Below, one piece after another: positions 1 to 64,000 of a DNA stretch of 64,000 nucleotides. Within the stretch, counting starts at the first letter, position 1, and every line of letters begins with the position of its first letter. The translations under genes and the position numbers were made by a program. The stretch is from Bradyrhizobium sp. CCBAU 53351 (GTDB lineage: Bacteria > Pseudomonadota > Alphaproteobacteria > Rhizobiales > Xanthobacteraceae): assembly GCF_015291745.1 (NCBI RefSeq), contig NZ_CP030059.1, positions 2,817,501-2,881,500 of the forward strand, read 5' to 3'. The notes below the pieces were generated by a model, which had not been told where the DNA came from, did no database searches, and was given only the letters and a program-made list of their open reading frames with translations.

Positions 1-1609
1 ACAAGTTGAGGGCAACCACCCCGAGCGCAAGGCCGCGCATCAACTTGCCGGCCGGGGTTTCCCGCGCGAAGGCGCCGGCGGTGCGTCCGGCTGCTTTCAA
101 CTCGGCCTCCAAGCTCGCGAGCGCTGCAGCATCGTCGGTAGCCAGGCGCGAAACCTTCGTCACGGCGGCGACGGCCTTGTCGAGCTCGGGCTTGGAAACT
201 CCCAACAGTCTCGCGAGGCGCGTATCCGCCAATCCCTTGATGGCCTCCACCGCCTTTTCGATCCGTTTCGGGTCCGTCACGCTGAGACCAGCGAGCTTGC
301 TGGACACCATCCGGCGCACGATCACGCCTGCGGCGACGTTGGTGAGCCGCAAGCCGAGAAAGCCGAGTTTGCCTGCGGTTGCCAGCGAGAAGGCAGAGCC
401 GTCGTGGTCCTTGATAGACTTGAGCATGTCGGCGATATCGCTCAGCGATTCGTCCTTCTGCAGATTTGGGTCTGCCTGAATCGCCATCTCGATTGCCAGT
501 CGTGCGGACTTGTCGTTCGCAATGGCCATCCACTGGCCGAGCAATTCGGGGCCGGCGTTCAGTTTGCCCGTCAGCTTGCCCAGCGCGATCATGTGCCGGA
601 CCAATTTGCTGCCGTCGTCGATGAGCGCCTGATTCAAGCGGTCGTGTTCGGTTCGCCATTCCGGGCCCTTATGCGCGAAATAGGCATTCATCGCCGCTTG
701 CGACTGCTCCGCGGAGACAGCAGGGCCCAGTGTGGTCGACAGCCAAGCCAGTTCGCCGTCATGCTTGGCGAGCGCCTCGACGTCGGATTTTGTCTTGTGC
801 TGAATCTCGGCCTGCGATCCCGGTGTCCCGGCGGCGAGGGTCTGAAACACTTCAGATGCATCGCCGCCTTGCGCCCGGGCCTGACGGGCATTGGCGACCG
901 CGTAGGCCATGCCGCCTCCGCGCTGCATGGCGCTGAGCACGGGCTCCGCATCCCATGCGGTGAGGGATGCGAAGTCCGCGACCACGCGATCGCCACTGCT
1001 CGCGCCGGAGATCCGGTCGCAGAGCGCAACGACGTCGGCATGGCCGTCCGGTCCGAGCGCCGCGAGCGTCGGCAAGCTCTGATGGTTTCCGGCGCCCTGG
1101 CGATACTCCACTGCCGCCCATTCCGCGAGCGTGGCGGCGAATTCGCGATCGACGAGAGCGGCCGCCGCCGCGAGATTGTGCACGGCTCGGTCCGCCCGCT
1201 GGCGCGGCAGCAGAGCAGTGTCGGCCAACGGCGCGTTGATCTGCTTGACGGCTTCGTTGACGAGGTAGGACGTCATGGCGTCCTGCAACACCAGTCGTCG
1301 CACGTCATCGGGCTGCTGCTGACAGCTCGTACTCAGATGCTGCAGCGTCTTCAGGGCGTCGCCGTGGGCGTCCTTGAGCGCCGCCGCAACGATATCCGAC
1401 GCGGTCTGAATGGCCTGCGGACTGACCACCGACGCTGCCGTCGTTTGCGCCGTTGGGAGCAGGGTGAGGGGCGCAGCAGGTGCCTGCGATGGCCCGAGAA
1501 GCCCCGCCGACGGGCGGGATTGCTGAGCCTTCGCATCAGGCCGCTCGTCGCCGCCTGGGATCGTCGGGGGAAGCGCCGGCCGGGGAGCTGCTTCGGTACG
1601 TGGCGACAT
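1..1609 (-). CDS. Large T3SS-locus protein of unknown function, C-terminus cut by window edge
   Basis: An open minus-strand frame starts at ATG 1609 and runs without a stop off the left edge (at least 536 residues). A GGAGAA Shine-Dalgarno lies just upstream (start 5' of the ATG reads aacaggagaaatcgg). The first 60 residues are rich in Pro, Ala, Ser and Gln, as in many type III substrates. The rest is mostly helical and Ala/Leu-rich. A weakly hydrophobic segment (around GKLGFLGLRLTNVAAGVIV) lies near residue 415 and another begins at the window edge, so membrane insertion is possible. It follows sctX-sctY by 150 bases on the same strand. Secreted translocator or effector is inferred from context only; I recognise no family. 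Confidence 0.6.
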   Translation of the reverse strand, partial: MSPRTEAAPRPALPPTIPGGDERPDAKAQQSRPSAGLLGPSQAPAAPLTLLPTAQTTAASVVSPQAIQTASDIVAAALKDAHGDALKTLQHLSTSCQQQPDDVRRLVLQDAMTSYLVNEAVKQINAPLADTALLPRQRADRAVHNLAAAAALVDREFAATLAEWAAVEYRQGAGNHQSLPTLAALGPDGHADVVALCDRISGASSGDRVVADFASLTAWDAEPVLSAMQRGGGMAYAVANARQARAQGGDASEVFQTLAAGTPGSQAEIQHKTKSDVEALAKHDGELAWLSTTLGPAVSAEQSQAAMNAYFAHKGPEWRTEHDRLNQALIDDGSKLVRHMIALGKLTGKLNAGPELLGQWMAIANDKSARLAIEMAIQADPNLQKDESLSDIADMLKSIKDHDGSAFSLATAGKLGFLGLRLTNVAAGVIVRRMVSSKLAGLSVTDPKRIEKAVEAIKGLADTRLARLLGVSKPELDKAVAAVTKVSRLATDDAAALASLEAELKAAGRTAGAFARETPAGKLMRGLALGVVALNL

Positions 1610-1759
1610 CCGATTTCTCCTGTTTACACCGCGCCGATGCCGCGGTTGCTGTACGAAGACTTCAGGCGTGTTGTTGCACGAGAGGCCGCGGCCTCCTGTC
1701 TCAGGCGTGACACGTCGCGCAGGGCGCCTTGGCGAAGTTTGCAAGGAACTGGTGCTGGG

Positions 1760-2218
1760 CTATCCCGCCTGGTCCGCCGCTTCCGTGCCATGGCGCAGAT
1801 AGCTCTCCACCACGTCACGGGCGCGGGGGAGGTCGTCGAGCTCATAGAAGCACCGCGCCTTGAGATAGCGGCGCAGCCGCTGCGCATCGGTCATCCTGTA
1901 GGCGCCGAAGCGTTCGACCGGATCGATGCGGTCGAGCTCGTCGAGGCAGGCCAGCGCCGCGCGCCAGTCCTGCCCGAAAAAGCCGAGCACGGCACGCGCC
2001 AGCGTCACCTCGGCCGAATTGTCGCCCAGCACGTGCAGCGCCTGCGCGAGGGTGGAGGCGCGTTCGGTGAAGCCGTTCTGCGCCAGGACGTAGATGTTGA
2101 GCAGCAGGAAGTCGCGCTGCTTGACCGACAGCGGGCTCGTGGCGAGCGGCGGCTGGCTGGTGGTCGCGCGCACCGTGCGCGAGGCGTCCTTGACGGTCGG
2201 AAGGTTGGTCGGGCTCAT
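1760..2218 (-). CDS. sctY: SctY (YscY-like) TPR chaperone of the T3SS
   Basis: 152 residues from ATG 2218, two bases after the sctX TAG. Residues after the short polar N-terminus read KQRDFLLLNIYVL, close to the start of Yersinia YscY (KRQQEFLLLN). TPR-like helical pairs follow, ending in a DLPRARDVVESYLRHG segment that matches the last YscY repeat in pattern. In the Ysc family, SctY binds SctX in the cytoplasm and the pair engages the export gate SctV. A longer frame reaches 2344 but would overlap sctX fully at its end, so the shorter start is chosen. The adjacent sctX supports the call. Assignment rests on remembered family sequence, not on an alignment. Confidence 0.75.
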   Translation of the reverse strand: MSPTNLPTVKDASRTVRATTSQPPLATSPLSVKQRDFLLLNIYVLAQNGFTERASTLAQALHVLGDNSAEVTLARAVLGFFGQDWRAALACLDELDRIDPVERFGAYRMTDAQRLRRYLKARCFYELDDLPRARDVVESYLRHGTEAADQAG

Positions 2219-2220
2219 GT

Positions 2221-2601
2221 CTAGCCGCGCAGCAGTGCGGCAAGCGAGCGGCGCACCTCCTCGTCGAGGCTGTTTTCGTCCTCGAGACAACCCGCCGCCC
2301 GCGCGAGCAGCTCCCTGCGAGCGCCGCTTTCCCGGCTCGCACAAGCCGCGATCAATTCCTGCGCCTGCAGCCGGATATCGGCCAATGTCGAGGGTTCGAG
2401 CAGGTCGGGATCGAGGAATTCCGGTTGGAGCAGAGCCGGCAGGCGTTCATCGAGCGACGGCCGTTTCAAGACGTCGTCGAGCGGCTGGCTGACCGGCAGA
2501 AAGACCGGACGCAGTCCTTTGTCCTTGGGAAGGTGGACGTCGTCTCCCACCTGGTAGCGGGAGATCGTCTCCAGGCCGACTTCGAGGCTCCTGATCCGCA
2601 T
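2221..2601 (-). CDS. sctX: SctX (YscX-like) early export component of the T3SS
   Basis: 126 residues. The layout matches YscX (about 122 residues): an N-terminal GLETISRYQVGDDVHLP stretch, a Pro-rich middle, and a helical C-terminal half beginning near DPDLLEPSTL and ending LDEEVRRSLAALLRG, comparable to the YscX C-terminal helices that bind YscY. In Yersinia, YscX is secreted and, with YscY, binds the export gate YscV. The gene directly precedes sctY, the same order as yscX-yscY. SctX and SctY are hallmarks of the Ysc branch. It lies 69 bases downstream of the candidate tip-protein gene. Confidence 0.72.
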   Translation of the reverse strand: MRIRSLEVGLETISRYQVGDDVHLPKDKGLRPVFLPVSQPLDDVLKRPSLDERLPALLQPEFLDPDLLEPSTLADIRLQAQELIAACASRESGARRELLARAAGCLEDENSLDEEVRRSLAALLRG

Positions 2602-2670
2602 GGGCGACTCCGCTTGGTTGCAGCATGGAGGAGGGGCCGACGGAAGATCCCAGCTCTTCCCCGCGATGCG

Positions 2671-4317
2671 CTAACTGATGTTTCGGCCGATGCTCGCGAT
2701 GATGTCGCCGGCCTTCGTCAGCGCGTTGGTGGCCGCCTGGAAATGCGTGGTGCGCTCCTTCTCCAGCGTGTTGATGTCGTTGAACTTGAGCTGGTTCTCC
2801 TGGCTGATCTGCTGCACCGTGTTGCTCAATATCGCCGACCATTGGTCCCAGGTCGACTTCTGGAAATAGTTCAACGTCTTGCCCGCGTTGTCATAGAAAT
2901 CGAGGCCGCTGGGCCGCGTGACGCCGAGCAACTCTTCGATCGGGCTCAGGGTGCTGTTGAGGTCCTTCTCGAACATGCTGACGGCCTTGAGCTGCGCATC
3001 GCTCAGGGCAGGTGGAGTGAACTTGCTCTTGTCATCGTCATCGCCGTCAACCTCTATCGGAGACTGCAGCTTGTTGATGCCCGTGTGTGCCTTATCGGTT
3101 CCGGGTCCGAAGCCCGAATTATTGCCGGTATCGCCGTGCTCATCGTAGCCGAGCAGCCCGCGCTTCTCGTCGCTCTTCGATGCGTCGAACGTCGCGATGG
3201 TCTGGTTGATGAGCTCCTGGATCACGTTGTAGGTTTTCAGGAGCTGGTTGATTTGGTTGATCTCCTCGGTGTCGGCAGCGTTGATGGCCTGGTCCTTGAG
3301 GTTGGCGCTGAGCTGAAACGCAGCGAGCAGGTTCGGCGCGTCGAGATGTTTCGTGAGCCCGACCAGCGTGCCGGTGTTGGCGATCTGCATCGCCGCGTTG
3401 TCCGCCGCCAGAATCTGCTTCTCCGCGTTCATGAAGCCTTTAAGGCCGTTCAGGATATCGAGGTTGTTGCCGTCATCGTCGAGATTGAGGCCGGTGACGT
3501 TCCTGAACTGATTGGGATCGCTGGGATCGGGGACGAGCGGGCCGGCGGCCTTGGCTTTTGCGAACACCGCAACACGATGGAAGCGATCCGATATGGCGCT
3601 GACCTCGCTGTTGATGTTGGTGACGGAATAGACCTTGGTGGCATCGACGCGCTTCTGGACGTTGGCGAGCTCGTCGAGGAATACCTGCTTGTCTGCGCTG
3701 GACACTGACGTGTCCTTGCCTATCGCCGTTTTCAAATCATCAATCGCACTGCTCGCCTCGTCGACCTTTGCCGTCATTCCCAACCGTACCAGTGTCTTGG
3801 CGGCGGCGCCGGTCCCGTCCATATCGGCGGCCGCCTCCGATGAGATTCGCGTCTGGTCGGCCATGGTCATGGTGGCGAAATCCGCCTTCTGCAGGGCTTC
3901 CAGGATGTACACCTTGGTCTGGTCGCCTGAGAGCATGACGTGGATCGCGTCGTTTCCGGTGCCGATGGTCAGGATGCCCATCTCATCGCCTTCGCCTTTT
4001 TTCCTGCGACTATTGATGTACTCCGCCTGATACGCGCTATGCCAGCTGGCGAAGATGTTTGCGGTGAGCGCGAAGGGTGGATCGTCGAAGTGGGCGGGCT
4101 TGCCGGCCTTTGCGATCAGGCTGTCCGGCGAATCCGGATCTGGGCTCAGAACCGGAAACACCGCCTGGGCACCGGCGTTGTTGATCGACGGATCGAGCCC
4201 AACGGCGCCGCCCAGCGGATTGTCATAGGGCGTGTTCTGCGGCGGCGGCAGCTGCTCGCCGCGGGTCGGTTGGATCACCGGCGAATTGCCGAACGCACCG
4301 CTCCAGAAATCGCTCAT
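2671..4317 (-). CDS. Putative T3SS secreted protein, needle-tip (SctA/LcrV-like) candidate
   Basis: 548 residues from ATG 4317; an open frame extends to 4554, but it is Arg/Pro-rich out-of-gene sequence overlapping the neighbour. There is no signal peptide and no membrane helix. The N-terminal 100 residues are Pro/Asn/Asp-rich and the remainder is helical. A long C-terminal helix (ISQENQLKFNDINTLEKE onward, about residues 500-548) ends close to the terminus, as in LcrV/IpaD-type tip proteins, and a potentially paired helix lies before it near residue 440. It precedes sctX-sctY, and an unassigned small gene lies upstream where lcrG lies in Yersinia. It is longer than LcrV (about 326). Tip function is inferred from layout and position; effector or translocator remain possible. 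Confidence 0.5.
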   Translation of the reverse strand: MSDFWSGAFGNSPVIQPTRGEQLPPPQNTPYDNPLGGAVGLDPSINNAGAQAVFPVLSPDPDSPDSLIAKAGKPAHFDDPPFALTANIFASWHSAYQAEYINSRRKKGEGDEMGILTIGTGNDAIHVMLSGDQTKVYILEALQKADFATMTMADQTRISSEAAADMDGTGAAAKTLVRLGMTAKVDEASSAIDDLKTAIGKDTSVSSADKQVFLDELANVQKRVDATKVYSVTNINSEVSAISDRFHRVAVFAKAKAAGPLVPDPSDPNQFRNVTGLNLDDDGNNLDILNGLKGFMNAEKQILAADNAAMQIANTGTLVGLTKHLDAPNLLAAFQLSANLKDQAINAADTEEINQINQLLKTYNVIQELINQTIATFDASKSDEKRGLLGYDEHGDTGNNSGFGPGTDKAHTGINKLQSPIEVDGDDDDKSKFTPPALSDAQLKAVSMFEKDLNSTLSPIEELLGVTRPSGLDFYDNAGKTLNYFQKSTWDQWSAILSNTVQQISQENQLKFNDINTLEKERTTHFQAATNALTKAGDIIASIGRNIS

Positions 4318-4334
4318 GCCATGTTCCCCAGGAA

Positions 4335-4778
4335 TCAAAGGTGGATGCGGGCGCGCGGGACGAAGCCCGCGGTGTTCTGCTCGCCGAAGTCGTGCTGCAG
4401 GCTGTTCCTGCGCAGGGCTGTGCGACCGTGCGCGCGCGCCTTGTGGACGAGGCGGGTGAGTTGTGACGGGTCGCCGGTCGCCGCCGACAGCAATTCGCCG
4501 ACCCGGATCAGGAGGCGGTCCATCAGCGCGTCGACCTCGGTCATGTCCGCGCAATACGGCATCGTCAGGATGATGCGCCTGGCTTCGCCGTCGGATGCGA
4601 TCAGCGGAACGGCGCAGATGCGCTCGAGCTGCGCGCGAAGCTCACCGAGTACGCGAGCCCATTCCCGCGTCTCGCGGGAGGGCGGCTGGTCTTGCACGAA
4701 CCGTTCAGTATCCAAGACAGCATCCGTCAGTTTGCGCGCGCCGCCGGCGCGCCTGCCGCTCTTCGTACGAGGTCGCAT
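4335..4778 (-). CDS. Hypothetical helical protein upstream of the tip candidate
   Basis: 147 residues, basic at both ends (N-terminal MRPRTKSGRRAGGARK), with a predicted helical middle (REWARVLGELRAQLERI; EVDALMDRLLIRVGELLSAA). There is no signal peptide or membrane helix. It ends 17 bases before the 548-residue candidate tip protein and is probably cotranscribed. The position recalls lcrG or pcrG, small regulators/chaperones of the tip protein, but I see no convincing sequence similarity to LcrG. It could be a chaperone or a regulator; function is unknown. Confidence 0.45.
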   Translation of the reverse strand: MRPRTKSGRRAGGARKLTDAVLDTERFVQDQPPSRETREWARVLGELRAQLERICAVPLIASDGEARRIILTMPYCADMTEVDALMDRLLIRVGELLSAATGDPSQLTRLVHKARAHGRTALRRNSLQHDFGEQNTAGFVPRARIHL

Positions 4779-4865
4779 TGAAGAGTGACACTCAGGGTCG
4801 TCAGCCCGGATCTAGCGCGTATCATCCCGCTCTGCGGCCGGGTGTCATGTAGGTGACAACCCGGA

Positions 4866-5561
4866 TTGAATGATGATGGCTTGTCTGTACGCCGAATGAT
4901 CGTGGAGCTGTCGTTGGAAAGCCGGGATATCGATATCGTGCTGGATCTTCTCGCGCCACGCGCAGCCGGGGTCGGCTTTGCGATGCCGGCGATCGCCGGG
5001 GCGATCGACCTGACGCGGCCGGATCTCGTTCTGCGTGGGGCGCGCAGCGCGTTCGAGGCCCGCCGGTGGAGCGGCGATCCGGTTGCCTCGGCGGTGCTGG
5101 CGCTCGTCCGGGACGACTGGAGCGATGACGCCATCGAAGGCTTGCACGAGACGATCGCCGCGCGTCGGGCGGATATGGAATGCGGCGAGCCGTCGCTGCT
5201 GCTGCGCGACTGCGTGGCCGAGGCATTTGCGGCTGAATCGATCGGCCGTGCCGCAGTCCTGCTCGCGACGCTGCTTCATCTTGAGGTCGACGAGGCGGAG
5301 ACGCTCTCGGCGCTCGCGCTGTGCGCCGCTCGCCTCGGTCGCTTCGAAGAGGCACTGCTGCTTGCCAACGAATGCCTGAAGCTGCCGCAGAAGCACCCAC
5401 GCGCCTATTGCATCGCGGGCTTTTGCGAGCTCGATCGGGGCAACCGCAAGGCCGCGCAGTCGCTGCTGGCGGTCGGCGCCCGGATCGCGCGCGGCCGTCC
5501 GGACTTTGCCGAAATGCTGCGTGCCGCCCAGCGTGTGCTCCTGATTTTGCACTTTGCCTGA
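4866..5561 (+). CDS. TPR-type helical protein of the T3SS locus
   Basis: 231 residues if the TTG at 4866 is used, with AGGTGA nine bases upstream. An ATG at 4896 is possible but has no visible ribosome site. The C-terminal half contains helix-turn-helix repeats with TPR spacing (AETLSALALCAARLGRFEEALLLANE, then HPRAYCIAGFCELDRGNRKAAQSLL). The N-terminal half is also helical. No signal peptide or membrane segment is seen. It is divergent from the 4335-4778 gene and convergent with the small exported protein at 5592. TPR proteins in T3SS loci are usually cytoplasmic chaperones; the partner is unknown, and the needle subunit 500 bases away is one candidate. Confidence 0.6.
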   Translation: MNDDGLSVRRMIVELSLESRDIDIVLDLLAPRAAGVGFAMPAIAGAIDLTRPDLVLRGARSAFEARRWSGDPVASAVLALVRDDWSDDAIEGLHETIAARRADMECGEPSLLLRDCVAEAFAAESIGRAAVLLATLLHLEVDEAETLSALALCAARLGRFEEALLLANECLKLPQKHPRAYCIAGFCELDRGNRKAAQSLLAVGARIARGRPDFAEMLRAAQRVLLILHFA

Positions 5562-5591
5562 GGTTGATAGCGTCGACCTCTGCTCAGTGCT

Positions 5592-5930
5592 CTATTTGAC
5601 GATCAACGGGGCAGGGCGAGGATGCATCGAAGCGTGCGGCGCCCGCGAACGGACGCGGAAGTCGTTGTAGGTCACCGGCTCGAGCGGCAACGGGCATCCG
5701 AGCTGCCGCATCTGGTCGATGATCCGCAGGCGGATGCCGTCGGCGCCGCCGAGATGGGAACGCGGGCCACCCACGTAGAAATGCGCAACCTGATGCGCGC
5801 GGCGGTCGAAATTCGCGAGATCGTTGTGCAGCGTGTAGCAGATCAGCACGAGCTGCGCCTTGGCCGGCGCCGCCGCGAAGACCAATCCAGCGGCCACAAG
5901 GGCCAAGGCGAAGAGGCGTTGCGAGGACAT
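5592..5930 (-). CDS. Small exported (Sec signal peptide) protein
   Basis: 112 residues. It has a clear Sec signal: MSSQR, hydrophobic FALALVAAGLVFAAA, and an AKA cleavage site near residue 25. The mature part is about 87 residues and contains two cysteines (in LVLICYTL and RQLGCPLP), so one disulfide is possible. No lipobox is present. It lies between the TPR gene and sctF inside the T3SS cluster, so it may act in the periplasm or on the cell surface, but no injectisome family with this sequence is known to me. Confidence 0.65.
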   Translation of the reverse strand: MSSQRLFALALVAAGLVFAAAPAKAQLVLICYTLHNDLANFDRRAHQVAHFYVGGPRSHLGGADGIRLRIIDQMRQLGCPLPLEPVTYNDFRVRSRAPHASMHPRPAPLIVK

Positions 5931-6038
5931 GATTGATCCCGGTCGCGGAAGGGGCGGGCGATCCGCAACCGTCGTTGCGAGTGCATTCCGCCAGCAGCGA
6001 ATGCACTCGCCGGAACGTCCGGATCGGTGCCCCGCCGG

Positions 6039-6377
6039 TTACTCGATGTTGCGGGCGCAGGACCGCAGCACGTCGGACACCGCCTTGAGCGTATTGGTGC
6101 GCAAGTTCGCGATGGTCGACCACGTGTTCATGGCCATCTGCATCGAGAATGCCTTCTCGGTATCGGAGAGGTTGGCGTTCTGCTGGATGTTGCGAATGTC
6201 GTCTTCGATCTTGCTCATCTGGGTCTGCAGATGCTGCTGGTTCCAGACCAGGTCGAAGCCGTCCCGGTTGAGATAGCTATACTTGAAGCCGCCTTGGGTG
6301 ATGGTTCCGTTGTGATCCGAGCCCGAGTCGAGCGTCGGTGCAAAGTCCGATGATCCAGCGTTGGTTGAGCCGGCCAT
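6039..6377 (-). CDS. sctF: SctF needle subunit
   Basis: 112 residues; GGAGAA lies six bases before the ATG at 6377. The C-terminal half has the needle-subunit helix pair. The last helix reads NTWSTIANLRTNTLKAVSDVL, matching the pattern of PscF (KWSVIYNINSTVTRALRDLM). Needle monomers polymerise outside the cell into the hollow needle. Unusual points are a 35-residue longer polar Gly/Ser/Thr-rich N-terminus than YscF/PscF (about 85) and a cysteine at residue 107 near the conserved C-terminus. The gene just upstream encodes a YscE-like chaperone, which strongly supports the call. Confidence 0.8.
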   Translation of the reverse strand: MAGSTNAGSSDFAPTLDSGSDHNGTITQGGFKYSYLNRDGFDLVWNQQHLQTQMSKIEDDIRNIQQNANLSDTEKAFSMQMAMNTWSTIANLRTNTLKAVSDVLRSCARNIE

Positions 6378-6449
6378 AGTCAGTTCTCCTGTGTTGCTCG
6401 CCGGGAGGTTCCCGGCGAGGTTGCCTGCAGCATTGCTCGCGAGCGAGGC

Positions 6450-6695
6450 TCATCGAGCCGGGTGAGCTCCCGTGATGACGCCGCGCGCGGCGGCGACGGC
6501 ATTGCCGATCGTCGTTGCGCGCGCGTAATCGCCGGGAGAAGGGCCTGAACGTTGAAATGCCGCGATCCCGGCGGCGATATGGTCGAGCCGCGCCAGCGTC
6601 GCCGCGATGACGGCGAGGCGGTCCCTACCGTACAGCCGCTCCTCGAGCTCGGTCATCGCGAAGCCGGAGAGTCCGATCGGTCCGAGGTCAGCCAT
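6450..6695 (-). CDS. YscE-like needle-subunit co-chaperone
   Basis: 81 residues. From residue 14 it reads MTELEERL, nearly the start of Yersinia YscE (MTQLEEQL), followed by two helices with YscE-like spacing and a final AVAAARGVITG resembling the YscE end. YscE (66 residues) and the TPR protein YscG hold the needle subunit monomeric in the cytoplasm. The gene sits 72 bases upstream of sctF in the same direction. Its ATG overlaps the end of the Crp/Fnr gene by eight bases, with AGGA five bases before it, so the two are translationally coupled. An internal start at 6656 would give a 68-residue protein closer in size to YscE. Confidence 0.68.
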   Translation of the reverse strand: MADLGPIGLSGFAMTELEERLYGRDRLAVIAATLARLDHIAAGIAAFQRSGPSPGDYARATTIGNAVAAARGVITGAHPAR

Positions 6696-7518
6696 CGCAG
6701 TCCTGCTCCATGGCGACGGTCTCCAGTGCCTTGCGATCGACGATCAAGATCGCGCGATCCTTCGAGACGACCCATCCCGCGCGTTCCCATGCCTTCAAGG
6801 TCCGGTTGACGCTCCCGCGCGCGCCCCGCGCCATCAGGCCGATGTCGGCCTGCGTGACCATCGGCCCGATCCGCGGCACCGCTTGCCCGTCATGATCCTC
6901 CTTGGAGCCGAGGCCGTCGGCCAGCCTGAGCAGCGCCTGGGCAACGCGCCCGTGCAGCGTCTTCAGGCTCATGAGCCGGGTGAGATCGACGTAGGACCGA
7001 TAGCGCCGCGCGATCAGGTGCGCGATGCAGTCCTGGAGCGGAGGAAAGCGTCTGCGCAGCTCGTTGAACTTTGCGGTGGAGAGGCTGCCCACGATGGTCG
7101 CCCCGATGCCGGTCGCCATGTCGCAATGCACGCCGCCGTCGAACACGCCGAGCTCGCCGAAGCTCGCGCCGACCGGCAGGATCGCGTAGAGAATCGCGGA
7201 GCCGTCGTCGAGCACGTAGGACAGGCGAACGTGCCCCGATATCACGAAATAGAGCTGCTGCGCCGACTCTTCCTGAAGATAGATCACCTCGTTGTTGCCG
7301 TAGAGCCGGCGCGACGATGCCGAGATCAGGGCGTCCCAGGCATCGTTGCCGACGGATGCGAAATCGGAGCAGGATTTGAGCGCGCGAAACCCCACGGCGC
7401 CGGTTGCACTGGTGGTGCGCGCCACCGCGGCACCGACATCGGTGTCGAATGCCGAAACGGCGCGATGATGTGCGCTCGTCGATTCCGAATTCAGGACGGT
7501 TCGATCATGTAAGGACAC
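6688..7518 (-). CDS. Crp/Fnr-family transcription regulator of the T3SS locus
   Basis: About 276 residues from a GTG at 7518 preceded by GGGAA; the frame is open to a TTG at 7590, so the true start is uncertain. A cyclic-nucleotide-binding-type beta-barrel is visible (GNNEVIYLQEESAQQLYFVISGHVRL, then GASFGELGVFDGG). A C-terminal winged helix follows (VTQADIGLMARGARGSVNRTLKAW as recognition region). The FNR cysteine cluster is absent, so it is not an oxygen-sensing FNR. Coupling to the YscE-like gene suggests it controls, or is controlled with, the needle operon. It is the only DNA-binding regulator inside the T3SS cluster; no AraC, HrpL or TtsI gene is present. Confidence 0.8.
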   Translation of the reverse strand: MSLHDRTVLNSESTSAHHRAVSAFDTDVGAAVARTTSATGAVGFRALKSCSDFASVGNDAWDALISASSRRLYGNNEVIYLQEESAQQLYFVISGHVRLSYVLDDGSAILYAILPVGASFGELGVFDGGVHCDMATGIGATIVGSLSTAKFNELRRRFPPLQDCIAHLIARRYRSYVDLTRLMSLKTLHGRVAQALLRLADGLGSKEDHDGQAVPRIGPMVTQADIGLMARGARGSVNRTLKAWERAGWVVSKDRAILIVDRKALETVAMEQDCDG

Positions 7519-7903
7519 GCCAGTTTCCCGCACGATAAATATCCGAAATCGTTCTGATGCTGAAAGACCCGATGTCCAGCAGCGTCGCAATCATGGAACC
7601 CGTCGCATCGTCGCGCGGTCGCGAGCGTTCGTCGGTGAACGGTGTCACGTATCGACGCGATCGACGGTCAAATACGACTTGCGGCAGAGGCCGACCTCAC
7701 GAAGTTGATGGCGAGTGCGCTCCTGTCGAAGCGACGGTCGCAATTGTCCAAGCAAACATGGAGCGCGTTTCATACTAGAAGACATATCGGCAAACGCGTG
7801 CCGATCAATCCTTCGATCGGAGGATGTGGCGGAATCGTCTGGGAGTAGAAGGACGATCCGGAATCGTAGCGGCTGACATGCGGATCGGATTGCGGGGCTG
7901 GCG
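7519..7903. promoter_or_regulatory. Divergent intergenic region between the crp/fnr-like gene and sctD
   Basis: About 385 bases separate the minus-strand regulator from plus-strand sctD and must contain both promoters unless the regulator starts at 7590. No gene with credible coding character was found. I saw no TTGAT-N4-ATCAA FNR/FixK box, no -24/-12 sigma-54 element and no full tts box. An A/T-richer stretch at 7764-7795 is the likeliest promoter core for sctD. Confidence 0.4.
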
Positions 7904-9922
7904 ATGGATGAATCGAAACTGTTCGACCGTGTCATCCTGAAGATCCTCAACGGGGTCCAGGTCGGCGCCGAGGTCTCACTCGTTCCGGGTGAATATTCGA
8001 TCGGTTCCGGAAACGATGATGACATTCAATTGATCGACGTCAGCCTGCAGAGTGGCCAGGCGAGGTTGCGCATTGCGCCGGGCAAGATCGAGATTGCAGG
8101 CGGCTCGGGCGGCGTGACGGTCGGCGGATCGACCGATATCGCCGCGGGGTCGGAATGGCACGACGTCGAGCCGCTGGACATCATCACCGTTGGCATGATG
8201 CGCCTGGTTCTGGCACCGCCCAATGCCAACTGGACCACGCTGATCGAGCAGAACGAGCCGAAGAGCGAGGTTCGGAAGAGCGGGCTGTCGGCCTTCGTGG
8301 CGGCGCTGCCATCAGCGCTGAAGCTGAACGGCCGGACCGTACGATTGGCGATGCCGGTTGCAGCCCTGCTCGGCGTTATCGGGATCGGCGTTGCCTATCT
8401 CGCTTTCGGCAGCCGGGAGCGCTCGGTGCCCCGGGTCGAGCAAGCCGATACCGAACGGGTGGCGCGCGCAGCGCTGGATCAGTTTCCGTTCGGCAGGGCG
8501 GTCGCCTTGAAGCGAGAGGTCGACGGCACGGTGTTCGCGAGCGGCTTCGTCAAGGACGGCTTCGAACGCCGCGCTCTGGTGGCCGCGGTCGATAAGACCG
8601 GTGCGCAGGTCTATTTCCGCCTGGGCGTGTTGGAGGCGCTCAGGAGCGAGATCGAAGGGCTGATCAAGTCCGAAAAGATGCCCGTGAGCTACACGCTCTC
8701 GCCCAACGGAGAGCTCACGCTGGACGGCGTCGTTCTCAACGAGGAAGCCGCTCGGCAGTTCGTCGAGAAGTTGAGGGGGTCGATAGCGGGCTTGAACGCC
8801 GTCGAGTCCAGGATCCGAACCGGTCGAACGCTGCTCGATGACGTTCAGAAGATCGCGCGCACGGCGCAGATCGATCAGTTCGTATTGCTCCGGCTCGATG
8901 GCGAGCTGATCGAGGCGAGCGGCATTCTCCCGATCGAGAAGATCGACTCCTGGGTCGGATTCCTGACATCCTATTCGCGTCGGGTGAGCAAGGATATTCC
9001 GTTGCGATCCTTCGTCCAGCTGCAGAAGCCGGACGGAACGTTGGTGGGAGCGGCGACCCTGCCGGTCACGCTCGGAGCGCAAGGGGGTGATCGTACGCTC
9101 GATCGGGACAAGCTGCTGCAAGGGCAATACCGGATCGACGATCTGTTCGCCGGGGCCTCGCCGCAGGTGGCCGATGCCAAGCCGACGGGATCGGTGAGAG
9201 CGGCCGCGAGCAGCCTCATGGCCCCGCGCGTCAGCGCTGATCCGTTGCGGCTCGCCGAGCGTGCCAACGAGCTGCTGGCGGGATGGCGGAGGGGGGCGGA
9301 CGACGCGACGGCGAGGGACTTCGAGTTCCTGTTGCAGCAGCGGCTCGCAATCGCGCGGCGCGGCAATGCTGACGAGCAGACCGACCGCGACAAGGCCGTT
9401 GAGAAGTACATGCCGCTGCTCGCGACCGGGAATCTTCAGGGGATCGCCAACGCTTGCCGCGTCGGATCGCGTCTCACGACCGAGAACCTGCCAACTGCGA
9501 TCTTCTGGCTCGACCTGCTCAGCATCTCGAACTCCTACTCCTTGACGGAGTTTGCGCAGGAGGACCAGGCGTTCATCCTGGAAGCCGCACTGGACCCGAG
9601 GCTGGCGACCGAATGCCTTGCGCGCATTCCGGGGGACATTGCGCCGATCTCGCTGTATCTGAGCGAGGCGCCGCGCAATCCGGATTTCATTCGCTTCTTG
9701 CTGCGGGATTTTCGGCCATATGCCCTGGATGTATCCGGCGCGAGCGTGGTTGGAAGCCGCTACGTGCAGACCCGCAGCGGCGAGCGGATGCGCGAGGGTG
9801 GAGCACCCGACGGCGCCAGCCGTCTCGCGCTGGTGGGCGAGCTCGGCTCCGTGATCCAGCAGAAGAACGGTTACGCGACCGTCATCTACGCGCAGCAGCT
9901 GAACTGGTTGAACCAGAGATAG
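7904..9922 (+). CDS. sctD: SctD inner-membrane ring protein with a long C-terminal extension
   Basis: 672 residues. An N-terminal cytoplasmic FHA-like domain (residues 1-110, with GEYSIGSGNDDDIQL) is followed by one membrane helix at about 148-168 (LAMPVAALLGVIGIGVAYLAF). Periplasmic ring-building/BON-like repeats follow (about 185-400, for example MPVSYTLSPNGELTLDGVV). This order is that of YscD, which forms the outer of the two inner-membrane rings and contacts the secretin. YscD has about 420 residues; here about 250 extra C-terminal residues follow a PTGSVRAAASS linker near residue 430, folding unknown. The gene is alone on the plus strand, divergent from the regulator. Confidence 0.85.
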   Translation: MDESKLFDRVILKILNGVQVGAEVSLVPGEYSIGSGNDDDIQLIDVSLQSGQARLRIAPGKIEIAGGSGGVTVGGSTDIAAGSEWHDVEPLDIITVGMMRLVLAPPNANWTTLIEQNEPKSEVRKSGLSAFVAALPSALKLNGRTVRLAMPVAALLGVIGIGVAYLAFGSRERSVPRVEQADTERVARAALDQFPFGRAVALKREVDGTVFASGFVKDGFERRALVAAVDKTGAQVYFRLGVLEALRSEIEGLIKSEKMPVSYTLSPNGELTLDGVVLNEEAARQFVEKLRGSIAGLNAVESRIRTGRTLLDDVQKIARTAQIDQFVLLRLDGELIEASGILPIEKIDSWVGFLTSYSRRVSKDIPLRSFVQLQKPDGTLVGAATLPVTLGAQGGDRTLDRDKLLQGQYRIDDLFAGASPQVADAKPTGSVRAAASSLMAPRVSADPLRLAERANELLAGWRRGADDATARDFEFLLQQRLAIARRGNADEQTDRDKAVEKYMPLLATGNLQGIANACRVGSRLTTENLPTAIFWLDLLSISNSYSLTEFAQEDQAFILEAALDPRLATECLARIPGDIAPISLYLSEAPRNPDFIRFLLRDFRPYALDVSGASVVGSRYVQTRSGERMREGGAPDGASRLALVGELGSVIQQKNGYATVIYAQQLNWLNQR

Positions 9923-9988
9923 GCTGTCATCTACCGCACTCCACCCGGCGCCGCGATGCGTTAGCCAGGTCTGACCGGAGGTGCCGCC

Positions 9989-11053
9989 ATGGTAACCTCG
10001 ATCGCGGCGTCCGCATGGTTGCCGCGGAGATCTGGAGAGCGTCCCATGACCGTGTCGGCAAGCGCAGGCCAGTCCATCGCGTCAGTCCCCCAATCGCCGG
10101 CGGAGGCTGGCCGGGTGGATGAGGCGGTACGCAAGGAGAGCGTCACGCCTGGAAATCTGAGCCAGGACGTCGCGCAGACCGTCCTTGTCGGACAGCACGG
10201 GAGCTACGCAGCACCTGCGCAGGATGGTGCGCCGGTTCATCCCGGCGCGACCATTCCGGCTTGGCGTCTCGGAGAGGACGATGTGCCGGCGACGATGCGT
10301 GATCCCCCGCCGGGAACGGCGGACATACCCTTTGCCTGGAACGCGCGAGCGCCTCACGCAGAAAGCCAGACCGGTCACGTGGTGACAGAGGAATTGCCGC
10401 TACTGGGAAAGATCGGGGTGATCGACGCGCATGACGCGCCCGAGTTCGTTTATGAGCAGATCGTGGGCTATGGCGGAATGCAGATCGCTGACCGATCCGC
10501 GGACCGGCGGCTGGATTATGAGCATGTCAATGACATGTTCACCGGGATGACGAAGAAGCTGATACCCGTTCTGGTGAAGGCAGAGGTGAAAGTGGTGTGG
10601 ACCGATACCCTGTCTTCGGACCAGCCCTTGGTAACCCGGATCCTGGCACGAGAGGGCGGCCCCAGTGAGCAAGACTGGAACATGATGCTCAAGAAGGTCG
10701 CGAGCGACCACAAGAACGTGCCCGACTTGTCGACGAGGCTGAAATCCGCCGTTGGATTTCTGAAGGCCGCTCACGAGCAAGGGATCGAGATCCGCGTGCT
10801 GAAGAAGGGCGAGCAACCGGTCCGCGCGCCGGGTGACGATGGTGCGTTCGTGGTTCTCGGCGGCGCCAGGGATAACGACAAACCGTTCCTCGACATCGAC
10901 GTCACCCGCAGGGAGCATTTGGCGCCGGGCCAGATCAGGGCATTCGACGACAAGAGGAGTGTCATCGACGTCTGGCCGAACCGGCCGTCCCAGTCGCCGT
11001 CGCCTAGGCCCTCGTCCGCGTCCGCTACACGGAAGCCCTGGGATGATATCTGA
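9989..11053 (+). CDS. Unrecognised protein, candidate T3SS substrate
   Basis: 354 residues; GGAGGT lies seven bases before ATG 9989. The first 120 residues are Ser/Ala/Pro/Gln-rich with no signal peptide or membrane helix, as is common for type III substrates. A folded-looking domain spans about 135-310 (EELPLLGKIGVIDAHDAPEF at its start), with alternating strands and helices. The tail is low-complexity, Ser/Pro/Arg-rich (residues 325-354). I recognise no catalytic motif. It lies 66 bases after sctD on the same strand and is followed by another protein of the same style. Effector status is inferred from context and composition. Confidence 0.5.
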   Translation: MVTSIAASAWLPRRSGERPMTVSASAGQSIASVPQSPAEAGRVDEAVRKESVTPGNLSQDVAQTVLVGQHGSYAAPAQDGAPVHPGATIPAWRLGEDDVPATMRDPPPGTADIPFAWNARAPHAESQTGHVVTEELPLLGKIGVIDAHDAPEFVYEQIVGYGGMQIADRSADRRLDYEHVNDMFTGMTKKLIPVLVKAEVKVVWTDTLSSDQPLVTRILAREGGPSEQDWNMMLKKVASDHKNVPDLSTRLKSAVGFLKAAHEQGIEIRVLKKGEQPVRAPGDDGAFVVLGGARDNDKPFLDIDVTRREHLAPGQIRAFDDKRSVIDVWPNRPSQSPSPRPSSASATRKPWDDI

Positions 11054-11193
11054 CGCGAGCCTGCGCAGGTCAGCGCCGCGTCCTGCGGGACCAGGGGCGG
11101 AAACCCTGCCATGACGTTCGACACATCATTTGGCGGCCGCGCGCGCTACCGGTTGGCAAGACGGACGCAAGGAACGGGACTGGAGCAGATCAG

Positions 11194-12243
11194 ATGATCG
11201 AAACGACCCAACCTCGGCAGGTCGATGCCGACAATTCGATCCAGGGCGTGCAGAACCGGGTCGCGCCATCCAAACCGGAAAGCCGTGTCTCATCGGGCAT
11301 CTCGACGCAGCAGTCCTCGGCGCCTGTGACCGTCGTTGCGGATCTGCATGTCGGGGTGAAAGGGACACCTGCCGCTCACGCGAAAGGACCGCTGGTGCCT
11401 GCATCGGCTTTCGTCGGTCCGGATGGCGTCACGAGCGGAGGAGGCGCCCCGGCTACGAAGCGGCCATCCACGCTGCTGGAAGCGCTCGAAGACTTCGATC
11501 GATCGTTCAAAGGGCCCGGCGATGCCAAGGACCGCGCGGCAAAGCTCACCAACCTGCTGTACTTCGCCACCCATCGAAAAACCGAGGTCGACAAGGTTGC
11601 GACCGGCCAAATCGTTCGAAACGTGATGTCGAGCATCGTTCAGCACGGCGGCACCGTTCCGCTGCTCGAGGCGATCGAAGCGCTCGACGTCGGGCAGGCC
11701 AACGTTGCGGCCTTGCCGCTCGTGCAGGCGATCGGCATCCTGCCTGGCGAAGACGAGAGAAAGTTGTATGCAGGAGCGCTGGTGATTACGCTCAATAGAT
11801 TGCTTGCCGATCCGAGCAGTGACCAGGCGACTGTCGGCCGAGCCGTTTCGCAGGCCGCGGGATATACCGGCCAAGAGACGGTGGTGAACAGGGAGATTGC
11901 GAGCCTGAGCAGCGAGAAGCTCGACGCCTATAGCCGAGCGACTGTGCTGAAATACGTTGTGCGCGAGGGAACACCGCGCACGATGCAATCCCTGGTGAAC
12001 AAGCTGCAACACCACCGCGAACTCGTTCCGGGAATCATCGCCCAGCTGGACGACCCCAAAGAAGCGCTCATAGTCCTTAGACGTCTCGCCACCGCGGTCG
12101 ATCAGAATCACGGACCGCATCGGGTGGAACTCGCGAAGGCCATTCGTGTGAGCTGCATCAAATATGCGGCCACGCTGGTCGACCCCAGCCTGCAGGGTCC
12201 CTTCAAGAGGCTCGGCGAAAAGCTGGAGAGTGATCTGAAGTGA
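11194..12243 (+). CDS. Unrecognised helical protein, candidate T3SS substrate
   Basis: 349 residues from ATG 11194, with GGAG about nine bases upstream. The N-terminal 90 residues are polar, Ser/Thr/Val/Gln-rich and apparently disordered. From about residue 92 (STLLEALEDFDRSFKG) the protein is all helical in short repeats resembling an alpha-solenoid. There is no signal peptide or transmembrane helix. It is convergent with sctU. It has the two-part layout of an exported effector or of a gatekeeper-like protein, but sctW is found elsewhere in the cluster. Function unknown. Confidence 0.5.
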   Translation: MIETTQPRQVDADNSIQGVQNRVAPSKPESRVSSGISTQQSSAPVTVVADLHVGVKGTPAAHAKGPLVPASAFVGPDGVTSGGGAPATKRPSTLLEALEDFDRSFKGPGDAKDRAAKLTNLLYFATHRKTEVDKVATGQIVRNVMSSIVQHGGTVPLLEAIEALDVGQANVAALPLVQAIGILPGEDERKLYAGALVITLNRLLADPSSDQATVGRAVSQAAGYTGQETVVNREIASLSSEKLDAYSRATVLKYVVREGTPRTMQSLVNKLQHHRELVPGIIAQLDDPKEALIVLRRLATAVDQNHGPHRVELAKAIRVSCIKYAATLVDPSLQGPFKRLGEKLESDLK

Positions 12244-12319
12244 CGCTTTGCGCTGCACGAGCGCCCTGATCGCGCCCTGCAACGGAATGGAGCGGGTCCG
12301 CGTGCGCTGCGCCGATCGG

Positions 12320-13438
12320 CTATTTCCTCGGCCGGTGGTCGCCGGCGTCCATGTCGATCACGCCGCGCTCGAGCGGGCCCTTGTAGAGCAGGTGCCGGTT
12401 CGCCTGGACCCAGACCAGCACCTCGGCGACGGCATCGAACAGCTCATCGGGCACGATATCCTCCAGCTCGGTTCTGGCGTAGAGCGAGCGTGCCAGCGTG
12501 ACATTGCGGAAGATCGGCACGCCTGCAAATTCGGCCTTGGTGCGGATGACATGAGCCTGGCTGCCGAGCCCTTTTGCCGTCACGATCGGCAGTTTCACCT
12601 TGTCGCTGTCGTAGTGCAGGGCGATCGCGACGTGCGTGGGATTGACGACGATCGCGGTCGCGCGGCGGGCCTTCTGGCCGGCATCGCCCATCACCAGCTC
12701 CTGCGCCAGCCGGCGGCGATGGCTCTTGATGTGAGGGTCGCCCTCGCTTTCCTTGTATTCGCGCTTGCGTTCCTCCTTCGACATCATGAGGCCCTTGGTG
12801 TAGCTGTATTTCTGATACATGAAGTCGAAACCGGCCACGACGACGAAGGCCAGGGCCGAATACAGCAGCAAATCGCGCAGCATCGCTACGGTGATCGACG
12901 TCTGGCAGATCAACCCGCACGACAGCGAGGCGATGTAGGGGCCGATCGCGTCCTTGATGACGAGGTAGAGCAGGGTGGACAGGAAGCTGATCTTCACCAG
13001 CGATTTCAGCACCTCGACCAGCTGCTTCATGGAGAAGATGCGCTTCAGGCCCGAGGCGGGACTGACCTTCTCGAGCTTCGGCATCAGGCTTTCCAGCGCG
13101 AAGATCGTGCCGATCTGCAAATAGTTGGCGAAGATGCCGGCGATCAGCGCGGCGGCGAGGATCGGGAGCAGGATCGCGACCGTCTCATGCGAGGCGATCT
13201 CGATCGCCACGGCCGCGGTGTCGCTGAAGCTTCCGGTTTGCAAATACGCGATCTGGTCGAGCAACCCGACCAGACGTGCCATCATGTTCGGCCAGTTGAA
13301 CCAGATGGTGGCGCACACGGCGGCGAGCGATGCCGTGGTCACGACCTCCTGGCTCTTCGCCACCTGGCCCTTGGCGCGGGCGTCGCGAATCTTCTTTGGG
13401 GAAGGCGGCTCGGTCTTTTCACCCGTCGACTGGCTCAT
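12320..13438 (-). CDS. sctU: SctU autoproteolytic export-apparatus switch protein
   Basis: 372 residues, the usual YscU length. The start MSQSTGEKTEPPSPKKIRDARAKG is typical of the FlhB/YscU family. Four membrane helices follow (about 33-52, 87-107, 143-165, 185-208), then a linker and the cytoplasmic domain with the NPTH self-cleavage motif at 266-269, all residues intact. Cleavage between N and P switches substrate specificity from needle components to translocators together with SctP. The ATG at 13438 overlaps the sctT stop by four bases. It is the last gene of the sctI-U operon. Confidence 0.96.
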   Translation of the reverse strand: MSQSTGEKTEPPSPKKIRDARAKGQVAKSQEVVTTASLAAVCATIWFNWPNMMARLVGLLDQIAYLQTGSFSDTAAVAIEIASHETVAILLPILAAALIAGIFANYLQIGTIFALESLMPKLEKVSPASGLKRIFSMKQLVEVLKSLVKISFLSTLLYLVIKDAIGPYIASLSCGLICQTSITVAMLRDLLLYSALAFVVVAGFDFMYQKYSYTKGLMMSKEERKREYKESEGDPHIKSHRRRLAQELVMGDAGQKARRATAIVVNPTHVAIALHYDSDKVKLPIVTAKGLGSQAHVIRTKAEFAGVPIFRNVTLARSLYARTELEDIVPDELFDAVAEVLVWVQANRHLLYKGPLERGVIDMDAGDHRPRK

Positions 13439-14292
13439 TTGCGGCCTCCCGCGGCCGGTTCGGTGGCGGTTGCGGGTGGGCCGATCCGGTCGCCGAGCTT
13501 CAGAAGCCCATACATCTGACCGACGTTCCGCTCGAAGGAGGCGAACTGGCGCTCGACGAAGGGCATCAAGGTTGGCGCGTAGAAGACCAGCACCAGGATT
13601 GCGAGCACGCTCTTGATCGGCATCGCCAGCACGAAGACCTGCACCTGAGGCGAAAAGCGGCTGACGATGGCGAGGGCGAACTCGGCAAGAAACATCACGG
13701 CGAGCACGGGCGCCGCGGTCACGAAGGCCATTCGCATGGCGACGTCGACCAGGCCGAGCGCCATCCCGGGAAACAGATCCGATGCAATCGGGATGGCCTT
13801 GGTCGCCGGCCATATCGCGTAGGATTTGAAGACGACGCCCAGCACCAGGAGGAATGCCCCGGTCGACAGAACATAGGTCAGAAAGGCCTGAGACAGCAGC
13901 GTGCCCAAGAGGGAGGTTTCCTCGCCCTGCAGCGGGTCGATCGCGGACGCCACGGCCGCACCGCGTTGACTGTCGATCAGCCCGCCGGCGGCCTGTATCG
14001 CCCAGAACATCCATCCGACGACGTAGCCGGCCAGGAAGCCAACCGCATATTCCTTTGCGAAGTAGAGCGCGAGCGCGGCGGCGGAATGGTCGAAGCTCAT
14101 CGCGTAGTCGAGATTGATGGGGGCGGCGATCAGGGCCAGCGACAGGATCGTCGCGGTGCGGGGCATCATGGGAACTGCGGCGGAGTTCAACAGCTGCGAG
14201 GCGCTGAGAAACGCGTAGAGCCGTGGCAAGGACAGCAGCAGCGCCAGGAAATAGTCGGTGTAGAGCCGAAACACCTCGACCAGGGCCTGCAT
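13435..14292 (-). CDS. sctT: SctT export-apparatus membrane protein
   Basis: 285 residues with the multi-helix FliR/YscT pattern. Recognisable stretches are LRLYTDYFLALLLSLPRLYAF-like sequence at the start, EYAVGFLAGYVVGWMFWAIQ near residues 81-100, and GGLIDSQRG, the family's most conserved loop, at about 103-111. SctT is part of the SctR5-S4-T1 export gate in the inner membrane. It lies nine bases after sctS and overlaps sctU by four bases. The C-terminus is a polar tail. Confidence 0.95.
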   Translation of the reverse strand: MQALVEVFRLYTDYFLALLLSLPRLYAFLSASQLLNSAAVPMMPRTATILSLALIAAPINLDYAMSFDHSAAALALYFAKEYAVGFLAGYVVGWMFWAIQAAGGLIDSQRGAAVASAIDPLQGEETSLLGTLLSQAFLTYVLSTGAFLLVLGVVFKSYAIWPATKAIPIASDLFPGMALGLVDVAMRMAFVTAAPVLAVMFLAEFALAIVSRFSPQVQVFVLAMPIKSVLAILVLVFYAPTLMPFVERQFASFERNVGQMYGLLKLGDRIGPPATATEPAAGGRK

Positions 14293-14300
14293 CGGAAGCC

Positions 14301-14567
14301 TCAGGTCATCGCCGGGAAGTTGTTGAAGAGATTCATGGTGTAGGTGAAGATCTCGCCGCCGAGGAAGCCGGCCATGGCGGCGATGGTAACGGCGACGGCA
14401 ATCAGCTTGGCGGCGAACGAGATCGTCTGTTCCTGCACCTGGGTCAGCGCCTGCAGCAGGCCGACGAGGATACCGACCCCGGAGGCAACCAGGATCGGCG
14501 GCAATGACAGCAGCAGGACCAGCATCATCGCCTCGTTCAATTGGTGCACGGCTTCATTGGGAGACAT
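14301..14567 (-). CDS. sctS: SctS export-apparatus membrane protein
   Basis: 88 residues, the usual size for FliQ/YscS. Two membrane hairpin helices (about 15-38 and 50-75) carry the family stretch GILVGLLQALTQVQEQTISF. AGGAAAG precedes the ATG at 14567. The open frame reaches 14684, but the extra residues are Arg/Pro-rich and not family-like. SctS subunits wrap around the SctR-SctT core of the export gate. Confidence 0.95.
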   Translation of the reverse strand: MSPNEAVHQLNEAMMLVLLLSLPPILVASGVGILVGLLQALTQVQEQTISFAAKLIAVAVTIAAMAGFLGGEIFTYTMNLFNNFPAMT

Positions 14568-14638
14568 GGTGATCTTTCCTGGGCGATCGTTCCTGGGAAT
14601 GGTCCGCGTCGTGAGTCGCGGGGGACGCGGTGAGGCGA

Positions 14639-15283
14639 TCAATGGGAGTAGGTTTTCACCAATCCAAGGATCAGCCGAGACCATCCATCCACCGTGATGA
14701 ACAGGAACAGCTTGAACGGCAGCGAAATGGTCAACGGGCTGACCATCATCATGCCGAGTGCCAGCAGGATGTTGGTGACTATCAGATCGATGGCGAGAAA
14801 GGGAAGGTAGAGCAGGAAGCCGACTTCGAAGGCTTCACGGAGCTGGCTGACGGTGAAGGCCGGCAGGACGATCACGATGTTGTCCGCCGTCAATCCGTCG
14901 GAGAGGGTCTTGGGCCACAGCTCCCGTGCCGATTCCAGGAAAAAGGCCTTCTCGCGGCCCGAGGCATGTTTGCCGAGGAAGCGCTCCAAGGGGCCGCGGC
15001 CGGTCTCGAAGGCGAGCTTCAGGCCGTCGGCGGTTCCGTAGTTCGGCTTGGCCGTGCTGACGAGATCGTACGTCTCCATGACCACCGGCGCCATGATATA
15101 GGCCGAGAGGATCATGGCGAGTGCGTTGAGCGCGATGTTCGGCGGCACTTGCTGGACGCCGAGCGCGTTGCGGACCAGCGACAGCACCACCGAAAGCTTG
15201 ATGAAGCTCGTGGTCACCACGGCGATGAACGGCAGGAGCGCCGCGACCGCGAGGATGAGGATGAGGTTGAAAGGATCGGTCAT
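14639..15283 (-). CDS. sctR: SctR export-apparatus membrane protein
   Basis: 214 residues, the usual FliP/YscR length. It starts MTDPFNLILILAVAALLPF. Family landmarks are TSFIKLSVVLSLVRNALGVQ (about 27-46), QVPPNIALNALAMILSAYIM, and the C-terminal helices ending in LILGLVKTYSH. Five SctR subunits form the wall of the export pore. It lies 23 bases after sctQ and 71 bases before sctS. A longer frame to 15469 is rejected because it runs into sctQ and is not family-like. Confidence 0.95.
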   Translation of the reverse strand: MTDPFNLILILAVAALLPFIAVVTTSFIKLSVVLSLVRNALGVQQVPPNIALNALAMILSAYIMAPVVMETYDLVSTAKPNYGTADGLKLAFETGRGPLERFLGKHASGREKAFFLESARELWPKTLSDGLTADNIVIVLPAFTVSQLREAFEVGFLLYLPFLAIDLIVTNILLALGMMMVSPLTISLPFKLFLFITVDGWSRLILGLVKTYSH

Positions 15284-15306
15284 TGGCGCGTGATGCCGGG
15301 GGTGCG

Positions 15307-15624
15307 TTAGGCCGGAGACGACATGACGCGGGTGATGCGTACACCGATGCGTCCGTCGATGCGGATCAAATCGCCTGTCCCGATCAGTTGGCCGTTGGCG
15401 CGGATCGCGACCTCTACGCCGTTGTCGAGCGCGGGCGGATCGAGCGAGACGATGGTGCCGGGCTGCCACGCCTGCACCTGGGCGAGCGGGATGCTCATGC
15501 GGCCGATGTCGAAATCGATGATGACGCCGAGTTCGGCCATGGCCGCGACTTGCGTCTCGGCCGTGGCGGATTCCTGGTGCGGATCTTCGCCGATCCGGGG
15601 CAGGGGATCGTGGTCGTCGGACAT
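15307..15624 (-). CDS. Possible internal translation product SctQ-C
   Basis: In frame inside sctQ, the sequence ctcgagagggtgaacagc precedes ATG 15624, placing a strong purine-rich ribosome site eight bases from the start. The product would be 105 residues containing only the second SpoA domain. In the Yersinia and Salmonella homologues the C-terminal fragment is made from an internal start and forms a 1:2 complex with full-length SctQ. That this occurs here is inferred from the ribosome site and domain boundary. Confidence 0.5.
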   Translation of the reverse strand: MSDDHDPLPRIGEDPHQESATAETQVAAMAELGVIIDFDIGRMSIPLAQVQAWQPGTIVSLDPPALDNGVEVAIRANGQLIGTGDLIRIDGRIGVRITRVMSSPA

Positions 15625-16410
15625 GCTGTTCACCCTCTCGAGCAAGGATCGTCGGTAGCGCTCGGTGACTTCGTGGCCGAGGCAGACCCAGGTTTCATCG
15701 GTGCGGCGGAACGCATGCGCGCGGCCTTGCGCTCGCAGCACGATGAGGTCGGGCGGCAACTGCGGGAGCGCAATGACGTCGCCCGGTCGGAGCCCCGCCA
15801 GATCGCGGTACGTCAACCGAAGGCTTCCGAGGGTGTGGCAGGCCTCGGCCGCGAGGCTCTCCGCCAGCCCCCTGTTGACAGCCGCGGGCGCAAACGCTCT
15901 TGCCGCGACCAGTGAGCCAAACGAGGACATCGTCGCGCCGAGGGACAGCCTGACCGGCTCGGCCGCGACGCGGTCGATGCTGACCGACAACCATTGCACG
16001 CCTTCGCCGATCTGCCGGGACACGGTCTCCAGCGCGCCGCTCGCGACGATTTGCGGCCTGCCCATGTGGTTTTCGGGAATTGCATCCCAGATGGTTCGCA
16101 CGACGCCTTCCTCGATGCAGCTGCGCAGTGCAGGCGGCAGGTCACGAACGTCATGCATATCGAGATCGGCGCCAAACAGCGCCGTGAACGGGAAGGCGTC
16201 GATGATGGCCGCGAAGCGCGGACCGCCATCCGGTTGCAGCAAGAGTGCCGGCATTGCCGGATCGGGCGGATCGATCGCCGAAAACCGAAACGCCGCGGTG
16301 GAGCCGCCGTGCGACAGCGGCACGTCACGATACGACAGGATCGCGTTCCACAGCTCGTGGTCCTTGAACGCGCCTGACAATGCGGGCGGGTGCCAGTGAG
16401 CGATGGTCAT
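15307..16410 (-). CDS. sctQ: SctQ cytoplasmic sorting-platform (C-ring) protein
   Basis: 367 residues. The C-terminal SpoA/FliN-type domain (about 283-360) is clear: QVAAMAELGVIIDFDIGR, then a strand ending in LIGTGDLIRIDGRIGVRITRV. A first SpoA-like domain lies at about 185-260. SctQ forms the cytoplasmic pods of the injectisome and binds SctL and SctK. An in-frame ATG at residue 263 (15624) is preceded by GAGAGGG eight bases upstream, the same arrangement that yields the separate C-terminal YscQ-C fragment in Yersinia; here it would give 105 residues. The gene starts 36 bases after sctP. Confidence 0.88.
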   Translation of the reverse strand: MTIAHWHPPALSGAFKDHELWNAILSYRDVPLSHGGSTAAFRFSAIDPPDPAMPALLLQPDGGPRFAAIIDAFPFTALFGADLDMHDVRDLPPALRSCIEEGVVRTIWDAIPENHMGRPQIVASGALETVSRQIGEGVQWLSVSIDRVAAEPVRLSLGATMSSFGSLVAARAFAPAAVNRGLAESLAAEACHTLGSLRLTYRDLAGLRPGDVIALPQLPPDLIVLRAQGRAHAFRRTDETWVCLGHEVTERYRRSLLERVNSMSDDHDPLPRIGEDPHQESATAETQVAAMAELGVIIDFDIGRMSIPLAQVQAWQPGTIVSLDPPALDNGVEVAIRANGQLIGTGDLIRIDGRIGVRITRVMSSPA

Positions 16411-16446
16411 GGGCGTAAGGCAGCGATCATTGCGGTGGGTGAGCCG

Positions 16447-17148
16447 TCAGAGAAACAGGCTGAGCGGCGGCGACGAAGCCTCGGGCTCCCGATCAGCCGA
16501 TTCAGGACGCTTTTCGATATCGAGAATGCGGACGATCTTCTTGGACTGGCGCGTCAACAACCGGGCCGCGAGGGCCTCCGCGGCACGGACCAGCGCTTCC
16601 GAGAGTTCCGGGCCGACGCGCTCGAAGGTGACGTCCAGGGTGGTTGGCGTGACCGTGATGTAGAGCCCGGTCAGACCCAGGCCTTCGTGGGGAAAAGCTA
16701 TGGCGAGCTGCAGCGGAGTGCCGTCGCGAGGCGCCATCTCGGCACGTATCGAGCGGTCGATCGCTTCCGTCACGGCGTTCACGATCGCGTCGGTCGACGA
16801 TGTGCCGGCGGACGCGGGAGCCGCGTCGGCCGGCGTCGGCAATCCGGTCCAGCGCGGCTGCTCGGCGACGGCCACCACGCGCGGCTCCGGCATCTGCTGC
16901 TCCTGGCCATCCTGGCCCTGGGAATCGCGTTTCGACTCGCGGAGAGCGGCACGGAAGCTGCGGAGAAAGCCGGCCTCGCGGTCCGTCATCGCGTAGGACG
17001 ATCCGGTGGCGTCCTCGTCGAAGTCGAGGCATCCGCCGTCCGTCAGGTCGGCCTGAGGGCCGGTGCGTGGATCGACGCCGACATTGTTCGGCGTCATGAG
17101 CCCGTTCCCGGGCAACGCGCCGCTGCCGGGTTTGCCGACATTGATCAT
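16447..17148 (-). CDS. sctP: SctP needle-length (ruler/T3S4) protein, short version
   Basis: 233 residues from the second of two adjacent ATGs (17151 and 17148). AGGAGG lies only two bases from the first but five from the second. The first overlaps the sctO stop as ATGA. The N-terminal half is Gly/Asp/Pro-rich and unstructured; residues about 135-220 form a compact alpha/beta domain (PLQLAIAFPHEGLGLTGLYI onward) in the T3S4 position. SctP is secreted and measures the needle before SctU switches. It lies between sctO and sctQ exactly as yscP does. It is less than half the length of YscP (about 515), so the ruler would be short. Confidence 0.72.
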   Translation of the reverse strand: MINVGKPGSGALPGNGLMTPNNVGVDPRTGPQADLTDGGCLDFDEDATGSSYAMTDREAGFLRSFRAALRESKRDSQGQDGQEQQMPEPRVVAVAEQPRWTGLPTPADAAPASAGTSSTDAIVNAVTEAIDRSIRAEMAPRDGTPLQLAIAFPHEGLGLTGLYITVTPTTLDVTFERVGPELSEALVRAAEALAARLLTRQSKKIVRILDIEKRPESADREPEASSPPLSLFL

Positions 17149-17624
17149 CATGGCCTCCTGCTTCTCGAGCTGAACATGTCGTCGATCTCGATCTCTTCCC
17201 GGTAGATCGCCTCGCCGCGAACCTCGTCGCCGATCGTGTCGGTGAGGATCGAATATTTGTCGCGCTCCTTCATCGACCGGCGATGCGCGGCAACGGCGTC
17301 CTTCAATTGCCGCTCGAGGCGGGCGTGGACGTGCACGGCGCGTTCGGAGGCGTCCACCAGCCTGGCGTGCTGGCTCTCCAGCTGCCACAGCAGACCCTTG
17401 GTCTCTTCGATCTTGTCGTGGTCGATCACGCGGCCGATGATGGGTTCGTAAATGGCATCCTCGCGCTCCGGCAGCGTCCTCTCGCTGTCGCTGACATGGC
17501 TTCGCGCGCGGTCGAGCTCGGCGAGCGCGGCAGACACCTCGATGCGCTTGCTGTTCACCGCGCGCAATGCGCGGTCTTCCTTCAGCTCCTTGAGTCGTAG
17601 CAACAGCTTCAGCTGCTCGATCAT
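17148..17624 (-). CDS. sctO: SctO central stalk protein
   Basis: 158 residues, close to YscO (154). It is almost entirely charged heptad-type helix ([20 protein letters not shown], then [20 protein letters not shown]), consistent with the two-helix coiled coil of YscO/FliJ. In the family it enters the SctN hexamer and couples it to SctV. ATG 17624 overlaps the sctN TGA by four bases. A longer frame to 17807 overlaps sctN and is rejected. Confidence 0.88.
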
Positions 17625-19021
17625 GAGGTGAGCTCCGCGAGCTTGGCGAGCGTCGTTTCCATGTCGTCGAATTCGTCGGTTGCCTGCTGCAGGTACTGGT
17701 TGATCGGATCGTGCTTGTCGATCGCGAGGTCCGACTGCGGGTCCGAGCCCTTCTTGTATTCGCCGACCTTCACCAGCAACTCGATATCCGCGTAAGCTGC
17801 GAGCCAAGCGTTCACCTTGCGCGCCATGGCCGTCTGCCGTTTCGGGACGATCGTATCCATCACGCGGCTCTTGGAGTTGAGGATATCGATGGCCGGATAG
17901 TGGCTTGCCGCCGCCAGTTTTCGCGACAGGATGATATGGCCGTCGAGGATCGACCGGGTCTCGTCGGCGACGGGCTCGTTCATGTCGTCGCCCTCGACGA
18001 GGACGGTGTAGAGCGCCGTGATCGAACCGGTGTCGTTCATGCCGACGCGCTCCATCAGCTTCGGCAGCGTGGCGAAGACCGACGGCGGGAAACCACGCCG
18101 GGTCGGCGGCTCGCCGGCGGCAAGGCCGATCTCGCGCTGTGCGCGCGCGAAGCGGGTCACGGAATCCATCAGGAACAGCACCCGCTGGCCCTGGTCGCGG
18201 AAATACTCGGCGATCGCGGTGGCGACATAGGCGGCCTTGGCGCGCTCCATCGGGCTCTTGTCGGAGGTGGCGACCACCAGCACCGCCTTGGCCATGCCGT
18301 CGGGACCGAGGTCGTGCTCGATGAATTCGCGAACCTCACGCCCGCGCTCGCCGATCAATGCCAGCACCGTGACGTCGACATGGGCGCCCTTGACCATCAT
18401 GGAGAGCAGGGTGGATTTGCCGCCGCCCGCCGCGGCGAAGATCCCCATCCGCTGGCCCTCGCCGAGCGTCAACAGGGCATCGATGGCTCGCAGCCCAGTG
18501 GTGAGCGGCCGGTCGATCACCCGCCGCTTCATCGGATCGGGTGAGCCCTTGTGGACGGGATACCAGGCCTCGGGCTCGAAACGCTCGGGTCGGCCGTCGA
18601 TGAGGTTGCCGAGCCCGTCGAGCACGCGGCCCTTGAGCCCGGGACCGACTGCGACCGACTGCACGCGGCCGGTGCGGCGCACCTCGGTCCGCGGCGAGAC
18701 GCCATGAGTTTCGCCGATCGGCGACAGCAGCGCCTCCTCCTGCAGGAATCCGACGCATTCGGCGAGCAGGCTGCTGCCGGTCGACCGCGTGTAGAGCTCG
18801 ACGATTTCTCCGACCTGAACGTCCGGAACCGCGGCGTGGATGATGGTGCCGACGACTTTCCGCACCCGCCCCGTGAGATGAAACGGCTCGAATGTCGCGA
18901 TCCGCGATTGCAGGTCGGTGACGAAGCCGGCCAGCCTGGAGGTGATCCGCGCCGACCGCGCGGCACGGATCGAGGCTGCGTCGAAGGCTGCGGTGTCGTT
19001 CGAGCCTGCATATTTGTTCAC
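17621..19021 (-). CDS. sctN: SctN type III secretion ATPase
   Basis: 466 residues from GTG 19021, which overlaps the sctL TGA (GTGA). It has an F1-beta-like N-terminal barrel ([20 protein letters not shown]). A Walker A segment, [10 protein letters not shown], lies at about 195-204, more glycine-rich than the usual GVGKST. The catalytic-region motif [10 protein letters not shown] lies near 224-233, and a Walker B-like [20 protein letters not shown] follows. It ends with a helical domain containing [20 protein letters not shown]. SctN hexamers sit under the export gate, strip chaperones and unfold cargo. Confidence 0.96.
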
Positions 19022-19698
19022 GGCTGGATCTCGTTCGAAGCGTCGCTGTGGTTGCTGAGGGCGTCGAGCACATCGGCGGCGGCCTTCGCATGCGCGCTGC
19101 GGATGACCGCTTCGAGCTCGGCGAACCGCTCCGCGATGTTGCCGTCGACGCGGCCGACACCGGTCTCGAGGATGATGCGCGATCCCTGCAGCGTCGCATC
19201 CTCGACGAGGTCGACGAGCTGGACTTCCGGGAATTCGTGCAGGATGGCCGCGATGCGTCCGCGAAAATGCGCGTGCAGGGTGGGCGAAACCCGAAGCTCG
19301 GCGCTCTTCTCGCGGCGCATCTGCCGCAGCGCGGCCTTGACCAGCGCCTCGGCCCTCGCCACATCGTCGAACCCGTCGACGAGCTTGCGGACGCACTCGA
19401 CGACCAGGCGGGAAAGATCGCGCTCGATCGCGACCAGTCCCACATCGAGCGTGCGGCTCTCCTCGATGAGCTGACCGACCGATCGAATGCGCGCCTCGAC
19501 GAGACCGTCCTCGTAGCCGCGCCGCGTCTCGCTCTGATACGACAGCTCGGCGCGATGGCGCAGTTCCGCCGCCGCAGCTTCCGCATCCGCGATCAGCCGA
19601 TTGGCTTCCTCGATGGCTGCGAATTCCGATCGCGGCAGGACATGGGCACCGGCCGCGAGCGTGTAGTCGAATTCCTTCAATCGATAATAGCCGACCAC
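19018..19698 (-). CDS. sctL: SctL stator protein of the ATPase complex
   Basis: 226 residues from GTG 19698, preceded by GGAGAC. A TTG at 19740 would extend it deeper into sctK. The N-terminus ([26 protein letters not shown]) is followed by a long Ala/Glu/Arg helix and a C-terminal globular domain with [23 protein letters not shown]. That last stretch is the FliH/YscL signature in which Gly-x-x-(I/L)-E-T-x-x-G is conserved. SctL dimers link SctN to SctQ and restrain the ATPase. It overlaps sctK by 22 bases and sctN by four. Confidence 0.92.
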
Positions 19699-20477
19699 GA
19701 TTGCTGTCTCCGGCGCACGATCTTCACGATCTGATCGCAATGGATTGTCTCGAATCGTCCAACGGCGCTGGCGCGCGCGGCATAATCGGTTGCCGGCGGC
19801 AGGCGGAGCGCAAACGGCCCGGCGAGCGAGGGCTCGGTGGCGTCGAGAAACCTGCCGAGCGCGGACATCCCGAGCTGCTCGATCTGTCCGATATCACTGT
19901 GCTCCTCGGCCGGCCGTACCGGCTCATCGCGGGGCGTCAGGTCGAGCTCGCACAGTGCAGGATAGAGCACCGGGACTTCCTGGATGGCGAATTCGAAGAC
20001 GCCGTCGCCGAGTGCATCGCGGATCCGCTTGCGATCGACCTTCATGACCGTGCCACGGATTTTCCGGGACAGGATAGCGGCTGCCAGCAGCCTTGCCACG
20101 TGCGTCACCTCGACCATCGGAGCCGTCAGGATAGCGACCGGGAGGCGAGAGGATGGCGCCCGGCGCAGGCGGCTGAGCATCGGCTCGTCGATTGAAACCG
20201 CATCGAAACCGATCCGGCCGGCGACGACGCGGTTGATCGGCGCCCGAAACGCCCGATGATCGGCCATGGCGCCGATCATGTCGGGATCAAAAGGATGGAG
20301 CGCGCGGTGGAACGGATCGATGTAGTCGATCGGACGGCGCAGCAGCGATGCGAGGCGCACGGCCAATTCCAGCATTCTGCCGTCGGCGCGCGGATCCGCT
20401 GTCGGGGGAATGTCGGTGAGCGGAGGCCGCGCCGGGTCGGGGAGCTCCGCGGCTCGCGCTGCCAGGACCGATGTCAC
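19677..20477 (-). CDS. sctK: SctK sorting-platform adaptor protein
   Basis: 266 residues from GTG 20477, which overlaps the sctJ TGA as GTGA with GGAG upstream; a longer GTG start at 20549 is less likely. No membrane helix is seen. The sequence is divergent, as SctK proteins are, but order (J-K-L) and length fit (YscK about 209). Visible stretches include [20 protein letters not shown] and [20 protein letters not shown]. SctK connects the inner-membrane ring protein SctD to SctQ and the pods. Assignment depends largely on position. Confidence 0.8.
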
Positions 20478-21289
20478 GACGGCTCCACCATGGCCATTGC
20501 CGTTGCTGGTGATCGGGCGCTCCGTTCGTGCCGGCGGCTGCGCCACCACGACAGCAGGGAGATCACGCTATGGGCGAGCAGAACGACGAGCAGGGCAGCA
20601 GCTCCCGAGGCGACCTGCCAGAAACGGGCCTGGCTGCCTTCGAGGACGCTCAGACCGGGAAGAACCTCGATGGTCCGGGGCCGATCGGCCGGTCCTGCCG
20701 TGCTCAGCTTGGTCGGCGCCGCGTCCATCAGCACGACGGTGACAGCCGAGTAGTCCAGGCCCTCGACGGCGCTCGAAACCAATCGGCGGATTTGCGGCTG
20801 GAAGAAATCGAGGTCGACGCCGGGCTGGTGCTTGATGAAGACCGCCGCGGAGGAGGGCTTGACCGGTTGACCGAGGGTCGGAGAATCCGGAAGCACGATA
20901 TGGACCCGCGCCGAGACGACGCCGTCGATCTGGCTCAACGTCTGCGACACCTCGGCGCCGAGCGCATTGATGTAGCGGACCCGCTCCTCGAACGGTGTCG
21001 ACATTATGCCGGTCTTCTCGAACGCCTTTGCGAGCGACACGTAGCTGCTCTTCGGATAGCCGGCGTCCTTGAGCAGCGCTATTGCGCGCAACATGTCGCG
21101 CTGGTCGACCGAGATGGCGAAGCCGTCCTTGCTTCCCTTGGAGGCCTTGTCCACCGCGATGCCGTTGGCCGTGAGGACGGCGAGCATCTGGTTGGCGTCG
21201 GCTTCGGAAAGATTGGAATAGACTTCCTGCTGGCACCCCGCGAGCACGAGCGTAGCTAGAACGATCAAAGCCCTGATACGCAGGCCCAT
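20474..21289 (-). CDS. sctJ: SctJ inner-membrane ring lipoprotein
   Basis: 271 residues. A lipoprotein signal (MGLRIRALIVLATLVLAGC, lipobox LAGC, Cys19) is followed by two ring-building domains. Family landmarks are LYSNLSEADANQM-like sequence (here VYSNLSEADANQMLAVL), then DQRDMLRAIALLKDAGYP, then GVVSARVHIVLPDS. A C-terminal membrane helix lies at about 228-250, ending SLLSWWRSRRHER. SctJ forms the inner ring with SctD. It is 49 bases after sctI and overlaps sctK by four bases. Confidence 0.96.
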   Translation of the reverse strand: MGLRIRALIVLATLVLAGCQQEVYSNLSEADANQMLAVLTANGIAVDKASKGSKDGFAISVDQRDMLRAIALLKDAGYPKSSYVSLAKAFEKTGIMSTPFEERVRYINALGAEVSQTLSQIDGVVSARVHIVLPDSPTLGQPVKPSSAAVFIKHQPGVDLDFFQPQIRRLVSSAVEGLDYSAVTVVLMDAAPTKLSTAGPADRPRTIEVLPGLSVLEGSQARFWQVASGAAALLVVLLAHSVISLLSWWRSRRHERSARSPATAMAMVEPS

Positions 21290-21338
21290 GCGGGCGGCTC
21301 CGCTTGCTGTGAGTCCTGGAAGCGACTGTCGTTGGCCG

Positions 21339-21827
21339 TCATTGCCCCTTGAGCAGGGACTCGAGCGCCTGTGTCGACTTTCCGGTCAGCTTCGAGGTGA
21401 CGTCGACGAGCACGGAGAACTTTGCGACTTCCATCTGCATGGAGAGCAGCGTGTTGGTGTCGGCCGCCCGCACTGAGGAGAGATTGTTGATGCGGGCCTC
21501 CTGCTTGTCGAACACGCCGCGCAGATTCTGCAGGCCATGCAGGATCGTGTCGCCTTGAGGCGCCGTCTTCGGCGGATTGAGGTTCAGTGCGCGGCGCGCG
21601 CGCTCCTGCGCGTCCGCGGTGGTGCTGCTATTGGCAGCGACCTTTACCTCGGGGGGACGCGTCGCGGTCGTGCTGTCGAGGGACGATGAGGTGGTGGCGG
21701 ACCTGTCCGTCGCGGTTCTTTCCATCGCGGCGGAAAACCGCTGGCCAGCTGCTTCGCTTGCTTCGAGCCGTCCGACCTTTGGGGTGCCCGCCTGTCGCGC
21801 AAAATCCGTCAAGCCAATGCTAGCCAC
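21339..21827 (-). CDS. sctI: SctI inner-rod protein
   Basis: 162 residues from GTG 21827, with GGGAGAG six bases upstream. The C-terminus LLSMQMEVAKFSVLVDVTSK followed by a short terminal helix is the YscI/PrgJ rod signature (MQ-x-x-V-x-x-x-S-V-x-V-D-x-x-x-K). The N-terminal 90 residues are Ser/Thr/Ala-rich, longer than in YscI (115). SctI joins the export gate to the needle base and is exported early. It is the first gene of the sctI-U operon, so its promoter should lie in 21828-22087. Confidence 0.9.
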   Translation of the reverse strand: MASIGLTDFARQAGTPKVGRLEASEAAGQRFSAAMERTATDRSATTSSSLDSTTATRPPEVKVAANSSTTADAQERARRALNLNPPKTAPQGDTILHGLQNLRGVFDKQEARINNLSSVRAADTNTLLSMQMEVAKFSVLVDVTSKLTGKSTQALESLLKGQ

Positions 21828-22087
21828 GAGCCACTCTCCCGAAATAAAAAATCAAAGTACGGGCGATCCAGTGAAAGCCCCTTGTGGGTACGGGCTTATC
21901 ACCAAAAATTCCGCCCAACATCCGTCGATCGAATGACGCGTCGTTGAATCGTCGATCAGCTTTTCGCGATGACGCGTGTGCTGCACAGTTCCATTCGAGA
22001 GATGCATGCCCTGTAACCTGCGGCACACGTCGCTGGCGATCGGGTTGATACCGTCGATAGGAAAACGGTTCGCCGAAGGAGAGGACG
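21828..22087. promoter_or_regulatory. Divergent promoter region sctI / sctW with direct repeats
   Basis: These 260 bases separate the 12-gene sctI operon from sctW. They hold two direct repeats, CGTCGATC at 21923-21930 and 21950-21957, and ATGACGCGT at 21933-21941 and 21969-21977. Between the second copies lies TCAGCTTTTCG (21956-21966), which matches the conserved left half of the rhizobial tts box (TCAGCTTnTCG). The right half does not match. An A/T-rich run at 21840-21856 is a plausible promoter element for sctI. Confidence 0.45.
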
Positions 22088-23401
22088 TTGGCAGTATCGG
22101 TCGAGACGGTTCGGCAGTCGATCGCCGCCGAGAACGCCAACTCGCCGGTTGGAACCGGGCTGATGGCCGAGCGGCAGGGCAGCTATCGCAGTGAAGCCGT
22201 ACGGCCGACGCTCGAGAACGCGGTGATCACCAAGGCCGCGGCGCAGGGTGCTGGGGTGATGACGGCGGTGCGCACCAACGTCCAGGACCTGGCGCGCCGA
22301 GTCCAGCAGGACCCGCCGGTGACGACGGCGTCTCTCTATGAGACGCTGGCCGAATTGCCCGAGATCGACAAGACGGCGTTGCCGCGCATGTTCGAATTTA
22401 TCGACGGCCTTGCGGAATTGGCCGGCGGCGATACCGCGCACGAGCACCTAGCCGAGGACAGCGAGCCGGTTGAAGGCGCTGATGCGCTTGCGGAGCAGGA
22501 GGCGGCGCAGGTCGACAGTGAGCGCGTCCGCACCATCGGTGACCGCGAAGGCAGCCGCGGTGGCGGCGACGGCGAGGGGCAGGCGCGGGACGAAGAGGAT
22601 CTGGAGAGCAAGCTCACGCAGGCGCTCGGCAAGTTCGGCAGCACCACCGACAAGGCCACGGCCGTGGCGTTGGCGCGCGGCTATTTCGAGTCCAGGGGCG
22701 CGAACCCGCTCTTCCTCAACATGCTGAGCCTGCTGTCGGCCAAGCTGGACGGTATCGTCCCGCAGGCCACATTGGCGCAGGTGATTGCGGCGCAGGAAGC
22801 CCTGCTTGCAGCGGAATCGCTTGAAACGAGCCCCGCCGCAGTCCGCAGGCGGTACCGCAAGAGACTTCGCGAGAGGAAAAATCTCGGCGAATTGTTCGAG
22901 GAGCTCGTCGAGATCGGGTTGGAGAGCAGCCTGTCGGCGCTGCTCACCGAGATCGGGAGCGATCTCGCCGGCGTGACCAGGCAGAGCGATCGAGCTTTTC
23001 TGCGCTCGCTGACCTCCGAACTGAAGAAGCTCTGGCAGCTGAGGAGCGCGTGGGAAGACACGCGCGAGATGTTGCGCCTGACCGAGCCGCATCTGCCGCG
23101 CGTCGAATGGCGTCCCGAGCCGGTCAAGCTGACGTTGGTGCTGCTGTTGTTCTGTGCGAAGCCCGTGGTCGGTCCGTCCGACTCGCGTGCTCTGCTTGGT
23201 CCAGTCGCCAACGCGGCGCTCGCAAGCCAGGTGGTGTTTGCCAACGGCCTGATGGATCTGCACAGCAGATTGCCCGATGGAATCTGGTCCAATGCCAAGG
23301 AACGGATGCTGCAGCATCTGTCACTTGGCGCATTGTGCCAACGGCTCACCGAGGAAGAGGAGCGCCTTTATGAAGAGGCCAGCGGCGCGTCGGCGGCATA
23401 A
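22088..23401 (+). CDS. sctW: SctW gatekeeper (YopN/HrpJ family)
   Basis: 437 residues from TTG 22088, with AAGGAG eight bases upstream. Early residues are polar. The HrpJ/YopN-type helical domains are visible (SLYETLAELPEIDKTALPRM; ANPLFLNMLSLLSAKLDGIVP; NLGELFEELVEIGLESSLSA). A highly acidic Gly/Glu/Arg linker lies at about 135-180. The C-terminal 90 residues may replace TyeA. SctW plugs the export gate and imposes translocators-before-effectors order. It is followed after six bases by the SycN-like chaperone gene, as yopN is near sycN. Confidence 0.82.
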   Translation: MAVSVETVRQSIAAENANSPVGTGLMAERQGSYRSEAVRPTLENAVITKAAAQGAGVMTAVRTNVQDLARRVQQDPPVTTASLYETLAELPEIDKTALPRMFEFIDGLAELAGGDTAHEHLAEDSEPVEGADALAEQEAAQVDSERVRTIGDREGSRGGGDGEGQARDEEDLESKLTQALGKFGSTTDKATAVALARGYFESRGANPLFLNMLSLLSAKLDGIVPQATLAQVIAAQEALLAAESLETSPAAVRRRYRKRLRERKNLGELFEELVEIGLESSLSALLTEIGSDLAGVTRQSDRAFLRSLTSELKKLWQLRSAWEDTREMLRLTEPHLPRVEWRPEPVKLTLVLLLFCAKPVVGPSDSRALLGPVANAALASQVVFANGLMDLHSRLPDGIWSNAKERMLQHLSLGALCQRLTEEEERLYEEASGASAA

Positions 23402-23407
23402 AGCGAG

Positions 23408-23788
23408 ATGGCCCAGCTTTCCGTGATGGCGCGGCGGGTCATCGAGACCTTTGCCGGGAATGCCGGAATTGTCGCCCAGGCGGCTCCGGATTTCAGCTAC
23501 GGATTCGAGTTCGCCGAGCGGGGAACGCTGTCGATCGTGGCGGCGGAGGACGGCCAGCGGATCATCGTCTGCCTATCGCGCAGGCCGCGCCGCGCGGGTT
23601 CATCCGTGCTGAAGGATCTGCTCGACATTGCCGGCTACGATCCCTTCAGCGGAGCCATGGTCCATGCGGGATTGGCGCTGGATGGCGCACTCGCGCTCGC
23701 GATCGACATGGACGAGCCGCGCTTCGATCTGCAATCGCTCGACGAGGCGCTGTCGCGGCTCGACGAACTCCATCGCTCGATCTCGTGA
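23408..23788 (+). CDS. SycN-like class I T3SS chaperone
   Basis: 126 residues, acidic, without signal or membrane helix. The strand pattern ERGTLSIVAAEDGQRIIVCL corresponds to SycN (QSGTLQLEQHGATLTLWL). It ends in a helical LDEALSRLDELHRSIS, like the SycN tail. SycN (123 residues) with YscB chaperones YopN; here the gene follows sctW by six bases. A YscB partner was not recognised, so a homodimer or an unidentified partner is possible. Confidence 0.68.
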   Translation: MAQLSVMARRVIETFAGNAGIVAQAAPDFSYGFEFAERGTLSIVAAEDGQRIIVCLSRRPRRAGSSVLKDLLDIAGYDPFSGAMVHAGLALDGALALAIDMDEPRFDLQSLDEALSRLDELHRSIS

Positions 23789-24238
23789 TGGGATAGGTCA
23801 TCCACGATGACGCGCGATGATGGCTTTGCTGTAACAACGCTCGAAAATCTCGCTTGGCGCCGCTCCAGATTAGCCCGGCATTGCCCCCGCCGGACTGAAA
23901 CGGCTGCACTTTTGGAGCTGTCCATTGGGGCAATGACTGAGAAAACGTTTTGCATCGTTCGAACGTAGGACGCCTGAATTCCATTGGTCTGGCAAGGAGG
24001 AGTTCGGGGGACACCATTCGTGTTTGCGCCCGCGACGATATTGGTCCGCGGGACCTGGAGATTTGAGCTTGAAGTGTGTTTCTCGCGAGAGTTGTTCGAC
24101 GCCGTCACCGGTTCACCGAGCCGTCGCTATCGGCGAGACCCCCAGGCGCCAAGCCGGACCTGTCCGCAGCCTGAACGATCGCGTGACGCTTCCGAACGCC
24201 TCGCCGCCCAGGCCGGACGAAAGAAGGACCGCCCTCTG
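23789..24238. other. 450-base region upstream of sctC, no gene recognised
   Basis: No credible gene on either strand. It must contain the sctC promoter unless sctC is read through from sctW. The sctC frame is open back to 23984, where aaggaggag occurs, but these extra 85 residues are Arg/Pro-rich and would bury the lipoprotein signal, so they are not included. ATGACGCG, the word also repeated in front of sctW, occurs at 23807-23814. Confidence 0.4.
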
Positions 24239-26572
24239 ATGATACGTGCAGGGCGCTCTGCCGTTGCGACAGTCGCGGCGCTGATCCCGGCCGCATTTCT
24301 GGTGTCGGGCTGTGCGTTCCTGAACGCCGATAGCTGTGCGGATCGCGCCAACCTTCCGCCGGACCAGCTCGAATTCAGGGGCTGCAACGGCGGTGTGCTG
24401 TCGGCCGAGACGACGCGGGAAACTGTCTATCGCGGCGATGACAGCTCGCGGCTTTGGACGGGGCCCGAAGTGCGGCGCGGCGCCAATGTTGACCCAAGCA
24501 GGGTCAACCAGCCGCCGGCGTCGCGTTCGCCGATCTCGGCCTGGTCTGGCTCTCTGAAGATAGAGGTTCCCTCGGAAGAGGAGGTGACCAGCAAGGATGC
24601 TGCGGAGATCCGGTCGGCGGGAGGCAACAAGTTCGATCCCGACGAGAAGGTCACGGTGAAGTTCGAGAAGGCGTCGCTCGCCTTCTTCCTGAAGCAGATG
24701 CTGGGCGGTGCGCTCGGCGTCAACTATGTCGCGCCGGACGATATGACGGGGTCGGTGACGTTCCGCACCGAGCAGCCGATCTCCAAGAACCAGGTGCTGC
24801 AAGTCGTGCGCGACGTGCTCGGCCGCAACGGCCTCGAGATGCGTTACATGAACGGCGTGTACCAGATCGCGACCTCGGAGGCGATGACCGGGCTGCAGCA
24901 GACCGTGGCGCCCGGACGAGCCACCGATCAGACGACCCGCGTGCTGCGGCTGCGCAAGGGCAGCGCCAATGAGGTCATCGCCTTCGTGCGGCAGCTGGTG
25001 CCAGAGGAGATCACGATGGTCCCCGCAAGCGGCGGTGCCTCGATCGTGGTGAAGGCACCGGCGACCGAGCTCGACAAGATCGCGGAGCTCGTGAGCATCT
25101 CCGACAGCAGCCTCGGCGACGATCGCGTCGCCATCGTTCCCCTGAGCCAGAGCTCGCCGGAGAAGATAGCTCAGCAGCTCGGGGAATTCTATCGTGCGCA
25201 GGCGCAGGCCGCGACCATCGTTCCGCTCGACAACCAGCAGGCGCTGTTGATCGGCGCCAAGGACAGGAGGGCGCTGCAGGGCCTGAAGGAGCTGATCCGG
25301 CGTCTCGATCGCGACACCGGCGGTGATCTGGCGATGCGCATCATTCCCTTGATCCATCTCGGTGCCGACGAGATCGTGCCGCAACTGACGGCGATCTACG
25401 CCGCGAGCGGCGGCGTTGCGGCTGCGGCCGCCGCGCCAGCGGCGGCGCCCGTGGCCGCGAGCGCGCAACCGGGCCAGGCCGCGGCGTCCGCTCCGTCGGC
25501 GGCCCCGGTGCCTCCGGTCCAGGTGCCCCGCGGCGTCGCGCCCGAAGAAGGCGGCTTCAGCAGCCCCGGTTTTGCGCTCGGGGGCGGCGCATCGCCGCCG
25601 GCAGGCGGTGCGGCGCCTTCGGGCAATGGCAGCACCGCTGCCGCCATCGCGTCCAGCCTCATCGGCCAGGCGCCGGTCGCCGTCGCGGTGGCTGGAGCGC
25701 CGCCCGTGAAGTTCGTCGCCGACACGCGCAGCAACGCCGTGATGGTCTATTCGTCCTATTCCTTCTTCAAGCTGATCAGGGATCGGTTGAAGGTGCTCGA
25801 CGTGCCGCAGGCGCAGGTGGTGATCGAGGCGACGGTCGCGGAAGTGACGTTGAACGATACCCTGGCTCGTGGCGTCGAGGCGTTTCTCAGCGGAAAGGGA
25901 TTGGAGGTCGGCTCGACGCCGCACGGCGCGGTCACCGCGAACCAGGGCGGAGGGTATGTTCGTGCGAAATTCGGGGTACAGGGTGCGACGGTCGATGTGG
26001 TCCTGCGGGCCTTGCAATTGGTGACCAATGTGAAGGTCATCTCGACGCCATACCTGACCGTCGTCGACGGCAAGACCGCGCGCCTCGTCATCGGCGACCA
26101 GATTCCGTTCTCGTCCTCGACGGCGACCGCACAGCTCAACACCGGCACCACCGTGACCCAGCAGATCACGGTCAAGGACACCGGAATCGTTCTGGAAGTC
26201 ACGCCAAAGATCCGGGCCGACAGTTCGGCGTTGTTGACGATCGACCAGCAGGTCAGTGACGCGGTGCCGAACGACACGACAGGCGGATTGACGCCGACGA
26301 TCAAGACCCGGCAGGTGAAGTCGGACATCATGGTGCAGTCGGGCGCCACAGTCATGCTGGCAGGGCTGATGCAGGAAAGCGTCGATCGAACCGAGACTGG
26401 CATTCCGGTGGTTCGCAAGGTTCCGGTGCTCGGTGAGCTATTCAAGCAATCGGAGGAACGCGCGGTCCGCCGCGAGCTGATCGTCCTGATCACGCCGCGG
26501 GTGATCCGGGCCTCGAACCAGATCGAGAACATCACGCGCCAACTGCGCGGAGCGATGCGCATCCGCGAATGA
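24239..26572 (+). CDS. sctC: SctC outer-membrane secretin, GspD-like lipoprotein
   Basis: 777 residues from ATG 24239, AAGGA 12 bases upstream. The signal ends in LVSGC with Cys25 as lipid site. N0 (about 130-205, KVTVKFEKASLAFFLKQML), N1 (225-285), N2 (290-365) and N3 (370-545) domains follow; N3 is interrupted by an Ala/Pro-rich insert of about 110 residues. The secretin core begins near 580 and includes KVISTPYLTVVDGKTARLVI, VPVLGELF and ELIVLITPRVI. This domain series and VPVLG-x-LF resemble GspD rather than YscC (607 residues, no lipobox). It is the only secretin gene in the cluster, so it is taken as SctC. Lipidation could let it reach the outer membrane without a pilotin. Confidence 0.85.
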   Translation: MIRAGRSAVATVAALIPAAFLVSGCAFLNADSCADRANLPPDQLEFRGCNGGVLSAETTRETVYRGDDSSRLWTGPEVRRGANVDPSRVNQPPASRSPISAWSGSLKIEVPSEEEVTSKDAAEIRSAGGNKFDPDEKVTVKFEKASLAFFLKQMLGGALGVNYVAPDDMTGSVTFRTEQPISKNQVLQVVRDVLGRNGLEMRYMNGVYQIATSEAMTGLQQTVAPGRATDQTTRVLRLRKGSANEVIAFVRQLVPEEITMVPASGGASIVVKAPATELDKIAELVSISDSSLGDDRVAIVPLSQSSPEKIAQQLGEFYRAQAQAATIVPLDNQQALLIGAKDRRALQGLKELIRRLDRDTGGDLAMRIIPLIHLGADEIVPQLTAIYAASGGVAAAAAAPAAAPVAASAQPGQAAASAPSAAPVPPVQVPRGVAPEEGGFSSPGFALGGGASPPAGGAAPSGNGSTAAAIASSLIGQAPVAVAVAGAPPVKFVADTRSNAVMVYSSYSFFKLIRDRLKVLDVPQAQVVIEATVAEVTLNDTLARGVEAFLSGKGLEVGSTPHGAVTANQGGGYVRAKFGVQGATVDVVLRALQLVTNVKVISTPYLTVVDGKTARLVIGDQIPFSSSTATAQLNTGTTVTQQITVKDTGIVLEVTPKIRADSSALLTIDQQVSDAVPNDTTGGLTPTIKTRQVKSDIMVQSGATVMLAGLMQESVDRTETGIPVVRKVPVLGELFKQSEERAVRRELIVLITPRVIRASNQIENITRQLRGAMRIRE

Positions 26573-26616
26573 TCCCACGGACTGCGGAACGACCGATGGA
26601 ACGATCGGCCGTTACG

Positions 26617-26874
26617 TCAGAATCGGAACGAATAAATGCTCTCCTCGCGCAAATGCGCGAGGGTGCTGAACAGCAGGGAGCGCTCCTCGACCCGCGCTTC
26701 GTGGGATCGCCTCGCGTGATTGTCGAGATAGCTCTCGAATTTGTGCGCGGCTTCGACCTGTTTCTTCGTCTCCAGCGGCGAGCCGAGCGGCAGCGGGTCT
26801 CGGCCGCCCGCCTCGGTCTGAAAGCGCGGCAGGGGAGCGGCGGTGCGCTGAATGGGATCGCTGTCGAAGGGCAT
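26617..26874 (-). CDS. Small polar protein at the end of the sctV-ExbB/D-like operon
   Basis: 85 residues from ATG 26874; GGAGACAGCC immediately precedes the start. It is polar and charged, Pro-rich at the start, with a helical middle (ETKKQVEAAHKFESYLDNHA) and EERSLLFSTLAHLREESI near the end. No signal peptide or membrane helix. It begins 18 bases after the second ExbD-like gene and is convergent with sctC. Unrecognised; a cytoplasmic partner of the membrane module is one possibility. Confidence 0.5.
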   Translation of the reverse strand: MPFDSDPIQRTAAPLPRFQTEAGGRDPLPLGSPLETKKQVEAAHKFESYLDNHARRSHEARVEERSLLFSTLAHLREESIYSFRF

Positions 26875-26892
26875 GGCTGTCTCCGTGTCTCG

Positions 26893-27657
26893 CTACGTCG
26901 TGGCGGCCGACAATGCCCGGCGTCGGCAGAATTCCACCCAGATGATGAAGATCAGCCCGCCCAGGATGACGATCGCGTTGAGGGCCGCCCGTGACCAGCG
27001 CGCGATTCGATCGCCGGTGCTGCTCGGCTGCATCTGGTCGCCTGCGGCCTTGAACGCCCGTGCGGCTGCCTCGTCGCCGCCCGACTGGAGCAGCCGGGCA
27101 AGTCCATGGCGGAACCGCGCGCGATCGGAGGGCCTCGAGACCAATCCCATGAAATCGTCAGACCAGCCGTGGTCGCTTGTCACCGAGCTGCTCTTGAGCG
27201 CCTGCGGCACCGACATTTCGCGCCAGCTCGCGCCCGATGCCTCAAGGGCCGCGAGCACAGCCCGGTAGAAGCGTGGACTGAACACATAGAGCCCGATGGA
27301 AACCTTACGCGGCGCGATCAGACGAGCGAGGCGCGGCGTGACATCGTCGGCGAGGCCGAGACGTGCGGTCCGGCCCTGCGATGTCACGACGATCCCCTGG
27401 TTGAGCAGGTCGATGCGGATCGAGTCCGAGTCCTGACGGCGTTCGTACAGAAGGTCGAAGAGATCCTCGCTGCCAAGCGGTGTGCGGTCGACACTGACGA
27501 GATCGTTCTCCACGTCGATGGGCGAAAGGGCCGTCGCGGGGGAACCCGGTGATCCCGGCCGGGCGCCGAGCAGCAGGATGAGAACGAGCAGCAACAATGC
27601 GAACAAATTCGCGGCAATGTCGGTCAGGGCGGATAGGCCGGCCGGCGCGGATTTCAT
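26893..27657 (-). CDS. ExbD/MotB-position membrane protein 2
   Basis: 254 residues from ATG 27657, which overlaps the previous stop by four bases (ATGA). A short cytoplasmic start precedes a membrane helix, ALTDIAANLFALLLLVLILL (about 10-29), with Asp13 at its cytoplasmic edge, the position of the proton-carrying Asp in ExbD/TolR/MotB. A periplasmic domain of about 190 residues follows. A second hydrophobic helix lies near the C-terminus (about 226-245, ALNAIVILGGLIFIIWVEF), which ordinary ExbD proteins lack. ExbD-like role is inferred from helix plus Asp and from the ExbB-like gene two positions upstream. Confidence 0.55.
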   Translation of the reverse strand: MKSAPAGLSALTDIAANLFALLLLVLILLLGARPGSPGSPATALSPIDVENDLVSVDRTPLGSEDLFDLLYERRQDSDSIRIDLLNQGIVVTSQGRTARLGLADDVTPRLARLIAPRKVSIGLYVFSPRFYRAVLAALEASGASWREMSVPQALKSSSVTSDHGWSDDFMGLVSRPSDRARFRHGLARLLQSGGDEAAARAFKAAGDQMQPSSTGDRIARWSRAALNAIVILGGLIFIIWVEFCRRRALSAATT

Positions 27658-28169
27658 CGAACTTGCTCGCTTGGAAGAGGCGGCCGCCGCGCGCAGTGTA
27701 GCGCGATGGTTCGTTCGCAACCGGAATCCAGCCGCACCTGGCGTATGCGCCGAATTCCATGCCGGCTCGCGATCACCTCGAGCTGAAACGCTGCTTCGCT
27801 GCCGCCCGGCGCGATGAACAACACCAGCGGTTCGCTGGTGCGCTGCATCCCCTGCAATGTCGCGGCCAGGGTCTGGTCGAGGAACATGCGGTCCAGCGGG
27901 ATCAGAGTTGTCGGGGGAGCGTCGATCGCAAGACCGGCTGCGGTGGCCAGCCAGGGTGTCACGCGGCGCCCATCCAGTTGAAACTCGACCTCCGCCTCCG
28001 CCGTCGATGCGTCTCGCTGCGGCAGGCTGGGCAGGATGGCGAGGACCGCTAACACGATGATGGCTGCGACGCTGAGCAGGAGATCCGCCAGCGGGTCGCC
28101 CGCCAGCACTGGATCGAATTCCTCGTGATCGGGCATGACGGCCCCGAGGATCCCGGGCGGGTTGGTCAT
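27654..28169 (-). CDS. ExbD/TolR-like membrane protein 1
   Basis: 171 residues from ATG 28169, overlapping the ExbB-like stop by four bases. The one membrane helix at about 26-48 is preceded by GDPLADLLLSVAAIIVLAVL; this resembles the ExbD stretch TPFIDVMLVLL, so Asp29 would be the proton-carrying residue. The periplasmic part (about 50-171) alternates strands and helices (RRVTPWLATAAGLAI; EPLVLFIAPGGSEAAFQLEVI), as in ExbD/TolR, and contains two cysteines near its end. Family assignment is from this pattern; a profile search would settle it. Confidence 0.65.
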   Translation of the reverse strand: MTNPPGILGAVMPDHEEFDPVLAGDPLADLLLSVAAIIVLAVLAILPSLPQRDASTAEAEVEFQLDGRRVTPWLATAAGLAIDAPPTTLIPLDRMFLDQTLAATLQGMQRTSEPLVLFIAPGGSEAAFQLEVIASRHGIRRIRQVRLDSGCERTIALHCARRPPLPSEQVR

Positions 28170-29323
28170 CGGGCCTCCCGTGTCTTGTCCACGATCAGCA
28201 TGCACATCGCGGCCAGTTCGGTTTCCCGCTTCTCGAGCAGACCGAGGGCGAGCGAGCAGATGATGCTTGCGATCAAGCCGAGCAGCGTGGTCTCGAATTT
28301 GACCGCGAGCCCGGCGAGGCTCGCGGAAATGTCGATATTGTGGCCCGACGAAGCGTTCAGATCATGGGGGAGGTCCGATATCGCGCTTGCGAGGCCAATC
28401 ACCGTACCGAGAAAGCCGAGCAGCGGCAGAAGCGGCAGCAGCGACCGCACGAACTGGCGTGACGCCCACTGGAAACGATCGAAAGACAGCGCCGTCAGGC
28501 GCGACGGACCTGCAACCTCCGCTCCCGCGCCATCGATCGCGGCATTCAGCAACCGGACCGCGCGGGTGTGAGCGGCCGGGGCGAGCTGCCGGGTGAGGAT
28601 GGCGGAGAGATCGACGCGGCGACCATTGCCGCGCTCGGCCTCGATCGTGCGGCTGAAGCCGGCGATCACCCTTCTGTCGGCGATGTGCAAGGACGCGGCG
28701 TCGACGATCGAGGCCATCACGACAAGGAACAGGAAGACGATGGCGCTGTGCACGATGGTCCGTCCGAGCACGGCGGACACGACGACGGACTGCACCTGTC
28801 CGGAGCCGGGAGCGAAGAGGTGAGGTATCACCAGATAGAACAGGAGGATGAGGAAGCAGGCGAGGGCGACCGGCGCCGCGGCCGACTGCATCTCGACCGG
28901 TCCGGTCCGGTCGAGCGGCCGTAGCCAGAAGCGCGCGAAAGCGAGGTGGCTTTCGCTCGCCAATGCACGGCTTGCCATCAGCGTCACGAGAAGCTGAGGC
29001 CAGACGGGAAAGCGGGCGACGAGGGCGACGAGCGGTTCGCCGGCCGACACGGCCTCCACCAGGAACGGAAACAGCAGCGCGTGGATCGTTCCAGCCACGA
29101 GGCCGCCGCGCAGCCACCGGTGGTGGATCTTCCATGCGCCGAAGCCGGTCGTGACGAGCACCGCAGCAGCAACCACGGGCCAGTGCTCGAAGCCGCCCGA
29201 GCCAAGATAAAGCAGGTAGGAAACGATGAAGCCGATGCTGTAGATGCGCACCCGCCAATGTTCGACGCGAAGCCTTGTATCGACCTGGCCGGCCGGCCCT
29301 GCGGTGGCGGCGGTCGAGGTCAC
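28166..29323 (-). CDS. MotA/TolQ/ExbB-family proton-channel-like membrane protein
   Basis: 385 residues from GTG 29323, which overlaps the sctV TGA (GTGA). About seven hydrophobic segments are present. The C-terminal 100 residues carry the family pattern: LLPLLPLLGFLGTVIGLASA (about 295-314), a loop, then ASLAGLAVKFETTLLGLIAS (about 334-353), comparable to the MotA/ExbB helices with conserved Gly and the TT-x-x-G-L turn. The N-terminal 150 residues add further helices not seen in ExbB. It is translated with sctV upstream and two ExbD-like proteins downstream, so a PMF-using complex attached to the T3SS is likely. The function itself is inferred. Confidence 0.72.
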   Translation of the reverse strand: MTSTAATAGPAGQVDTRLRVEHWRVRIYSIGFIVSYLLYLGSGGFEHWPVVAAAVLVTTGFGAWKIHHRWLRGGLVAGTIHALLFPFLVEAVSAGEPLVALVARFPVWPQLLVTLMASRALASESHLAFARFWLRPLDRTGPVEMQSAAAPVALACFLILLFYLVIPHLFAPGSGQVQSVVVSAVLGRTIVHSAIVFLFLVVMASIVDAASLHIADRRVIAGFSRTIEAERGNGRRVDLSAILTRQLAPAAHTRAVRLLNAAIDGAGAEVAGPSRLTALSFDRFQWASRQFVRSLLPLLPLLGFLGTVIGLASAISDLPHDLNASSGHNIDISASLAGLAVKFETTLLGLIASIICSLALGLLEKRETELAAMCMLIVDKTREAR

Positions 29324-31446
29324 GCGGCGGAGAGCTGGTTGACGAGCTTGATTCTCTCCAGCGGCTGCACGTTCGAGCTCGGCTCGAGCTCCTGATAGGA
29401 CAGCACGGTCAGATCGGGAAAGTCGCGCTCGATGACCTTGCGCATGAAACGGCGGATATCCATCGGCGCGAGCAGAACGGGCGACAGGCCGTGCTGGCCG
29501 GAACTGCGGATCACGTTCTTCATCGAGGCGATGAGCTGGCGATGGATGTCGGGCGCGAGCGCCAGATAGGAGGCGCCACTGGTCTGCCGGACGGCGCCGC
29601 GCACGGCGTCCTCGATCTCCTTCGACAGCAGGTAGGCGGGGATGATGTTCTGGCCGCCCGAGAACTTGTGGGTGATGTAGCGGGACATGGCGCCGCGCAT
29701 GTGCTCGACGAGGATGATGGGATCCTTTTCGCGCTGCCCCCACTCGACCAGCCCTTCGAGGATGGTGCGCATGTCGCGGATCGAGATCTGCTCCATGACG
29801 AGCCGCTGCAGAACGTCGGTGATGGTGATGACCGGCAGGACGCGCGTGGCCTCGCGCACGAGCTCGGCGAAATTGTCCTCCATCTGGTTCATTAGGTACA
29901 TGGTCTCCTGAATGCCGATGAACTCCGACGCGTGGCTCTTCAGCACGTGAGCCAGGTGATAGGTCAGCATGCTGGAGGGCGTCATGACCTGCATGCCGGC
30001 ACGCTCGACCAGCGGCAGATGCTTCATCTGAACCCAGTAGCTGGGCGTGTTCGGCAGAAAGTCCTCGCCGCGTTCGAATGGAATCTCGAACATGTTGAGG
30101 TTTTCCTCCGTCTCGCGAACGATGAACCAGTTCGGCTGCAGCATGCCCGCGGCCACCGGAATCTCGTTCACCAGGATGCGGTATTGGCCCTCGCGCAGAT
30201 TGTCGTTGAGGCGGAGGTGAACGCCGGGGAACGGCACGCCGAGATCGAAATAGAGCGCCCGGCGCACGCGCGCCACCTCGCGGTCGAGCTTGTTCGGACG
30301 GATCGAGTTGCGCACCGCGGAGGAGAGGTCGACGATCAGGGGAACGACGAGGGTGAATTTCACGTTCTCGATCGGCTCGTTGTCCTCGGCATCCTCCTTC
30401 GGAAAGGAGGGGACGTCGCCACCGGAGAGGGCCGCCGCGAGCGCCGGCATTTCCTGCGTGCGCTGGTCGGACAAATTGCGCTTGCGGGCGCGCGCGGTCA
30501 GAATGCCGGCGCCGGCGCAGGCCATCGACAAGGCGATGAAGACGATCGGCGGGAAGCCGGGCACGATGGCGAAAATACCGAGGATGCCGGCCGTGATCAT
30601 CAGGGCCTTGGGCTCGTTCATGAGCTGGGAGGCGATGTCGGTGCCGAGATCCTTGTTCTCCTCGGAGGAGACGCGGGTGACGATGAAGCCGGCTGTGATC
30701 GAGATGAACAGCGCCGGAATCTGCGAGACCAGGCCGTCGCCGATGGTGAGGAGCGAGTAGCGCTCCAGCGCCTCGGCGGCCGTCATGCCGTGCTGCAGCG
30801 TCCCGATAGCGATGCCGCCGATGAGGTTGATGGCGATGATGATGAGGCCGGCTATGGCGTCGCCCTTGACGAATTTCATGGCGCCGTCCATGGCGCCGTA
30901 GAGCTGACTTTCCTTCTCGAGCTTATTGCGCCGGCGCTTCGCCTCGCCGAGCTCGATCTGGCCTCCGCGCATGTCAGAATCGATCGACATCTGCTTGCCG
31001 GGCATCGAATCGAGCGAGAACCGTGCGGACACCTCCGCAACCCGTTCGGATCCCTTGGTAATGACCATGAAATTGACGATGGTCAGGATCAGGAACACCA
31101 CGAGGCCGACGACGAGATTGCCCGCGACGACGAACTGGCCGAACGTTTCGACGATGTGGCCGGCGTCGGCCTGGATCAGGATGAGGCGGGTCGTGGAGAT
31201 TGCCAGCGCGAGACGAAACAGCGTGGTGAGTAGCAGGATCGAGGGAAACGAGGACAGTTCGACCACGTTCTGAAGATAGACCGAGGCCATCAGCAGGATC
31301 GCCGCGAGCGTCAGGTTGATGCCGATCAGGAGATCGATCACCTGCGTCGGCAGCGGCAGGATCATCATGAAGACGATGCAGACCAGCATGAATGCCAGCA
31401 TCAGGTCGTTTCGCTTGGAGATCGTTCGCAGGAAACCGGTCAGCAT
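29320..31446 (-). CDS. sctV: SctV major export-gate protein
   Basis: 708 residues from ATG 31446 (GAGGAA upstream; a TTG two codons earlier is possible). Eight membrane helices occupy the first half. The conserved FHIPEP-family loop is present (SARFSLDSMPGKQMSIDSDM, about 120-140; then AMDGAMKFVKGDAIAGL). A large cytoplasmic domain of about 350 residues follows. SctV nonamers receive substrate-chaperone complexes and, in the flagellar homologue, conduct protons. Uniquely here the gene is coupled by a GTGA overlap to an ExbB-like gene downstream. Confidence 0.96.
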   Translation of the reverse strand: MLTGFLRTISKRNDLMLAFMLVCIVFMMILPLPTQVIDLLIGINLTLAAILLMASVYLQNVVELSSFPSILLLTTLFRLALAISTTRLILIQADAGHIVETFGQFVVAGNLVVGLVVFLILTIVNFMVITKGSERVAEVSARFSLDSMPGKQMSIDSDMRGGQIELGEAKRRRNKLEKESQLYGAMDGAMKFVKGDAIAGLIIIAINLIGGIAIGTLQHGMTAAEALERYSLLTIGDGLVSQIPALFISITAGFIVTRVSSEENKDLGTDIASQLMNEPKALMITAGILGIFAIVPGFPPIVFIALSMACAGAGILTARARKRNLSDQRTQEMPALAAALSGGDVPSFPKEDAEDNEPIENVKFTLVVPLIVDLSSAVRNSIRPNKLDREVARVRRALYFDLGVPFPGVHLRLNDNLREGQYRILVNEIPVAAGMLQPNWFIVRETEENLNMFEIPFERGEDFLPNTPSYWVQMKHLPLVERAGMQVMTPSSMLTYHLAHVLKSHASEFIGIQETMYLMNQMEDNFAELVREATRVLPVITITDVLQRLVMEQISIRDMRTILEGLVEWGQREKDPIILVEHMRGAMSRYITHKFSGGQNIIPAYLLSKEIEDAVRGAVRQTSGASYLALAPDIHRQLIASMKNVIRSSGQHGLSPVLLAPMDIRRFMRKVIERDFPDLTVLSYQELEPSSNVQPLERIKLVNQLSAA

Positions 31447-31514
31447 GTTCAATTCCTCGTATCGTCTTGCGGCGGTCGCGGCGGCAAGCCCGCCTCTCGG
31501 CTCGCGCGGACGGG

Positions 31515-32966
31515 CTAGATTGGGATCCGCAGCCGTCCCGAGCCGTCCTGCAGGTTCGCGGGCGTGAGGCCGTGTCCTGACGGGCCGATTGAGGCCGCCG
31601 GCGGATTGAGGAGATGGTTCAACGTCGCGACAAGCCGGTCGGCATGGTCGACCAACTGGTTGAGGAGCGCGCCCTGGTCGGTCGCATCGCGCCGCTGAAA
31701 CCGGTCCGCGATCTCGCGGTTAGCCACGGCCCGTTCGGCAGACGCGACGGCATCGGCATTCGCGGTGCGTTCGTGTTGCAGGACGGCGGTCGCGGCGTCG
31801 TGCGCGTCGACCTGAGGAGCAGGGGCTTCCGATCTGTCAGGACCCAGCGCGATGCCGCGGTCAGGCCCGCGGTCGTCCCGCGTAGGATCGTCCTTGGGCG
31901 CATCTGCGGTAGAGTCCGTTGGGGGGCGTGCAGCCTGCGCGGCGATGATCGCCGCGGCGTCAGTCCGTCCGATATCGTCGGGCCGTGCTGACGGATCGTC
32001 GGCCGCTGCCGATGGCCCGGCCAGCTCGTTCGCGCGCGCGGAATCGAGGCCGAGCGTCTGCTGCGATTGCCGGCCGGCTTGCGCGATCGCGTCGTCCCTC
32101 GCGCTGCGAGCTGCCGTTTCCAAGGCGGCCGCCCGATTGTCGGCAGCGGTCTCAGCCGTAACTCGCGGCGTTGCCGCCGTGTCGGCGTTCGGCCGCGTCG
32201 AGACCTCGGTCTGCTGCGTCGAGATCTCCTTTTCGTCGGCCGTCCTGTCCTGCTGCAGCCGCTGCTCCTTGATGGCCTGGGCCTCGTTCAGGAACTGCTG
32301 TACATCGGCGTAGATGCTCTCGATCAGGCTGATCGAGCTGTCGTTGTCGGTGCCAACGGCGCGCTGCTGGCTGGCGAGGTTGCGGCTGATTGCGGCTGCG
32401 ATCGACGCGAAGCCGTTGAGGAAGCCCGATTGCAGGCCGGTGATCCTGGCAGCGTTTGCGTCCGATTGAGCCTGGAGATTGCCGATCGTCTGCGTCAGCG
32501 TGGCGATCGAGGCCTGGATCGCCGCGATGGCATCCATGTCGGCCTTGACGAGATCGGGATCGGGAGGGTCGAGTTGCTGGTCGTGCTGCAGCCTGTCCTG
32601 GGCAGTGGCAAGATCGGACGCGGCACTGCTCTTCTGCTGCTGCAGGCCGGCGATCTCGGCCGCATTGGCGGCATTCTGCTCGACCAGCCGTTGTCGCTGG
32701 ATGGCATTGGCGCCGAACGCACCGATCACGCCGGCGAAGCCGGTCAGGAGCGCGCGGATCCGGTTCGCCGCGGCCTTGTCGCTGTCGCTCCGCAGGATCG
32801 AGAGCACGAGCTGCAGGCTGGCGTCGTCGCTCGAAGGCCCGATGGGCGGCAGGCCGGTGGCGAACGCCCCCGATGTTCCGTCCGGGCGTGGGCCCCCGGC
32901 CGGCTCGTTCGGCAGTTCGAGCCAGAGGGAGGACGCATAGGGGGAGACGCCTGAGACGGAGGACAT
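31515..32966 (-). CDS. Candidate T3SS translocator, coiled-coil protein
   Basis: 483 residues, no signal peptide. One moderately hydrophobic Gly/Ala segment (about 72-90, LLTGFAGVIGAFGANAI) precedes a long Gln/Ala-rich coiled coil (about 93-175). A second weak one (GFLNGFASIAAAISRN) lies near 200. The C-terminal 230 residues are Ala/Asp/Arg-rich and low complexity, with a short helix near the end. A hydrophobic hairpin next to a coiled coil is the layout of YopB/YopD-class translocators, and SycD-like chaperone genes lie just upstream. It begins the stretch before sctV, 68 bases away. Translocator function is inferred. Confidence 0.5.
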   Translation of the reverse strand: MSSVSGVSPYASSLWLELPNEPAGGPRPDGTSGAFATGLPPIGPSSDDASLQLVLSILRSDSDKAAANRIRALLTGFAGVIGAFGANAIQRQRLVEQNAANAAEIAGLQQQKSSAASDLATAQDRLQHDQQLDPPDPDLVKADMDAIAAIQASIATLTQTIGNLQAQSDANAARITGLQSGFLNGFASIAAAISRNLASQQRAVGTDNDSSISLIESIYADVQQFLNEAQAIKEQRLQQDRTADEKEISTQQTEVSTRPNADTAATPRVTAETAADNRAAALETAARSARDDAIAQAGRQSQQTLGLDSARANELAGPSAAADDPSARPDDIGRTDAAAIIAAQAARPPTDSTADAPKDDPTRDDRGPDRGIALGPDRSEAPAPQVDAHDAATAVLQHERTANADAVASAERAVANREIADRFQRRDATDQGALLNQLVDHADRLVATLNHLLNPPAASIGPSGHGLTPANLQDGSGRLRIPI

Positions 32967-33034
32967 TGCATTTTCCCTCGCTTGATGGATGGCGCGAGCC
33001 TAGTCGGGCCGCACGGCGGCTGTTGTGCAGAAAA

Positions 33035-34045
33035 TCACTCGATGTAGAGCCGATGCCGTGCGCCGGTCCGGCCATGCGCGTTCGCGGCCGCCCGATCCTG
33101 CGCAAGCGCCGTTTCGTCCCCGGCCAGCAGGGCGAGCTCACTGGCGATCGCGTCGACGACCGTCTCAACTGCTGTCAGCATGGCCGCCAGACACAAGAGC
33201 AACCGCTTGCCGGCGGGCGGCCGCGACTTCCGGAGCTTCTCGACCAATTCGCCCTGAGCGCCCATGTTCGCCAGATAAGCAAGAAGCTCCTCCTCGCTGA
33301 TCTTCGGGGCGCCGGCCACGAACTGCGTCTGGTAGGGCCATCCCGGAATCATGGCGGCGTTCAACGCGAACGAAGCGATGATGCCTCGCATCTCGTTCAC
33401 GGAAGAGCCCGCCGCAATGAAATTGCCGGGACTGAGCGCCTTGTCCGCGGCCCGCGATGGCTGGTCAGGTGCAGCGGTCGAGTCCGCGGTTGGTTGTGAG
33501 GTAGAATGCGTCGTCGCGGTATCGGCCGCTTCGCCGTGCCGTGGCTGCGCGTTCGATCCGGATGTCGCGCCGTCCCACAGCTCCGTCCGGAAACCGCTCG
33601 CGACGACCTGCTGATGCAAGGGCATCGCGAGACGGGCGGCTGAAGGCGGCGTGGCGAGCAACTGAGCGGCATCTTCCCCGGCGAAGCCCTGCTGCTCCGC
33701 GGCGATCTCCGGCTGCGCGGCCAGGGCCTGGCGGATTGCGGCCGTCAGCATGAGTGAGTGCGCCTCGGGTGTACCCGGGTTGCCGCTTCCGGTGAGACTC
33801 ATCAACACCGCGCGGACGATCTCGGCCTCGAGCCGGTCGGAAAATGCCGTAGGCGACCGCAGGCCGGCAAAGCCGGGCGAGTTCGCCTGCGAGGACGTGG
33901 CGCCGGTGCCGTAGCTGCCGGCCGCGGGCATCTCCGACGACGTCGAATCATCCGAGTCCGGCGCGAGCGCCTTGGCGATCTCCACCGCCGTGCTGGTTCG
34001 CAAGAGGCCATCGAGCGTGTGAAGCAGGCCTTCGATCGGCGTCAT
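33035..34045 (-). CDS. T3SS-locus protein coupled to SycD-like chaperone, candidate translocator
   Basis: 336 residues from ATG 34045, which overlaps the upstream chaperone stop by four bases. It has a Ser/Thr/Ala/Pro-rich N-terminal half without signal peptide. The C-terminal half contains two hydrophobic stretches: IIASFALNAAMIPGWPYQTQ (about 240-259), and LLLCLAAMLTAVETVVDAIA (about 289-308). Translational coupling to a class II (SycD/LcrH-type) chaperone suggests it is that chaperone's cargo; class II chaperones hold translocators. I recognise no family. Confidence 0.5.
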   Translation of the reverse strand: MTPIEGLLHTLDGLLRTSTAVEIAKALAPDSDDSTSSEMPAAGSYGTGATSSQANSPGFAGLRSPTAFSDRLEAEIVRAVLMSLTGSGNPGTPEAHSLMLTAAIRQALAAQPEIAAEQQGFAGEDAAQLLATPPSAARLAMPLHQQVVASGFRTELWDGATSGSNAQPRHGEAADTATTHSTSQPTADSTAAPDQPSRAADKALSPGNFIAAGSSVNEMRGIIASFALNAAMIPGWPYQTQFVAGAPKISEEELLAYLANMGAQGELVEKLRKSRPPAGKRLLLCLAAMLTAVETVVDAIASELALLAGDETALAQDRAAANAHGRTGARHRLYIE

Positions 34046-34647
34046 GGCCCGGCTTCTCCCGCGTGGTGCGCGTCCGATTGTCCGGACAGGTGCAGTTCGA
34101 TGGCGATGCGGTAGCGGTCGGCTTCCGCTTTCAGGGCAGGCGGTGTCTGCGTCGTCGTCTTCTGGTCGAAGGCGGCAAGTTCGGCCGCGGCCTTGGTCCA
34201 GTCGCGGCGGCGGGCGCACAGTTCGAGCAGGTGCAAATGCGGGACGTCCCAGTGTGGCCGCAGCGCCGCCGCACGCTCGAACGCGGCCACCGCCTCCGGC
34301 CAGAGTGAACGCGCCCTCAGGCAGACTCCGAGGCCGACCCAGTGATCGGCGCAGCCGGCTTCGATGATGCAGAGCGCCCGGAACAGCCGTTCGGCCCTCG
34401 CGTGTTCGCCGACCGTCCCCCAGCGATGGGCCCGGGCGTACAGGAGTTCGATGGGCTCGCGCTTGATTCCGAGCGCTTGGCCAAGCATGACGCCGTCTTT
34501 CAGTCGCGCGATAATCTTGCGGCCCGGCAGGCCTCTTGCGCCCGCGGCCGCGACGAAGAGCTGCTCCAGCAGTTGAAATTCCGTCGCCGCCGGGTCGGCA
34601 TCGGCCGGTTCCGGAATGTCGCGATGGACTGCGGGCTCGGCCGACAT
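34042..34647 (-). CDS. SycD/LcrH-like class II T3SS chaperone 1
   Basis: 201 residues. Three TPR-type repeats occupy about 65-165: ELLYARAHRWGTVGEHARAE, LFRALCIIEAGCADHWVGLG, and WPEAVAAFERAAALRPHWDV. The order and the central LFRALC-x-x-(E/D) with G-L-G-x-C match LcrH (VFQALCVLDHYDSRFFLGLGAC). Class II chaperones protect hydrophobic translocators in the cytoplasm. It overlaps the 336-residue candidate translocator downstream by four bases and follows a second chaperone of the same class by five bases. Confidence 0.75.
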   Translation of the reverse strand: MSAEPAVHRDIPEPADADPAATEFQLLEQLFVAAAGARGLPGRKIIARLKDGVMLGQALGIKREPIELLYARAHRWGTVGEHARAERLFRALCIIEAGCADHWVGLGVCLRARSLWPEAVAAFERAAALRPHWDVPHLHLLELCARRRDWTKAAAELAAFDQKTTTQTPPALKAEADRYRIAIELHLSGQSDAHHAGEAGP

Positions 34648-34652
34648 GGCGG

Positions 34653-35156
34653 TTACTTCTTGAGCAAGGCAATCCGGTCCAGCAGCTTCCTGGCTTCTTC
34701 GCGAATGGCAGGGGCATCACCTTGCCGTCCTCTGGCCAGCCTCGTCGACTCCGTCAGGTCTTCGATCGCTTCGGCGAGCTGGCCCATGGCAAGGCAGGCG
34801 CGTCCGGAAAAGAAGTAGCCGCGGGGATCCGACGGAGCGAGCGTAACGATCGCCGACGCGGCATGGAGGGCAAGGCTGTGTTCGCCGAGCAGCAAGGCGC
34901 AATTGGCAAGTCCGGCCTGAAGCTCTGGATCGCTGGGATCGCATACGACGAGGGCAGCATAGGTACGGAAGGCCTCGATTGGCGCGCCCTTCTGAAGCTG
35001 ATTGCGCGCGACGTCGAGGCCGAGGCGAAGATCGACCGGCTCCAGTCCGAGCGCCTTGCGAACCGCTCCCTGGGCGATGAGGCGCTCAGCTTCACCGAGC
35101 TCGGCGCGTTCGTCCGCATCGTGCATGAGAGGCCTTCGTGGAATCGCAACGGACAT
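34653..35156 (-). CDS. SycD/LcrH-like class II T3SS chaperone 2
   Basis: 167 residues from ATG 35156. TPR repeats cover about 45-150: EAFRTYAALVVCDPSDPELQ, AGLANCALLLGEHSLALHAA, and DPRGYFFSGRACLAMGQLAE. The pattern is the same as in the neighbouring chaperone but the sequence is not a recent duplicate. It is the first gene of the run 35156-31515 that ends with the two candidate translocators, so the pair may serve one each. Cytoplasmic, no signal peptide. Confidence 0.7.
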   Translation of the reverse strand: MSVAIPRRPLMHDADERAELGEAERLIAQGAVRKALGLEPVDLRLGLDVARNQLQKGAPIEAFRTYAALVVCDPSDPELQAGLANCALLLGEHSLALHAASAIVTLAPSDPRGYFFSGRACLAMGQLAEAIEDLTESTRLARGRQGDAPAIREEARKLLDRIALLKK

Positions 35157-35481
35157 CTTGGCGCTCGCGTTGTTTCAAGGCGTGGGTGCCGCAGGGCGGC
35201 TCCGGTTATAGCGGGGCACGATCGGGCAATAATCCTCCGATCGTCGGAGGCGCGGCGCCGGCGAGTTGGTCAATGACGACAAAGCATGTGCCGTAAACGA
35301 ACTCCCTCTGTCATCCCCTCGGGTGCGAAAACGAAGTGAGCGTCGTGATAGATCATGAAAGCGGCGAGCCGTGTGCCGCATGTGACAAGTGCTGTGCAGT
35401 TGTCCGCTTGCAGCTTGATCGCTGCGTTATATCCTCGGCGGTTGATGCCTCGAAGAGCAACCGCTTCTGGATTGGACCCGC
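35157..35481. promoter_or_regulatory. Divergent intergenic region with a short perfect palindrome
   Basis: These 325 bases separate the chaperone/translocator operon (minus) from the YscG-like gene (plus). A perfect 7-base inverted repeat CCTCCGA-TCG-TCGGAGG lies at 35234-35250, about 80 bases upstream of the minus-strand start; no T run follows on either strand, so an operator is likelier than a terminator. No gene seen. Confidence 0.35.
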
Positions 35482-35868
35482 ATGATCGAGCTCACGGCCG
35501 ACGACGTACGGACACTCGCCGAATTGGGCTTCATGGCGCTGTCGCGCGGACAGGGGGCCAAGGCCGCGGCGATCTTTGCCGGCGTCCAGGCTGCGCGACC
35601 GGCGGAAGAGGCGGGCTTTATCGGCGCCGCCCTGGTGGACCTGGCTGCGGGCAATTACGCCGGCGCAGTCAGGACAATGCGGGCGTTGCCGCCGACCGAT
35701 ACGCAGCAGGCCTTCCTGGCCATGGCGCTCTATCGCAGCGGAGATCGCGCCGCGGCGCGCGAGATTCTGCTCGAAGTCATGCAGACCGCCGGCGACAGGC
35801 CGGACGCCGCGCTGGCGCGTGAGTTGCTCGTCGAGCTGGACGGCGTGGCCGAGCCGATGTTCCGATGA
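35482..35868 (+). CDS. YscG-like TPR chaperone (needle co-chaperone candidate)
   Basis: 128 residues, close to YscG (115). The helical pattern aligns with YscG along its length: TLAELGFMALSRGQ versus LLAEIALIGTGNHY, then paired Glu-Glu, then LVDLAAGNYAGAVRTM versus SLMNRGDYASALQQG, and LAMALYRSGDRAAAREIL versus LALCEYRLGLGSALESRL. YscG with YscE keeps the needle subunit monomeric in the cytoplasm; the YscE-like gene is 29 kb away in the window. Plant-type HrpB1/HrpK small TPR proteins share this fold, so the call is tentative. Confidence 0.55.
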   Translation: MIELTADDVRTLAELGFMALSRGQGAKAAAIFAGVQAARPAEEAGFIGAALVDLAAGNYAGAVRTMRALPPTDTQQAFLAMALYRSGDRAAAREILLEVMQTAGDRPDAALARELLVELDGVAEPMFR

Positions 35869-35984
35869 CCGTCCGGCGAAGCGCAGGAATGCCGGAGTCT
35901 CCTGCTTTCGCATGACGCGGCGGCCGGCGGCGGTGTGCATGATGGCGACACCGCTCGATGGGGGCGGATATCTGAAGCGCTGTC

Positions 35985-36752
35985 ATGGAGAATGAGATGA
36001 GCGGCTCGACGATAGATCCGGCGGCGGCGCGGACGATACATCAACCGTCTGCGCCGCGAACCGCACAAGCCGAATCCACACCTGCCCGGAAGAGTGCAGG
36101 TATTTCCGGTGTGCAGACGCCTCCGCCCGCGGTCAAGCCGCAGCCGGCCTCGCCGCCGATGCCGGCAGGAGCGTCCAAGGCCGAGACGGCGGTCGCTGAA
36201 TTTCTCGATCATCACTATGGTCTGAACAAGGAATTCGCCGAGATCGACAAGCACAGTGTCCCGAAACCGGGCAAGAGCGATCCCTTCGCACCGCTCAAGG
36301 CGGAGAAGAAGAAGGAGGCGCAGGAAAAGGACGCTGCGCTCAAGGTCAAGGCGCTGGCGTTGGCAAAAGAGCAGGTCGCGCTTGCAAAGCAAGAATATCA
36401 CAGGATTTACCAGGATCCCGGCGCTACCCATAAGCAGCGGTTGGATGCGGGTGATCGCCTCGCGCACGCAGAAGAGCTGGCCAAGACGCTGACGCCGGCG
36501 GGCATCGCGGTGGATGCGGATAAGCGGCTCACGAAGGCGTTCGAGGCGGCCAAGCAGGCCGAGCAAGACCATATCAACTGGCTGAAGTCGGACCACGATC
36601 CGAAAACGCCGAGAACGAATGCCGCAACCAATCGCATCCGCCAGAAAGCGGTCGACGACGCAAACGACGTCATTCGATACGCGACACAGTATCGTGATCA
36701 GCAAAAGGCAGTTGCTGCCGCGGCGGCGGCAGGTGGAGCCAGCAAACCTTGA
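35985..36752 (+). CDS. Unrecognised helical protein, candidate T3SS substrate
   Basis: 255 residues from ATG 35985 (second ATG at 35997). The first 70 residues are Pro/Ala/Ser/Thr-rich with no signal peptide. From about residue 72 there is a charged, Lys/Ala/Glu-rich helix bundle (KKKEAQEKDAALKVKALALA; EQVALAKQEYHRIYQDPGAT), ending in an Ala-rich tail. It lacks membrane helices and known catalytic motifs. It stands 116 bases after the YscG-like gene. A sequence similar to one in the sctW promoter (TTTCGCATGACGCG) lies at 35906-35919 upstream. A secreted structural or effector role is inferred. Confidence 0.5.
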   Translation: MENEMSGSTIDPAAARTIHQPSAPRTAQAESTPARKSAGISGVQTPPPAVKPQPASPPMPAGASKAETAVAEFLDHHYGLNKEFAEIDKHSVPKPGKSDPFAPLKAEKKKEAQEKDAALKVKALALAKEQVALAKQEYHRIYQDPGATHKQRLDAGDRLAHAEELAKTLTPAGIAVDADKRLTKAFEAAKQAEQDHINWLKSDHDPKTPRTNAATNRIRQKAVDDANDVIRYATQYRDQQKAVAAAAAAGGASKP

Positions 36753-36939
36753 GCCGCGGTCGGGCGACGTTGCCGCCTCGTCGCCTCGCGTCCTGAAGGC
36801 CGCTCGCAGCGGCGCGGACTCATCGATGAGCTGCGATGACAGTCACATCAGGCACAGGCAGGTGCGCATCGGCGTGTTAGCTCAGTTGCCACCCGGCAAT
36901 CGCGTGCCTGCGACGCCGGTGAAACAGTGAAGGGTCAAA

Positions 36940-37722
36940 ATGGGAATCGTTGCGGATATCGCCGAGAGGCTGAACAGCCAGATCGTGTCGGCGCAGGACC
37001 AGAGCAAGGACGCCAAGCCGGAAGCGCAGAAGCCTCCGGTGTCGTCCGGGCTGCTGGCGAGCGGAATTGGTGCGGCGGCAACGAAAAGCGAGCGGGCGGC
37101 GGCCATCGCTGTCGAGAACTTCGTGTCTTACGATCGCACCCCCGGCAGGGATTGGCAGATCAATTCCCAATACCAGCAACATGCCGTTGACGTCGCCGAG
37201 GCAAATTACGAAACGCAGCTGTTTGCAAAGAAGGTCGGCGAAGCCTTGGGCGACCGTACCGACCAGACGGTCCACGTCGACTATGCCAAATACCTGCTCG
37301 AGCAGGCGAAGGACCCGAAGGTGCGGTTGGCTGTATCGGCCGAACGACAGGCTCAGCCGATACAGGAGGCCGAACAGAAATTCACAGTTGCAAAGAACAA
37401 GAACGTGAAAGAGGCCTTCACGAAGACGCCGGCGGGTCTCCTGGACCGCGAGGCTACGAAAGCGGAGCGGGACTTGGCAACCGGGTCGCTGTTGGCAGCG
37501 AAGAACGAGTTCAATTTGCGTGCCGAGCAGAACAAGGATCTGTGGAAGCATGCGTTGGAGGTTGCCAAGCTCGACTCGCAGCGCCGTCCATACGCCGGTG
37601 AGGTGAAGGACGATCTTGCAGCGTGTCAAGACGGCTTCAAGGCGGCATCGCAGAAGCTCGAGGAGGTCGTCAAGGCAACTGCGAACCTACCCTACGGCGA
37701 TGATGAGCAGCTCCGGCCGTGA
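36940..37722 (+). CDS. Unrecognised helical protein, candidate T3SS substrate (paralogue style of 35985 gene)
   Basis: 260 residues from ATG 36940, upstream aagggtcaaa giving a weak AAGG ribosome site. It is charged and helical throughout (HAVDVAEANYETQLFAKKVG; KNKNVKEAFTKTPAGLLDRE), Lys/Ala/Glu/Gln-rich, with no signal peptide or membrane helix. Composition and layout resemble the 255-residue protein just upstream, though no long identical stretch is visible. It is the last gene before the T3SS cluster gives way to the 37.8-kb repeat and the LysR gene. Secretion is inferred from context only. Confidence 0.48.
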   Translation: MGIVADIAERLNSQIVSAQDQSKDAKPEAQKPPVSSGLLASGIGAAATKSERAAAIAVENFVSYDRTPGRDWQINSQYQQHAVDVAEANYETQLFAKKVGEALGDRTDQTVHVDYAKYLLEQAKDPKVRLAVSAERQAQPIQEAEQKFTVAKNKNVKEAFTKTPAGLLDREATKAERDLATGSLLAAKNEFNLRAEQNKDLWKHALEVAKLDSQRRPYAGEVKDDLAACQDGFKAASQKLEEVVKATANLPYGDDEQLRP

Positions 37723-38096
37723 CCGACCGGTCGTGCCCGATCCCGTCAAGCCGGCGCTGGGGGCGCGCTCGTGAGACCCGAATGATCTGTGTGCCCCGGC
37801 TGGTGCTGGGCCAACCCTCTCCTGCAAGCGGGAGAGGGGCACCTCCGCTGGGCCAATCAAATCCGATCTGATCACGCTCTCGTCGGACGCGAACGCTGCC
37901 GGCGTCAGCTTGTCGCTGCAAGACGGCATGTCCGCAGGTAGGCGAATGATCACGCCGCAACTGCGTTTGACCTTCATGAACTCCTGGAAAGGTCGAGTGG
38001 TTTTTCGCCGAGTTGAATCTGAATCCTCCCTTGCGCGCTCTGGGTCTGAAGATGAACGATGCGCGAGAGGCCCGGCCAAGATCGGCGTTGTGGGCT
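37723..38096. repeat. Intergenic region with GC-rich inverted repeat at 37815-37838
   Basis: No gene was found in these 374 bases. At 37815-37838 CCCTCTCC-TGCAAGCG-GGAGAGGG forms a perfect 8-base stem; it resembles the CTCTCCC...GGGAGAG core of the longer repeat at 56458-56630. Flanking direct copies of GCTGGGCCAA occur at about 37806 and 37848. This marks the boundary between the T3SS genes and the metabolic region. Confidence 0.55.
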
Positions 38097-38993
38097 CTAC
38101 CCCAGCCCCTTCCGAGGATTCAGGTATCGAAGCGCGAGTTTGATGAAGTTGTGCACCACCATCGACGTCTCGTCCGCCCTGAAGACCAGGAACACGTCGG
38201 CCGTGGGCGGCGAGGGTCTGACCGGACGGAATGCGATGTCGGCGGTGGTGAAGCGGGCAATCGACTGCGGTACGAGCGCCACACCGAAACCCGCGGCGAT
38301 CAGGCTTGGGATCGACTGGGCGTCGACGACCTGCTGGGACACCTTTGGCAGGAAGCCGGCATCGACGCAGCACGTCTGCACGTATCGCGCGAAATCAGAG
38401 CTATTGGGATCGAGGATGACGTGATCCTCGGACGCCAGTTCACCGAGGGCGATGCGTTTGCGGCGCGCCAGCTGATGGGTGCGGGGCATTGCGATGACGA
38501 CCTCTTCCCGCCATGCAAGCTTGCTGGTCAGGTCGCGCTCGGTGGGAATTCCACGGATGAGACAGATGTTGGTCGTGCGGCTGAGGAGCGCCGCGATCTG
38601 CAGGGCCGGGGCCTGCTCATGCACGGTCATCCTCACCTGCGGAGCGACCTTCCGGTACGCGGCGAGCAGCTCTGCGAGACGGCCGCGCAGGATCGAGCCG
38701 GTCGCTCCGACATCCAGCGTTCCGATCAGGCCGGCGCCGATCGACCGTGCCTCGTCCTCCGCGGCCTTGACCTGTTGCAGGATGGCGCGGCCCCGCACCA
38801 GCATCGCTTCTCCCGCCTGCGTCAACTCCACCTTGCGGCTGGTCCTGTAGAGCAGCCGGGTCCCGAGCTCTGCCTCGAGAGCCTGGATATGTTGGCTGAG
38901 CGGCGGCTGCGACAGGTTCAGGCGCCGGGCGGCGAGGGTGAAGCTGCGCTCTTCGGCGACGGCGATAAAGTACCGAAGCTGGCGGAGATCCAT
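38097..38993 (-). CDS. LysR-family transcription regulator
   Basis: 298 residues, typical length. The N-terminal winged helix is clear (MDLRQLRYFIAVAEERSFTL, then LNLSQPPLSQHIQALEAELG). The effector domain follows (GTLDVGATGSILRGRLAELL; IPTERDLTSKLAWREEVVIA). It is divergent from the dctA-like/allA/allE run with 202 bases between. LysR proteins usually regulate the divergent operon in response to a pathway metabolite, so a ureide or C4 acid is the likely signal. It could also be a BenM/CatM-type regulator by sequence style. Confidence 0.92.
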   Translation of the reverse strand: MDLRQLRYFIAVAEERSFTLAARRLNLSQPPLSQHIQALEAELGTRLLYRTSRKVELTQAGEAMLVRGRAILQQVKAAEDEARSIGAGLIGTLDVGATGSILRGRLAELLAAYRKVAPQVRMTVHEQAPALQIAALLSRTTNICLIRGIPTERDLTSKLAWREEVVIAMPRTHQLARRKRIALGELASEDHVILDPNSSDFARYVQTCCVDAGFLPKVSQQVVDAQSIPSLIAAGFGVALVPQSIARFTTADIAFRPVRPSPPTADVFLVFRADETSMVVHNFIKLALRYLNPRKGLG

Positions 38994-39195
38994 AGTGAAA
39001 ACCTATCAATCCTGTCGCTCTATATATTGGACTTAATGTCGCACCTGGTCAACGAATGACCGATGGAGCCTTCCACGCGTGCCGTCGCGGCGGAACGCTC
39101 CGTCCGCGGCGACCTCGCGTCGCTGCCAATGACAAGAATGGCGAAGGCTTCGGCCGACCAAGCCAGATCGACGTGCAGCGAGCGAGGAAATCTTC
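38994..39195. promoter_or_regulatory. Divergent promoter region lysR / dctA-like
   Basis: These 202 bases contain an A/T-rich stretch at about 39000-39040 (ctatcaatcc, then tatatattggacttaat), the likely promoter core and LysR binding region, close to the lysR start as expected for autoregulation. No sigma-54 -24/-12 element, used by classical rhizobial dctA, was seen. Confidence 0.4.
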
Positions 39196-40530
39196 ATGCC
39201 CAAGATCTTCAAGTCACTCTTCTTCCAGGTCGTCGTCGCGCTCGCCGCCGGCATTGCGCTCGGCGTCGCCTATCCGGACACCGCGGTGCAGCTGAAGCCT
39301 CTGGGTGACGGCTTCATCAAGCTGATCAAGATGCTGGTGCCGGTGATCGTGTTCTGCGTCGTCGTGCAGGGTATTTCGGCGGCCGGTGATCTTTCCAAGG
39401 TTGGAAGGGTCGGCATTCGTTCGCTCGTCTATTTCGAGGTCGTCACCACGGTCGCCTTGGTGTTCGGCATTGCGCTCGCCTATTATTTCCAGCCGGGCGC
39501 CGGCATGAACATCGATCCGAAGGCGTTGGACGCCAAGGCGCTCAGCGGGTTCAGCCAGACCGCCGCCCAGGTCGCCGGCGGAGGTGTCTCCGAATTCCTG
39601 ATGAAGCTCATTCCTTCGACGCTTGTGGGCGCTTTCAGCTCCGGCGACGTTCTGCAGGTCCTGATCGTCTCGATCATGTTCGGTTGCGCCGTGTCGCTGT
39701 GCGGCGAGCGCGCGAAACCCGTGGTCGAGTTCGTCGAGCGGGTGAACGAGATCATCTTCAAGATGATGAACTTCGTGGTCCGGCTCGCGCCGATCGGCGT
39801 CTTCGGTGCAATCGCATTCACCGTGGGGAAATACGGCATCGGTTCGCTCAAGCAGCTCGGGGGCCTCGTTGCCCTGTTCTACCTGGCGGTGGTTCTGTTC
39901 GTGGTCGTCGTTCTCGGAGCGATCATGCGGCTCTCCGGGTTCAGCCTGTTCAAGTTGCTGGCCTATCTGCGCGAAGAGCTGTTGATCGTGCTCGGGACGG
40001 CCGCGGGCGACAGCGTGCTGCCGCAGACCATGCGCAAGCTCGAGCTGCTCGGGATCAAGCGATCGACCGTTGGTCTCGTGATCCCGACCGGCTACTCGTT
40101 CAATCTGGATGCGTTCTCGATCTACCTGACCCTGGCGGCAATCTTCATTGCCCAGGCGACGAATACGCCGCTTGCCACGGGCGATCTCCTGGCCATCCTC
40201 GGCGTCGCCTTGCTCACCTCCAAGGGCGCTCATGGTGTGCCGGGCTCGGCCATCGTCGTCCTCGCTGCGACGCTCGCCGCCATTCCGGCCATCCCGGCGA
40301 TTGGACTGGTGCTGATCCTGTCGGTGGATTGGTTCATCGGCATCGCGCGCGCGCTCGGCAACTATGTCGGAAACTGCGTCGCGACCGTCGTCGTCGCCTC
40401 GTGGGAGGGCGACCTCGATCACGCCAAGGCGCGTCGCATTCTGAACGGCGAGATTGATCCTTCGGTTGACAATCTGCGGGTCGATCCGGCTAATGCCGAT
40501 GCTCCCGTCGCGGGCCTGCAGACCCTATGA
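39196..40530 (+). CDS. DctA-like dicarboxylate/amino-acid:cation symporter (DAACS)
   Basis: 444 residues from ATG 39196. It has the eight-helix plus two-hairpin pattern of the DctA/GltP family: FFQVVVALAAGIALGVAYP at the start, SEFLMKLIPSTLVGAFSSG, PTGYSFNLDAFSIYLTLAAI, and GNYVGNCVATVVVASWEGD near the end. Succinate-type DctA normally has SFNLDG and ALTNxxGN; here Ala replaces Gly after NLD and Gly replaces the Thr before N-Y-V-G-N. Substrate preference may therefore differ. It is followed by allA after 24 bases, suggesting uptake of a ureide-pathway acid. Inner membrane. Confidence 0.88.
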   Translation: MPKIFKSLFFQVVVALAAGIALGVAYPDTAVQLKPLGDGFIKLIKMLVPVIVFCVVVQGISAAGDLSKVGRVGIRSLVYFEVVTTVALVFGIALAYYFQPGAGMNIDPKALDAKALSGFSQTAAQVAGGGVSEFLMKLIPSTLVGAFSSGDVLQVLIVSIMFGCAVSLCGERAKPVVEFVERVNEIIFKMMNFVVRLAPIGVFGAIAFTVGKYGIGSLKQLGGLVALFYLAVVLFVVVVLGAIMRLSGFSLFKLLAYLREELLIVLGTAAGDSVLPQTMRKLELLGIKRSTVGLVIPTGYSFNLDAFSIYLTLAAIFIAQATNTPLATGDLLAILGVALLTSKGAHGVPGSAIVVLAATLAAIPAIPAIGLVLILSVDWFIGIARALGNYVGNCVATVVVASWEGDLDHAKARRILNGEIDPSVDNLRVDPANADAPVAGLQTL

Positions 40531-40554
40531 GCACGGTAGCGCTTGAGGCCCCCA

Positions 40555-41055
40555 ATGGTGACACTCGCGATCGAGCCTTTGACGAAGCAGGCGTTCGCCC
40601 TGTTCGGAGACGTCGTTGAGACGGATGGGAAGACGCCCCTCTCGATCAACCAGGGCTACGCTCAGCGCTTCAACGGGCTCGCCAATATCGACGTTGCCGC
40701 GGAAGGCGGACAGGTCAACATCAGCTGGTTTGTCGCCTCGGTGCGGCCGGCGCCGATCGCGATCAGCCTGATGGAGCGCCATCCGCTGGGAAGCCAGATG
40801 TTCATGCCTTTGAACGGGGCGAACTGGCTGGTCGTTGTCTGCGCGGATCCCCACATCTCGTCGAGCTACCGGGCGTTCGCAGCAAAAGGCCATCAGGGCG
40901 TGAATTATGCCCGAAATTGCTGGCACCACCCGCTGTTGGTGCTCAAGGACAGAAGCCCGTTCCTCGTCGTCGACCGCAAGGGTGAGGGCGACAATCTCGA
41001 AGAAGTGTGGCTGGGTGAGACGATACAGCTCGATTTCAACCCAGCTGCAAGCTGA
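40555..41055 (+). CDS. allA: Ureidoglycolate lyase
   Basis: 166 residues from ATG 40555 (a TTG 12 bases earlier is also in frame). It matches AllA (about 160): LTKQAFALFGDVVE near the start, INQGYAQRFNGLANIDV, VASVRPAPIAISLMERHPLG, and RNCWHHPLLVL. AllA cleaves ureidoglycolate to glyoxylate and urea (EC 4.3.2.3), the last step of allantoin use. It lies in one run dctA-like, allA, ureidoglycine aminohydrolase. Cytoplasmic. Confidence 0.9.
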   Translation: MVTLAIEPLTKQAFALFGDVVETDGKTPLSINQGYAQRFNGLANIDVAAEGGQVNISWFVASVRPAPIAISLMERHPLGSQMFMPLNGANWLVVVCADPHISSSYRAFAAKGHQGVNYARNCWHHPLLVLKDRSPFLVVDRKGEGDNLEEVWLGETIQLDFNPAAS

Positions 41056-41085
41056 TATATCCTGTCGATAACCCGAGGCTTGATC

Positions 41086-41925
41086 ATGTCGTCGCGCACT
41101 TACCACATACCGCAGGGTGGCCTGCCGCCGCAGACGGATCTCCTGAGCGGTCGCGCGGTCTTCACCAACGCCTATGCTGTCATCCCGAGCGGCGTGCAAC
41201 GCGACATCGTCGTCAGCTATTTGCCGCACTGGGACGACACGCGCGTCTGGGTGTTGGCGCGACCGCTCTCCGGCTTCGCCGAGACGTTCTCCCACTATCT
41301 CATGGAGATCGCAGCTGGCGGCGGCAGCGACATGCCGGAACCGGACGACGATGCGGAGGGAGCGCTGTTCGTCGCGGGCGGCCAGCTGACCCTCAAATTG
41401 TCGGAGCGAGAGTTTGAGCTGAGGCCTGGCAGCTTCGCCTATCTGCCGCCACGCTGCGCCTGGAGCGTTCGCAATCGCGGCGAGGGCCCTGCGCAGGTTC
41501 ACTGGATCCGCAAGCTGTATCAGCGCGTGCCGGGGTTGGCCGCGCCCGAAGCTATCGTGGTCAACGAGGACACGCTCGAACCGGTCGCAATGCCGGGCAC
41601 GGAGGGCAGGTGGGCGACGACGCGCTTCGTCGACCCCGCCGACATGCGCCACGACATGCACATCACCATCGTGACGTTCGAGCCAGGCGGGACGATCCCG
41701 TTCGCGGAGACGCATGTCATGGAGCACGGCTTGTACGTGCTCGAAGGCAAGGCGGTTTACCGTCTCAACCAGGATTGGGTGGAGGTCGAGGCCGGCGACT
41801 ACATGTGGCTGCGCGCCTTCTGCCCGCAGGCGTGCTACGCAGGAGGCCCCGGCCGGTTTCGCTACCTTCTCTACAAGGACGTCAACCGCCACATGAATCT
41901 GCGGCAGGGAGCTCCGCTGATCTAG
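41086..41925 (+). CDS. allE: (S)-ureidoglycine aminohydrolase (bicupin)
   Basis: 279 residues from ATG 41086. Two cupin domains are visible, the second with EPGGTIPFAETHVMEHGLYV, which supplies the metal-binding Glu/His set. The start RTYHIPQGGLPPQTDLLSGR and LRAFCPQACYAGGPGRFRYL are characteristic of the AllE/YlbA family. It hydrolyses S-ureidoglycine to S-ureidoglycolate and ammonia, giving the substrate of AllA (30 bases upstream). No allantoicase or allantoinase lies in the window. Confidence 0.9.
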   Translation: MSSRTYHIPQGGLPPQTDLLSGRAVFTNAYAVIPSGVQRDIVVSYLPHWDDTRVWVLARPLSGFAETFSHYLMEIAAGGGSDMPEPDDDAEGALFVAGGQLTLKLSEREFELRPGSFAYLPPRCAWSVRNRGEGPAQVHWIRKLYQRVPGLAAPEAIVVNEDTLEPVAMPGTEGRWATTRFVDPADMRHDMHITIVTFEPGGTIPFAETHVMEHGLYVLEGKAVYRLNQDWVEVEAGDYMWLRAFCPQACYAGGPGRFRYLLYKDVNRHMNLRQGAPLI

Positions 41926-41956
41926 CCCGGGCCGTGGCGCTGCGTCCCGCTGCGAT

Positions 41957-42511
41957 CTAGTCGATCGCGGTGCGCGAGCGGCGGTGGCTGCTCTGAAGCT
42001 CGGGATAGCCGGTCAGCATCAGCTTGTCGGCGCGGACGCCCCAGCTCTCCAGGCGGTCGAGGAAGCTCATGCCGAGCAAATTGGTCTTCATCTGCCCGCG
42101 CTGAACGACGAGGGCCGGCACTGATTTTTCGACGAGATGGCCGACGGAGAGACGGTCGAGCGTGAGGCGGGCCGCCTTGGTATGGCCGCCCGCGGTTTCG
42201 AGATCGACATCGTATTCGAGCATCTCGAGCGGGAGCCCGATGGCTTTCGCGGTCTCCCAGGTCAGCACCACCGACGTCGCACCGGTATCGATCACCATCG
42301 GCGCCGCAACGCCGTTGATCCTGGCCTTGAGTGCAAATTCGCCGCCCTGGCCGCGCGGGATCTGCACCGCAGGGGCAAGCGCCACCGGTTGCGTGCGAAA
42401 GATGTGCGAGACCTTGTGGCTGGCGCGCGCGATCTGGTCGGGATCGCCATAAGCGACGACCGCGCCTGCCGTGCAGGCGAGCATGACGAGAACGAGCAGG
42501 AAGCGGATCAT
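41957..42511 (-). CDS. Retropepsin-like (clan AA) aspartic protease, membrane-anchored
   Basis: 184 residues. An N-terminal hydrophobic signal/anchor (RFLLVLVMLACTAGAVVAY) precedes one aspartic protease half-domain: GEFALKARINGVAAPMVIDT with the catalytic D75-T-G, and then LLGMSFLDRLESWGV near the end. This is the TIGR02281-type family of alphaproteobacteria, which probably dimerises in the periplasm. It follows the DUF1289 gene by 28 bases. Substrate unknown. Confidence 0.85.
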   Translation of the reverse strand: MIRFLLVLVMLACTAGAVVAYGDPDQIARASHKVSHIFRTQPVALAPAVQIPRGQGGEFALKARINGVAAPMVIDTGATSVVLTWETAKAIGLPLEMLEYDVDLETAGGHTKAARLTLDRLSVGHLVEKSVPALVVQRGQMKTNLLGMSFLDRLESWGVRADKLMLTGYPELQSSHRRSRTAID

Positions 42512-42539
42512 CGTGCGCCTCCGCGGGCGCGCAGGCCGT

Positions 42540-42743
42540 TCAGCCGCGTTGCGGCGATGGCGCGATCGGAGTTAGTCCGGCTTCCGTCATGCGTGCCGGC
42601 AACAGAGCCATGACCGCGAGCCGTTCGGCACTTTCCATGGCGTGCCAACGCGCGATCTCGGGCAAGGTCCGGCCGCAGCCGAAGCACAGCTTGGTCCTGG
42701 GATCGATCATGCAGACGGCGACGCACGGCGTTTCTTTGCTCAT
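42540..42743 (-). CDS. DUF1289 small cysteine-rich protein
   Basis: 67 residues from ATG 42743. The DUF1289 signature is complete: SKETPCVAVCMIDPRTKLCF-GCGRT with four cysteines (C-x3-C-x8-C-x2-C), then LPEIARWHAMESAERLAVM. Probably a metal- or Fe-S-binding protein; function unknown in the family. Upstream starts exist to 42779 but the conserved domain begins here. It precedes the aspartic protease gene. Confidence 0.88.
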   Translation of the reverse strand: MSKETPCVAVCMIDPRTKLCFGCGRTLPEIARWHAMESAERLAVMALLPARMTEAGLTPIAPSPQRG

Positions 42744-42787
42744 TCGGACATAGTGGGGGATGGTCGGGCATCTCTGCAAGCTTCTGG

Positions 42788-44383
42788 TTAAGAGCCGGTG
42801 CCGGCGCTCATGATCGGCTTGTGGCGCGGCCGACGCTTCTCGTCGGGCAGTACGGAACTCTCCGGCTGGAGCGGCGGCGAATCATCCGACAGCGGCGCAA
42901 GCGCGCTCATCACCCGCTCCGGCGGGAAGGTGACGATCACCTCGGTGCCGATGCGCAGTTTCGATTTCAGCGTGAACGTGCCGCCATGCAGGTCAATCAG
43001 ATTCTTGGCGATCGGCAGGCCGAGGCCCGCGCCCTGTTCGGCCGATTTGATCGAGTTGGAGCCCTGGCCGAACGAGGCGAGCACGACCGGGATCTCGTCC
43101 TCGGGGATTCCGGAGCCGGTATCCTTCACCGAGAGATATTGCCCGCCCGAGGCGGTCCAGCCGGCCTTGAGCCAGATCTCGCCGCCCTGCGGGGTGAACT
43201 TGATCGAGTTGGAAATCAGGTTGAGCACGACCTGGCGGATCGCGCGCTCGTCCGCCCAGAGCCGCGGCATGGCCTGCTCGAACACTTCGTGGATGGTGAT
43301 GCCGCGGCTCGAGGCACGCAGCTTCATCAGATGATGGCAGTCGGCGACGATGCCGACTAGCGACACTGCTTCCTCGTTCAGCTCGTAGCGGCCGGCCTCG
43401 ATCCGCGACAGGTCGAGGATCTCGTTGATGAGGTTGAGCAGGTGCACGCCCGAATTATGGATATCTGCCGAGTATTCCTTGTAGACCGGCACCGCATGCG
43501 CGCCGAAGATCTCGCTCTTCATCACCTCGGAGAAGCCGAGGATCGCGTTCAGCGGCGTGCGCAGCTCGTGGCTCATCTGGGCGAGGAAGCGCGACTTGGC
43601 GACGTTGGCGGATTCGGCGCGGTGGCGGGCTTCGTCCGAGATCGCCTTGGCTTGTTCGAGCTCGCCGATCAGGGCGTCCTTCTCGGCGCGCGCTTCCAGC
43701 GCGGCAAAGGTGGAGGAGTGCAGGCGATGCGCCAGCAGCACGAAATAGCCTTCGGCGGCGAGCGCGAGCGCGGCCAGGATGTAATTGTCCAGCGAGCCGG
43801 TCATCGCGAAGCTCAGCGCCATGGCAACTGCAACCGGCGCGGTGGCGGCAAGGGCCGCGATCGGCAAGTTCGCGGCGACCATGCTCGATACTGCGATCAC
43901 CAGCAGCATCAGGAACATCATCAGCGTTTCCGTGACCATGTCGAGCACGGGATGGATCAGGATCGCCATCCAGCACAGGCCGTAGAGCAGATCGAGCACG
44001 ACGAAGCGCGTCCGCCATGCACGCGTCGCCGCAGGGGAAGAGGGCTCGGTCAGGAAGCGCCGGCAACTGCGGATCATCGCCGCGTGGATGCAGAGCATGC
44101 CGGTGGTCCAGGCGGCGGCAGGGATTGGCTGCATCCACAGGCCGAACAGCACGCCGGTCGCGACCACCAGCAGCATCACGACATAGGACGCCGACAGCCG
44201 CGTCTGAGCATATTGGCGCAGCATCTCGGCGTCGAACGCCGGTCGGGTTCCACTGGTCGAGGTTAACTTATCGCGCGCCTCGCGGACCCGCTGCGCCGCA
44301 GCCCGTCGGCTGCTCGCCGATGGAGCGCTCACCGGCTCGGCCGGAAGCTGCACTACCTCTGGCTTTTCAGCGGGGTTACTCAT
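42788..44383 (-). CDS. Membrane sensor histidine kinase (PleC/DivJ-like)
   Basis: 531 residues from ATG 44383; a GTG 24 bases upstream is less likely. After a polar N-terminus (1-60), six hydrophobic helices span about 65-218, then a coiled linker. The HisKA box FLAQMSHELRTPLNAILGFS (phospho-His272) and ATPase boxes follow (NLISNSIKF; VKDTGSGIPEDEI; GAGLGLPIAKNLIDLHGG). The KSRFLAQMSHELRTPLNAIL form is that of alphaproteobacterial PleC/DivJ kinases that act on DivK/PleD. There is no receiver domain and no adjacent regulator gene, so the partner is elsewhere. Confidence 0.88.
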   Translation of the reverse strand: MSNPAEKPEVVQLPAEPVSAPSASSRRAAAQRVREARDKLTSTSGTRPAFDAEMLRQYAQTRLSASYVVMLLVVATGVLFGLWMQPIPAAAWTTGMLCIHAAMIRSCRRFLTEPSSPAATRAWRTRFVVLDLLYGLCWMAILIHPVLDMVTETLMMFLMLLVIAVSSMVAANLPIAALAATAPVAVAMALSFAMTGSLDNYILAALALAAEGYFVLLAHRLHSSTFAALEARAEKDALIGELEQAKAISDEARHRAESANVAKSRFLAQMSHELRTPLNAILGFSEVMKSEIFGAHAVPVYKEYSADIHNSGVHLLNLINEILDLSRIEAGRYELNEEAVSLVGIVADCHHLMKLRASSRGITIHEVFEQAMPRLWADERAIRQVVLNLISNSIKFTPQGGEIWLKAGWTASGGQYLSVKDTGSGIPEDEIPVVLASFGQGSNSIKSAEQGAGLGLPIAKNLIDLHGGTFTLKSKLRIGTEVIVTFPPERVMSALAPLSDDSPPLQPESSVLPDEKRRPRHKPIMSAGTGS

Positions 44384-44521
44384 CAAGCAACAACGATTCC
44401 TGCCCACGCCGGACGCGGGCCTTCTGCATTGTCTATCTCTGGCAAGAAATCCTTAAGAGGTGACTTAAGGAGCTAAAGAATTACGTTAACCCGGCGTTAA
44501 TTTGGATCCCGCCTGCGCGGT

Positions 44522-45802
44522 TCAGTGCAGCGCCGCGTGCTGCACGATGTAGACCATCGCTCCCGCCAGATAGCCGACGAGGGCGGGGCCCGCGATCCGG
44601 CGGGCGTACCAGAAGAACTCGATCTTCTCGAGGCCCATGGCGGCGACGCCCGCGGCCGAACCGATGATCAGGATCGAGCCGCCAGTTCCCGCGCAATAGG
44701 CGATGAACTCCCAGAGGAAGCTGTCCGGCGGATATTGCACCAGATTGTACATGCCCATCGTCGCCGCGACGAGCGGCACGTTGTCGATGATCGCGCTCAA
44801 CAGACCGAGCAGGATGACGATGATGTCTAGACGGCCGACCGTGGCGTCGAGCCATTTCGCCAACAATTCGAGGACACGGGCGTGCTCCAGGCACGCGACG
44901 GCCATGAGGATGCCGACGAAGAACACGATCGAGCCCATGTCGATTCGAGTCAGCGCATGGACGAGGGTGAGGGGACGGCGCGCATCCTCGTCCTTGTGAC
45001 GATGCACGACCTCGCCGACCAGCCAGAGGATGCCCAGCCCGAAAAGGATACCCATGAACGGCGCAAGGTGCGTTACGGCCTTGAAAACCGGTACGGCCAC
45101 CAGGGTGCCGAGGCCCAGATAGAACATCAGATTGCGCTCGAACACCTCGACCCTGAGGGCCTGATCGCGCCCTTGCAGCGGAGGGACGATCTCCTTTCCC
45201 CTGAGCGAATAGCCGATGATGAGCAGCGGGACCAGCAGGTTGAGCAGTGACGGCAGGAACACCGCTCTCATGATGTTGACGGGCGAAATCTGGCCGCCGA
45301 TCCAGAGCATCGTCGTGGTGACGTCGCCGATCACGGTCCAGGCGCCGCCGGCGTTCGCCGCGATCACGATGATGGAGGCGAACAGCAGGCGATCGCCCTT
45401 GTGGCCAATCAGCTTCTGGATCAGCGAGATCATCACGATGGTGGTCGTCAGATTGTCGAGGATCGCGCTAAGGAAGAACGTCACGAAGCCGATGATCCAC
45501 ATCAGCGTGGTCTGCTTCGTGGTGCGGATGACGGAGGTGATGACTTCGAAGCCGTTGTGGGCGTCGATCACCTCGACGATCGTCATGGCGCCGATCAGGA
45601 AGAAGACGATTTGCGCGGTCGAGGCCACGGATTCGTCGAGCTGGTGGTTGACGAGCGAGGCATCGCCGACGGACACCGCGTAGATGGTCCAGAGCAGGCC
45701 CGCTCCCAAGAGAGCCGACGCGCTCTTGTTGACGCCAAGCGGATGTTCGAGCGCGATGGCAGCGTACGCAACGATGAAAACGGCGGCTATCACGCTCAGC
45801 AA
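44522..45802 (-). CDS. nhaD: NhaD-type Na+/H+ antiporter
   Basis: 426 residues, about 12 membrane helices. NhaD landmarks are IVEVIDAHNGFEVITSVI, FVTFFLSAILDNLTTTIVMI, ANAGGAWTVIGDVTTTMLWI and the later LSAIIDNVPLVAATMGMYN. The two L-D-N segments carry the ion-binding Asp residues of the IT superfamily. It exports Na+ (or Li+) against protons at the inner membrane. Start ATG 45802. Single gene; a 113-base gap to the upstream reductase contains a strong hairpin. Confidence 0.92.
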   Translation of the reverse strand: MLSVIAAVFIVAYAAIALEHPLGVNKSASALLGAGLLWTIYAVSVGDASLVNHQLDESVASTAQIVFFLIGAMTIVEVIDAHNGFEVITSVIRTTKQTTLMWIIGFVTFFLSAILDNLTTTIVMISLIQKLIGHKGDRLLFASIIVIAANAGGAWTVIGDVTTTMLWIGGQISPVNIMRAVFLPSLLNLLVPLLIIGYSLRGKEIVPPLQGRDQALRVEVFERNLMFYLGLGTLVAVPVFKAVTHLAPFMGILFGLGILWLVGEVVHRHKDEDARRPLTLVHALTRIDMGSIVFFVGILMAVACLEHARVLELLAKWLDATVGRLDIIVILLGLLSAIIDNVPLVAATMGMYNLVQYPPDSFLWEFIAYCAGTGGSILIIGSAAGVAAMGLEKIEFFWYARRIAGPALVGYLAGAMVYIVQHAALH

Positions 45803-45878
45803 GTCAGTCCCCCCGGTATTCGTTCTTCAGCTCAATGCGGGCCGCGTCGCGGCGCAGGTGCCGCCTCGAGACCCGTGA

Positions 45879-45904
45879 CGGTCGCGGCTGCCCGGCCGCG
45901 ACCG
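45879..45904 (-). terminator. GC-rich hairpin downstream of the GlxR-like gene
   Basis: CGGTCGCGG-ctgcccgg-CCGCGACCG is a perfect 9-base stem with an 8-base loop, 12 bases after the reductase stop on the minus strand. No T run follows, so it is either a weak terminator or an mRNA-stabilising hairpin. Confidence 0.4.
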
Positions 45905-45916
45905 CCGGGGCGTTCC

Positions 45917-46789
45917 TCAGCGCTGCAGGCGCGCGAGCAGGCTGGAGGTGTCCCAGCGCTTGCCGCCCATCTTCTCGACCTCGGAATAGAACTGATCGAC
46001 CAGTGCGGTGACCGGCAGGTTGGCGCCGTTGCGACGGGCTTCAGCCAGCGAGATCGAGAGGTCCTTGCGCATCCATTCGACCGCGAAGCCGAAATCGTAC
46101 TTGTCCTCGTTCATGGTCTTGTAGCGATTCTCCATCTGCCAGGACTGCGCGGCCCCCTTCGAGATGGTCTCGATCACGGCGGCGACGTCGAGGCCGCTCT
46201 TCTTGGCGAAGTGGATGCCCTCGGAGAGACCCTGCACCAGACCGGCGATGCAGATCTGGTTGACCATCTTGGTCAGCTGGCCGCTTCCGGCGGGCCCGAG
46301 CAGCTTGCACATCCGCGCATAGGAGGCCGTGATGATCGGCTCGGCGCCGGCATAGGCATCGGGCGCACCGCCGCACATCACCGTCAGCACGCCGTTCTCG
46401 GCGCCGGCCTGGCCGCCGGAGACCGGGGCATCGACGAATTTGAAGCCTGCCTTGGTCGCGGCTGCGTCCAGCTCACGCGCGACCTCGGCCGAGGCGGTGG
46501 TATGATCGACGAAGGTCGCACCCTTCTTCATGCCGGCGAAGGCGCCGTCGGCGCCGATCGTGACTGCGCGCAGGTCGTTGTCGTTGCCGACGCAGCACAT
46601 CACGAAATCCTGACCTTCGGCGGCCGCCTTCGGGGTCGCCGCGGTCTTGCCGCCGAACTTGTCCGCCCATTCCTTCGCCTTGGCCGCGGTGCGGTTGTAG
46701 ACGGTGACCTCATGGCCCCCTTTTTTCACGAGGTGTCCGGCCATGGGGAAGCCCATCACGCCGAGACCGAGGAAAGCGACTTTAGCCAT
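45917..46789 (-). CDS. Beta-hydroxyacid dehydrogenase (tartronate semialdehyde reductase / 3-hydroxyisobutyrate dehydrogenase family)
   Basis: 290 residues from ATG 46789. Rossmann motif FLGLGVMGFPMAGHL at the start (G-x-G-x-x-G-x-x-M-A). The family's substrate loop DAPVSGGQAGAENGVLTVMC lies near residue 120, and the catalytic Lys is in GQLTKMVNQICIAG near 170. It reduces a small aldehyde acid with NAD(P)H. Tartronate semialdehyde (GlxR/GarR) would link it to glyoxylate from the ureide genes 5 kb away, but this is inference. Cytoplasmic. Confidence 0.88.
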   Translation of the reverse strand: MAKVAFLGLGVMGFPMAGHLVKKGGHEVTVYNRTAAKAKEWADKFGGKTAATPKAAAEGQDFVMCCVGNDNDLRAVTIGADGAFAGMKKGATFVDHTTASAEVARELDAAATKAGFKFVDAPVSGGQAGAENGVLTVMCGGAPDAYAGAEPIITASYARMCKLLGPAGSGQLTKMVNQICIAGLVQGLSEGIHFAKKSGLDVAAVIETISKGAAQSWQMENRYKTMNEDKYDFGFAVEWMRKDLSISLAEARRNGANLPVTALVDQFYSEVEKMGGKRWDTSSLLARLQR

Positions 46790-46985
46790 GTGTGGTACCT
46801 TGTCCGTAGTTTTGAGATTTACGGTTGTAGCCGGGTGAGGGCGCCGGGCGGCACCCTCGAAGTTCCGCCGCGAGGGCGGATCGGAGGCGCACCATAAACC
46901 GTTAAGGGCGGAGGGCAACGGCTTCGTTTGGCGGCCTCCTGTGCTAGGATGGCGGACCTAAGGACTTCGAAAAAGGGAGCGAAAC

Positions 46986-47435
46986 ATGGCATCGGGCTTG
47001 GGCGGCGTGAGCGTTGGCGTCCTCGATCATTTCAACATCCGGACCCGGAATCTGGCCGAGACTGTCGGTTTCTACGAGGACGTGCTGGGCCTGGAAAAAG
47101 GCCCCCGGCCGAATTTCGCCTTCCCAGGCGCCTGGATGTACAGCGAAGGCAAGCCGGTGGTGCACCTCGTCGATATCTCGGCGACGGCGGAGCCGCAGAA
47201 GCCGGATTCCGGTGTCGTGCATCATGTCGCCTTCGCCAGCCGCGGCTTCGACGGCATGAAGCAGCGCCTGACCACCAAGGGCATGAAATTCGACTCCCGC
47301 CAGGTGCCCGGCGGCGAGCTCTGGCAGATCTTCGTCAACGACCCCAACGGGGTCATGATCGAGCTGAATTACGAGGCCGCCAGGGAGCAGGGAGCGGCGC
47401 CCGCCGAGATGGCTGACGATATCGGCAGGCAGTAG
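46986..47435 (+). CDS. VOC-superfamily (glyoxalase-like) protein
   Basis: 149 residues, AAGGGAGCGAAAC before ATG 46986. It has two beta-alpha-beta-beta-beta modules: VLDHFNIRTRNLAETVGFYE with metal-ligand His at about residue 15, then VVHHVAFASRGFDGMKQRLT with a second His near 79, and PNGVMIELNY supplying the final Glu. This is a single-domain vicinal oxygen chelate protein. Reaction unknown; a lyase, dioxygenase or epimerase is possible. Divergent from the reductase gene. Confidence 0.85.
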   Translation: MASGLGGVSVGVLDHFNIRTRNLAETVGFYEDVLGLEKGPRPNFAFPGAWMYSEGKPVVHLVDISATAEPQKPDSGVVHHVAFASRGFDGMKQRLTTKGMKFDSRQVPGGELWQIFVNDPNGVMIELNYEAAREQGAAPAEMADDIGRQ

Positions 47436-47564
47436 CCTTTTGGGCGTTTCCGCTCTAATGGGGCATCCCAGAGTTTCGAGCATGACCTTGCCGGAAAGCC
47501 GCTCCACGCTTTGCGCTGCTGCGGCCCTCCGGGTCCGGATCAGGCTCCGTCCAGGAGATGTACT

Positions 47565-48707
47565 TTGAGCGTGACGCAGCAACAGGTTCTCGACAGCCTC
47601 GCCAGGATCAAGTCGCCCCGCGGGGTCGCGCTCACCAATGCCAATGTGCTGAGCGCGATCAGCGCGTCCGACGGCAAGGTGTTCTTCTCGATCAATGTCG
47701 ACGCCCCCGAGGCCAGGGCCTGGGAATCCATCCGGGCCGAGGCCGAGGCCGCCGTACGCGCCATCCCCGGCGTCACCACCGTGATGGTGGCGCTGACCGC
47801 CGAGCGCAAGCCGGGCTCCTCACCACCGCCGCCTCCGCAACCCAGCCGCGGCGCGCCGGGCGTGCAGCCGGTGCATGCCCACAAGCCGCCGCCGCAGGGC
47901 GGCGCCCAATCGCCCATGGCGCGGCAGTCGGAGATCCCCGGCGTCGCCGCCGTGATCGCAGTCGCCTCCGGCAAGGGCGGCGTCGGCAAGTCGACCACCG
48001 CGCTGAACCTGGCGCTCGGCCTGCGCGACCTCGGCCTCAAGGTCGGGCTGCTCGATGCCGACATCTACGGTCCCTCGGTGCCGCGGCTGACGGGCCTGCA
48101 CGACAAGCCGGAGCTGAACGACGAGCGCAAGATGATTCCGCTCCGGCGTTTCGGCCTCGCCATCATGTCGATCGGTTTCCTGGTCGAGGAAGAGACCGCG
48201 ATGATCTGGCGCGGTCCCATGGTGATGTCGGCGGTGACGCAGATGCTGCGCGACGTCGAATGGGGCAAGCTCGACGTGCTGGTCGTCGACATGCCGCCGG
48301 GCACCGGCGATGCCCAGCTCACCCTGGCGCAGAACGTGCCGCTCAAGGGCGCGGTGATCGTCTCGACCCCGCAGGACCTGTCCCTGATCGATGCGCGGCG
48401 GGGGCTTGCCATGTTCAAGAAGGTCAACGTGCCCGTGCTCGGCATCGTCGAGAACATGAGCTATTTCCAGTGCCCGCATTGCGGCACCAAGTCCGACATT
48501 TTCGGCCATGGCGGGGCGCGGCACGAGGCCGAGAAGCTCGAGGTCCCGTTCCTCGGCGAGATCCCGCTGCACATGGCGATTCGTGCCACGTCGGACGCCG
48601 GCAATCCCGTCGTCGACAGCGAGCCGGACGGTCCCCATGCGGCGATCTACCGCGCCATTGCGGGTCAGGTCCGGGACCAGCTCAAGGGTGTGATCGCAGC
48701 GGCCTGA
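47565..48707 (+). CDS. mrp: Mrp/ApbC iron-sulfur cluster carrier ATPase
   Basis: 380 residues from TTG 47565; AGGAGA lies six bases upstream, whereas the GTG two codons later is 12 bases away. An N-terminal MIP18/DUF59-type domain (about 1-85) is joined by a Pro/Gln/His-rich linker to the P-loop domain. This has the deviant Walker A ASGKGGVGKSTTALNLALGL, the DADIYGPSVPRLTGL box, VDMPPGTGDAQLTLAQ, and the ENMSYFQCPHCG C-x2-C pair that holds a bridging Fe-S cluster. It transfers clusters to apoproteins in the cytoplasm. Confidence 0.95.
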   Translation: MSVTQQQVLDSLARIKSPRGVALTNANVLSAISASDGKVFFSINVDAPEARAWESIRAEAEAAVRAIPGVTTVMVALTAERKPGSSPPPPPQPSRGAPGVQPVHAHKPPPQGGAQSPMARQSEIPGVAAVIAVASGKGGVGKSTTALNLALGLRDLGLKVGLLDADIYGPSVPRLTGLHDKPELNDERKMIPLRRFGLAIMSIGFLVEEETAMIWRGPMVMSAVTQMLRDVEWGKLDVLVVDMPPGTGDAQLTLAQNVPLKGAVIVSTPQDLSLIDARRGLAMFKKVNVPVLGIVENMSYFQCPHCGTKSDIFGHGGARHEAEKLEVPFLGEIPLHMAIRATSDAGNPVVDSEPDGPHAAIYRAIAGQVRDQLKGVIAAA

Positions 48708-48871
48708 ATCGGCCGCCCGCGGCGCGCGCCCTCATGACTTCTGGGGACATGCGACTTTCGTAGAGCCCCGTCATGCCATTGTCGCGTTCCGAAACCGGGC
48801 CGTCCGTGTTAAAGGCCCACCGCAGTCAAGCCCCTTCGGTTCGACGCGTCCCTGGCGCGTCGCCGGAATGA

Positions 48872-50014
<1,143 letters not shown>

Positions 50015-50043
50015 TCGCCTAGGTCTAAAGTCGCAAGACTAAA

Positions 50044-50077
50044 AGCCCGGCCTCCGTGGAGGCCGGGCTTTTTCTTT
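50044..50077 (+). terminator. Rho-independent terminator after TRAP binding protein 1
   Basis: AGCCCGGCCTC-CGTG-GAGGCCGGGCT is a perfect 11-base stem with a 4-base loop, followed by ttttcttt on the plus strand and preceded by an A run, so it may act in both directions. It separates the two tandem binding-protein genes into independent units. Confidence 0.9.
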
Positions 50078-50180
50078 GCCGCAGTGCGATCGGGATGGCA
50101 TTCGGTCCCGGCTTGCGTCATGCTGGTTCCAAGCCTCGGCAAGAAGGCCCACAATCACTGATACATCAGGGCAGGAAATC

Positions 50181-51269
50181 ATGAAGAGAAGAGACTTCAT
50201 CAAGGTCACAGGTCTTGGCGCGGCCGGCGCCGCCACGCTCGCGGCTCCCGCGATCGCGCAGTCGATGCCGGAAATCAAATGGCGTATGCCGACGAGCTGG
50301 CCGAAGTCGCTCGACACGCTGTTTGGCGGCGCCGAGATGATGTGCAAGATGGTCGCGGAGGCGACCGACAACAAATTCCAGATCCAGATCTTCGCGGCTG
50401 GCGAGATCGTCCCGGGCCTCCAGGTGCTCGATGCCGTGCAGAACGGCACCTGCGAAATCGGCCACACCGCGTCCTACTATTATTTCGGCAAGGATCCGAC
50501 CTTCACATTCGGCTCGGCCGTGCCGTTCGGTCCCAACATGCGCATCAACCAGGCCTGGTACATGCAGGGCGGCGGACGCGACGTGCTCAACGAATTCTAC
50601 AAGGGCTACAACGTCGTCTCGCTGCTCGCGGGCAACACCGGTTGCCAGATGGGCGGCTGGTTCAGGAAAGAGGTCAACACACCCGACGATCTCAAGGGCA
50701 TGAAATTCCGCATCGGCGGCTTCGCCGGTCGCGTGCTCCAGAAGCTCGGCGTGGTGCCGCAGCAGCTCGCCGGCGGCGACATCTATCCGGCGCTGGAGAA
50801 GGGCACCATCGACGCCGCCGAATGGGTCGGCCCCTATGACGACGAGAAGCTCGGCTTCTACAAGATCGCGCCGCACTACTACTATCCCGGCTGGTGGGAG
50901 GGCGGGCCGATGCTGCTGGCCTTCGTCAACCTCGACAAGTGGAACGCGCTGCCGAAATATTACCAGAGCGTGCTGGAGCAGGCCGGCCACTACGCCAACA
51001 ACTACATGATGGCGCGCTACGACACCGCCAACCCCCTGGCACTGAAGAAGCTGCTGGCGGGCGGCACCAAGCTGCATCCGTTCTCGCCGTCGATCATGGA
51101 TGCTTGCCACAAGGCCGCCAAGGAGCTGCACGCCGAGGTCGCCGCGACCAACCCCAACTTCAAGAAGGTGCACGACTCGCTCGCCAAGTTCACGAGCGAC
51201 GGCTACGCCTGGTTCCAGGTCGCCGAGGTCGGCTACGACATCTTCATGGCGCGGCGCTCGCAGAGCTGA
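50181..51269 (+). CDS. TRAP transporter solute-binding protein 2 (TakP/DctP-like)
   Basis: 362 residues, the same length as its neighbour and clearly a paralogue. It has a Tat-type signal (KRRDFIKVTGLGAAGAATLA, then AIAQ). AGGAAATC precedes ATG 50181. Shared landmarks are [54 protein letters not shown] and GWWEGGP. Differences near the ligand region (for example MRINQAWYMQGGGRDVLNEF) suggest a related but different ligand. Periplasmic, separately transcribed. Confidence 0.92.
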   Translation: MKRRDFIKVTGLGAAGAATLAAPAIAQSMPEIKWRMPTSWPKSLDTLFGGAEMMCKMVAEATDNKFQIQIFAAGEIVPGLQVLDAVQNGTCEIGHTASYYYFGKDPTFTFGSAVPFGPNMRINQAWYMQGGGRDVLNEFYKGYNVVSLLAGNTGCQMGGWFRKEVNTPDDLKGMKFRIGGFAGRVLQKLGVVPQQLAGGDIYPALEKGTIDAAEWVGPYDDEKLGFYKIAPHYYYPGWWEGGPMLLAFVNLDKWNALPKYYQSVLEQAGHYANNYMMARYDTANPLALKKLLAGGTKLHPFSPSIMDACHKAAKELHAEVAATNPNFKKVHDSLAKFTSDGYAWFQVAEVGYDIFMARRSQS

Positions 51270-51288
51270 TCACGCCACCTGTTGCAGG

Positions 51289-51325
51289 CAACGCCCCGGC
51301 GCGAAAGCTCCGGGGCGTTGTCGTG
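51289..51325 (+). terminator. Hairpin terminator candidate after TRAP binding protein 2
   Basis: ACGCCCCGG-cgcgaaagct-CCGGGGCGT forms a 9-base stem about 20 bases after the stop, followed by tgtcgtgtct, which is only moderately T-rich. Confidence 0.55.
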
Positions 51326-51531
51326 TCTGGAGGGCCAGACTCAAAAAGATGAAAAACAACCCCATGCACAGTAGCCAAGGGCTTGATAAGTCATCGGAAA
51401 AAATTGGCCGTTCGAGCGGCATTCGCGGACTCGGAGCAGTGCTGCACTTGATCTGTCGGGCAAAACAATCGTACAAGACAAATATCGAATAATCCGAAAC
51501 TTCATTCGTCGATGCCAAGCCGGAGACGACG

Positions 51532-51882
51532 ATGAGCTTCGATCCCGACGACGTTCGCAGAGCGCTGCGCAAGGCATGGTCGCCATCGACAGCGAGCCAA
51601 TGGACCGCGAGCAATCCGGCGGCGGGACAGTGCAATGTCACCTCGCTGCTCATTCACGACATGTTCGGCGGCGAGCTTTTGAAGACGCCGCTGCCGGCCG
51701 GCGATCATTTCTACAACAGGATCGAAGGCAAGAGGTACGACTTCACGGCAAGCCAGTTCGACGCGTCGATCGATTATCTGGACTTGCCCGCGAGTCGGGC
51801 CGACGCTGAGCGGGGCGCGACGGCGCCTCAATTAGCCGAATTCAAGAGCGCTTTTCGGCTGCATTGTCCGAAGTCACGCTAG
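51532..51882 (+). CDS. YunG-like small protein
   Basis: 116 residues from ATG 51532. The stretch LRKAWSPSTASQWTASNPAA, then GQCNVTSLLIHDMFGGELLK and HFYNRIEGKRYDFTASQF, has the Trp, Gln-Cys and Asp-Phe-Thr pattern I associate with the YunG family of unknown function. Cytoplasmic, no signal. It stands alone, 37 bases before the end of the convergent monooxygenase pseudogene. Upstream 51326-51531 is A/T-richer than its surroundings. Confidence 0.6.
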   Translation: MSFDPDDVRRALRKAWSPSTASQWTASNPAAGQCNVTSLLIHDMFGGELLKTPLPAGDHFYNRIEGKRYDFTASQFDASIDYLDLPASRADAERGATAPQLAEFKSAFRLHCPKSR

Positions 51883-51918
51883 ATCGAAACGACGCTGCCG
51901 ACGACGACGCGAACGGCT

Positions 51919-53447
51919 TCAGCTCGCATTGGGCTCACCGAACCATCGCGCCGCGGCCCGAGATACGTCCTCGTTGTCGGCAGCCTGTTCGCTGGCCCAG
52001 GCCACGACGCCGTCGGGGCGCACGAGCAAAGCGAGCAGGCCCAGTCGATCCTTTGCTTCGCTTGCAACATAGGCGATCCGGCCGTGCCAACGGCTTGCGA
52101 GCGCTTGAAGCGATGGCTGCGCGCCGAAATCCAGCAACAGCCCTTTCCCTGTTCTGAGGAGCTCGTTCAGTCTTGTCCCATCGCTGAGCTCGAAGTCGGG
52201 CACACTGCGCCCCACCAGCGGATGGTCCTCGCCGAGGTCATAGCGGAGGGATAGGCCCCATACGCGCGCGGCGAAGTAGCTCGCGCCGTCGAGCGTGTCG
52301 ATGAGATCACGGATAATGGCTTCGAGCGCGCGCGAGCTTCTGCTCGGGCGCATCAGCCCGACCTGGGCGCGCGACCAGTCGAGGATCTGTGATCCCACCG
52401 GATGTCGCTCGGTTGAATAGCTGTCCAGCAGCCCGGCGGGCGCATCGCCACGAATCGTTGCCGCGAGCTTCCATCCGAGGTTCATGGCATCGCCGAGGCC
52501 GAGGTTCAGGCCTTGGCCGCCCAGCGGCGAATGGATGTGCGCGGCATCACCGGCCAGCAACACGCGGCCGGCGCGATAGTTCGTTGCCTGATAGGCGCGG
52601 TCTGTCCAGGTGGTTGCGAGCAGCAGGGCGGAGACCGTCAGGTCGACGCCCGAAACCCTGCGCAGCACCGCCTCGACATGATCGCGCTCCAGTTCGCTGC
52701 GGTGCGCGGCGCCGCCGTCGAAATCGACCATCGCGATCGTCCCCGGCGCCGCATAGGTGTACATCCCGAAAGGTGTGTAATGGCGACCCGGCGCGAGCGC
52801 GGCCGGATCGGCCAGCTCGATCTGCACGGAATAGCCGGTGAATTCCGGATCGGTCCCGGTGAAGCCGATGCCGGCCGCCTTTCGCACGCTGCTGCGCCCG
52901 CCGTCGCAACCAACGAGCCAGCGGCCGTGACGGCTCCGCCGGCCGACTCCACCGTCACGCCATCCGTGGATTGCCTGAGAGCCTCGACGGCGCAGCCGCG
53001 CCGGATCTCCGCACCCAGAATCTCGGCGCGGATCGCAAGCACGGCCTCGATGCTAGCCATGTCGGCCGCGATGCTCCCGATCCGGCCGGGCAGGCGGTAT
53101 GGCCATTGCGTTGCGTCGATCTGATCGTGGAAGAACTGGATGCCGGCGAAATGACCGGCAGGGCGACGCTGCTGCTGCATCCAGTGCGCACCCGTTGGTA
53201 TTTCCCGGCTCGCCGTGCGATCTGTCAGATGCTCCAGCAGGCCACGACGCTCGAAGCTCTCGATCGTCGGCGCCGAAAGACCGCGCAACCCGAAAGGCAG
53301 GCCCTTGAGCGGCGCGTGCGGATCGTCTGTCTTTTCCAGGACCAGCACCGAACAGTCGGCCATCCGCAACTCGCAAGCCAGAAACAGGCCGACGGGACCG
53401 GCGCCCGCGATGATGACGTCATATAGGGGAGTGTCGGAAATCTGCAT
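51919..53447 (-). pseudogene. FAD-dependent aromatic monooxygenase (PheA/TfdB/UbiH type), frameshifted
   Basis: The start at ATG 53447 (GGAG upstream) gives YDVIIAGAGPVGLFLACELR, the FAD-binding GxGxxG. The first frame continues sensibly to about residue 175 (GVTVESAGGAVTA). At about 52920-52940 the expected GRWLVGCDGGRSSVRKAAGI continues in the next frame, which then runs intact to 51919. That frame includes VLLAGDAAHIHSPLGGQGLN, the second FAD motif with GD, and NLGLGDAMNLGWKLAA. A single-base deletion (or two-base gain) explains it. The intact protein would be about 508 residues. Either a recent pseudogene or a sequencing error. Confidence 0.85.
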
Positions 53448-53674
53448 GAACGGCTCCATTGTCGATGTTCGACCGGAGCGTTTCCCAGACCTGAGGACCT
53501 CACGGACGAACGCCTGATCGCCCAAACAGCGATCGTGTTCGTCGTGGGGATCTCAGGCACGAGGCCAAAGACCAGAGCTTTCGTTACCGAAAGGACTTGG
53601 GCTTACCAGACCAAGTCTGCCTTTTCCGACATGGCCAATCTAGCCGTCTGGTCGCAGCCTCGTCAATGGAACGA

Positions 53675-54211
53675 CTATGGCGACGGTCCTGCGAGCCGGC
53701 CAATCCTGTCACGAATGTAGGTCTCCGCCCGCTCCAGCAGATCGTCAAGCGAACCATCGGCGGTGTCGAGCACGAGGCGTTCACGATCCCACGGTTCATA
53801 CGCTCTGCTCACGACATCACTCCAGGGTGGGAGTCGAAAACCTTCAATGTCGGGGGTGCGGCTTTCCACGCGTTGCCGGTGCAGCGGCGGCTCGCTGCAA
53901 AGCGTCTCGATCTCAACCAGGCGTGCCGAGGTCTTCACGGCACATCGCCGCCAGGCAGCGCGGCTTGCCAGTACCGGATTGACGCAGTCAGCGATAACGA
54001 TGCGCCCGAGCTTGAGATTTTCGGCAGCCAGCGCATTGGCGATCGCATAACCCTCTGCGCCGGCGGCAAAGCCAGCGTCGCGCAACGCCTGCTCGATCGA
54101 GTCGATACGAAGATATGTGGCCGAGAGCCGAACGGTCAGCTCGCGAGCAATCGTCGTCTTGCCGGTGCCGGGAAGGCCGCCGAACACAATGAGTACAGGT
54201 GAGAGGCTCAT
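53675..54211 (-). CDS. P-loop kinase-like protein (AAA_33 family)
   Basis: 178 residues from ATG 54211. The Walker A motif FGGLPGTGKTTIARELTVRL lies at the start, with a following YLRIDSIEQALRDAG in which Asp is the likely base. A later helical lid contains Arg pairs. This matches small zeta-toxin/chloramphenicol-phosphotransferase-like kinases that phosphorylate small molecules. Substrate unknown. The 227 bases between it and the monooxygenase gene contain no gene I can support. Confidence 0.8.
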   Translation of the reverse strand: MSLSPVLIVFGGLPGTGKTTIARELTVRLSATYLRIDSIEQALRDAGFAAGAEGYAIANALAAENLKLGRIVIADCVNPVLASRAAWRRCAVKTSARLVEIETLCSEPPLHRQRVESRTPDIEGFRLPPWSDVVSRAYEPWDRERLVLDTADGSLDDLLERAETYIRDRIGRLAGPSP

Positions 54212-54412
54212 GATGTCGATGATGCGGCATCGGGCCGAGGCCCGCAACGGGGCCGGAGCCGGCGCTGCCGAGGGTTGCTGACGCGAACCTGACGACAGGT
54301 TGAGCTGCCTTCCGGTCACTTTTTCGCTGGCCGAGGCGGCCGGAATGGTGGAAGAGAGCAGAGATGCCGCGCGCGGGCCGTGCGGTGACTTTGAGTATCT
54401 TGCGGACATGCG

Positions 54413-55087
54413 ATGCGTCTTCTGATCGTCGAGGACAATGCCGAACTGTCGCGGCTCGTCGCGGGCGGGCTGGCGGCGGCCGGCTACCAGAGCGACATCG
54501 TGGGCAGCGCGGCCGAGGCACGCGAGGCGGTGAGCAGCGTCAGCTATGCCGCGATGATCCTCGACCTCGGGCTGCCCGATGGCGACGGTCTGTCGGTGCT
54601 GCGCGAGCTGCGCCTCAAGATGGAACCGCTCCCCGTGCTGGTGCTGACTGCACGAGGCGGCCTGCAGGACCGCGTCAGCGGCCTGCGCAGCGGCGCCGAC
54701 GATTATCTCGCAAAGCCGTTCGCGATGGAGGAGCTGGTGGCGCGGCTGGAGGCGATCCTGCGCCGACCCGGCCAACTGCTTGGCCGCTCGCTCAGTCTCG
54801 CCAACCTTGTCTACGACACCGAGAGCCGCCAGATCTTCGTCGACGACCAGCCGCGGATCATCTCCGCGCGCGAGACCTCGGTGCTCGAGATCCTGCTGCG
54901 CCGGCAAGGGCGGGTGGTGCCGAAGAAGAACGTCGAGGACCATATTTTCGGGCTGGACGGCGAGGTCGCCTCCAACGCGGTCGAGGTCTATGTCTCGCGG
55001 CTGCGCAAGCAGCTTGCCGAACACGGCGCCAAGGTCGTGATCCACACCATCCGCGGCGTCGGCTATCTCATGGACGTGGAGAAATAG
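54413..55087 (+). CDS. OmpR-family response regulator (TctD/QseB-like)
   Basis: 224 residues. Receiver domain: MRLLIVEDNAELSRLVAGGL with acidic pair, phospho-acceptor Asp51 in MILDLGLPDGDGL, and KPFAMEELVARLEAIL supplying the Lys. A winged-helix DNA-binding domain follows (LSLANLVYDTESRQIFVDDQ to VEVYVSRLRKQLAEHGAKVV). The stop is one base before the GTG of the kinase gene, so the two form one operon. Similar TctD-type regulators control carboxylate transporters, and TRAP genes lie nearby. Confidence 0.94.
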   Translation: MRLLIVEDNAELSRLVAGGLAAAGYQSDIVGSAAEAREAVSSVSYAAMILDLGLPDGDGLSVLRELRLKMEPLPVLVLTARGGLQDRVSGLRSGADDYLAKPFAMEELVARLEAILRRPGQLLGRSLSLANLVYDTESRQIFVDDQPRIISARETSVLEILLRRQGRVVPKKNVEDHIFGLDGEVASNAVEVYVSRLRKQLAEHGAKVVIHTIRGVGYLMDVEK

Positions 55088-55088
55088 C

Positions 55089-56516
55089 GTGGCCCGGATC
55101 GGGTCCCATCCCGGCTCCCTTGCCGGCTCCTATGGCAGGTCGCCGACGTTCAAATCGCTGATCTGGCGCATCGTCTTCCTGCACATCCTGGCGGTCGCGG
55201 TGGTCGCGGTCTTCCTGCCGCTGGTGCTGTTCTGGCTGCTCAATTCGGAGATCGACCAGCTGCATCGCGATGCCATGCGCGCCCAGGCCGAAGTGCTGGC
55301 GGAGCGCATCGTTGCCCAGCCGGGCGGCTCGTTGACGTTCAATCTGCCCGACAGTCTCAAGGGCCTCTATTCGGAAGCGTATGGCCGCTATCAGTACGAC
55401 ATTCGCGATGCCGAGGGCCGCTTGCTGTTCTCCTCGCACCGGCGTTCCGCTGCCGCAGTGCGCTCGTCGGAGAGCATTTCCGGCGCCACCGTCACCCGCG
55501 ATATCGACGGCAAGACGGTGCGCATCCAGGTCGCCGAGGACCTCGCACACCGCGACGTCATCATCGACGACATCGTCTCGAACTTCTTCCGGCGCGTGGG
55601 ATGGATCACCATTCCGATCCTCCTGATCCTGCTCGCCACCGACATCATCATCTTTCGCCGGGCGATCGCGCCGCTGTGGAGGGCCTCCGAGAAGGCCAGC
55701 AATATCGGTCCGGCGCGCACCGACATTCGCCTGCCGACGGAGCAGATCCCGCGCGAGATCCTGCCGCTGGTCACCGCCGTCAACGAGGCGCTCGACCGGC
55801 TCGAAGGCGGCTTTCGGGTGCAACGGCAGTTCACGGCGGACGCCGCGCATCAATTGCGCACGCCGCTCGCGATCCTGCGCACGCGGATCGAGACGCTCGA
55901 CGATCGCGCGGCGCGGCAGGCGCTGCATGCCGATATCGAAACCATGAGCCGCCTCGTTGCCCAGCTCCTGGAGATCGCCGAGCTCGACACCCTGGTGCTC
56001 GATCCCGCAGAGACCGCGGATCTGCGCGCGGTCAGCGCCGAGGTGGTGGCCTCGATCGCTCCGTTCGCGATCGCGCAGCACAAGGACATCGCGCTGAAGG
56101 GCGCCGACGTGCCGGTGCTGATCCACGGCAATGCGGAGATGTTGCAGCGCGCGATCTTCAACCTCGCCGAAAACGCCATCAAGTTCACGGCAAAGGACAC
56201 CACCGTCGACGTCGAGGTGGGCGAGGACGGTTCGGTGCGCGTGCGCGATTCCGGCCCGGGGATCGCGGAGGCCGAGCGCGAGCTGATCTTCCAGCGCTTC
56301 TGGCGCGCCGACCGCCGGCGCAGCGACGGTGCGGGCCTCGGACTCTCGATCGTGCGCGCGGTGGCGGACGATCACGCGGCCACGGTCGCGGTGGAGAATC
56401 TTCCGGGAGGCGGAGCCGAGTTCACGCTGCGGTTTCGGCTGGCGGAGGAGGAAGCTTCTTTTTCCTCTCCCCTTGTGGGAGAGGGCGGCTCGCCGCGACA
56501 GCGGCGAGACGGGTGA
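55089..56516 (+). CDS. Sensor histidine kinase (TctE/QseC-like), C-terminus within a dispersed repeat
   Basis: 475 residues from GTG 55089. Membrane helices lie at about 26-50 and 171-189, enclosing a periplasmic 2CSK_N-type sensor region, then a HAMP-like linker. HisKA AAHQLRTPLAILRTRIETL has phospho-His254; the ATPase boxes are NLAENAIKFT, VRDSGPGIAEAE and GAGLGLSIVRAVADDH. The kinase fold ends near residue 455 (GGGAEFTLRFRLAEEE). The last 19 residues (SFSSPLVGEGGSPRQRRDG) are encoded by the inverted-repeat element at 56458 onward, which also supplies the stop. Confidence 0.92.
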   Translation: MARIGSHPGSLAGSYGRSPTFKSLIWRIVFLHILAVAVVAVFLPLVLFWLLNSEIDQLHRDAMRAQAEVLAERIVAQPGGSLTFNLPDSLKGLYSEAYGRYQYDIRDAEGRLLFSSHRRSAAAVRSSESISGATVTRDIDGKTVRIQVAEDLAHRDVIIDDIVSNFFRRVGWITIPILLILLATDIIIFRRAIAPLWRASEKASNIGPARTDIRLPTEQIPREILPLVTAVNEALDRLEGGFRVQRQFTADAAHQLRTPLAILRTRIETLDDRAARQALHADIETMSRLVAQLLEIAELDTLVLDPAETADLRAVSAEVVASIAPFAIAQHKDIALKGADVPVLIHGNAEMLQRAIFNLAENAIKFTAKDTTVDVEVGEDGSVRVRDSGPGIAEAERELIFQRFWRADRRRSDGAGLGLSIVRAVADDHAATVAVENLPGGGAEFTLRFRLAEEEASFSSPLVGEGGSPRQRRDG

Positions 56517-56630
56517 GGGCTCTCTCTCAGCGTGTGAGCCGTCTCCAATGGAGTTTGCTGAAGCAACCCCTCATCCGGCGCGGACTGTGTTCGCGCCACC
56601 TTCTGCCACAGGGGGAGAAGGAAGAAGCGC
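56458..56630. repeat. Dispersed GC-rich inverted-repeat element
   Basis: A left copy (cctctcccc ttgtgggagaggg cggctcgccgcg, with the cgccgcgacagcggcg stem, then gacgggtgaggg) is followed about 55 bases later by a related inverted copy (aacccctcatccggcgcgga, then cgcgccaccttctgccacaggggga). The halves can pair over the ccctcatcc/gggtgaggg and tctccc/gggaga parts. The pattern is common in Bradyrhizobium-group intergenic sequence. It enters the histidine kinase gene on the left and ends just before the peptidase stop on the right. Confidence 0.75.
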
Positions 56631-56635
56631 CGTCG

Positions 56636-57925
56636 CTATTTCACCTTGCCGCTCGACAGGTCCATGATCATCCGCGTCGCCAGATACAGCCGCGGCACGA
56701 TGCTGCCGAGCTGCACATATTCGGCATCGTTGGAGTGTGCACCGAAGCCTGACAGGCCCATGCCTTCGACCACGGCTCCGCTGGTCTTCAACGCGGCGAA
56801 CGCGGCGTCGGTGCCGCCGCCGGTCGCCTTCTCGTCGACCTTGAGGGATAGTCCGATCTCGCCATAGATCGTCTTGCCGTGGGCCGCCACGCGGCGCGAG
56901 GCCTCGTTGGCCTCGAGCGGCGGGCGACGCACCTCGAACTTCAGGTCGACCTTGGAATCGGGCAGCAGGCGATTCTTGATCTTGTCCTGCAGCTCCTTCT
57001 GCAACGCGTCGAAATCCGACACCTTGAGCGCACGCGCATCGGCCTGCGCCATGGCGTTCGCAGGGATCACGTTGCGGTTGGTGCCGGATTGGGCGACCGT
57101 CCAGTTCAGCTTCAGACCCTGCTCGGGCTTGGACAGGTCCTTCATCTGCAGCAGCTGGTGCGAGAGCTCGTACAGCGCATTCACGCCGCCCTCGGGCCGC
57201 GCGCCCGCATGTGACGACTTGCCCTGCACGGTGAGATAGGCCGAGCCGATGCCGCTGGTGGCGAGTCGCAGCGTGCCGTCGGCGCCCCCGCCCTCGAACG
57301 AGAACACCGCGTCCTGATCCGCAGCGAATTTGGTGATGGTGCTGCGCCAGCCGGGCGAGGAGATCTCCTCGTCGCCGTTCGTGAGAACCGTGAGCGTGCC
57401 GTAATCCCTGAAATTCAACTTCTGCAGCAACGCCACGGCATGGAGAATGAGCGCAACGCCCTGCTTGTCGTCGGCGATGCCGAGGCCGTAGGCCTTGTCG
57501 CCGTCGATGCGGAACGGCTGGTCCTTCAGCATGCCCTTCAGGTACACGGTGTCCATATGGGCGATCAGCATGATCTTCCTGGTTCCCGTGCCCTTGAACA
57601 CGGCGTGCACGGCCGGCCCGATCTTCTCAGGGCTGTCGTCGAGGCGATGGATGTCGGTGGGTTGCAGGATCTCCACCGTGCCGCCGAGCTGCTTGAGCTG
57701 ACCGGCAACGCGCTCGGCGATCTGGTTCAGACCCTCGATGTCCTTGCTGCCGGATTCGATATTGACGAGATCGCGCAGCGTGTCGAGCAGCGGCTGCTGC
57801 TCCTTTTGCGCCAGCACGTGGAGGTCGGCGGCCGGCTCGGCGTGCACCGTCGCTGCGGCACATGTCAGCCAGAGCGAGGTGAGCAATGGGCCGAGGGCGG
57901 AGGGAGCAGGGTGCGAGCTGGGCAT
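56636..57925 (-). CDS. M20 family peptidase (glutamate carboxypeptidase/CPG2-like)
   Basis: 429 residues. It has a Sec signal (LGPLLTSLWLTCAAATVHAE). Metal-site residues of the M20 family are visible: LIAHMDTVY (His and Asp), GLGIADDKQGVALILHAV (bridging Asp), GDEEISSPG (catalytic Glu then metal Glu), and GFGAHSNDAEYV near the end (final His). The dimerisation domain lies at about 215-330 (LTVQGKSSHAGARPEGGVNA). Exported or periplasmic zinc exopeptidase releasing glutamate or similar from peptides or folates. The 119-base gap to dctM holds no gene. Confidence 0.92.
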   Translation of the reverse strand: MPSSHPAPSALGPLLTSLWLTCAAATVHAEPAADLHVLAQKEQQPLLDTLRDLVNIESGSKDIEGLNQIAERVAGQLKQLGGTVEILQPTDIHRLDDSPEKIGPAVHAVFKGTGTRKIMLIAHMDTVYLKGMLKDQPFRIDGDKAYGLGIADDKQGVALILHAVALLQKLNFRDYGTLTVLTNGDEEISSPGWRSTITKFAADQDAVFSFEGGGADGTLRLATSGIGSAYLTVQGKSSHAGARPEGGVNALYELSHQLLQMKDLSKPEQGLKLNWTVAQSGTNRNVIPANAMAQADARALKVSDFDALQKELQDKIKNRLLPDSKVDLKFEVRRPPLEANEASRRVAAHGKTIYGEIGLSLKVDEKATGGGTDAAFAALKTSGAVVEGMGLSGFGAHSNDAEYVQLGSIVPRLYLATRMIMDLSSGKVK

Positions 57926-58044
57926 GAGCGGCCATCCCTAGGACTGAGGATGGCCCGATATGCCCGCGTTTCCCGTGCTTGTCACGCGCGCCGTCGCGCG
58001 TCATGCGCCACTTGCGTGGAACACGACGGCGGGTGTGGTTCCCA

Positions 58045-59700
58045 CTACTTCGACGGCGGTCCGAGATCCAGCGGCGGCAGCTCGATCTGCGGCACCTCGA
58101 TCTTGATCGTGGAGGGATCGATATTCGACTGCACGCCCTTGTAATGCATGACCATCGACGGGAACGCGATCACCAGACCGACCATGATCATCTGGATGAC
58201 GACGAACGGCACCGCACCCCAATAGATCTGCCCCGTGGTGACCGGCTCCATTCGCTTGCCGGTGACGCGATCGGTGTAGCGATCCTTCGGCGCGACCGAG
58301 CGGAGATAGAACAAGGCGAAGCCGAACGGCGGATGCATGAACGAGGTCTGCATGTTGACGCCGAGGATGACGCCGAACCAGATCAGGTCGATGCCGAGAT
58401 GCTCGGCCGCAGGTCCGAGCAACGGAATCACGATGAAGGCCAGCTCGAAGAAGTCGAGGAAGAAGGCCAGCACGAACACGAAGGCGTTGACGAAGATCAG
58501 GAAGCCGACCTGGCCGCCGGGCAGCGAGGTCAAGAGGTGTTCGACCCAGACGTGGCCGTTGACGCCGTAGAAGGTGAGCGAGAACACGCGCGCGCCGACC
58601 AGGATGAACACCACGAAAGCCGACAGCTTCGCGGTCGATTCCGTGGCCTGCCGGATCAGGTCCCAGCTCAGCCGCCGCTTCGCGGCACCGAGGATGAGGG
58701 CGCCGGCGGCCCCCATCGCGCCGCCTTCGGTCGGGGTGGCGACGCCGATGAAGATCGTGCCGAGCACGAGGAAGATCAGGAACAGCGGCGGCACCATGAC
58801 GAAGGTGGTCTGCTGCGCCATCTTCGAGAGGAATCGGAAGCCGGTGAGCTTGTCGATGACCCAGTTCACCACGGCGACGATGAAGGCGAAGATGATGCCG
58901 CAGAACATGCTGAGCACGACGTAATCGGCGCCATGTACGGTCGAATTGCGCATCATGAACCAGCCGAACACGCAGCTCGCCAGGAACAGCACGCCGAGCG
59001 AGAGCAGGCCGCGATCGCCATTGTCCTCGCGGAAGCCGATGGCTTCCTTGGGCAGGCCCGGCGTCGCCTTCGGGAAGATCATGCTGACGAGGAAGGCGTA
59101 GGAGGCGTAGAGGCCGGCGAGCACGAGGCCGGGAATGAAGGCGCCCTCGTACATGTCGCCGACGGACTTGCCGAGCTGGTCGGCCATCACGATCAGGACG
59201 AGCGAGGGCGGAATGATCTGCGCGAGCGTACCGGACGCGGCGATGACGCCGGCTGCCACGCGGCGGTCGTAGCCGTAGCGCAGCATGATCGGGAGCGAGA
59301 TCAGACCCATCGAGATCACGGACGCTGCGACCACGCCCGTCGTCGCCGCGAGCAGCGCGCCGACGAAGATCACGGCATAGGCAAGGCCGCCGCGGATGGT
59401 ACCGAACAATTGGCCGATGGTGTCGAGCAGGTCTTCGGCCATGCCCGACCGCTCCAGCACCAGTCCCATGAAGGTGAAGAAGGGAATGGCCAGCAGCGTG
59501 TCGTTGTTCATCACGCCGTAGACCCGCTCCGGCAGCGCCTGGAGGAAGTCAGGGTGGAATTGGCCAAGCTCGACGCCGATGATGGCGTAGAACAGGCCAA
59601 CGGCGCCGAGCGAGAATGCCGCGGGATAGCCGAGCAGCAGCACGACGACCAGCGACGCGAACATGATGGGCGCCATATTGGCGATAATAAAAGCGGTCAT
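58045..59700 (-). CDS. dctM: TRAP transporter large permease DctM/TakM
   Basis: 551 residues, longer than usual DctM (about 430), as in the TakM-type subgroup. About 14 membrane helices. Landmarks: GYPAAFSLGAVGLFYAIIGV, IPFFTFMGLVLERSGMAEDL, ALLAATTGVVAASVISMGLI, ASGTLAQIIPPSLVLIVMAD and PTEGGAMGAAGALILG. It couples solute entry to a Na+ gradient. It follows dctQ by 26 bases. Likely partners are the TakP/DctP-like binding proteins at 48.9 and 50.2 kb. Confidence 0.95.
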   Translation of the reverse strand: MTAFIIANMAPIMFASLVVVLLLGYPAAFSLGAVGLFYAIIGVELGQFHPDFLQALPERVYGVMNNDTLLAIPFFTFMGLVLERSGMAEDLLDTIGQLFGTIRGGLAYAVIFVGALLAATTGVVAASVISMGLISLPIMLRYGYDRRVAAGVIAASGTLAQIIPPSLVLIVMADQLGKSVGDMYEGAFIPGLVLAGLYASYAFLVSMIFPKATPGLPKEAIGFREDNGDRGLLSLGVLFLASCVFGWFMMRNSTVHGADYVVLSMFCGIIFAFIVAVVNWVIDKLTGFRFLSKMAQQTTFVMVPPLFLIFLVLGTIFIGVATPTEGGAMGAAGALILGAAKRRLSWDLIRQATESTAKLSAFVVFILVGARVFSLTFYGVNGHVWVEHLLTSLPGGQVGFLIFVNAFVFVLAFFLDFFELAFIVIPLLGPAAEHLGIDLIWFGVILGVNMQTSFMHPPFGFALFYLRSVAPKDRYTDRVTGKRMEPVTTGQIYWGAVPFVVIQMIMVGLVIAFPSMVMHYKGVQSNIDPSTIKIEVPQIELPPLDLGPPSK

Positions 59701-59726
59701 GATTTCCCCTACACCGTCGCCAACGG

Positions 59727-60308
59727 CTACTTCTTCTCGATCGCTTCGACGAGATGCTCGACTTCCGCTTCCAGCGCGGACACCTGGGATTCATGCGGGT
59801 CCGGAATCATTCCGCGCATCACCGCAATCCGCTTGATCAGCTCGGAGATGCCTTGAACGAGCAGGAAGGCGAACCCGATCATGATCAGGGCTTTGGCGGG
59901 CCATTGCGGCAGGCCGCCGGCATTGCCGGATTGCTCGTTGATGTGGAACGAGCGCTGGAAGAACGGCACGCCGGTGATGATCATCACGATGCAGAGCGGA
60001 ATGAGGAAGAACAGGTGACCGATCACGTCGATGACGTTGCGGAGCGTCTTCGGCAGCGCGTTGTTCACGATGTCGATGCGGATGTGCTCGTTGTCGAGCA
60101 GCGTCCAGGGCGAGCACAACAGGAATACGATGCTGAACAGCACCCATTGCAGCTCGAGCCACGAATTGGAGGATGTGTCGAAGGTCTTGCGGACGATCGC
60201 ATTGACCGCCGAGATGATGACGGCGGCGACGATCAGCCACGCCAGGCGTTTGCCCGTCCAGCGTGTGAACGCGTCAATCCCCTGGCTCAGCTTTAGGAGC
60301 GCTTGCAA
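59727..60308 (-). CDS. dctQ: TRAP transporter small permease DctQ/TakQ
   Basis: 193 residues from TTG 60308, with GGGGAGGA about seven bases upstream. Four membrane helices (about 20-40, 52-72, 95-117, 138-158). The DctQ signature SNSWLELQWVLFSIVFLLCS followed by DNEHIRIDIV is present. It ends with an acidic helix (SALEAEVEHLVEAIEKK). It precedes dctM in one operon whose promoter lies in 60309-60479. Confidence 0.92.
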   Translation of the reverse strand: MQALLKLSQGIDAFTRWTGKRLAWLIVAAVIISAVNAIVRKTFDTSSNSWLELQWVLFSIVFLLCSPWTLLDNEHIRIDIVNNALPKTLRNVIDVIGHLFFLIPLCIVMIITGVPFFQRSFHINEQSGNAGGLPQWPAKALIMIGFAFLLVQGISELIKRIAVMRGMIPDPHESQVSALEAEVEHLVEAIEKK

Positions 60309-60479
60309 CGATAGGTCCTCCCCCGATGGTATGCCCCGGCCGTCTTGACTGCGCCGAACTGGCGCGTGGCTTATTTCGCCGCGCAGGCATGAAGCCGCCG
60401 CACCAAACCAGCGGGCGTGCCGCCAGTCAATCGGAAGTTTGTTGATAGTTAAGGGGAATAAGGCCGTAGTCCGACGGTG

Positions 60480-61499
60480 TCAGCCGCCGGTGACGCTCAT
60501 GTGCCTGGAGACGCTGGGACGGTCGTGGCGGCGGTCGATGATGAAATCATGGCCCTTGGGCTTGAGGCCGATGGCGCGGTCGATTGCATCCGCAAGCAGC
60601 ACGTCGTCGTCAGATGCACGCAAGGGTTTGCGCAGATCCGAGGCATCCTCGTGACCGAGGCAGGTGTGCAGCGTTCCCGTGCAGGTAATCCGAACCCGGT
60701 TGCAGGATTCGCAGAAATTGTGCGTCATCGGCGTGATGAAGCCGAGCTTGCCGCCGGTCTCGGCGACGCTGACATAGCGGGCCGGCCCTCCAGTGCTCTC
60801 GGCGAGGTCCGTCAGCGTGAATTGCTGGGCGAGGCGTGCGCGCACCAGCGAGAGCGGCAGATACTGGTCGATGCGGCCGGAGCCGATCTCGCCCATCGGC
60901 ATCACCTCGATCAGCGTCAGGCCCATGCCCTTGCCGTGGGCCCAGCGCATCAGCTCGGGAAGCTCGTCCTCGTTGAGGTTCTTCAGCGCCACCGCGTTGA
61001 TCTTGATGGCAAGGCCTGCGGCCCGCGCGGCCTCAATGCCCTCCAGCACCTTGTCGATCTCGCCCCAGCGGGTGATCTCGCGAAACTTCTTGGGATCGAG
61101 CGTGTCGAGCGAGACGTTGATACGGCGGACGCCGCAATCGGCGAGCTCGCTTGCGTGTTTCGCCAGCTGGGTGCCGTTGGTGGTCAGCGTCAGCTCGTTC
61201 AGGGCGCCGCTGGAAAGATGCCGCGATAGCGAGCGCACCAGCGTCATCACGTTGCGCCGGACCAGCGGCTCGCCCCCGGTGAGCCGCAGCTTCTTGACGC
61301 CCTTGGCAATGAAGGCCGAGCAGAGCCGGTCGAGTTCCTCCAGCGTCAGCAGGTTCGCCTTGGGCAGGAACGTCATGTCTTCGGACATGCAATAGAAGCA
61401 GCGCAGGTCGCAGCGGTCGGTGACGGACACGCGCAAATAACTGATGGTCCGCCCGAACGGATCGGTCATCGGGGTCGACAGCGCGGCAGGTCCGTCCAT
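60480..61499 (-). CDS. moaA: GTP 3',8-cyclase MoaA (molybdenum cofactor synthesis)
   Basis: 339 residues from ATG 61499 (a second ATG at 61469, MTDPFGR, is also plausible). Radical-SAM cysteines: [16 protein letters not shown] (C-x3-C-x2-C). [18 protein letters not shown] binds SAM. C-terminal cluster cysteines lie in [20 protein letters not shown]. It ends in the activating Gly-Gly (SVTGG). It converts GTP to 3',8-cyclo-dihydro-GTP, the first step of molybdopterin synthesis. Cytoplasmic, single gene here. Confidence 0.96.
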
Positions 61500-61607
61500 T
61501 GAAAAGGCCTTGTCACTTACGGCGACGGGTGCACCTTTGCTTCAGCGGTGCTCAGGATGCAATCTAAGCATCGGACGCGACGAGGACAATCGGGTGGTAT
61601 ACGTAGG

Positions 61608-62102
61608 TTAGCGCCTGCCGGCGTTCGGATCGGGGAACGGCGAGGCGGCGGCCGGAGCCGCTTCGGCGGGTGCTGCAGTCGGCGCCGCTGCGGCGGGTTT
61701 GGGCTTCCTGGGCCGGTGAGGCTTGCGAACCGGTTTGGGCGGGGTGGCCGGCTGGAGTTCCGCAAAGACCGGATTCGGGTCCGTCGTCACCGAGGCAGGC
61801 GTGGTGAAATCCCCGGGATTCCTGATCACGTTCACCGGCACGCTTGCCGGTTGGTACTTTGGGAGCGCGAAAGCCACCGTGAAGGGGGCGTCGGGCGCGG
61901 GAACCGAGACGGAGCAAGGCGTCTTGCAGCCCGGACCGAGCGAGGTCGTGGCGTCCGCACCCGGGGGGTTGGATTCGAGCCGGACCTGGACGGCCGGCGG
62001 CGCCGATTTGAACATGTCCCAGGACATCGAAGAGCAGCCGCCAAGACCCGCCGCTCCCAACAGACCGGCTCCCGCTAACGCAACCGCGATGACACGACGC
62101 AT
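61608..62102 (-). CDS. Lipoprotein with PEGA-like domain
   Basis: 164 residues. Lipoprotein signal with lipobox LGGC (MRRVIAVALAGAGLLGAAGLGGC, Cys about 23). A PEGA-type beta segment follows (VQVRLESNPPGADATTSLGP, then CKTPCSVSVPAPDAPFTVAF and KYQPASVPVNV). The C-terminal third is Pro/Lys/Ala-rich, consistent with a cell-wall-spanning tail. Function unknown. Confidence 0.88.
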   Translation of the reverse strand: MRRVIAVALAGAGLLGAAGLGGCSSMSWDMFKSAPPAVQVRLESNPPGADATTSLGPGCKTPCSVSVPAPDAPFTVAFALPKYQPASVPVNVIRNPGDFTTPASVTTDPNPVFAELQPATPPKPVRKPHRPRKPKPAAAAPTAAPAEAAPAAASPFPDPNAGRR

Positions 62103-62258
62103 GACCCATCCACTTCAACTGCGACAAACCGCCACACAACCCCGCGCGGACCTTAGGAGCGTCGTTTGGGGCAGGCAACCGGCGGGCGGCGCATGGTTGA
62201 TGAATGGTTAATGCCGAGCCTCGCAGAATAGCAATGTGATTTCAGTAGCTTGACGGCG

Positions 62259-62930
62259 CTAGGCGGTCATCAGGCTGCTGGCTGCTTCCGGCAGGTCGCG
62301 CATGTGATGGATCAGCCGGTCCGGCTTCAGCTCGGCGATCGGCACGTCCGTATAGCCGAAGCTGACCCCGATGACCGGCACTCCGGCCCGGCGGGCTACC
62401 CCGACATCGGTTCCGGCATCGCCGACCATGAGGCTGGCTTTGACCGCGCCGCCGGCGCGCGCCACCGTTTCCCGGAAGATGGTCGGGTCGGGCTTCTGGA
62501 CGCCAAAGGTGTCCGCGCCGCAGATCGCGGCAAAGCGGCGGCTGAGGTCGAGCTGGTCCAGCAGCCGCTTCGACAGCCATTCCAGCTTGTTGGTGCAGAC
62601 CGCGAGGCGATGGCCCTGGGCCGCAAAATGATCGAGCGCGGCCTCGAGCCCCTCGAAGGGGCGGGATTCGACCGCGATATGGTCGGCGTAATAGGCGATG
62701 AAATCCGCGGTCATCCGGTCCATGTCGGCGGGGGTGACGCTGCGGCCCTCCGCTTCCAGCCCCCGCTCGATCAGCTTGCGGGCGCCGGCGCCGATCATGT
62801 TGCGCGCCGAGGCCATCGGCACCGGCGGCAGGCCTTCGCGGTCGAGCACGTGGTTCAGCGCGGTGATCAGGTCGGGCGCCGTATCCACAAGCGTGCCGTC
62901 GAGATCGAAGACGATGGTGTGAGGGGTCAT
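62259..62930 (-). CDS. gph: Phosphoglycolate phosphatase (HAD family)
   Basis: 223 residues from ATG 62930. HAD motif I is IVFDLDGTLVDTAPDLITAL (nucleophile Asp). Motif II is LAVCTNKLEWLSKRLL, motif III Lys lies in FGVQKPDPTIFRETVA, and motif IV is MVGDAGTDVGVARRAG. This order and FDLDGTLVDTAPDL are typical of Gph, which removes 2-phosphoglycolate formed by Rubisco or DNA repair. Cytoplasmic. Divergent from rpiA. Confidence 0.92.
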   Translation of the reverse strand: MTPHTIVFDLDGTLVDTAPDLITALNHVLDREGLPPVPMASARNMIGAGARKLIERGLEAEGRSVTPADMDRMTADFIAYYADHIAVESRPFEGLEAALDHFAAQGHRLAVCTNKLEWLSKRLLDQLDLSRRFAAICGADTFGVQKPDPTIFRETVARAGGAVKASLMVGDAGTDVGVARRAGVPVIGVSFGYTDVPIAELKPDRLIHHMRDLPEAASSLMTA

Positions 62931-63101
62931 GACCCCAGCGCTACCGGCCCCCCCGTGTCCGCGCAAGGGGCGGGCCCATAAGATCACCTTATAGGCCTGT
63001 TCCCAGACCCTGTTCTCCGGGGGAAAACGAGGCTACATAGGCCGCCGAAAGCGGCCACGATCGGCGGCAGATCTCCCGGATTTCAGAAGGCGGGCCCAGA
63101 C

Positions 63102-63821
63102 GTGAACATGGACCAGTTGAAGCGACAGGCTGCTGCCCGCGCGCTCGAAGAGGTGCGGGACGGCATGCAGCTCGGGCTCGGCACCGGCTCGACCGCCAAG
63201 CATTTCGTCGAGTTGCTCGGCGAGCGCGTCGCCGCCGGGCTGAAAGTGATCGGCGTGCCGACCTCCGAGGCGACGCGCCTCGACGCGACGCGCTGCGGCG
63301 TGCCGCTGACCACGCTCGACGAGATCGACCATCTCGACATCACGGTCGACGGCGCCGACGAGATCGATGCTGAGCTCAACCTGATCAAGGGCGGCGGCGG
63401 CGCGCTGCTGCGCGAGAAGATCGTGGCGGCCGCTTCGGATCGTATGATCGTGATTGCCGATGACACCAAATGGGTGCCGACGCTCGGCAAATTTCCGCTG
63501 CCGGTCGAAGTCATCCCCTTCGGCCTCGGCGCGACGCGGCGGGCGATCGAGAAGGCATTTGCGCAATGCGGCGTTTCCGGGCAAATGGCGGTCCGCAAGG
63601 GCAAGGACGGCCACGTTTTCGTCACCGACGGCGGCCACTGGATCGTCGATGCCCAGCTCGGACGTATTGTGGATCCACCCGGCCTCGCCAGGGCGTTGAG
63701 CACGATCCCCGGCGTGGTCGAGCATGGATTGTTCATCGGCTTGGCCAGCTCTGCCGTTCTGGCGGGTGGCGAGGGAATTCGCGTGATTGAACGGCGCAAG
63801 CCGAAAGGAGACCAGGAATGA
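63102..63821 (+). CDS. rpiA: Ribose-5-phosphate isomerase A
   Basis: 239 residues from GTG 63102 (ATG 63108 is the alternative). Family motifs: [20 protein letters not shown] (phosphate loop), [20 protein letters not shown] (catalytic Asp pair), [16 protein letters not shown], and [14 protein letters not shown]. It interconverts ribose-5-phosphate and ribulose-5-phosphate in the pentose phosphate and Calvin cycles. Its stop overlaps the next gene's start as ATGA. Confidence 0.96.
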
Positions 63822-64000
63822 AGAGCGTTTTGAAATTCTTGCCGGCCGCGACGCTCGTCGTGGGATTGGCCCTTACGGCCGCCCCGGCCGTGGCGCAGCA
63901 GCCCGCCCAGCCGAAGGCTGGCGCCGCACCTGCCCAGCCGAAGGCCTCGCCCGCGGCGATCGCTGCGGCCAAGGAGATTTTGCAGATCAAGAACGCCAAT
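63818..64000 (+). CDS. Exported protein, probably DUF2059 family, C-terminus cut by window edge
   Basis: 61 residues visible from ATG 63818, overlapping the rpiA stop by four bases. A Sec signal ([20 protein letters not shown], then AVAQ cleavage near residue 27) is followed by two near copies of AQPKAG/AQPKAS and the start of a helix ([15 protein letters not shown]). DUF2059 is suggested by this start and by the rpiA neighbour, but the domain itself lies outside the window. Confidence 0.7.

Follow-up and report, generated by a model that had tools for sequence, protein, structure and literature searches.

Among described ion-channel motors, those built from a MotA/TolQ/ExbB channel protein and an ExbD/TolR partner come closest to the locus reported here, which lies in Bradyrhizobium sp. 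CCBAU 53351 and encodes one channel protein of this type and two candidate partners directly behind sctV, a gene of a type III secretion system (T3SS). The likeness covers the channel motif of the two final membrane helices, the spacing of about 86 residues between the helices corresponding to ExbB helices 1 and 2, an Asp where the membrane helix of the partner begins and possibly, going by predicted models, a TolR/ExbD-like periplasmic fold of the partners. On the other hand, the channel protein has about four extra N-terminal helices, the partners do not match the ExbD/TolR profile PF02472, one of them has a second membrane helix and, unlike in ExbBD-TonB, the trio has no adjoining TonB or TolA gene and is encoded with SctV.

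Several more specialised motors offer further comparisons. According to the part of a review of 5:2 motors considered here (PMC9389320), AglRQS of Myxococcus xanthus combines one MotA-like with two MotB-like subunits carrying a conserved Asp each, and in gene content the trio likewise consists of one MotA-like and two TolR-like subunits. However, AglRQS drives gliding, with no T3SS tie mentioned in that part of the review, and a term search of the review found neither "type III" nor "injectisome". SiiAB, from a type I secretion locus of Salmonella, resembles the trio as a proposed MotAB-like proton channel controlling the substrate of its own system, but it consists of two genes, belongs to type I secretion and is likened here by architecture alone, as given in the consulted portion of PMC6272769. 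GldLM, according to PMC8986121, is a proton-gradient motor powering type IX protein secretion; it differs in belonging to Bacteroidetes and in having glutamates of GldL as key residues, and it is likened by description alone. A 2025 study of TolA and TonB names the motors of flagella, gliding, Zorya, type I secretion (SiiAB), Tol and Ton, and the part of it considered brings in type III secretion only for two enteric bacteria in which T3SS function is abolished once tol-pal is lost (Hirakawa 2020, cited in PMC12204202). The terms "type III" and "injectisome" are also absent from a 2025 survey of MotAB relatives (PMC12505986). In agreement with the initial annotation, which knew of no described T3SS with such a module, no description of an ExbB/ExbD/TolQ-type T3SS module was found in the titles and abstract openings of the open-licence PMC papers listed. 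Rhizobial T3SSs with homologous SctV proteins (51-52% identical) are encoded on plasmids pRGM101a of Rhizobium gallicum and p2S06B of Bradyrhizobium japonicum, but in these two loci the gene after sctV is sctD or one with an FHA domain, and no module is present.

The sctV-coupled gene group and its setting

The window, i.e. the whole 64,000-nucleotide stretch analysed, belongs to a genome of 8.3 Mb in 2 contigs that is 99.99% complete. The initial annotation had placed sctV, the motA-like gene, exbD1, exbD2 and an 85-residue gene (x85) in one group, and all five are open frames at the positions it gave (Table 1). The coordinates also confirm the successive 4-base overlaps it described, at 29320-29323 (sctV/motA-like), 28166-28169 (motA-like/exbD1) and 27654-27657 (exbD1/exbD2); 18 bases separate exbD2 from x85.

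Table 1. Positions of the sctV-coupled genes and of T3SS genes around them, in window coordinates
Feature	Position	Strand	Description	Basis
sctV	29320..31452	-	T3SS export-gate subunit, head of coupled group	TIGR01399 SctV 911 bits (cut-off 692); Pfam FHIPEP 764 bits
motA-like, MotA/TolQ/ExbB-type channel subunit	28166..29323	-	GTG start, 385 aa, about 7 membrane helices, spacing of the last three as in ExbB	PF01618, conserved channel residues, hydropathy
exbD1-like	27654..28169	-	171 aa, one membrane helix (26-48), invariant Asp29, predicted periplasmic ExbD/TolR-like domain	
exbD2-like	26893..27657	-	254 aa, membrane helix with invariant Asp13, predicted ExbD/TolR-like domain, second C-terminal membrane helix	
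x85, 85-residue ORF	26617..26874	-	adjoins module	no family match
sctC, secretin (GspD-like)	24239..26572	+	tail to tail with module	Pfam Secretin 137 bits
core T3SS genes sctD, U, T, S, R, Q, O, N, L, K, J, I, W and SycN-like chaperone	7904..23788	.		NCBIfam matches; sctO, sctK by position alone
SctF needle subunit	6039..6377	-		PF09392 37.8 bits (cut-off 29.4); TIGR02105 24.7 bits, below cut-off 41.7

Besides SctV, the T3SS has its core genes for export, rings, ATPase, secretin and needle, and the module is located within this cluster. The NCBIfam cut-off was passed by SctV, N, J, R, S, T, U and I; matches under the cut-off were obtained for SctQ, L, D, W and the SycN-like chaperone, and SctO and SctK, without an NCBIfam match, are named from gene position. 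Relatives of SctF, which has a long N-terminal extension and lies distant from sctI, are present in 6 of the 13 other clusters compared.

The secretin scored far higher with the type II GspD model TIGR02517 (339 bits) than with the T3SS SctC model TIGR02516 (77 bits), both under their cut-offs. It is a single gene, while the split secretin is described for classical rhizobial T3SSs in the part of PMC3459982 considered. In two other loci, L011 (11929-15244) and L141 (13808-17517), a large protein with a relationship to window ORF 2671-4473 is encoded in tandem copies; it may be a secreted or translocator protein.

Regarding x85, a small ORF follows the module in all 12 loci inspected, of which 10 were aligned and the distant ones are weakly alike. 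The protein matched no Pfam or NCBIfam family and has no membrane helix, so that no TonB- or TolA-like gene comes after the trio and the group at the window locus lacks a TonB-like member. G913 (L137) lacks all three motor genes, and its sctV is immediately followed by a relative of x85; thus, x85 goes with sctV and is apparently not part of the motor. The needle was also considered as an identity for x85 and rejected, since x85 had no needle match and the SctF of Table 1 is the better candidate.

The channel protein and its ExbD-like partners

The motA-like protein matched PF01618 (MotA_ExbB) with 32.3 bits over residues 291-369 (cut-off 22.9), and four of five T3SS-linked relatives also exceeded the cut-off, the fifth (L134) falling just under it with 20.8 bits. 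A home-made Kyte-Doolittle scan, in which the segment count depends on the threshold, gave 7 segments (6 at another threshold) and 6 to 8 in each of the relatives. Both the family match and the seven helices had been anticipated from the letters of the sequence. By hydropathy alone, the protein presents a helix (189-207), a long cytoplasmic part and two helices (294-312 and a segment within 334-363), which is the layout of ExbB. Columns invariant among P0001 and 27 aligned relatives include G303, G306, T307, V308, G310, F343, T345, T346, L348, G349 and L350. The first five are identical in 11 of 11 T3SS loci, although mean identity of the protein is 35%, and T345, L348, G349 and L350 in all 10 T3SS loci having letters there, while T346 is replaced by Ser in two of the more distant ones. 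The conserved G-T and T positions of the channel helices are those defining the MotA/TolQ/ExbB family.

At E <=0.01, at least 101 proteins, the window's own included, were matched in the protein database among the best 7,998 candidates scored, and a six-frame whole-genome search gave 8 matches, the motA-like gene among them. A PDB sequence search found no convincing match, the channel profile retrieving only MotA 6ysl at E 0.35, and P0001 had no match in the plasmid-carriage search. Identity with the Zorya defence system was rejected, as only ZorA matched, over the shared channel motif (best E 5.6e-05), and nothing matched the partners.

Neither exbD1 nor exbD2 matched PF02472, contrary to the profile match expected for them, and they are therefore named ExbD-like and not filed as family members. 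Alignments of the two compared by hhalign with ExbD (30 rows minus the wrong row L183; exbD1 without the fragments P0141 and P0142) scored at or little above the shuffled level, and exbD1 against exbD2 gave a score of 27.6 (E 0.0033, probability 9.7%), mostly across the Asp helix. In 33 of 33 exbD1 rows and 21 of 21 exbD2 rows, an Asp is found where the N-terminal membrane helix begins, with Asp29 and Asp13 placed as the initial annotation had claimed. Its description of two single-anchor proteins fits exbD1, with one membrane helix, and fails for exbD2, with two. No ExbD or TolR appeared among the best 50 Foldseek rows for the two models; in a second look by VIA-align, using separate models of exbD1 and exbD2, TolR ranked first for both. 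The models lend some support to an ExbD/TolR-like fold of both predicted periplasmic parts, and together with the conserved Asp this supports the proposed ExbD/TolR-like nature of the partners. A relative of exbD2 in G856 (L138 6806-7132) has 108 residues and keeps both helices and the Asp, the periplasmic domain being lost.

Distribution and history of the module

The SctV family, defined by E <=1e-200 against P0005, was found in at least 14 of 397 genomes of an order sample, in at least 7 of 397 genomes of one family (two already seen) and in 4 of 15 genomes of a second family sample (all already seen), giving 19 distinct genomes. One sctV match among them (G1064:C7:367151-369268) was counted with one in-frame TGA, despite a 716-residue open frame there. 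Bradyrhizobium sp. Y36 (G124) and Aureimonas sp. AU4, with SctV proteins 98.7% and 75% identical to that of the window, were added via the channel protein, 21 genomes in all, and since they entered the sample in this way, they carry the module by choice.

Twelve of the 19 genomes found through SctV have the module, six do not and one (G870) cannot be judged, as its contig ends in sctV, no module match exists elsewhere and the genome is 82% complete. The module stands directly behind sctV in 14 genomes (CCBAU 53351, Y36, AU4, G868, G849, G750, G715, G856, G899, G963, G1065, G1064, G1029 and G1096), the channel gene adjoining sctV in every one and both partners being seen in 13; the G899 contig breaks off within the channel gene. 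The claimed linkage to sctV thus recurs across several Hyphomicrobiales families. In the remaining 6 of 20 judgeable genomes (G913, G922, G997, G985, G962 and G1030) the module was not found genome-wide, a weak match on another contig of G922 (E 7.9e-4, residues 17-88) being counted as absence, and the three motor-protein profiles found nothing in the stretches read around their T3SSs. G913 and G1030 have full-looking T3SS clusters, needle relative included, and the four others, all of one family, have partial T3SS core sets. Within Bradyrhizobium, a full-length channel protein occurs in at least 2 of 265 genomes, both times at this T3SS, and a third match is short and weak. In a class sample, at least 28 of 385 genomes matched the channel alignment, all but the window's own far more weakly (next best E 6.9e-15).

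On the sctV tree (IQ-TREE, 23 rows; G870 excluded from the count), module presence and absence require 3 changes. G1030, without the module, is the sister of G1065, which has it (support 100/100), and G913 is nested in the main 16-row clade (100/99). One gain and two losses would be the simplest account; as the deep forks are weak (38/47 and 55/85), a single gain is the simplest reading and not proof. The three motor genes seem to have been gained and lost as one unit, since G913 and G1030 keep a T3SS without them and G913 also keeps the x85 relative.

Mean identity over 10 loci amounts to 35% for the motA-like protein, 32% for exbD1 and 33% for exbD2 (9 loci), compared with 78% for SctV, and motA-like and sctV distances correlate (Spearman 0.73, Mantel p 0.004, 10 loci); G1065, G1064, G1096 and the cut-off G899 were left out of this comparison. 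Between CCBAU 53351 and Y36, Ka/Ks is 0.22 for motA-like, 0.42 for exbD1, 0.31 for exbD2, 0.13 for x85 and 0.03 for sctV; in the pair G750/G715 the motor genes have values of 0.23, 0.06 and 0.16 in the same order, and sctV has 0.03. The motor genes, x85 and sctV are under purifying selection, mostly looser than that on SctV. With Ka/Ks below 0.5 throughout both close pairs and the channel gene behind sctV in 14 genomes, both partners in 13, the arrangement of sctV and the motor genes is not due to chance.

Discussion

Taken together, the trio probably represents an ExbB/ExbD-type ion-channel motor made together with SctV, an optional T3SS accessory with a mechanical role, a reading to which we give a probability of about 0.58. 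The MotA/ExbB subunit with its extra N-terminal helices would make up a ring enclosing an axle that consists of two distinct ExbD-like proteins with one proton-carrying Asp each. Co-produced with SctV, the trio would serve this T3SS as an optional accessory, in which proton flow past Asp29 and Asp13 could turn or shift the axle, and the TolR/ExbD-like periplasmic domains would work mechanically on the injectisome at its periplasmic, cell-wall or secretin side. Secretion may be aided or gated in this way, much as GldLM serves the type IX system. That the motor assembles, conducts protons and serves the T3SS, and at which step it acts, is what we infer here. As the models give each partner a TolR/ExbD-like domain, we assign the action to the periplasmic side, and we infer work for the T3SS from linkage, i.e. 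the overlap with sctV and the constant position in 14 of 14 genomes.

The initial annotation had proposed that the injectisome carries its own proton-driven unit, perhaps energising export. The MotA/ExbB match, the ExbD-like partners and the sctV linkage speak for such a unit, but its necessity for export is not supported, since the SctV family occurs without the module in 6 of 20 judgeable genomes, G913 and G1030 with full-looking T3SSs among them. Of the outcomes named in advance as counting against the proposal, a missing MotA/ExbB match did not occur, while the ExbD profile was indeed not matched and relatives without the genes do exist. Because close relatives lack the trio, it would not be obligatory for powering SctV, but rather an optional booster, gate or sensor. 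G913 and G1030, together with the four other module-less genomes, all of one family, weigh against a channel that passes proton energy directly to SctV and the SctRST gate, as does the export by described T3SSs, which are not known to have such genes. Despite the overlap with sctV and no other T3SS gene, and the joint variation of motA-like and sctV distances, both of which would suit a direct power unit, we regard it as decidedly unlikely.

Optional presence and fast divergence of the motor genes would also agree with a proton channel that is a sensor or switch timing T3SS secretion or substrate holding and not a force motor, as would the exbD2 of G856, without the periplasmic domain yet with the Asp and both helices retained. 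SiiAB offers one proposed model, as it controls whether SiiE is retained or released and may draw on or sense the proton motive force, according to the consulted portion of PMC6272769. Both window partners, however, keep the TolR/ExbD-like domain in the models, which would suit a force-bearing contact, and a sensor or switch seems rather unlikely. It is also conceivable that a general envelope motor of the Tol/Ton/Agl kind is merely encoded in the T3SS locus and works for another system, or for the T3SS via the envelope only. The abolished T3SS function after tol-pal loss means that an envelope motor need not belong to a T3SS to be important for it, and trios of a MotA/ExbB gene and two small ExbD-like genes are also found away from T3SSs. 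In G525 (L146 9384-11622), for example, a MotA/ExbB-type gene is followed by two small genes with a similar Asp-at-helix-start motif by eye; the exbD1 and exbD2 profiles did not match these (E up to 0.5), and nothing in the 19.9 kb read matched T3SS genes of the window. In other such loci, the channel gene is accompanied by a pair of ExbD-like genes and, in the position of TonB, by a further small membrane gene, such as is not found next to the T3SS trio. Against a general envelope motor stand the channel gene adjoining sctV in all module genomes and the full-length channel protein of Bradyrhizobium, encoded at this T3SS in both of the genomes in which it was found, and we consider such a motor unlikely.

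Beyond the optional accessory motor preferred here, a more far-reaching possibility, with the odds somewhat against it, is a T3SS family with a dedicated rotary proton motor, consisting of an ExbB-type ring and a heterodimeric ExbD-type axle, which would have been acquired early in a T3SS lineage of Hyphomicrobiales and would mechanically drive or gate injection. If true, this would be a further class of secretion system served by an ExbB/MotA-type motor, after type IX (GldLM) and type I (SiiAB). Close relatives with and without the channel beside sctV, such as the sisters G1065 and G1030, represent a natural comparison of what the channel contributes. A T3SS motor would extend ExbB/MotA-type motors to type III secretion and provide a two-Asp heteromeric motor for study.
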